Shown piece after piece: positions 1 through 28,159 of a DNA stretch of 28,159 bases. Below the pieces are notes generated by a model. The model did not search any database. It saw only the letters and a list, made by a program, of their open reading frames with translations, and had not been told where the DNA came from. How positions within the stretch are numbered: the first letter of the stretch is position 1; the number at the start of each line of letters is the position of its first letter. Position numbers and translations under genes: made by a program. Origin of the DNA: a virus; IMG/VR virus record IMGVR_UViG_3300025118_000105, positions 1 to 28,159 of that record. One strand, given 5' to 3'.

Positions 1-3000
1 CGCTATCCGATTTGGAGATAGAAGAGTTAATGTCGAGAGAGAAAAGTAGATTTATCGAAAAGATAAAGAAAATGCATAAACTCCTCAAGTCATTCCAAGA
101 CGGCTCAATCTTCCCAGATTTCCCATCTCTATTCGGTTCAGAGGATTCACTAATACCAGAGGCACCGCCAGTTATATCCGCAGCAATGGCAACGGTGTCT
201 GAAGGACTATACTCATCGACAATAAATAACTTCAATGTATCGATGCTGCAATACGCTCCACTATGGAAGACAGCTATAGAATTTTCAACTGAAACTAGCG
301 ACTTACCAACCTTCGCCGAGTTGTCAAAACAATTGATGATAAAAGACGAATCCGCCTCCCTGTATCGTAAGCTCAACGTTGACGACAACATGACGAATAT
401 CGGCTATACGATAAATGTTGACGCCACTGGTTCTTTGGAGGAATCGGTTCAAGAATCTACTTTGAAAGATTTAGGAGTATATGAATGGCATAAAGGAAAC
501 TTTGACGCTGGGAAATACAGCGATGACTGGTGGAAAAACAATAAGGGAGAGGATGACGCCAAATTCGCACAGTTAATTAAAGATGCGGGAATAAGGTATG
601 TCGATTTATCAGAAGATGATTTTGCTTTATTTGGCACATGGGAAGGAGCTATGGTAATCGCAGCGGTAGTAGCTGTTATTGTTTTAATAGTTCTTGCAAT
701 TATATTCAGCGGCGGAAGCGCGGCAGCAGTTGCGACAGCAGCCGCAGATGTCGCCGTCGTTGAGGCAACACCCGTTATGCTAATAATGGGCGGCACAGTC
801 GCCGCAGCCGAAACAACCGCCGCCGTCGCTGGCACAGTCATTTTAACTTTACCTATAGTGGGGGGTCTCACAGTCGCAACGACAAGCTGGATACTCATAG
901 GTGTAGCCGCAGTCGCAGGTTTACTGATTGCTGGTTCAGCGGCTTTAGCATGGTGGACTAACGAGAAAAATGCCGATCTTGCATTCGCACTTCAGGCGTT
1001 TCTGCAAGTTGAGCCTAAACTAACATATCCAGAGTTTTTGGAAAAAATAGATTGTGCATACGATGGTGGAGAAATAACAGACGCCCAATATGATGAACTT
1101 ATTCCTATAGCTATTGAATTGTATGATGCAAATAAAATTGCCTCTGATCAAGTACAATGGTCGTTGATAAAAAGCGTAGCAAATCATCTCGAAGATAAAG
1201 ACGATGAAAATGGTAGTCATGAAGAGATATTTGACATTTCAGATTGGCTTGAAGTTCGAGAGGAGCCTGATATAAAGACAGAACTTATTCTCAAATCAGA
1301 AGTATCTGGACAGTGGGATGGCAAAAACAACGATGTGTTCTACACTCACGCCTATGTCAGAAAGACTCCAGCCTCCTCAAAAGAAGTCAGTCTTCCAAGA
1401 GAAGATGGTTTCAGCGAAGTAATAACATCATTTGAGCGCAGAGGAGTCAGGAGCGCTGCCGCTACCCCCAAGGAAGGCTCTATGACGCCAGCGGAAATGG
1501 CTGCAAATGCCACAAAGACTATAAGTATCCAAGACATATATGATTCTGGCACCAGTCTCGCAGAATATGATAGAGTCGAGAACAAAATATCAAACTACCG
1601 AATGGAAAATGAATCATCTCTTCTACTCGGCAGAAAAATAGCTAAACCAGATTTACTTGAGACAAGATATTCTTCGACAATCGATGCGCCTGATAAATCC
1701 ATTATGGAGCTTTTTGAGTCGCAAGCAGCCAAAAATAATGATTTGCAAGAGTATCATTTAGAATTGTTGGATATAATCGAACAATCTGGATTGATAACCG
1801 TCAGTGATGATAATGTAAAGACTATCTATAGAGACATTTGGCAGGATTGCATGAGAGCGATGGCAGAGAGAGTTTCCGACAATAGAATGTATCTAGACGA
1901 ATACCTCAACGCAATTGATTTTGAATATCCAAAACAGGACATCCTCGGATACAAAGAAATTAGTGAAGAGTCTATTGATTTGACAAGTTCAATTATGAAA
2001 CTTGAATCCTCCAACGATGACTATTGTGACACCTTGACTCCGCTTAGGCGAAGCGGCTCTATAACGGGACTCCGACTAATGATAAGAACTTTCATAGTTG
2101 AAAGAGTTCTCAATTCAATACAAGTTTTTGATACATTCAACGTAGGATTCATGACGAGCGATATGTTTAAAAAAGCAGTATTTGACGATATAAAGGTGGA
2201 GATGGAGAAATATCAAAATTCATTTGAGACAACTCTGGACGGCACAATATTCTCAGACATGAAAGAGACTGCCTCTAAGTATTTTGAAATCCAAGGACTC
2301 TTAGGAAACGAAGTTCCAGAGCTAAATACAGACAAAGAGGCAATATTAGAAATAATAAAAATGGAAATAGATGACATAAGTACAACAATAGCATCTCAGC
2401 TAAAACTAGATACACTATATCACTCATCAACTTGGGACGAGTTTGTGTTTGATGTTTTATTGACAGAAGGAGAATACCAATCTGGAGTAAATCCAGAAGA
2501 TGGAGCACTCAGAGAATTTAAACATCCATCTGTTCTTTATCCGTTTTACGCGGAAACTGACACCTCGGATAATCCAAATGAAGACGGAAGTTACACATAC
2601 ATCGCACAGTTAAAATATTTTGACAGTTTAGGGCTTTTTGGCAATGCAGGGATTGCAGTTCCAGTGATTAGAGCCGAATGTCCTGGTTCAATTCCAACTG
2701 AAACCAAAGACGGCTGTTTTGACGTTCAAACAGTGGCAGATTATAGTAAGGTGAAGAAATTGTTGTTTGAAAACGAAATCTATCAAAATTTGATATCATA
2801 TGTATTTCCATTAAAAGACGCCGCAACTCTATTATCAACATATCACCTCTCGGCAATAACCGATCCAGCAGTATTCTCAGCAACAATCGACGGAAAACAT
2901 GTCACAGACTTGTTCTCCGAAACAAAACTATCAACCCTGCAATCCTTCCTCGCCTGCGTCCACGGAGCAGGAGAAACCACATACATTGATCCGTTCTTGG

Positions 3001-3017
3001 AAAAGTTGAAAACATAA
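1..3017 (+). CDS. Large virion-associated protein with hydrophobic segment, probably 5'-truncated
   Basis: I do not recognise this family. The frame is open from position 3, so the gene probably starts upstream. Internal starts at TTG 12 or ATG 30 (a weak GAAGAG lies before ATG 30) cannot be excluded. From TTG 12 the product is 1001 residues. A strongly hydrophobic, Ala/Val/Ile-rich block spans about residues 212-316 and could hold two to four membrane-spanning helices. It ends in a Trp-Trp pair, with mixed charged, helical sequence on both sides. The C-terminal third is less hydrophobic and rich in Phe/Tyr. It lies directly upstream of the baseplate wedge genes, so a tail, baseplate or ejected virion protein is likely (inference). 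A tape measure is possible, but the long, non-repetitive C-terminal part argues against it. GAT, GTT and AT-rich codons are commoner here than in the wedge genes that follow. The gene ends with TAA, 38 nt before the next gene. Confidence 0.7.
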   Translation, partial: LSDLEIEELMSREKSRFIEKIKKMHKLLKSFQDGSIFPDFPSLFGSEDSLIPEAPPVISAAMATVSEGLYSSTINNFNVSMLQYAPLWKTAIEFSTETSDLPTFAELSKQLMIKDESASLYRKLNVDDNMTNIGYTINVDATGSLEESVQESTLKDLGVYEWHKGNFDAGKYSDDWWKNNKGEDDAKFAQLIKDAGIRYVDLSEDDFALFGTWEGAMVIAAVVAVIVLIVLAIIFSGGSAAAVATAAADVAVVEATPVMLIMGGTVAAAETTAAVAGTVILTLPIVGGLTVATTSWILIGVAAVAGLLIAGSAALAWWTNEKNADLAFALQAFLQVEPKLTYPEFLEKIDCAYDGGEITDAQYDELIPIAIELYDANKIASDQVQWSLIKSVANHLEDKDDENGSHEEIFDISDWLEVREEPDIKTELILKSEVSGQWDGKNNDVFYTHAYVRKTPASSKEVSLPREDGFSEVITSFERRGVRSAAATPKEGSMTPAEMAANATKTISIQDIYDSGTSLAEYDRVENKISNYRMENESSLLLGRKIAKPDLLETRYSSTIDAPDKSIMELFESQAAKNNDLQEYHLELLDIIEQSGLITVSDDNVKTIYRDIWQDCMRAMAERVSDNRMYLDEYLNAIDFEYPKQDILGYKEISEESIDLTSSIMKLESSNDDYCDTLTPLRRSGSITGLRLMIRTFIVERVLNSIQVFDTFNVGFMTSDMFKKAVFDDIKVEMEKYQNSFETTLDGTIFSDMKETASKYFEIQGLLGNEVPELNTDKEAILEIIKMEIDDISTTIASQLKLDTLYHSSTWDEFVFDVLLTEGEYQSGVNPEDGALREFKHPSVLYPFYAETDTSDNPNEDGSYTYIAQLKYFDSLGLFGNAGIAVPVIRAECPGSIPTETKDGCFDVQTVADYSKVKKLLFENEIYQNLISYVFPLKDAATLLSTYHLSAITDPAVFSATIDGKHVTDLFSETKLSTLQSFLACVHGAGETTYIDPFLEKLKT

Positions 3018-3030
3018 TAGATATTGAAAC

Positions 3031-3038
3031 TACTTATA
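3031..3038 (+). promoter_or_regulatory. Candidate late-promoter box (TACTTATA)
   Basis: An AT-rich octamer in the 38-nt gap before the gp25-like gene, 17 nt upstream of its GTG start. It is a one-base variant of the TATTTATA box seen in other gaps of this window. A Shine-Dalgarno GGAG at 3043-3046 lies between box and start, so a short leader is possible. Promoter function is inferred from recurrence only. Confidence 0.25.
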
Positions 3039-3055
3039 TAGCGGAGAACTAACAA

Positions 3056-3457
3056 GTGTCGGGAATATCACCAAAACTACCATTATATACAGGTCCAGTT
3101 GACGGCATCGCCTTGAACAAAACGCTCAAACAAATGGCACGCCAAAACTTGAAAATGATAATACTAACATCACCAGGTGAGAGAATAATGCATCCCAAGT
3201 TCGGAGTAGGGCTTAGGCGCTACTTGTTTATGAACAACACTCAGAGAACATTATCAGACATCAGTAGAAAAATAGAAGAACAAGTCAGAACTTATCTACC
3301 GAGCGTAAATATCCGCTCCATCAAGTTCGTATCCGAGAATGGAGAAGAGATAAGGAGTTCATTTGAGAGTTCAAGTAGTTCAAACTACGTGCATCTTGTT
3401 ATAAACTACGAAATACCATCCGCTTTCGTTTCAGACACATTAAATATAAAGGTTTAA
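3056..3457 (+). CDS. 25: Baseplate wedge protein, gp25-like (GPW/gp25 family)
   Basis: The 133-residue product closely matches the size of T4 gp25 (132 residues). The family hallmark is visible at residues 36-57: an Ile-Leu-Thr stretch, then Pro-Gly-Glu-Arg (40-43), a Pro-Lys-Phe-Gly core (47-50) and Leu-Arg-Arg-Tyr-Leu-Phe. In contractile tails this protein joins gp6 and gp7-type subunits in the wedge core and contacts the sheath (family knowledge). The start is GTG at 3056 with GGAG at 3043-3046. It is followed after 40 nt by the gp6-like gene, the order expected of a wedge cluster. The C-terminus has a Ser run (about residues 103-109) before the last beta strand. The assignment is firm; only the exact start codon is uncertain. 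Confidence 0.93.
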   Translation: MSGISPKLPLYTGPVDGIALNKTLKQMARQNLKMIILTSPGERIMHPKFGVGLRRYLFMNNTQRTLSDISRKIEEQVRTYLPSVNIRSIKFVSENGEEIRSSFESSSSSNYVHLVINYEIPSAFVSDTLNIKV

Positions 3458-3479
3458 AATATTCACTGAATGAGTATTT
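3457..3479 (+). other. Small hairpin after the gp25-like stop
   Basis: AAATATTC (3457-3464) can pair with GAGTATTT (3472-3479) as an 8-bp stem with one G-T pair and a 7-nt loop. An alternative 7-bp stem (ACTGAAT with ATTTAGT) uses overlapping bases. There is no T-run, so it is not a convincing terminator; it could shape or pause the mRNA. The 3' arm overlaps the candidate promoter box at 3475. Confidence 0.2.
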
Positions 3480-3482
3480 AGT
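3475..3482 (+). promoter_or_regulatory. Candidate late-promoter box (TATTTAGT)
   Basis: An AT-rich octamer in the gap before the gp6-like gene, 15 nt before its GTG start. The Shine-Dalgarno AGAGGG at 3484-3489 lies in between. It matches the TATTTA core at 15626, 21835 and 24413. Function is inferred. Confidence 0.27.
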
Positions 3483-3497
3483 AAGAGGGCAAAAATA

Positions 3498-5300
3498 GTG
3501 AGTAACAAACGAGACAACGTAAGCATCAACTATCTAAGCAGAGATTTCCAAACAATCAAGGAAGATCTTCTACGATATGCAAAGAGATATTATCCAGACA
3601 CGTTCAAGGATTTCTCCACCGCAGGTTTCGGCGCCCTCATGTTGGATTCCGTCGCATACACAAGCGACATGCTCTCATTTTACCTTGATTACCAAGCAAA
3701 CGAAAGTTTCCTATCCACAGCCATAGAATACGAAAATGTCCTCAAACACGGACAAACAGTAGGATACAAGCACCAAGGTGCAAGAGCCACTCACGGAGTC
3801 GTAACTCTCTACGCTCTAATACCAGCAAACAGCGATGCCTCTGGTCCAGACATGAACTATGCACCCATATTGAAGGCAGGTTCAACATTATCCTCAACCG
3901 CATCAGCATTATTCACCCTCACGACAGACGTAAGCTTCGCTTCATCGGAGAACGAAATAGTCGTCGCCAAAACAAATCCAACAACAGGTGAACCAACTTA
4001 TTATGCCGTAAGAGCCGCAGGACAAGTTGTCTCTGGCGAAAACCGAGTGAAAGACTTCAAGAACCTCGGAGACTTCGTAAAGTTCAGAAAACTAACACTA
4101 CCAGGAAATAACGTCACAGAGATAATCTCAGTAACCGATTCTAATGGAAATCAATACTTTGAGGTTGAGAATCTCTCTCAGAACACCATCTTCACCTCTA
4201 TCGCCAACAACGACACGACAACCAACGTCACAGCCCCAACAGTAATAAAGCCAATCATCGTCCCAAGACGCTTCGTCGTCAAACGAGACAGATTCGCAAC
4301 CAACATCCTATTCGGCTACGGCTCAGACTCCGAACTAAAATCGGCATCAATGGCTGAACCCCGTGATATCGTAATGGATTTACACTCAAGAACCTATGTC
4401 ACAGACAAGTCATTTGATCCATCAGAGTTAGTAAAGAGCGACAAGTTCGGAATAGCTCCAGCAAACACCGACATCAGAGTCGTTTACAGAGCCAACACAT
4501 CCCAGAACTCCAACGCAGCAGCTAATACAATCACAACAGTCGTCGGCGCAAATGTCGAGTTCCCAAACAGAACAAGTTTAGTATCATCTAAAATGTCGGC
4601 AGTTAGAGCAAGCATCGAAGCAACTAACGACAGTCCTATCCAAGGCGACGTCTCGGCTCCAAACATAAACGACTTGAGAGAGCTTATCTCTGGAGCACAC
4701 TCCGCTCAAAACAGAGCAGTCACAATTGAAGACTACAAGTCTCTCGTCCTAACTATGCCTCCCCGCTTCGGCGGAGTAAAGAGATGCTCGATAGTAAGAG
4801 ACATCGACTCAAACTTGCGTAACATAAACATCTATGTTATATCGGAAGTAAACGGATATTTCCAAGCAACCAACGAAGTTCTAAAGCAGAACATCAAAAC
4901 TTGGTTGAACTCAAAGAGAGTCATCAACGACTCCGTTGACATCCTCGACGCCAAAGTCGTGAACCTCAAAGTCAGTTTTGAAGTCGTAGCGGTCTCTGGC
5001 GTCAACACCACACAAGTTCTCGACGCCTGTACACGACGCCTACGCAAGCTATTCTCCTCAAAATTGGATATCGGAGAGGCGTTCAACATCACAAACATAT
5101 ACGCAGCACTCAACTCCGTCCCACAGGTTGCCGACGCAACATGGGTAAAAGTAAACAAGGCATCAGGAACATCATATTCATCCATCAACTTCAATGTCAA
5201 AAATAGGACTTCACCAGACGGAAGATTCGTCAGGGCACCAAAGAACGTCGTATTTGAGGTGAAATATCCAAACACCGATATTATAGGAACCGTCAAATAA
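3498..5300 (+). CDS. 6: Baseplate wedge protein, gp6-like (baseplate J family)
   Basis: The product has 600 residues (T4 gp6 has 660). The N-terminus carries the gp6 signature: a Tyr-Leu-Ser-Arg-Asp-Phe motif (residues 13-18), then an Asp-Phe-Ser pair and Phe-Gly-Ala-Leu-Met-Leu-Asp, followed by a helix ending in Tyr-Leu-Asp-Tyr-Gln. Near residues 405-420 is the baseplate-J pattern Arg-Ala-Val-Thr-Ile-Glu-Asp-Tyr with Pro-Arg-Phe-Gly-Gly-Val downstream. The C-terminal third has the mixed alpha/beta repeats of the gpJ fold. gp6 forms the inner ring that links the baseplate wedges (family knowledge). The start is GTG 3498 after AGAGGG. It ends at TAA 5298-5300, which overlaps the next ATG by one base, so the next gene is probably translationally coupled. 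Codons are GAC-, GTC- and AAC-rich. Confidence 0.93.
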   Translation: MSNKRDNVSINYLSRDFQTIKEDLLRYAKRYYPDTFKDFSTAGFGALMLDSVAYTSDMLSFYLDYQANESFLSTAIEYENVLKHGQTVGYKHQGARATHGVVTLYALIPANSDASGPDMNYAPILKAGSTLSSTASALFTLTTDVSFASSENEIVVAKTNPTTGEPTYYAVRAAGQVVSGENRVKDFKNLGDFVKFRKLTLPGNNVTEIISVTDSNGNQYFEVENLSQNTIFTSIANNDTTTNVTAPTVIKPIIVPRRFVVKRDRFATNILFGYGSDSELKSASMAEPRDIVMDLHSRTYVTDKSFDPSELVKSDKFGIAPANTDIRVVYRANTSQNSNAAANTITTVVGANVEFPNRTSLVSSKMSAVRASIEATNDSPIQGDVSAPNINDLRELISGAHSAQNRAVTIEDYKSLVLTMPPRFGGVKRCSIVRDIDSNLRNINIYVISEVNGYFQATNEVLKQNIKTWLNSKRVINDSVDILDAKVVNLKVSFEVVAVSGVNTTQVLDACTRRLRKLFSSKLDIGEAFNITNIYAALNSVPQVADATWVKVNKASGTSYSSINFNVKNRTSPDGRFVRAPKNVVFEVKYPNTDIIGTVK

Positions 5301-6787
5301 TGGGAATAAAGAGATACACGGCAAATGCCGACACTACAATAACCAACGCATACAAGGCAAACCTCAGAACAAGAGGAACTGGTTCCAATATGGGACTGGC
5401 AGACTCTCTAGAAGTCTTCCACATTTACGGACAAGCATCATCCTCATCGGCAGAAAACTCCCGAGTATTGATAAACTTCCCAGTAACCACGACAATTACC
5501 ACAGACAGAAGCGCAGGCACTATTCCCGCCAGCGGAAGCGTAAGTTGGTTCCTAAGAGTTCACAATGTCGTCCACCCAAACACACTCCCCAAGAACTACA
5601 ATATGACTATATCTGCAATCTCTCGTTCTTGGGACGAAGGAACTGGACTGGACATGGAAGGTTATACCGATAGTGGAAGTTGTAACTGGACGGCAGCAGC
5701 AAGTTCTTCTAGTGGTGTCACTGCATGGACAGCGGCAGGCGGCGACTATCACGCCTCCACGACGGGTTCAACGGTATACTTCGACAACGGAACCGAGGAT
5801 ATTGAAGTAGATATCTCTCATCTTGTTGAAGAGTGGATAAAGGGACAATCTGGCGGAGCAAAGGGAGACATTCATGGCGTAGGCATAAGAATGGAAAACG
5901 AGTCAGCACTCTCCTCTTCCTACACAAAGAAGTTCTCAGCAAGGGGTTCTCAATACTTCTTCAAACGCCCGACTCTCGAAGCCCGCTGGAACTCCGCAAC
6001 AAAGGACGACAGAGGCAACTTCTACTACAGCAGTTCTCTCGCTCCAGCAGCAGACAACCTCAATACACTTTACCTTTACAACTATTCCAGAGGACGCCTC
6101 GTTGACATCCCAGGAATAAGCTCAGGCGACAGCATTTATGTAAATTTCTACGCATCTGATTCAGATGCCCCATCTGGATCGAAACTTCTACTCCCAGTCG
6201 GCGGAGGGGTGGCAACTAATCTTGATACAACCGCAACTGGTTCTTGGGTTTCCACTGGCGTCTATTCGGCAAACTTAGCCATCACAGCCTCGGCAAGCCC
6301 TCTCACAACTATCCACGATGTTTGGACTAACTTAGCAGGAACAACCGAGTATCACACAGGTTCAATAACACCAAACTCACTCAATAGTTCAGAGCAAAAC
6401 TCTGTATCACAAATGGTTATGAATATTACGAACCTTAGAGATTCTTATTATAACAACGAAACTGCTCGTTTTCGACTTTATACTCGTCAAAAGAACTGGA
6501 ACCCAACTATTTATACTACAGCCATTTCAACACCCGCGAATTACATCGTTGAGAGTGGTTCATTCAAAGTTGTTAGACTCATTGACGACTTAGATGTCGT
6601 CGCATTTGGAACAGGAAGTGATTTGCATACTCAAATGTCGTTTGATTCTACAGGAAACTATTTCGATTTAGACATGTCGATGCTCGAAGCAGGATATGGA
6701 TACGGAATCAAGTTTGCGTTCTACGACGGTGGAGCAGGAGCATGGAACGAATACCCAGACGTATTCAAGTTTAGAGTAGAGGAATAA
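5300..6787 (+). CDS. Tail or baseplate protein with DNRLRE-like N-terminal domain
   Basis: The product has 495 residues. The N-terminal ~230 residues follow the DNRLRE (CBM96-like) layout: an early Ala-Asp-Thr-Thr-Ile-Thr (residues 9-14), a Gly/Asn turn with a strand ending Leu-Glu-Val, then Arg-Val-Leu-Ile-Asn-Phe (55-60). A Trp-Asp-Glu-Gly motif (111-114) comes next, then a conserved-looking Trp (130) and a closing strand pattern Val-Asp-Ile-Ser with Val-Glu-Glu-Trp. DNRLRE domains occur in secreted or surface proteins and bind polysaccharide or scaffold adhesion (family knowledge). The C-terminal half is beta-rich with no domain I can name; it ends in a Tyr/Gly-rich stretch and Phe-Lys-Phe-Arg-Val-Glu-Glu. 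Translation probably couples to the gp6-like gene through TAATG. Its position inside the wedge cluster suggests a baseplate decoration or fibre-attachment role (inference). Codons shift towards GTT, ACT and TTT after about 6120. Confidence 0.72.
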   Translation: MGIKRYTANADTTITNAYKANLRTRGTGSNMGLADSLEVFHIYGQASSSSAENSRVLINFPVTTTITTDRSAGTIPASGSVSWFLRVHNVVHPNTLPKNYNMTISAISRSWDEGTGLDMEGYTDSGSCNWTAAASSSSGVTAWTAAGGDYHASTTGSTVYFDNGTEDIEVDISHLVEEWIKGQSGGAKGDIHGVGIRMENESALSSSYTKKFSARGSQYFFKRPTLEARWNSATKDDRGNFYYSSSLAPAADNLNTLYLYNYSRGRLVDIPGISSGDSIYVNFYASDSDAPSGSKLLLPVGGGVATNLDTTATGSWVSTGVYSANLAITASASPLTTIHDVWTNLAGTTEYHTGSITPNSLNSSEQNSVSQMVMNITNLRDSYYNNETARFRLYTRQKNWNPTIYTTAISTPANYIVESGSFKVVRLIDDLDVVAFGTGSDLHTQMSFDSTGNYFDLDMSMLEAGYGYGIKFAFYDGGAGAWNEYPDVFKFRVEE

Positions 6788-6788
6788 T

Positions 6789-9700
6789 ATGTCTAACGAA
6801 GACAAGAGGGCAAATCAAGTTGTATCCTCAAAAAACCTTTCTGGATTAGATGTAGAGTCCTCAGAATACGTCGCAGAGTTCCTCGAAGACGCCAACAGAG
6901 TTGAGCCTCACGTAGACTTTGGCAAACCAGAGAACTTCGCCAAATACGGCTCGGCACAAGAATACTACGATCAAGCTCTCAAGTGGATATATAACGAATA
7001 TCCTTATGATGGCTCTCTAAAAGAAAAGTTAGAGTGGAAAAACAACTCAACTCTCCTAGACACCTACATCTTCGACAACCGCTACCCCAAAACAACAGGT
7101 TATGTAACACTAACCAGTGACGGCTACAACGGGACATCTGTCACCGCTGATGGATACGGAACTACAACCACTGACGAATACATCTCATTCCAAGGTGGAC
7201 CTCACACAACTTACGACTCACTCACGGGCGTAACGCTCAAAGAAGTCTTTGACTCAAAGTCAAATGTCTGGGACGACACCGTAACCTCGTCAGCGGGCGC
7301 AGTTGACGCAACAAGAGAGTCAAACCTCAAATGCGACATAGACGAAGGCGTAACGGTAGAGTTCTGGTTACAAACAGGCTCAATAGACGCATCCGTAACC
7401 GAAAAACAAGTCGTCTTTGACTTGTGGAACGGAATCGACTACGATGATGCAGACTTAAGCGCCTCATACGGACGCATAAGAATAGAACTAACAAGTTCAG
7501 TAGGCTCTCCGTTCCTCGTCACTGTTATGTCTGGAACAACAGGCTATTCGCAAGAGTCGATAGGTTCAGGGCTTGACCAAGACACACTATCCAGTTGGAA
7601 ACACTGCGCTTTCAGTTTCGCAAGCGGCTCAACTGGCGATATCGTTACAAAGTTCTATCAAAACGGAACGCTAAACGATACACTCACCACAGGTTCAAAC
7701 ATCGGCGAGATACTAAACCCGATAGAAGCCCGCCTCGGTGCCCTCATAACAGAGCCCTCTGGCTCATCAGCCCCAGCAGGTTCTGGTAAGCTATCTGGCT
7801 CACTTGACGAGTTCCGATTCTGGAAGACTCGCAGAACGTCAAAAGAGATAGGACGCTACTGGTTCACTTCAAACCTCGGCGGAGGAACAAACACCGACGA
7901 CGCCAACCTTGACTTGGGCGTTTACTACAAGTTCAACGAGGGCATAACAACCAACGATACAACCGACGCATCCATATTAGACTATTCAGGACGCATCTCA
8001 AACGGAACTTGGGAAGGATACCCAGGTTCATCTGCTCGTAGTACAAGTTCGGCAATAGATGCCGCATCAGCAGGAACAGAAGACAAAGATCCTATTATCC
8101 ATTCTATCCACCCAGAAATTGCCGCCCTCGCAACCGAACTACAAGGTTCAGGTTCCGTATGGGACTATGAGAACAATTCATCTCTATTTTACACTATGCC
8201 GTCTTGGATAATAGACGAAGACGAAGGAAACGGAGACAGAGGAGACTTGAAGATACTAACCCAAATAATGGGAAGTTACTTCGACAACACAGACTTACTC
8301 ATCGGCGAATTGCCTAAGCTAAATGTCGCATCCTATCCAAGTAGCAGCACGCAAGGCGAACTATACAAGCCATATCCATACGCCCAGACAGCACTACGCT
8401 CACACGGACTAACGGCACCAGAACTATTTTCCAACAGCAGCGTCCTCGAATACTACGCAAATAGGTCCGAGACACAAGAATACGAAAAAGACATCCACGA
8501 CGTCAAGAACCTCATTTATAACAACATCTTCAACAACCTGACAGACATCTATAAGTCAAAAGGAACCGAGAAAGCGTTCAGAAACTTGATACGATGCTTC
8601 GGAGTTGACGACAGTCTCATAAGAATAAACTCTTACGCAGACAACAACACATACAAGTTCGAGACTAAATACAGAACAGACTCTCATAAAACAAAAGCAG
8701 TCAACTTCAACCATGTTGACAGATTCGGCGGAACAGTCTATCAGAACTCTTCATCAGGCGATAGTAACACAGTCTCCTTCATCTCGGGTTCAGACTCAGC
8801 GGCATACGAAGATGGTTTCCCAATAACTATAGAGACGGAAGTCGTCTTCCCAAAGAAGATAGGCTCATCTGAAGAACACGCAGATACACAAGAGTTCCCA
8901 CATTTATCAGCATCCCTATTCGGTATGCACACGGCAAACGACGCCGACGCCGCAGATATGACTTGGGCATCGTCAGATGACGCAGAGTTCCAAGTATTCG
9001 CAGCAAGAGACACTTTATATTCAAAAGACGCCAAGTTCGTCATGTCGTCATCAGTTCTCGGCGAAATAGAAACCGACTACTACCTCGACACATATAACAA
9101 CTCCAAGTGGAACTTTGCCGTAAGGCTGAAACCACACGGATATCCTCACTCGTTCGCATCGGGCGCACTCGATGCCGCCAACGACTACACCGTTGAGTTC
9201 TACGGCGTCAACTACATCGCCGACAGAAAGATGAACGAGTTTTCTCTCTCTGGCAGCGTTTCTAAGACGCTCGCAGAAAGTTTCCTAACAGCACCAAAGC
9301 GCCTTTTTGTAGGTGCCCACAGAACGAACTACACGGGCAGCGTGCTACAGAAGAGTGATGTAAAGACAACTTCACTCCGATACTGGATGGACTATCTTGA
9401 CGATACCGCCATCAAATACCACGCATTAGACCCAAGCAACTTCGGACACCCTCGTCCAAACCGAGGAGCATACCTATTAGAATCAGACTTGCCCGACTTG
9501 GAAGTGCCCGAGATAGAAACTCTCGCACTCTTCTGGGACTTCGACGGCGTAACGACATCCGACACCGACGGCGAGTTTGTAGTAAGCGACATTTCATCAG
9601 GTTCAGTCGCCGACTCATCCCGCTACGGCTGGTTAGGCAACATACTGAAAATGCAACACACGGGGAAAGGTTTTGATTTCCCAGAAAGCGACACAGATGT

Positions 9701-12700
9701 CGTCGAGAACCAATACCTCCACGCATCAAAGCAACAACTTCCAGAGATGGTATTCGGAGACGATAACATCCGAGTTCTATCACAAGAAGAGACAGAGGTG
9801 TTTACAAAGGAAACTCGCCCAACAAGCACCTATTATTCGTTCGAGAAGAGTATGTATCAAGTCATCTCCGACGAGATCATCAACTACTTCGGCTCCATCG
9901 TTGACTTCAACAACTTAGTCGGAGAACCAAAGAACAGATACCGCCAAGAATACAAGGGACTGAAGCACATCCGTCAGTTCTTCTTCGAGAGAGTCGGCAA
10001 CACACCAGACTTAGACAAGTTCGTCAACTACTACAAGTGGATAGACGCGACACTCGAAGAGATGCTTATGCAACTCACACCAGCATCCGCAAGACACAGC
10101 GACGGCATCGACAACATCGTCGAAAGCCACATCCTTGAGCGAAACAAATATTGGAACAAGTTCCCGACACTAACTCAGCACGCATCAACAGAAGGTGGAG
10201 CAGAGAACACAACTGCTCTCCCATCTTGGAAGCACGCCCATCGCCCCATCTCAAACTTAGAAAACGAGAACTGCGAATACTGGAACGACTTTGCCGAGAG
10301 AACAGACGCTCCAATAAGTAGCGGAGACGCAGGAGTTGACGCAAGCAGAACAGCAATACTAAACGCCAAACTCCAAACCACGAACAGAAGCTACACTTCA
10401 CCTCAAAGAAACAGTGTAGAACTAAACCCAGCAATCCGAGGTGGAGTAAACTACTCGTCAGCAAAGAAAACAGACTTGTATCGTGGAATAAACATGCCAC
10501 ATGGTCCAATGACAAGTATGGGGCTTCCAAAGAATGTTCTGTTTATGGAAGGAACAGACGTAAAGTCTCTCCCAGATTGCAACGACGACATCCCAGCAAA
10601 GAGAAAGATGTCATTTGGAACACGAGACGGCAGAACATATGACGGAGGCATAACTGACGGCATAACAGGCGAAATAGCAGCACCATTCAATATTTACAGC
10701 GCATCAGCGGGAATGGGTGGATATAACTCATCAGTTCAAAGCGGATTCCACGCAGGCGTCCAAATAACAAACTTACACAATGACTCCTATGGAGATGTCG
10801 CAGAAGTTCCAATGCAGGGAACATTCACCGAAGTGAACGTAGGTGGACACCAATCACGCCACATATCACTAAACGACGGAACCGACAACCAATACAACCG
10901 CCCCGAGAGTTGGAGACTTCTTGTCGGAACAGCGTCAATAGGACTCACAGGTCCAGACTATGGCGGTCCATACCCAGATCCAACTCGTCAAAGAGCATGG
11001 TTCTTCCGAGAAGAGACAGCAAAACGCCCAGTCAACATCAAAAACATCAAACAAGCAGACGGAGTTCTCGCAAACTACAACAAGACTTACGAAATAGTTC
11101 AGACATCTGGACGAAGCACTAACAACCTTTGGTTAGGAAATCACACAGCCTCTCTCCTCCCAGAAAGATACGCCACAGACTTCCCTCAAACAACAAATGT
11201 TCACACAATGGTTGGAGTTAGACCTTACTCAGGAAACTTCTCCCGTGGAAATACATTTATACCAGGAGCCAATGTCCTCTCGGTAGCAGAAAATGTAAAA
11301 GCATTGAGAAGAGTTGGAAACAGGTTCTTCCCCCATAAGACAGCAACTCCCGAGAAAAGAACAATATTCCCTCTCCCCGACAGAGGCGTCCAAGATGCCG
11401 TAATAGTTGAACGCTTCTCAGCACCAGGTGGTCCAGAGATAAACTCACTCGGCTTCCTTGACGTAATGGCGGCAGAGAAATCAGTCTACAATGCCCTCCC
11501 TTGGAGAAACCTTTCCGTATTAGGTTCAGGTTCAGGCGAAGATGTCCAAGCTTTCGTCACTAACGATACAATCAAAGTGAACGATCACCTCGGACACCGA
11601 CGAGGACTAAGAACTCTAACCTCACTCCACGCAGGTCCATTCGGTTCTGACGCCACATACGGCAGCATTGTCTCATCACGCTATTCCGAATTTCCATCAT
11701 TCCACAAGATAAACAGAAACGCCTTGTTAAGAATGGAAGGAGAAGAGGGCTCATATACAACAGCGTCATCTTACGACAACTGGAGCATCCAGCACGCCAT
11801 CCCGCAAAACGACTCCCAATACTCTTGGATTACTGGCTCATTATCAGAAGGCGTAACCGCTTTCGGACACGGCACAACACCGACATTTGTATCCTCATCC
11901 ATGCCCGACTATTCAGGAAGCTATACTAAAGATCCAACAGTTGGATCTACAACAGTTCATGAACTGCCGCCAGTTGATTTCGTTGGATTGAACAGCGTTG
12001 TACATGATGCTGTTGGAACTGAGTTTAACATTTTATCATCATCGGGAGGAACTATAGTGTCATATGATGGAGGACTGGTTCCAGAAGGCGTTCTCTTTGT
12101 CAACACAATTGCTTCAAACATCAGTTTCAACGCCCTAATGCTTCATCGCAACGGTGCATACGGATACCCTTCTTGGAAGCAAATAGACAACCGCTACCAC
12201 CCTCTCGTTAGAAATATGCGCGAGAACAACACAGTATCAATAATAGATCCTGAGACAACAAGGGAAGTAACCCGCAGAAAGTCTGGATACCTCGGATACA
12301 AGTGGAGCCCAACTCCAGCAAACGATGGCGACATATTCGGAATCCTAGATCAATATAATGTCACAACAGACAGATCAGTTCTCAGCTACAGAGAACCAGC
12401 GATAGTCCAAAGATACGCTCCGCTAAAACTCCAAGTTGATATGGAGATAGGCGGAAAGATAGAATCAGTAACTATTGACGCTACTTATGCCAACGAAAAA
12501 TCGCACTTCTCCAACTCCAAGCTTGACATGAATCTCAACTTGTACAACTACGGCGAGAGCGGAGCAGACTTAGTATTAGGCTCACTCGCAGACGGAACAT
12601 TAGTCGGAGACTTAAAAAGTATAAAATACACAGAAACTGTCTATCCTAAAGCAATAAACACTTATCTATCTAAAATCCGAAGCAGAACCGAATATGTCTG

Positions 12701-15611
12701 CCCATTCTGGCGTGACGCACGAAGCGACAGGGCAGAAGAAAATGCTGTAGGAGCAATGGGAAATATTATCCCATCTCAGAGTATGTGGAATCTCGACGGA
12801 CGCCTAGATCCAGATGATACAGCAACAGTAGCATCGGAAGGAGGAACAGAAGGTGTTCTACAAAATTCCTATAACACAGTTCACAGCCGTCCAGGTCCAA
12901 CAGCGGGATGTCCTCTCGTCGCTGGTTCCGTGGCGGACATAACTGCCTCTGCGACATATACAAGACGACACACTAACGCAGCCCCCGCTACGGCGCTTCC
13001 GTTCTCATCGTTCATAACGAATTCATCTGGTGGCATTATACCATTCTCTGGCGATGCTCCGTGGGACACCGCAGCACAATCTGGAAAGACTCCATTCTAC
13101 GACTCGTATGGAGAATACGTGGAGAACATGAGACTCAAGGGCAAAGACTATTCCATAGTCCCTGAATACAGAATGAGCGATAGGATAGAAGATTATCTCA
13201 TAAACGGAGTCAATCCGTTTGAAGATTCTGCGTTATTCAGCATTACAGGCGCTGTTTCTGCCTCGTCATCTACTACCGACAACTTCTATACAGTCTACAG
13301 TCACTCTGATTTCATGAAATATTTTGATGTAGTTGAGAGTGAAGCAGAACAACAAGCGGGAATGAAGGCAACAGATATAACAGTTAAATGTAAGGCACTT
13401 CTAAAACTACTGCCATACGACGGATTCTACCCAGCAACAAGGACTGTGCAGATGGCGACATTGTTTTCGTCATCGTATGGAGAACATGTTTCCAGTTCTG
13501 CATCTAGTTCTGTCGGTGGTGTTCAAGAGAATGGAGCAGGTTCTTTCCGCCCCTTCCTAACTCCTGTCTTCGCACCTGGTATTGTCTACAATACTGTGAA
13601 ATCAGGATTAGCGGTAGATTTCCCCATCATGACAGGTGCTTACAGTATCACCTCTTCAACTAATCAGGAAAGTTGGTATATAAAAGAGGATAATTTCCAC
13701 TCTAGGGTGCCGTTTGAGGCAATAATTGAACCCCAAGTATATCTGAAAAATACTACACTAGCAGACATGGAACCGCACCCATCTGCATCTATTGGAGGAT
13801 ATACTGGGGAAGCTTTGGCAGAATGGAACGGAGCAGGTGACAATAGGTATAAACTAGCTATGAATAATTTCTTAGCAGAGACGCCAGAGTTTTTCTTGAA
13901 AAATGGAACATTTACTTCATTCTTTTCTGACACAGAAGAGAATTTTAATGTCGCCGAGGCAGGCACTACTTATAAAATGAGAGTAGTTCTGAGAAAATCT
14001 CACAACGGCTCTGGCTCCGCTGGGCATCCTCAAATTGCAGACGGGCAAGAAACAATATGTATGTACTCTCGCCCAACAGCATTCGGTCCTCCATCGTTCG
14101 GGTGTATTTCTGGCAATGGCGGCTCTCAAAATGGATACAACGCTCCATTCACGCCCCCTTACTATGATGGCTCTGCAAGAGCGATATTGGAGTTTACTCC
14201 AACGGAAACCAAGAAACACACCCTTGAGGAGATACTATCTCAAACGACTGCCTCATATTCCAGATACCTAGATTTAGACGACTGCACCGACTCAGGAGAA
14301 GGTCCACAAACTCAATTTAGAGTTAATGATAACGCTGTTCAAGTGTCTGCTTCAGTAAATCTATTTGGAACAACTCTCGGACTTCAAGATTTATTAAAAT
14401 ACGAAGGGGTAAACCTTTCAACTCAAGAGAGCAGATGGTGTATCCAAACAAAATTCGAGACACCAATATTAAACTTCGTCGATGCTTCCGCTTCCGCTAC
14501 GCCAATTACAGATACTGGAGATTGTAAAGGCGGCATCAGAACCCGCCCATACGGGATGTGGCATCAATACGGACGCCTCCCGCAAGGTGACGAGGGAATT
14601 TATATGGAGCTTGATAACTTTTCAAGCGAAAACAGCCCATCTTTAGCTGACTTGGTTGGATTCAGTAAGACGTCCGAAAGACTCGGGCAAGTCGCCTCCT
14701 CCAAAACCATTAGCGAAGCGGTCGTCGCAGTCCCATTCATAGAAGTTGAGAACTCTCGTCAGTTCTTCGATGTAACAGTCGGAGAAACAATGAGCGACTC
14801 GGTAACAAAAATGGTAGACGCAATGAGTAGATTCGTATTCCCTCCGAGTATGGACTTCGTAAGTAACCCAGAAGATGTAAATCCGTTCGCGATGTATGTC
14901 TTTGAGTTTGAGCATCAGTTGAGTCAACAAGATTTGACTGATATCTGGCAGAACTTACCTCCACGCATTGGACGAGCGTTTGACACTACAACCCCATTAG
15001 ACTCTTCCGAGATAGTGCAAGAGAAACAAGTGACTCACTCTCTCGTATGCGGAGAGCTTTTAGAAAAAGCCGACGCCAAGCTTCAATGGATGATTTTCAA
15101 AGTAAAACAAAGGGCTCAGACAAACTACTGGGATAAAACAGTAGCAACCAATCCAACACTTACAGATCCAGACAAGTCTGGTTTAGTCGTCACGACGATG
15201 CCAAAAATCGCACTCCCGACAGCAGGCGCTGGAGGAGTGCTAAAAGACAATACCAAGGAATACAACTATAATTGGCCTTATGATTTCTTCTCTCTCGTAG
15301 AACTAGTAAAGATAGACGAAGAGATAGGATTCACAAAGGACAAAGTTTCAGGAACCGATACTCTAAGAGAATTAGCAGACGCACTTGTGATGTCCAATGC
15401 AGCTTCGTCGCTCGGCGCAGTAAATACTAAAACAGATATAGCGATAAGAGAGACTAATTTATCTGATTTGACAAAATCGTCGAAAGGCACATCAGAAAAC
15501 GCTCAGGCGGGTTCCGTCCAAGAGTTCATCGCAACTGATGGCAAGGCAACGCTCACTTCTTTTCCCAGTAGTGTTCCAGATAAAATGTCAACTACTAACA
15601 AACTAAAATAA
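6789..15611 (+). CDS. Giant 2940-residue tail/baseplate protein with LamG-like domains and a wedge-like core
   Basis: One uninterrupted frame starts at ATG 6789 with AGAGGAA just upstream, 1 nt after the previous stop. A first LamG/concanavalin-like region lies at about residues 186-385, with Val-Glu-Phe-Trp at its start and Leu-Asp-Glu-Phe-Arg-Phe-Trp plus Ile-Gly-Arg-Tyr-Trp near its end. Residues 471-606 look like a tail-wedge core: a Pro-Ser-Trp-Ile-Ile helix, Phe-Asp-Asn, then Asp-Ile-Tyr-Lys-Ser-Lys-Gly-Thr and a Leu-Ile-Arg-Cys-Phe-Gly motif, as in P2 gpI-type proteins. A second LamG-like region covers about 679-880. Helical segments (1031-1060 and 1112-1128) precede a long beta-rich, Gly/Ser-rich remainder. 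An aromatic motif, Gly-Ala-Tyr-Gly-Tyr-Pro-Ser-Trp-Lys, sits near residue 1789. The gene follows gp25, gp6 and a decoration gene, so a gp7/gpI-equivalent wedge subunit fused to surface-binding domains is my inference. Exact function is unproven. Codon usage is patchy around 11930-12110 and 13230-14200. Confidence 0.85.
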   Translation: MSNEDKRANQVVSSKNLSGLDVESSEYVAEFLEDANRVEPHVDFGKPENFAKYGSAQEYYDQALKWIYNEYPYDGSLKEKLEWKNNSTLLDTYIFDNRYPKTTGYVTLTSDGYNGTSVTADGYGTTTTDEYISFQGGPHTTYDSLTGVTLKEVFDSKSNVWDDTVTSSAGAVDATRESNLKCDIDEGVTVEFWLQTGSIDASVTEKQVVFDLWNGIDYDDADLSASYGRIRIELTSSVGSPFLVTVMSGTTGYSQESIGSGLDQDTLSSWKHCAFSFASGSTGDIVTKFYQNGTLNDTLTTGSNIGEILNPIEARLGALITEPSGSSAPAGSGKLSGSLDEFRFWKTRRTSKEIGRYWFTSNLGGGTNTDDANLDLGVYYKFNEGITTNDTTDASILDYSGRISNGTWEGYPGSSARSTSSAIDAASAGTEDKDPIIHSIHPEIAALATELQGSGSVWDYENNSSLFYTMPSWIIDEDEGNGDRGDLKILTQIMGSYFDNTDLLIGELPKLNVASYPSSSTQGELYKPYPYAQTALRSHGLTAPELFSNSSVLEYYANRSETQEYEKDIHDVKNLIYNNIFNNLTDIYKSKGTEKAFRNLIRCFGVDDSLIRINSYADNNTYKFETKYRTDSHKTKAVNFNHVDRFGGTVYQNSSSGDSNTVSFISGSDSAAYEDGFPITIETEVVFPKKIGSSEEHADTQEFPHLSASLFGMHTANDADAADMTWASSDDAEFQVFAARDTLYSKDAKFVMSSSVLGEIETDYYLDTYNNSKWNFAVRLKPHGYPHSFASGALDAANDYTVEFYGVNYIADRKMNEFSLSGSVSKTLAESFLTAPKRLFVGAHRTNYTGSVLQKSDVKTTSLRYWMDYLDDTAIKYHALDPSNFGHPRPNRGAYLLESDLPDLEVPEIETLALFWDFDGVTTSDTDGEFVVSDISSGSVADSSRYGWLGNILKMQHTGKGFDFPESDTDVVENQYLHASKQQLPEMVFGDDNIRVLSQEETEVFTKETRPTSTYYSFEKSMYQVISDEIINYFGSIVDFNNLVGEPKNRYRQEYKGLKHIRQFFFERVGNTPDLDKFVNYYKWIDATLEEMLMQLTPASARHSDGIDNIVESHILERNKYWNKFPTLTQHASTEGGAENTTALPSWKHAHRPISNLENENCEYWNDFAERTDAPISSGDAGVDASRTAILNAKLQTTNRSYTSPQRNSVELNPAIRGGVNYSSAKKTDLYRGINMPHGPMTSMGLPKNVLFMEGTDVKSLPDCNDDIPAKRKMSFGTRDGRTYDGGITDGITGEIAAPFNIYSASAGMGGYNSSVQSGFHAGVQITNLHNDSYGDVAEVPMQGTFTEVNVGGHQSRHISLNDGTDNQYNRPESWRLLVGTASIGLTGPDYGGPYPDPTRQRAWFFREETAKRPVNIKNIKQADGVLANYNKTYEIVQTSGRSTNNLWLGNHTASLLPERYATDFPQTTNVHTMVGVRPYSGNFSRGNTFIPGANVLSVAENVKALRRVGNRFFPHKTATPEKRTIFPLPDRGVQDAVIVERFSAPGGPEINSLGFLDVMAAEKSVYNALPWRNLSVLGSGSGEDVQAFVTNDTIKVNDHLGHRRGLRTLTSLHAGPFGSDATYGSIVSSRYSEFPSFHKINRNALLRMEGEEGSYTTASSYDNWSIQHAIPQNDSQYSWITGSLSEGVTAFGHGTTPTFVSSSMPDYSGSYTKDPTVGSTTVHELPPVDFVGLNSVVHDAVGTEFNILSSSGGTIVSYDGGLVPEGVLFVNTIASNISFNALMLHRNGAYGYPSWKQIDNRYHPLVRNMRENNTVSIIDPETTREVTRRKSGYLGYKWSPTPANDGDIFGILDQYNVTTDRSVLSYREPAIVQRYAPLKLQVDMEIGGKIESVTIDATYANEKSHFSNSKLDMNLNLYNYGESGADLVLGSLADGTLVGDLKSIKYTETVYPKAINTYLSKIRSRTEYVCPFWRDARSDRAEENAVGAMGNIIPSQSMWNLDGRLDPDDTATVASEGGTEGVLQNSYNTVHSRPGPTAGCPLVAGSVADITASATYTRRHTNAAPATALPFSSFITNSSGGIIPFSGDAPWDTAAQSGKTPFYDSYGEYVENMRLKGKDYSIVPEYRMSDRIEDYLINGVNPFEDSALFSITGAVSASSSTTDNFYTVYSHSDFMKYFDVVESEAEQQAGMKATDITVKCKALLKLLPYDGFYPATRTVQMATLFSSSYGEHVSSSASSSVGGVQENGAGSFRPFLTPVFAPGIVYNTVKSGLAVDFPIMTGAYSITSSTNQESWYIKEDNFHSRVPFEAIIEPQVYLKNTTLADMEPHPSASIGGYTGEALAEWNGAGDNRYKLAMNNFLAETPEFFLKNGTFTSFFSDTEENFNVAEAGTTYKMRVVLRKSHNGSGSAGHPQIADGQETICMYSRPTAFGPPSFGCISGNGGSQNGYNAPFTPPYYDGSARAILEFTPTETKKHTLEEILSQTTASYSRYLDLDDCTDSGEGPQTQFRVNDNAVQVSASVNLFGTTLGLQDLLKYEGVNLSTQESRWCIQTKFETPILNFVDASASATPITDTGDCKGGIRTRPYGMWHQYGRLPQGDEGIYMELDNFSSENSPSLADLVGFSKTSERLGQVASSKTISEAVVAVPFIEVENSRQFFDVTVGETMSDSVTKMVDAMSRFVFPPSMDFVSNPEDVNPFAMYVFEFEHQLSQQDLTDIWQNLPPRIGRAFDTTTPLDSSEIVQEKQVTHSLVCGELLEKADAKLQWMIFKVKQRAQTNYWDKTVATNPTLTDPDKSGLVVTTMPKIALPTAGAGGVLKDNTKEYNYNWPYDFFSLVELVKIDEEIGFTKDKVSGTDTLRELADALVMSNAASSLGAVNTKTDIAIRETNLSDLTKSSKGTSENAQAGSVQEFIATDGKATLTSFPSSVPDKMSTTNKLK

Positions 15612-15625
15612 ACCCCAAGGAAGCC

Positions 15626-15633
15626 TATTTAAT
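15626..15633 (+). promoter_or_regulatory. Candidate late-promoter box (TATTTAAT) 5 nt before a start codon
   Basis: This box sits in the 27-nt gap after the giant gene. It ends 5 nt before ATG 15639. The only Shine-Dalgarno-like sequence (AAGGAAG, 15617-15623) is 15 nt from the ATG and upstream of the box. If the box acts as a -10 element, transcription would begin at or next to the start codon (leaderless). Confidence 0.3.
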
Positions 15634-15638
15634 ACAGC

Positions 15639-16664
15639 ATGGAATTTTTTAACAAGAAAGAAGAAGTCTTAGACTTGCAGCTAACCCAGTATGGTAAGTA
15701 TCTATTATCAATTGGAAAACTGAACCCTGCGTATTACACTCTCCACGACGACAATGTTATCTACGACCGTCAATTTTCTAATAGCTCTTCTGCGGAAATA
15801 CAAAATGAGGCGAGAGTAAGAATACAATCAGATACTCCAATCCTAAAGACGCAATATAACTTCGTATCTCTAGACTCTATGCAATCAAAAGATCCAGAAT
15901 TCCAAGACGACAAGGAAAGAACTGGCATAATGGCTCGCCCCCTCGCCACATCAAACCTCGGTTCGGACAAGATACCATCGTGGAACATAAACACGCTCGG
16001 CGGAACATTGTTGACAGGAAGCACTACTCCGACGACAGTAGCATCTGGTTCGTCAATAGTTCAAGAGATTCCTCAAATAGGTGCCGAGGTGACATATTAT
16101 ATAACCCCAGTGACGATAGATAATACATTTACAGAAGGAGAATTGGAGGAAATAGCTCTTGGACAGGCAGACGGCATACCTCAAGATGTTTTACAAGGAC
16201 TAGATATCACCTTCAGTGTAGAAATGTTACCAGACGGAAGTTCGTTCTCTATTGAACAAGACGACTTGATACTACAGATAGTTGAAGACAATGCACCAAT
16301 GGGAAATGACAACTTTGAAGTCGAGATATTCCAAGTCGAGACAGAAACAGTTGACGACATTGCTACCGAAAAACTCATCCCAATGGTATTCAAAAAAGAA
16401 CCAATACTGATAGTAAACGACATTCTTGTCGATGCAGTCGAAGAAGACGATGTAGAAATAGACTCAACATTCGTAGAATATTACTTCGACTTGGAACTTG
16501 ATGGAGAGATAAGTTCAGATATAATATGTCCAAAACTCGTCAATGCAGACAAAGACATATATAAATACGCATTCAAAGAGTTCGCCTGTCCAGACATTCA
16601 ACCAAACTATCAATATCTAAGTCCGTATTCTCAAAAAGAAACTGACACAGAGTGTGGAGATTAG
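15639..16664 (+). CDS. Acidic virion protein with N-terminal module shared with the 21864 gene
   Basis: The product has 341 residues and is very acidic, with many Asp/Glu runs after residue 160. The first ~45 residues share a pattern with the protein encoded at 21864: Leu-Asp, two residues, Leu-Thr, two residues, Gly-Lys/Arg, Leu, Gly, then Leu, one residue, Asp-Asp and a Tyr. The middle part has Gly/Ser/Thr-rich linkers and predicted beta strands. The C-terminus has a Tyr-Tyr-Phe-Asp-Leu stretch, an Ile-Cys-Pro turn and ends with Glu-Cys-Gly-Asp. I recall this N-terminus from environmental phage virion proteins but cannot name a function. Start choice: ATG 15639 is forced by an in-frame TAA at 15630. 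The ribosome site is poor, and a TATTTAAT box ends 5 nt before the ATG. It follows the giant gene by 27 nt and the next gene starts within 3 nt of its stop. Confidence 0.8.
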   Translation: MEFFNKKEEVLDLQLTQYGKYLLSIGKLNPAYYTLHDDNVIYDRQFSNSSSAEIQNEARVRIQSDTPILKTQYNFVSLDSMQSKDPEFQDDKERTGIMARPLATSNLGSDKIPSWNINTLGGTLLTGSTTPTTVASGSSIVQEIPQIGAEVTYYITPVTIDNTFTEGELEEIALGQADGIPQDVLQGLDITFSVEMLPDGSSFSIEQDDLILQIVEDNAPMGNDNFEVEIFQVETETVDDIATEKLIPMVFKKEPILIVNDILVDAVEEDDVEIDSTFVEYYFDLELDGEISSDIICPKLVNADKDIYKYAFKEFACPDIQPNYQYLSPYSQKETDTECGD

Positions 16665-16666
16665 AT

Positions 16667-17275
16667 ATGACTTGTAAATTATCACCGATAATTAGTGTTG
16701 ATAGTGTTGAACTCGACGTTTCGCCATATGTAAAAGTATCTGTAGTAATCAAAGGCGCGTTCTCTGATCTTCTCAAAGACGGAGAACTGTCTGAATACAT
16801 TAGAGCAGTCTGCATATTGTCAATATACGATCCGAGCAGTGGAGCAATGGTAGCTCCGCCAGAAGCAATTCTCGGAACAAATAAACACTGGGGAGATTTA
16901 GAGTGGTATAACAGCATGGGCTGGGATGCATATCTCCGAGCAGAAAAAGTTCTCCCAACAGACTCCGCTGTGTTTGATATTGACTTATCAGATATAGTAA
17001 GAGCAGGAGAAGTTATAACTCAAGACGACAAAGTTTCGTGGAATAAGACATATCTCTCCTACTTTACCTATATTCAAGTAAACACTCAGCAGATGGCAGA
17101 GGACTTCAATATAGCGATTGCCGACGAGTACAAAGGAATGGCTGGCGATTATGAAACAGGAGTCATAATGATAGGTGGAGTAGTGGTTGATTCCGATGAA
17201 CGCTCGTTCAATGTTCGAGACTTGAGAGAAGTAGTGGAAGAAGAGCCAGTAGATGGAGGTAGTTGTTCCCCATGA
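16667..17275 (+). CDS. Unrecognised protein in the virion gene cluster (202 aa)
   Basis: I do not recognise this protein. ATG 16667 is preferred to GTG 16652 because GGAG at 16656-16659 sits 7 nt before the ATG, and the GTG would overlap the previous gene. The product has 202 residues and reads as a compact alternating beta/alpha protein. It has an N-terminal strand pair (Val-Glu-Leu-Asp-Val and Val-Lys-Val-Ser-Val-Val), a central segment with two Trp around residues 70-80, and an acidic tail ending in Gly-Gly-Ser-Cys-Ser-Pro. There are no membrane segments or signal peptide. Its stop TGA overlaps the next ATG (ATGA at 17272-17275), so the next gene is likely translationally coupled. A structural or assembly role is inferred only from the neighbours. 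Confidence 0.75.
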   Translation: MTCKLSPIISVDSVELDVSPYVKVSVVIKGAFSDLLKDGELSEYIRAVCILSIYDPSSGAMVAPPEAILGTNKHWGDLEWYNSMGWDAYLRAEKVLPTDSAVFDIDLSDIVRAGEVITQDDKVSWNKTYLSYFTYIQVNTQQMAEDFNIAIADEYKGMAGDYETGVIMIGGVVVDSDERSFNVRDLREVVEEEPVDGGSCSP

Positions 17276-18855
17276 CAAAATCTAACTCACATTTCACCGA
17301 CTTAATGATAACCAAAGATATTTCTGGTAACGCAGACTTCATCTTCGGCGTAGATATGGACAGGATGGCAATAGACAACTCGGCATATTCCGCCCTCATA
17401 GCAGACATGGCTGATGTCGCCAAGAGACAAATCGCAGCAAACAGCGAGATATTGTCATTCAACATCAACCGACGACAAGTAAAAAAAGAACTGTCTTTAA
17501 ACTCTCTAGGTAGTCCACAAAAGCCAGAAGTATTTAGCGACGAAACAATATCACATCCAGTGTTAGGCTCTATGAATGAGATGAAAGAAGTGCCGATAAC
17601 AGTATCTGGAGGATCAAGCGGAATAAAATACCTAACAGCATCAGATATAGGACTATCAAATCAGACAGCAGGGACATATCAATATGAACTTTCCATATCA
17701 ATCGTAGATGGTTTCATTCCGACAGTGAATAATCTCCTCAAAAAACTATACAAAACAAGCAGTGAGTTGGACAGATATCTTGCTCTCCTCGACATTCCAG
17801 AGAACTATGACTCAAAAGGACGAAGAGTAAAAATATCAATAAAAAAATCAACAACCGATAGAATGTCTAAATCATATGTCGATGCTATCTCTTATTTTAA
17901 AAATCTGAAAGATATCGATGTAGAATACAAGAGAGCATCCTCTCTGATTGCATCTCGTGGAGCATCGAAGGAGAGCATAGGAACTTTTCAAAAGCGGCTA
18001 AACGCCGTCATAGATAAAGTCGAAAGGTTAATATCTAAGACAGGGACGGGAGTCTCGCCATCCAGCACAACAAATAAAGCCGCAAACTCTGGCTTCTCTA
18101 ATGTTTCGATAGTAGAAATAAAACAGTCGTTCAAAAACACTATAAGCGTCGAATGCAGGGACGATAAATACGTTGACTATTTCAAAGGAAAGGGCAACAT
18201 AGGCGGAGGATTGAACACATATTCCAGCACCGAGGTTAAAAATAGCACACCAGAAACTATTTATACAGAATGTGCGAAGACTCCACTAGAGATGTTACAA
18301 ACAAGAGGAGTGTCACTCTTCGTAAGTCCTTCTTCTGAAGACATTGTGTGCGAGACAGACAAGAAAGAAACAATGAAAACTGAAAAGTATATCGGATCAT
18401 CCGCAATATCAACAGGTGGGTTACTGAAAAACAACTTAAGTCCAATAGATTTATCAACAGTTTCGATAGGAAGTCTCGTGAAGACAATAGATATAAGCGC
18501 AGCAGTGGCACCAATGACATCAAAGCTATCTTCCGCAAGCACTTTTAAGCACTCTGTCAACAATATCACAAAGATACAGACAGATCCTGTGGTAGCTTCA
18601 TGTGCCATTGATGACGCACCAGTCATGTCTTCGCCTATTCTCACTTCTGCTATATCGAGAACAATGGTGCTTGTCGCACCTCAAGCCGCAGATATGGAAA
18701 TGTGTTCAACTGGAGAAGCAATATCTATGCTAAAATCCCTCGAATGGAAACCAATCGAAGAGGTAAGCGGCATAAAGGGGGCAACCATGTTGTGTATGCA
18801 AGATGACGGACAACTTGAAGTGGCGAACGGATTCTTCTTAATGGAGATGAAATAA
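17272..18855 (+). CDS. Unrecognised protein with central helical region (527 aa)
   Basis: I do not recognise this protein. ATG 17272 is chosen over TTG 17263 because GGAGGT at 17255-17260 is 11 nt from the ATG but only 2 nt from the TTG. The N-terminal ~150 residues have mixed strands and a Met/Asp-rich patch. A central region (about residues 150-265) is Lys/Glu/Leu-rich and looks helical, possibly coiled coil. The C-terminal half is rich in Ser, Thr, Ala and Val with several scattered Cys (Glu-Cys, Val-Cys-Glu, Ser-Cys-Ala, Met-Cys). It ends in a short Met/Phe-rich segment, Phe-Phe-Leu-Met-Glu-Met-Lys. The ATGA overlap upstream and TAATG overlap downstream place it in the middle of a coupled gene chain. 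A virion structural role is an inference from context. Confidence 0.76.
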   Translation: MTKSNSHFTDLMITKDISGNADFIFGVDMDRMAIDNSAYSALIADMADVAKRQIAANSEILSFNINRRQVKKELSLNSLGSPQKPEVFSDETISHPVLGSMNEMKEVPITVSGGSSGIKYLTASDIGLSNQTAGTYQYELSISIVDGFIPTVNNLLKKLYKTSSELDRYLALLDIPENYDSKGRRVKISIKKSTTDRMSKSYVDAISYFKNLKDIDVEYKRASSLIASRGASKESIGTFQKRLNAVIDKVERLISKTGTGVSPSSTTNKAANSGFSNVSIVEIKQSFKNTISVECRDDKYVDYFKGKGNIGGGLNTYSSTEVKNSTPETIYTECAKTPLEMLQTRGVSLFVSPSSEDIVCETDKKETMKTEKYIGSSAISTGGLLKNNLSPIDLSTVSIGSLVKTIDISAAVAPMTSKLSSASTFKHSVNNITKIQTDPVVASCAIDDAPVMSSPILTSAISRTMVLVAPQAADMEMCSTGEAISMLKSLEWKPIEEVSGIKGATMLCMQDDGQLEVANGFFLMEMK

Positions 18856-20420
18856 TGGCAATAATAAAATGCGATGATGAACTACCACCAGCAGAAGATC
18901 CGTCAGGAGGCGACGGTGGCGATGGCGTTGCGGCTGAGTCTTACGTCGAACAGGACGAGGTTAGTTTAGGTAAAAAGTTATTAGCAGTAGAGTCTGATTT
19001 TTTTACAGACACTTCTTTAAAATCTCCTTTGAAGAGAGACGCTCAAGCGCCATTTCTGACAGAAAAACGCCCCTCGGGTATCTCAGATCAATTCAGGGCA
19101 GAGTTCGGCAAATTCTGGGTTCAAGATACAAGCGATAAAGAATCTGCAATGGTGTTTTTGAATTGGAGTCTTGGGAATCAGCAAGCGCACGAAGACTGGG
19201 AAGGTATATTCGCACCAACCGTTTTTGAACTCGAAGAAGACGGCGAACTCATAGAGACATCTTCCACTGGCTCGATAGGACTCTCCCAATATACGCAAGC
19301 GTATGTCGCCACTGCATTAGAAAGTTATTGGGGCGATATAATTGAAAATTTAGAAGCATCAGATATTTGGACAGCCTACACTCAAGGAATCGAAGCCGAA
19401 AGGGGCAGCTTTTCCCGTCCAACCCCTTTAATACCCGCCGACGACTCAACTTTCACAGATCACGCATTCCGAATGAACACTCCGTTCTCCAAGAAAGAGT
19501 TAGAAATGTTCGCAAATATATCCGACTCGTGTAAGCCCTATGTAGCAGATGTAGAGTCAGACTACGACTTCTTCGCCAAAGCATACGAAGAGGGGATAAC
19601 ATCAACAAATGTCCCTGAAAATGCCTTACCTCATCTCTACTCAGAAGTTCAGAAAGGCGAGTCTGATGAAATGAACACCGATAAATTGCCAGAAGGCTAT
19701 TTCCGAGCTTGGATAAACAATGTTTTATCTGATCAAGCCGAGATGAACGATATAGCAGAAGACTACGAAAATGTAGCGATACTGGATAGTACCGTAGACG
19801 AGAGAAACGACACAACCAGTGCATTCGAAATACTAATGTCGTATGCAAATCGAGAAAACCTATTCCCTATGAATATAAACATCGAGGTGGATACGAACAA
19901 TATTTCATATTTAATGTCCGAAGCAGAAGATGTGGGGATGGTTGACGATATAGTGAGACTCCTAATGGGCGACGGAGAAACAATTCCAGCCGATCATATA
20001 ATCATCAATCAAATCAATCCAGAAATTTCAGCAGAAAGCGATGAATCTATGCAATTTTCTGCGACACTTTATTCAGGCGGGATATTGCAATCTATCTCAC
20101 CTACGTGGGCTATTAACACGACACAGTACGGAACTATTACTAGCGATGGGTTGTTTACTCCTATAGATGAAGATTCAGAAGAAACAACTGCTACTCCCCA
20201 TACTGTTAAAGTTACTGCATATTATGAATCAATGGAAGCTTCTGTAGATTTACTTATCCACCCAGTCTATTCTCCTGAACCCGAGGACACAGAACCAGGC
20301 AACCGTGGTGCTGCTCCAAAGATTGACGATCCCTTCGGAACGTTAGTTAAAATGGGCGAAGACAATATTGACGATGGAGAGGTTGAGGGAGCCACTATGG
20401 GAGAACAATCAGAACAATGA
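18855..20420 (+). CDS. Acidic virion protein with C-terminal Ig-like (Big_2-type) domain
   Basis: The product has 521 residues and is strongly acidic. A Gly/Asp-rich N-terminal linker (residues 10-30) leads into a mainly helical, Trp- and Glu-rich body (about 50-370). Residues 376-470 resemble a bacterial Ig-like domain: an opening strand, a central Trp-Ala-Ile, then Gly-Thr-Ile-Thr-Ser-Asp-Gly-Leu-Phe-Thr, and closing strands Thr-Val-Lys-Val-Thr-Ala-Tyr and Ala-Ser-Val-Asp-Leu-Leu-Ile. Such domains decorate phage tails and capsids and may bind surface carbohydrate (family knowledge). The tail after residue 470 is a Pro/Glu/Asp-rich linker. The DNA for the Ig segment (19980-20259) uses GAT, GTT and ACT far more than its surroundings, consistent with domain exchange. 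ATG 18855 overlaps the preceding TAA by one base, and the stop overlaps the next ATG (ATGA). Confidence 0.78.
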   Translation: MAIIKCDDELPPAEDPSGGDGGDGVAAESYVEQDEVSLGKKLLAVESDFFTDTSLKSPLKRDAQAPFLTEKRPSGISDQFRAEFGKFWVQDTSDKESAMVFLNWSLGNQQAHEDWEGIFAPTVFELEEDGELIETSSTGSIGLSQYTQAYVATALESYWGDIIENLEASDIWTAYTQGIEAERGSFSRPTPLIPADDSTFTDHAFRMNTPFSKKELEMFANISDSCKPYVADVESDYDFFAKAYEEGITSTNVPENALPHLYSEVQKGESDEMNTDKLPEGYFRAWINNVLSDQAEMNDIAEDYENVAILDSTVDERNDTTSAFEILMSYANRENLFPMNINIEVDTNNISYLMSEAEDVGMVDDIVRLLMGDGETIPADHIIINQINPEISAESDESMQFSATLYSGGILQSISPTWAINTTQYGTITSDGLFTPIDEDSEETTATPHTVKVTAYYESMEASVDLLIHPVYSPEPEDTEPGNRGAAPKIDDPFGTLVKMGEDNIDDGEVEGATMGEQSEQ

Positions 20421-21796
20421 GTAAAGTAACAACAACAAAAGAGTTCGCCATATCAAAAGAAATAGTGGCGCAAAAAACCGATGGTGGAGAGAAACAACTT
20501 ATAAACGAACAGAGTGAAGAAAACGTAGAACTCGTTGATTTAGAGATGTGGTTGGCGACATATCTAGATCCAAGCATTGTATACAGCAATATTATAGAAA
20601 ATGCAACAATAATGGGAGAGCCAATCGATGAAGAGTGTCAGTCATTCTTCGACACGCTCCGAGCACTTCTAATGGCAGGGAAAATACAAAATATAATAAC
20701 CGACAACTTTCGCTCCTATACAGCCATTTTAGAAGGTGAGTTAGCATACAACGAAACTCTCGTCTATGAAATAGAAAAGTCATCCCCAGACAATTCTGAA
20801 ATCATTCAGAGAACATTCATACCAAACTTGACGAAACTTGAATTACTAAGATATATCGACACGCAAGTAAAATATAACAAAGAATACACTTACGAAATAT
20901 TCGCTCACCAATTTATCGTTGGAACTGAGTATAGTTATAAAACTAAAGATCTGAAAGCAACGTCTGTTGAGTTCTACGTCACCTACAAGCCATCTCTCAA
21001 AATAGCCCGCATACCAATATTCAAGCAAAACGCACGACTACTTGACGCAGCGCCACTCCCACCAAACGTGGAACTCGTCCCATACAAAGGCGTATTCAAT
21101 GAGTTCCTCATAAATCTAAGCGGAAACTCAGGCGACATAGAAGAAATGCCCGTAATAATAACTGACGCAGACGCAGACTTCTACAAAAAATACAGAGAAG
21201 CACGAGGACTTGACGAGGATGCCCCAATAAGGTTCGCCAATGACGACGCATCAGGCAGGTTCGAGATATACAGAACCGATGTCGCTCCAAAGTCATACGA
21301 AGACTTCCGAACAAACCTCTACGCTATTGTAGGCGCAGTAGATGTCGCATCAGCGTCAATGAAATCAAAAGTTCAAACAAATAAGAAATACTACTACACA
21401 TTCAGAGCGATTGATCAACACGACAACCGCTCAAACCCATCCCCAGTATACCAAGTAGAGATAGTGGAGAACAATGGAATGATGTTTTTCCTTTCATCGG
21501 TGTATCAATTCCCGACAATAGAAGACAAAACTACACACGCAAGAACATTCCGCAGATTTCTGAAAATCAATCCAAATATGATTCAATCATTGGTAAATAT
21601 GGAAGAGACGTTCGCGCACGATTGGTGGAATCCCGTTGCTGAATCTGCCTACGATGTTTCTGAAGTAATCCTCGGCAAAGCAGAACAAGACGTCTGGACT
21701 AAAAACTTCAAACTACGAGTGACTTCCAAGCACACAGGAAGGAAGTTCGACATAAATCTCACTTGCAAGACTCAATATAACAAACAAGACGAATGA
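20417..21796 (+). CDS. Virion-associated protein with FN3-like segment (459 aa)
   Basis: The product has 459 residues. ATG 20417 overlaps the previous TGA in ATGA. The N-terminal ~110 residues are acidic and helical; the middle (about 130-270) is mixed alpha/beta with many Tyr and Lys. Residues 279-353 resemble a fibronectin type III-like or related beta sandwich: a Phe-Glu-Ile-Tyr-Arg-Thr strand, a Tyr-Tyr-Tyr-Thr-Phe-Arg-Ala-Ile-Asp strand, then Asn-Arg-Ser-Asn-Pro-Ser and a Tyr-Gln-Val-Glu-Ile strand. The C-terminus ends in Lys/Arg-rich strands. I do not recognise the whole family. It closes the overlapped gene chain and is followed by the longest gap in the structural region (67 nt) with a hairpin and a promoter-like box, so it is a likely operon or processing end. 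A tail-fibre or baseplate accessory role is possible but unproven. Confidence 0.75.
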   Translation: MSKVTTTKEFAISKEIVAQKTDGGEKQLINEQSEENVELVDLEMWLATYLDPSIVYSNIIENATIMGEPIDEECQSFFDTLRALLMAGKIQNIITDNFRSYTAILEGELAYNETLVYEIEKSSPDNSEIIQRTFIPNLTKLELLRYIDTQVKYNKEYTYEIFAHQFIVGTEYSYKTKDLKATSVEFYVTYKPSLKIARIPIFKQNARLLDAAPLPPNVELVPYKGVFNEFLINLSGNSGDIEEMPVIITDADADFYKKYREARGLDEDAPIRFANDDASGRFEIYRTDVAPKSYEDFRTNLYAIVGAVDVASASMKSKVQTNKKYYYTFRAIDQHDNRSNPSPVYQVEIVENNGMMFFLSSVYQFPTIEDKTTHARTFRRFLKINPNMIQSLVNMEETFAHDWWNPVAESAYDVSEVILGKAEQDVWTKNFKLRVTSKHTGRKFDINLTCKTQYNKQDE

Positions 21797-21809
21797 AAAC
21801 AACTAAAAT

Positions 21810-21831
21810 TTGGTAGTTTATTACTATCCAA
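21810..21831 (+). other. Intergenic hairpin before the 21864 gene
   Basis: TTGGTAGT (21810-21817) pairs with ACTATCCAA (21823-21831) as an 8-bp stem with one bulged T at 21827 and a 5-nt loop. It lies 13 nt after the 20417 gene's stop and 3 nt before the TATTTATA box. There is no T-tract, so it is not a standard rho-independent terminator. Possible roles are 3'-end protection, attenuation or an RNase site (inference). Confidence 0.35.
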
Positions 21832-21834
21832 TAC

Positions 21835-21842
21835 TATTTATA
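21835..21842 (+). promoter_or_regulatory. Candidate late-promoter box (TATTTATA)
   Basis: This box lies 21 nt before ATG 21864, with the Shine-Dalgarno CGGAG at 21849-21853 in between. It shares CTATTTATAA with the box at 24413. The reverse complement is TATAAATA, the T4 late-promoter core, but no minus-strand gene exists nearby. The + strand reading, or chance, must therefore be weighed. Confidence 0.38.
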
Positions 21843-21863
21843 ACGAAACGGAGAATAAAATAA

Positions 21864-22757
21864 ATGGCTTTCCTTGACAACTCGGGTGATATCATCCTCG
21901 ACGCAGTATTAACAGACACGGGCAGAATGAGACTCGCTAAAGGCGACGGTTCGTTCAAAATAGCTAAATTTGCCCTTGGTGACGATGAAATCAACTATGA
22001 ACTATACGACAAGAACCACGCAAGCGGTTCGGCATACTACGATATTGAGATAGTGCAAACACCAGTTCTTGAAGCGTTCACTAACAATACTTCTATGTTG
22101 AAATCAAAGTTGATGACAGTCAGTAGAACGAATTTATTGTACCTTCCACAAATTGTAAACAACACCACAGTTGGACTTGCATCCAACTCCACCAACAACA
22201 TCCTAACAGTATTAGTTGATCAAACAACCGTAGAAGATTCTACAATAGCAGCGACTGGCGATTACGTCAACGGCTACCGCATTGGAGACACAAAGAATCC
22301 AATAGTTATGGATCAGGGAATAGTATCCAACGCTATAGGTGACGGCTCAAGTGTCGTTCTCGATGCAGACTTGACTGAAACTCAGTTTATGATAGAGATA
22401 GACAACAGGTTTGGAAACATCTGGGACGCCAAAGGGTCGTCACAGGCAACACCTTCATTTGTAGATGACGACAATGTTGCTACATATTATTTGTCAACAT
22501 CTACGAACAAGACTTACTTCGGAAAATCGGGCACATCAATGAGCGGTGAAGTTATAGCAGGTCCAAGAGGCAACAGGCTTCAGTTCCTTGTAGCTCCTTC
22601 CGTTGATTTGAACTCAAGCACTTATCTTTTCACCCAACTCGGTTCAACCGCTACCCTCGGCTCCTCTGTTTATCAAATAGACACAACCGTTCGTATCACA
22701 GGTGTTACAACTGGATACCGAGTTGACTTACCAATCAGATTCGTGAAGAAGGCATAA
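21864..22757 (+). CDS. Virion structural protein with N-terminal LT-G-L-DD module (297 aa)
   Basis: The product has 297 residues. The first ~50 residues (Asp-Ile-Ile-Leu-Asp, Leu-Thr-Asp-Thr-Gly-Arg, Leu-Ala-Lys-Gly-Asp-Gly, Phe-Ala-Leu-Gly-Asp-Asp-Glu-Ile) match the pattern of the N-terminus of the 15639 gene product. The rest is beta-rich with Asn/Thr/Ser loops and closes with strands ending Val-Asp-Leu-Pro-Ile-Arg-Phe-Val-Lys-Lys. I recall very similar N-termini in environmental phage structural proteins but know no assigned function; a head-decoration, neck or tail protein is plausible. It has its own upstream box (TATTTATA), hairpin and Shine-Dalgarno CGGAG. A short 10-nt gap separates it from the next gene, so the two are likely co-transcribed. 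No membrane segment or signal peptide is seen. Confidence 0.82.
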   Translation: MAFLDNSGDIILDAVLTDTGRMRLAKGDGSFKIAKFALGDDEINYELYDKNHASGSAYYDIEIVQTPVLEAFTNNTSMLKSKLMTVSRTNLLYLPQIVNNTTVGLASNSTNNILTVLVDQTTVEDSTIAATGDYVNGYRIGDTKNPIVMDQGIVSNAIGDGSSVVLDADLTETQFMIEIDNRFGNIWDAKGSSQATPSFVDDDNVATYYLSTSTNKTYFGKSGTSMSGEVIAGPRGNRLQFLVAPSVDLNSSTYLFTQLGSTATLGSSVYQIDTTVRITGVTTGYRVDLPIRFVKKA

Positions 22758-22767
22758 GGATAACAAA

Positions 22768-23790
22768 ATGGCTACAACTTTCAAAACACTAAATTCAGCA
22801 AACGATGTTACAAGCACGAGAACACTTCTTCACGAAGCAATACCTCTCACTGGAACCATCACATCTGGAACATATGACGACAACAACATCAAGACTTATT
22901 CTCACGGAATGTTCGAGAGCGTGTATGACTATCCAGTTCTAAGTTCATCAGCAAACCACATCTTTGACATCACAACTGGATACGCATCAAACTCATCCCT
23001 CTCAGGTTCAGGAGTCCAGAACTCAAAGAAACTAAATGTATACAGCCAAATGGCACAAGTCCTCGTCGGCTACGACGCAACAGGAAGTATCCAGAACTTC
23101 GATCAAGATGGCGACATTGCGCTAGGCGGAACTAAAATCAATGAAGCAATTTTTGTAAACTTCTCTCGCCTTCTAACAAAAGACGAAATCAAGAAAGGAT
23201 CTTTCGTTGCATCGTTCCTTACAGGAGGAACCCCAGCGGCAAGAACTGACACTCTGACTCTTCAAGATCACGGAGCAGCAACCTCTTATAAAGTAAACTC
23301 TCCAGCGGGAGAATATGGTATACTCTACACAGGCTCCGAAGCACTTGCAGGTACAGGCGTAGGACTAGTCTATTATCAAGCAGGCGTAGCAGTTCTAACG
23401 GGTTCCATATTTGATGGCACAGACATGGGTCCAGGCGTCAGTTCTGGAACTTATGATGCTTTGGCAACTGGATCAAACATCGAAGTGATGGCAGACTCTT
23501 TCAGAAACCGACTAGACAACATCTCGTTCAACAATACCGTAGAGCTAAACTCAACCGTTTACTTCTGCCGAGCATCACACAACGAGTTCAACTACAGCAA
23601 TAACCCAACTTATCTTTCAAGCAGTCAAATCCGAGTCAAGAACAGCACAACCGACAATCCAGTGTCATACGTCACAACCGTCGGACTATACTCTTCAGAC
23701 AACGAACTTCTCGCAGTAGCAAAGCTATCAGAACCACTGAAGAAAGATCCAAATACAGAGGTTACCCTACGAGTTCGCCTCGACTTCTAA
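22768..23790 (+). CDS. Virion structural protein, paralogue of the 24427 product (340 aa)
   Basis: The product has 340 residues. ATG 22768 follows AAGGA (22755-22759). The N-terminus contains a Thr-Leu-Leu-His-Glu-Ala-Ile-Pro segment and Ser-His-Gly-Met-Phe-Glu-Ser-Val-Tyr-Asp-Tyr-Pro. The C-terminal half aligns by eye with the 24427 product: an Ile-Lys-Lys-Gly-Ser/Thr motif, a Leu/Val-Tyr strand leading to Leu-Thr-Gly-Ser/Thr, the sequence Ser-Asn-Asn-Pro-Thr-Tyr, and a closing Ala-Lys, Pro, Lys-Asp, Asn-Thr-Glu pattern ending in Leu-Asp plus a hydrophobic residue. It is beta-rich and Ser/Thr/Gly-rich, typical of phage capsid- or tail-decorating proteins. I do not know an assigned function. 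The paralogue lies two genes downstream, separated only by a J-domain gene. Co-transcription with the 21864 gene is likely from the 10-nt gap. Confidence 0.83.
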   Translation: MATTFKTLNSANDVTSTRTLLHEAIPLTGTITSGTYDDNNIKTYSHGMFESVYDYPVLSSSANHIFDITTGYASNSSLSGSGVQNSKKLNVYSQMAQVLVGYDATGSIQNFDQDGDIALGGTKINEAIFVNFSRLLTKDEIKKGSFVASFLTGGTPAARTDTLTLQDHGAATSYKVNSPAGEYGILYTGSEALAGTGVGLVYYQAGVAVLTGSIFDGTDMGPGVSSGTYDALATGSNIEVMADSFRNRLDNISFNNTVELNSTVYFCRASHNEFNYSNNPTYLSSSQIRVKNSTTDNPVSYVTTVGLYSSDNELLAVAKLSEPLKKDPNTEVTLRVRLDF

Positions 23791-23808
23791 TACTTCACAA
23801 GAGACAAA

Positions 23809-24408
23809 GTGAAAGATTATAACAATCTTCTTTTGAAAGTCAAGTATTTATATGCTAAAATAGATTATCAACAGGAAGTTTTCCAACAAGCAAAACTGGA
23901 CTTCGAAGAATACGCAAAGAAGTTCTGCGAGGAAAACGGAATAGAGATACAAGATCCAGAGATGGATAATGAAACAACAGATGTTGACATCAGAAGAGAC
24001 GACATCGATTTCAACATAGAAGATGTCGAAACGCAAAGCGACCACATCAAGAAACTATTCAGAAAAATAGCAATAATGACGCACCCAGACAAACTCACCA
24101 AACTTGACGACTACGAGCGAGAGAGAAAGACAGAACTATTCCTCAAAGCGAGAGAGGCAGCAGAAGCAGGCAAATGGTTCGCCCTCGTAGATACCGCAAA
24201 TGCCTTGGGAATAAAAACTCCAGAACCAGATGAAGAGCAACTCGGTTTACTTGAAAATGAATCGGAGAACGTTGATAAAGAAATAAAGAACATAGAGTCG
24301 TCATACGCTTGGATAATGTATAACTTGGAAACCGACGAGCAACGAAAGTTACTTATGACTACTTATCTCAAGGTTTTAGGCGTTCATTTCGGCAAAGATA
24401 CAGACTGA
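23809..24408 (+). CDS. J-domain (DnaJ-like) protein
   Basis: The product has 199 residues, starting at GTG 23809. The J-domain hallmark His-Pro-Asp is at residues 92-94, after a Lys/Arg-rich helix (Lys-Lys-Leu-Phe-Arg-Lys-Ile-Ala) and before a long helix with an Ala-rich turn (Ala-Arg-Glu-Ala-Ala-Glu-Ala-Gly). That is the helix II, HPD loop, helix III layout. J-domains stimulate the ATPase of DnaK/Hsp70 (family knowledge). The N-terminal ~75 residues are helical then acidic; the C-terminal ~60 residues are Glu-rich and helical, perhaps a substrate- or partner-binding part. There is no Gly/Phe-rich or zinc-finger region, so this is not a full DnaJ. It sits between two paralogous structural genes, which suggests a virion-assembly cochaperone or a protein packaged with them. 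Control of the host DnaK is also possible. The function is inferred. Confidence 0.86.
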   Translation: MKDYNNLLLKVKYLYAKIDYQQEVFQQAKLDFEEYAKKFCEENGIEIQDPEMDNETTDVDIRRDDIDFNIEDVETQSDHIKKLFRKIAIMTHPDKLTKLDDYERERKTELFLKAREAAEAGKWFALVDTANALGIKTPEPDEEQLGLLENESENVDKEIKNIESSYAWIMYNLETDEQRKLLMTTYLKVLGVHFGKDTD

Positions 24409-24412
24409 CATC

Positions 24413-24420
24413 TATTTATA
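24413..24420 (+). promoter_or_regulatory. Candidate late-promoter box (TATTTATA) 6 nt before a start codon
   Basis: This box lies in the 18-nt gap after the J-domain gene and ends exactly 6 nt before ATG 24427. There is no properly spaced Shine-Dalgarno (AAGAG ends 2 nt before the ATG). The spacing equals that of the sigma-70 -10 box to the primase ATG at 26187. Transcription would start at or near the ATG if this is a promoter. Confidence 0.33.
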
Positions 24421-24426
24421 AGAGCA

Positions 24427-25602
24427 ATGACATTTAAGAAGTTCAAAAATACAGACATTTTTCACAACACTCTTGAGATGAACCCAAGTTACGACTTCGT
24501 GGTTTACGACGGAAACGTCTACCTCAACAACGCCAGCGGTGACGTTGACTTGTACGATGGCGTAAGAACATTGGGCACTGATGCTGGAACATACCCATTT
24601 GAGTCAGGGAGCGACGGATATGGAACCATTCAATCCACTCCAATAACAGGGGCTGCGTATCCTTGGATATTTAAGTCGAGCGATAAGGTATCTTTCAAAA
24701 GTATGTCCAGCAGTTCTTTCGCCTCGCTCGACGCAGGACAGGGACTAACAGGCTCCTACCCACAAACAGCAAGCATCTCACGAGAATACATAACTTCCGA
24801 CGCCGCAACCATAACGGGCACAGCGAACCACCTCAACTCACTGCAAAACACACTCAATCACTATAGAACAATGAGCGAGTATTACAACTTTGACTATTAC
24901 ACAGGAAGTGCGGCAGTCAACCTAATAAGCATTCCGTCAATAGTCTTCGGCAGAGCCATCAAGAAAGGCACCGTAGAAATGAACTTCTACGTCAGTGGAA
25001 CTCTCGTCGGAAAGCTAAAAGACAAAAACAGAAACGGAGAACTAATCCAAACCGAAGGTGTAGGAACCGACAGAGTTGCAGGCGTCGTCCTATACAACGA
25101 AGGGTTCGCCCTCCTAACAGGAACTTGGGACATCGGCAATGGTTTTGCAGGCGAGAACTATAATGGAGCAGGAGTTGTAACCGCTTCGTGGGCAAACTAC
25201 GGAGCAGGAATGAACGACGGACTTGCCTCAAGTGTTGTAACCGCCTCAAGCTTCGGACTATCTTTCGAAGGAACGACTAGAACACAGACGCTTACTCTTC
25301 TCGCACACGCAGAGAAGGGAGAGTATAACCACTCAAATAACCCAACGTACAAGACATATGGACAAGAGACAACGCCTCTATCGTCAAGTATGCGCTATGT
25401 TGAACCACGAGAACTAACGATAAAGAATGTCGTCTCGTCTTCTTTCTCCGACACGGACGCGGACTTTCACAAGACGACATACATCTCCTCCGTCGCAATA
25501 TACGACGAACACAAAAACCTCATAGGAATAGCAAAAGTTGCTACACCTATCCGCAAGGACGAAAATACAGAATATAGTATCCGCATGAAGCTAGATATTT
25601 AG
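24427..25602 (+). CDS. Virion structural protein, paralogue of the 22768 product (391 aa)
   Basis: The product has 391 residues. ATG 24427 is preceded by a TATTTATA box but no good ribosome site. The N-terminal ~170 residues are specific to this paralogue and Ser/Tyr/Gly-rich, with many aromatic residues (Tyr-Tyr-Asn-Phe-Asp-Tyr-Tyr near 155). From about residue 175 the sequence tracks the 22768 product: Ile-Lys-Lys-Gly-Thr, Val-Val-Leu-Tyr, Ala-Leu-Leu-Thr-Gly-Thr, His-Ser-Asn-Asn-Pro-Thr-Tyr, and the last 40 residues (Tyr-Ile-Ser-Ser-Val, Ile-Gly-Ile-Ala-Lys, Lys-Asp-Glu-Asn-Thr-Glu, Met-Lys-Leu-Asp-Ile). This copy has an extra ~30-residue loop before the final strands. It is probably a virion decoration or tail protein; function is unassigned. 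Its stop lies 7 nt before the resolvase gene, the switch from structural to DNA-processing genes. Confidence 0.82.
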   Translation: MTFKKFKNTDIFHNTLEMNPSYDFVVYDGNVYLNNASGDVDLYDGVRTLGTDAGTYPFESGSDGYGTIQSTPITGAAYPWIFKSSDKVSFKSMSSSSFASLDAGQGLTGSYPQTASISREYITSDAATITGTANHLNSLQNTLNHYRTMSEYYNFDYYTGSAAVNLISIPSIVFGRAIKKGTVEMNFYVSGTLVGKLKDKNRNGELIQTEGVGTDRVAGVVLYNEGFALLTGTWDIGNGFAGENYNGAGVVTASWANYGAGMNDGLASSVVTASSFGLSFEGTTRTQTLTLLAHAEKGEYNHSNNPTYKTYGQETTPLSSSMRYVEPRELTIKNVVSSSFSDTDADFHKTTYISSVAIYDEHKNLIGIAKVATPIRKDENTEYSIRMKLDI

Positions 25603-25603
25603 G
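25596..25603 (+). promoter_or_regulatory. Weak promoter-like box (TATTTAGG) before the resolvase gene
   Basis: TATTTA overlaps the stop of the 24427 gene and the octamer ends 6 nt before ATG 25610. Here AGGA at 25601-25604 also makes a normal Shine-Dalgarno 5 nt from the ATG, so the resemblance may be chance. Listed because the spacing repeats that of the 24413 box. Confidence 0.15.
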
Positions 25604-25609
25604 ACAATC

Positions 25610-26143
25610 ATGAAAGTATTAGGGCTTGATATAAGCACCACAAAAATAGGCATAGCCTTACTTGACGACGAAGAACTGCTCGTCAGCGAAGTAATAAAGC
25701 TGAAATCAAACATGTCGTTAGAACAGAGGGCACACATTTTTGAAGAAAAGATGTTGCAACTTGACGACAAGCATGTTATAATGGACGTATACATAGAGGC
25801 ACCAGCAATGATGTTCGGAGGTGGACGCACAACGGCAAACACAATGGCAAAGCTCCAAAGGTTCAACGGAATGACGAGCTTCATCGTCAGTAGCGTGTTT
25901 GAAATAGAGGCGCTCCAAATAAATCCACTCTCCGCCCGTTCAGCACTAGGCATAAAGATGCCGAGAAAACTTCCAAACAAAGAAAAGAAAAAGTTCATTA
26001 TAGAGTGGGTGAAGGAGAAGTATGGAGATGACTTCAAATACGACATCACGAGACAGGGAAATCCGCAACCTGGAACAGACGACAGAGCAGATGCCGTCGT
26101 CATAGGACTAGCAGGGCAAATAATAAGCGAAAGAGAAATATAA
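25610..26143 (+). CDS. RuvC-like Holliday junction resolvase
   Basis: The product has 177 residues, close to the size of E. coli RuvC (173). The RNase H-fold metal-binding acidic residues are visible. Asp7 lies in Gly-Leu-Asp-Ile-Ser-Thr at the end of strand 1, Glu63 in Tyr-Ile-Glu-Ala-Pro, and Asp158 and Asp161 in an Asp-Asp-Arg-Ala-Asp-Ala-Val segment near the C-terminus. Ile-Asn-Pro at residues 104-106 precedes the helix-rich region. RuvC-type enzymes cut four-way or branched DNA symmetrically and act in recombination and in trimming replication intermediates before packaging (family knowledge). The start is ATG 25610 with AGGA 5 nt upstream. It is followed by a 43-nt gap with a sigma-70 promoter. 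Alternative: another RNase H-fold nuclease of the RuvC superfamily. Confidence 0.88.
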   Translation: MKVLGLDISTTKIGIALLDDEELLVSEVIKLKSNMSLEQRAHIFEEKMLQLDDKHVIMDVYIEAPAMMFGGGRTTANTMAKLQRFNGMTSFIVSSVFEIEALQINPLSARSALGIKMPRKLPNKEKKKFIIEWVKEKYGDDFKYDITRQGNPQPGTDDRADAVVIGLAGQIISEREI

Positions 26144-26151
26144 TAAAACTC

Positions 26152-26180
26152 TTGACACCACTCTCCGTCCGTGTTATATT
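26152..26180 (+). promoter_or_regulatory. Consensus sigma-70 promoter before the primase gene
   Basis: TTGACA (26152-26157), a 17-nt spacer and TATATT (26175-26180). The -35 is perfect and the -10 matches TATAAT in five of six bases. The -10 ends 6 nt before ATG 26187, so the expected transcription start falls on or next to the start codon, and no Shine-Dalgarno is present. This implies use of the host RNA polymerase for this gene and a possible leaderless mRNA. Confidence 0.82.
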
Positions 26181-26186
26181 GTAACT

Positions 26187-27125
26187 ATGGAAGGGAAAAA
26201 GTATAGAATAGTTGCCGACATTCTCGGCGACAACTATCGTTCAGGCGAAGAGCACCTATTCTTCTGCCCGTTCTGCAAGCACCATAAGAAGAAACTATCT
26301 GTAAATATTCAGAAGAACTTCTACAAGTGCTGGACTTGCGAAACATCTTCTCGGGACATCCGACGCATCGTCCGCCGCTTCGGAAACTTCGCCCAACTCG
26401 GAGAATGGGACAAACTAACCAACCGAACAAACATCAACGACTTTGATAACCTGTTCGCAGAACCAGACGACAACGAAGAGATAGTAAAACCAATAGATCT
26501 TCCAGAAGGGTTCAAGTCGCTCTGCAACGGAACAACGCTATTAGACAAGTCTCCAATGACATATCTCAGAAACCGAGGAGTATCCGAGCAAGACATCTTG
26601 TATTGGAAGATAGGATACACCACCGAGGGCAGATATAGAGGCAGAATAATCATACCATCATTCAACCTCAACGGAGACTTGAACTACTATGTCGCCAGAA
26701 CATTCACAAACAGCGACTTCAAATACCTCAACCCACCAGCGTCAAAAGATGTAGTCTTCAACGAACTGCTGCTTGAATGGGACGAGGACTTGATAATAAC
26801 GGAAGGCGTCTTTGACGCTATGGAAGCGGGACAGAATGCCGTCCCACTATTGGGTTCTACAATAAGACAGAACTCCAAGCTTTTCAAGAAGATAACACAA
26901 AACGACACGCCAATCTTCTTCGCACTTGATCCAGATGCGAGAAAGAAAGAAGACAGAATGATAAAATTGTTCTTGACATACGGATTGGAAGTGTATAAGA
27001 TAGATACAACAGGACACGAAGATGTAGCGGAGATGGGAAGAGAAGAGTTCCTCCGCAGAAAAGAGAATGCTGTCCCAATAACGGGAACAGATTATTTACT
27101 AGAATCAGCATTATCTTTTATTTGA
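26187..27125 (+). CDS. DnaG-type primase with zinc ribbon and Toprim domain
   Basis: The product has 312 residues, near the size of T4 primase gp61 (342) and much shorter than bacterial DnaG (~580). An N-terminal zinc ribbon is visible with Cys27-x2-Cys30 and Cys48-x2-Cys51. Classical DnaG has a His in the first pair (CHC2), so this is a four-Cys variant. The Toprim core follows: Ile-Ile-Thr-Glu-Gly (Glu206 catalytic) with Phe-Asp-Ala after it, and Ala-Leu-Asp-Pro-Asp (Asp248, Asp250 metal-binding). Primases of this type make short RNA primers for lagging-strand synthesis with a replicative helicase (family knowledge). No helicase domain is fused, so a separate helicase gene is expected elsewhere. 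The start ATG 26187 has no Shine-Dalgarno and lies 6 nt after a -10 box. It stops at 27125, inside the next promoter's -35. Confidence 0.88.
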   Translation: MEGKKYRIVADILGDNYRSGEEHLFFCPFCKHHKKKLSVNIQKNFYKCWTCETSSRDIRRIVRRFGNFAQLGEWDKLTNRTNINDFDNLFAEPDDNEEIVKPIDLPEGFKSLCNGTTLLDKSPMTYLRNRGVSEQDILYWKIGYTTEGRYRGRIIIPSFNLNGDLNYYVARTFTNSDFKYLNPPASKDVVFNELLLEWDEDLIITEGVFDAMEAGQNAVPLLGSTIRQNSKLFKKITQNDTPIFFALDPDARKKEDRMIKLFLTYGLEVYKIDTTGHEDVAEMGREEFLRRKENAVPITGTDYLLESALSFI

Positions 27126-27150
27126 CAATATAACAGAAATATGTTATAAT
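27122..27150 (+). promoter_or_regulatory. Perfect-consensus sigma-70 promoter before the gp47-like gene
   Basis: TTGACA (27122-27127), a 17-nt spacer and TATAAT (27145-27150), all twelve consensus bases present. The -35 overlaps the last codon and stop of the primase gene. The expected transcription start near 27157 leaves a leader of about 24 nt with GAGGGG at 27171-27176 before ATG 27181. Confidence 0.92.
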
Positions 27151-27180
27151 ACTATGCAACGAATGCGAAAGAGGGGCTGA

Positions 27181-28159
27181 ATGTATAAAATAATACACTT
27201 ATCCGATACACACATTAGAAATCTCAAGTTCCACGGAAACTACCGAGTAGTTTTTGAGGATTTATACCAAAAAGTAAGAGATGAAAGCCCAGACAGGATT
27301 ATTCACTGCGGAGATTTGGCACATACGAAAACGCAGTTATCCCCAGAATATTTCGCATTAGCATCTGATTTTCTGAAAAACCTCGCCGATATCGCACCAC
27401 TTACGATTATCGCAGGAAACCACGATCAGAACCTACGAAGTGCGTGGAGACTAGACGCTATCACTCCAATAGTTGATAACTTACAGCATCCCAACATAAG
27501 TTATCATTTGGATTCAGGCGTTCATCCAATATCCGACGACATCAATCTTCACATCCTATCAATATCAGATGAGGAAGGTTGGGAAGAAGTAAAGAAGACA
27601 GATCCAGATAAGGTAAGTATAGCACTATACCACGGAGCAGTAAAGGGCGTCCAAACCGACGGCGGATGGACTCTGGAACACGGGGATATCTCCATCACGG
27701 ACTTGGAACCTTTTGACTTCTGCCTTCTCGGAGATATTCACAAGAGCAACCAGATAATAAACAACGATCCCACAAAAAGGTATTGTGGAAGCACCATCCA
27801 GCAGAACCACGGAGAAACCAACGACAAGGGTTTCCTCGTCTGGGAAATAGAAAATAAAGACTCATACGGCGTCCGTCACTGCGTTCTGGAAAATCCAAAA
27901 CCCTTCATTACCATTATTTTGACGAAGACAGGCAGACTCCCAAAGAACGCCAAGGTGAGCGAGGGATCACGCCTCCGTCTCGTCTCAAACGCCAACATAT
28001 CCCTTGACGCTATGCGACGGGCAGTAGATGTCGCCCGCCACCGCTTCAACCCCGAGAGCGTAACCTTTCTAAGTAGGGCAGGTACAGGCAAAGACGATGG
28101 AGAGTCAACTCCGTTCATCAAGGAAAACCTCCGAGACATCAATGTCCAAAATAGGATGA
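27181..28159 (+). CDS. 47: gp47/SbcD-like recombination nuclease (Mre11 family), 3' end beyond window
   Basis: The frame is open from ATG 27181 to the window end, giving 326 codons; T4 gp47 has 339, so most of it is present. All calcineurin-type metallophosphoesterase motifs are visible: Asp9-Thr-His11, Gly-Asp45 in His-Cys-Gly-Asp, Gly-Asn80-His81-Asp82, His151 in Tyr-His-Gly, and Gly-Asp-Ile-His187. With gp46 (SbcC/Rad50-like ATPase) this enzyme resects DNA ends for recombination-dependent replication and degrades host DNA in T4 (family knowledge); the gp46 gene is expected just downstream. The C-terminal part (after about residue 230) fits a capping domain. GAGGGG (27171-27176) gives a normal ribosome site and a perfect sigma-70 promoter precedes it, so early or middle expression is likely. 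Confidence 0.9.
   Translation, partial: MYKIIHLSDTHIRNLKFHGNYRVVFEDLYQKVRDESPDRIIHCGDLAHTKTQLSPEYFALASDFLKNLADIAPLTIIAGNHDQNLRSAWRLDAITPIVDNLQHPNISYHLDSGVHPISDDINLHILSISDEEGWEEVKKTDPDKVSIALYHGAVKGVQTDGGWTLEHGDISITDLEPFDFCLLGDIHKSNQIINNDPTKRYCGSTIQQNHGETNDKGFLVWEIENKDSYGVRHCVLENPKPFITIILTKTGRLPKNAKVSEGSRLRLVSNANISLDAMRRAVDVARHRFNPESVTFLSRAGTGKDDGESTPFIKENLRDINVQNRM

Follow-up and report, generated by a model that had tools for sequence, protein, structure and literature searches.

A 2,940-residue gene at the gpI/gp7 position of an uncultured contractile-phage lineage is a candidate enlarged baseplate wedge bearing LamG domains

The baseplate genes of P2 run in the order W-J-I, where gpI (Tail_P2_I, PF09684) is a protein of 176 aa with no LamG domain and no counterpart of the C-terminal module B described below. 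In T4, gp7 is a large wedge protein that is encoded after gp6 and occupies a peripheral position. The isolates with a related gp6 (Flavobacterium phage immuto and Microcystis phage Mel-JY01), as well as the metagenomic sequence LR756508, carry a gene of 1,265-1,400 aa shortly downstream of gp6, which is unannotated both in Immutovirus (immuto35A_161 of vB_FspM_immuto, 1,265 aa) and in Mel-JY01 (WWT39511.1, 1,336 aa). Glycans and proteins are common ligands of LamG domains, which are found in fibres and adhesins too. In AlgoCIS, Alg12 consists of a gp7-like part fused to a gp6-like part, and the gp7-like part has been proposed to act as a hotspot of evolution that lies at the rim of the baseplate and binds different tail fibres; the portion of that paper available to us reports no LamG/B architecture (PMC8894135).

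The window analyzed here, a 28,159-nt stretch of a virus record, contains the giant gene P0001 in a comparable position (Table 1). Its frame has no internal stops and fills 8,823 of the 28,159 bases (31%), in agreement with the uninterrupted gene described in an earlier note on this DNA. Relatives aligned in frame along residues 1-2848 with 31-62% identity, two of them (L001 and L003) spanning that whole region at 61% identity; P0001 is therefore a real gene rather than a chance frame. The splitting frameshift that the earlier note had considered was not seen, the frame being intact and the relatives collinear with it. A first scan of IMG/VR recovered 12 stretches encoding relatives and further scanning at least 568, which, together with the in-frame alignments, place P0001 in a large uncultured lineage; the frequencies given below describe the best 80 loci of each scan rather than the whole lineage. 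A tblastn search of P0001 against 50,697 phage records gave no match, and beyond one LamG domain the protein has no model in Pfam, NCBIfam or PHROGs. Although so many public viral-contig stretches encode this protein, no description of it was found in the literature searched; the parts of the deep-ocean and Mediterranean phage literature available to us do not mention lectin or concanavalin.

Table 1. Coordinates of the features of the giant gene and its neighbours in the window
Feature	Position	Strand	Basis
gp25-like baseplate wedge/sheath-initiator gene, 133 aa	3056..3457	+	Pfam PF04965, E=5.6e-13; PHROG baseplate wedge
gp6-like baseplate wedge gene, 600 aa	3498..5300	+	PHROG 219/10646, E ~1e-16
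495-aa tail gene between the gp6-like gene and P0001	5300..6787	+	Conserved in relatives, no named domain
Giant gene P0001, 2,940 aa	6789..15611	+	ATG start, ORF call and in-frame relatives
LamG1, residues 170-361	7296..7871	+	Pfam PF13385; family HMM 172-361; Foldseek pentraxin/LamG
Wedge-like helical domain, first half, residues 440-621, with ...IYNNLTDIYKSKGTEKAFRNLIRCFGVDDSL... motif	8106..8651	+	hhalign to isolates' genes
LamG2, divergent beta-sandwich, residues ~628-866, nested in the helical domain	8670..9386	+	AlphaFold2 model, Foldseek LG4-5, hhalign
Wedge-like helical domain, second half, residues 1020-1122, ...PASA...VESHILERNKY	9846..10154	+	hhalign; AlphaFold2 helices
Variable linker, residues 1123-1727; slots for LamG insertion or gene splits in relatives	10155..11969	+	Comparison of relatives
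Module B, residues ~1728-2860, folded part ~1861-2790	11970..15368	+	AlphaFold2; separate gene in some relatives
C-terminal tail, residues 2861-2940	15369..15611	+	Unmatched in most relatives
341-aa gene, comes after B in relatives	15639..16664	+	Neighbourhood comparison

Pfam and PHROGs verified the gp25 and gp6 labels that had been assigned from the sequence, and the gp6-like gene has a full-length homologue in Mel-JY01 and Immutovirus (~30% identity). The label "DNRLRE" for the 495-aa gene found no support in Pfam, PHROGs or NCBIfam. In the relatives, the genes follow the order gp25, gp6, X, giant gene and 341-aa gene. The contractile sheath family PF04984 was detected in 8 of 15 large relatives, in four of these above the curated cut-off, indicating that the lineage is contractile-tailed.

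Profile alignment revealed that residues 440-1123 of P0001 match the Immutovirus, Mel-JY01 and LR756508 genes (hhalign 99.7%, E=1e-25), and the isolates' HMM matched the core of the window's family. P0001 shares with the Immutovirus and Mel-JY01 genes both the place after gp25 and gp6 and a two-part helical core; its first half, which contains ...DIYKSKGTEKAFRNLIRCFGVDD..., carries a KGT motif, and its second half ends in PA(S/R)A...L.R.K, as in the isolates' family. The AlphaFold2 model of residues 1-1180 (85 sequences, mean pLDDT 79.7, pTM 0.64) comprised two beta-sandwiches, at residues ~180-345 and ~628-866, and two sets of helices, at 442-603 and 1022-1094; the helical region proposed earlier is thus present and resumes after LamG2. 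In the Immutovirus gene, the two helical halves are almost adjacent and LamG2 is nearly absent, which indicates that LamG2 of P0001 is nested in the helical domain. The Immutovirus and Mel-JY01 genes also differ from P0001 in having neither LamG1 nor module B, and they are ~1.3k residues long compared with 2.9k.

The gene order of P2 (W-J-I) corresponds to gp25-gp6-P0001 in the window, with one conserved gene intervening before P0001. The Tail_P2_I family matched P0001 at residues 587-645 (window 8547-8723) with E=0.002 and 12.3 bits, below the curated cut-off of 20.6; it also matched 7 of 40 relatives, always within the giant gene and at overlapping profile positions 65-133, and none of the 40 above the cut-off. 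Three family profiles aligned a gpI profile that we built at the same point, a KGT..A.R..I...G motif (E=0.078, 0.0039 and 0.0069), although two of them come from the same sister group and are hence not independent. Sequence and profile comparisons of the core gave no significant match to T4 gp7 (E=0.43) or to P2 gpI. Membership in the gp7 family by sequence was accordingly rejected, and the likeness to gp7 lies in the large wedge-position gene after gp6. The 50 best PDB matches listed for the N-terminal model included no wedge protein, and PDB sequence searches with the N-terminal part, module B and the isolates' cores gave no meaningful match. The motif signals combined with the gene order make the P2 gpI/T4 gp7 position the best reading of the core, with its sequence membership below the cut-off. 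The wedge-like component postulated in the earlier note therefore stands as a core of helices that occupies the gpI/gp7 gene position and is homologous to the isolates' genes; the gpI/gp7 identity proper is consistent with position, homology and the sub-threshold motif, but no significant fold match accompanies it.

LamG1 was the only domain that Pfam recognized in P0001, with Laminin_G_3 matching residues 183-354 (E=1.3e-8; 35.5 bits, above the gathering cut-off of 27.6). The same model matched 21 of the 39 family members scanned, and the family HMM found the LamG1 slot filled in every relative covering the region. LamG1 and the inserted domains of relatives are members of the Laminin_G_3 (PF13385)/pentraxin-type concanavalin-like domains, from which LamG2 differs in being divergent and nested. 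Foldseek comparison of the N-terminal model with the PDB gave, among the 50 best matches listed, 39 with E<=1e-3, nearly all of them pentraxin, LamG or concanavalin-like, so that the concanavalin-like fold anticipated in the earlier note is found in the predicted structure. The alignments with laminin LG4-LG5 pairs extended over ~700 columns, which equals the spacing of the two P0001 sandwiches; this length suggests that both sandwiches of the model are matched by such pairs. LamG2 had no Pfam match, and its match to the LamG profile was weak (hhalign E=2e-4, probability 44%; controls 0.09-0.74). Of the two LamG regions claimed earlier, the first is thus recognizable by Pfam, HMM and fold, and the second, on the indirect evidence of the ~700-column alignments, shares the concanavalin-like fold, with weak support from its sequence. 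The two do not flank the helical region as had been described: LamG1 precedes it, but LamG2 lies between its halves.

The C-terminal part had been described as lacking any nameable domain. Our AlphaFold2 model of residues 1701-2880 (62 sequences, mean pLDDT 77.5, pTM 0.81) showed a mostly disordered junction (1701-1860) followed by one large mixed alpha/beta domain (~1861-2790), and a Foldseek search of the PDB with module B returned no match (best E=0.34, query-normalised TM <=0.05). The description therefore holds as far as names and PDB relatives are concerned, although the region is not just low-complexity but contains one confidently predicted domain. In BFVD, module B had nine matches with E<=1e-3, which represent seven proteins with identities of 19-44%; the named match was from an uncultured marine virus, and we take all seven proteins to belong to module B's own family. 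The best TM of 0.77 indicates that models made separately arrive at the same fold. Module B was absent from the neighbourhoods of T4, P2 and the isolates. In our second sample, B appeared without the core solely in loci whose start lies no more than 2.5 kb ahead of the B ORF; none of the loci with enough upstream sequence had B alone, and we rejected its independent occurrence. Judging from the model, module B may be a new fold; its large size, the confidence of its prediction and the lack of structural relatives in the PDB make it a good target for cryo-EM.

These results suggest, with a probability of roughly 0.7, that P0001 is a contractile-tail structural protein in which the wedge at the gpI/gp7 position has grown into a modular platform that carries sugar-binding-type domains, a function predicted from the features above. 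The two-part helical core would correspond to the wedge component that follows gp25/gp6 in simpler systems, at the rim of the six-fold baseplate; it would join the wedge ring beside gp6 while LamG1, LamG2 and B project outward. In this lineage, the core would have been enlarged by an N-terminal LamG domain, the nested LamG2, a flexible middle (which takes up further LamG domains in part of the relatives) and module B. Six copies could then form a wide outer baseplate collar with many sugar-binding-type domains, which may contact polysaccharide of the host surface or of particles and anchor the fibres encoded next door. We infer in this scheme the location in the virion, the copy number, the carbohydrate binding and the capacity to work equally as one or several polypeptides. 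The hotspot proposed for AlgoCIS fits an enlarged wedge, and the gp7-like part of Alg12, as described in the portion of that paper available to us, resembles P0001 as the same kind of re-engineering (PMC8894135). If our reading is correct, the wedge itself bears lectin-type domains, and part of the host contact would take place on the baseplate body.

Comparison of the relatives revealed that the chain is encoded either as a single ORF of 2,783-4,986 aa or in divided form, with splits at the A/B junction (~1650-1730), at ~1980-2070 or at ~1270-1300. The single gene of the earlier note is thus correct for the window but not fixed in the family, in which two or three genes can encode the same chain; in one locus (L178), LamG1, the core and B are three genes. 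The longest version in our survey, of 4,986 aa, lies at 5231-20191 of L031, and L152/L153 carry a 3,060-aa A gene with four LamG domains (cut at the locus end) and a 2,004-aa B gene. Several downstream split genes have a start preceded by a purine-rich, ribosome-site-like stretch (CGGAGAGGATTAA-ATG in L005 and CGGAGGCTAAAA-ATG in L059). The fused form occurred in 59 of 75 scored rows of the first sample and in 60 of 73 informative loci of the second, two samples that overlap, so that the counts are not additive. On the core tree, at least eight changes of state were required, and for the fused label alone, seven changes were forced by well-supported branches. The rows near the base of the gp6 tree, rooted on the isolates' group, were mostly fused, albeit with low basal support, and the evidence leans towards an old fusion. 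One gene versus several at the same linkers constitutes a natural experiment in the fusion and fission of a structural protein.

Extra LamG domains were present in 26 of 91 loci (about a quarter), with Pfam E-values down to 3e-32. They occupied slots at ~1153-1222, 1458-1538, 1623-1780 and 2007-2102 and, in two loci, a place beside LamG1; the slots at 1623-1780 and ~2007-2102 coincide with gene-split regions. The 82 loci of the isolates' sister group had no B, and LamG was undetected in this gene; B and LamG1 therefore appear, from these sequence comparisons, to have been added in the window's lineage and to define it. The variable number and place of the LamG domains suggest contact with changing surfaces, and it seems to be of little consequence whether the chain is made as one polypeptide or as several, which is what flexible linkers between domains would lead one to expect.

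The location of the gene splits in defined linkers, the disorder predicted for most of the A/B junction and the three-gene arrangement of L178 are also what would be seen if P0001 were a precursor cleaved post-translationally at the split linkers to give LamG/core and B proteins in the virion. Such processing would be compatible with a wedge and would change the mature form; however, a flexible linker accounts for the same facts without cleavage, and we regard it as unlikely. Marginally less probable still is that P0001 is a tail fibre or adhesin in the baseplate operon whose helical part is merely an attachment domain. The variable number and position of its LamG domains, the LamG domain in another Mel-JY01 tail gene (L014:32161), and its fibre-like length and flexible linkers are in keeping with a fibre. 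Against this, two distant phage groups conserve the helical core at a place shortly downstream of gp25/gp6, sister phages that lack LamG and B still have it, fibre-like genes are encoded separately further downstream, and B is one compact domain rather than a repeat fibre. The joining of two ordinary genes through an assembly or sequencing error has a negligible probability: some relatives do have two genes here, and the split L002 is nearly identical in its core to the fused L044, so that such errors may occur in the data, but the many independently assembled relatives, most of them fused in both overlapping samples, rule out an artefact. The L002 split is itself doubtful as a genuine split and may be an assembly error.

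With the enlarged wedge as our preferred reading, we put forward a broader proposal tentatively, at somewhat less than even odds: that B is a new ~1,000-residue fold from which a widespread lineage of uncultured contractile phages forms its outer baseplate, and that the giant gene serves as a plug-in platform, its linkers accommodating inserted LamG domains or fission of the gene, so that lectin swaps on the wedge, and not on the fibres, retune host contact.

Three further leads were discarded. A match to PHROG 33400 at residues 2607-2675 (E=0.002) was treated as chance, the window protein alone matching among 35 members. The cyanophage marker Photo_RC (PF00124) was found in none of 15 relatives. 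A prophage or host link was rejected as well: the sole genome_contigs match was a partial copy in the "chromosome" of a WOR-3 bacterium MAG (L099, CP070664.1 2746112-2767590), where a partial B module and further + strand ORFs stand beside opposite-strand genes at the join, which is probably chimeric.

Several other genes of the window deserve mention. A large ORF directly upstream of gp25 (3-3017), cut by the window start, has a weak tape-measure PHROG match, and several relatives have ORFs of 1.6-2.1k aa at this position. Downstream, the ORFs at 16652-17275 and 17263-18855 lie in different frames, have GTG/TTG starts and overlap by 13 bp; they are collinear with a single 879-aa ORF of L003 (20184-22823) and probably represent a single tail gene interrupted by an indel, or else a genuine split. 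The ORFs at 18855-20420 and 20417-21796, which share an ATGA overlap, correspond to one 947-aa ORF in L003 and are thus split in the window and single in the relative, the opposite of the giant gene. Finally, the ORF at 22768-23790 has a C-terminal module of ~80 residues in common with several Mel-JY01 tail genes (L014 24990, 27134 and 30003), Immutovirus and LR756508, which by sequence comparison is a recurrent tail-protein C-terminus.
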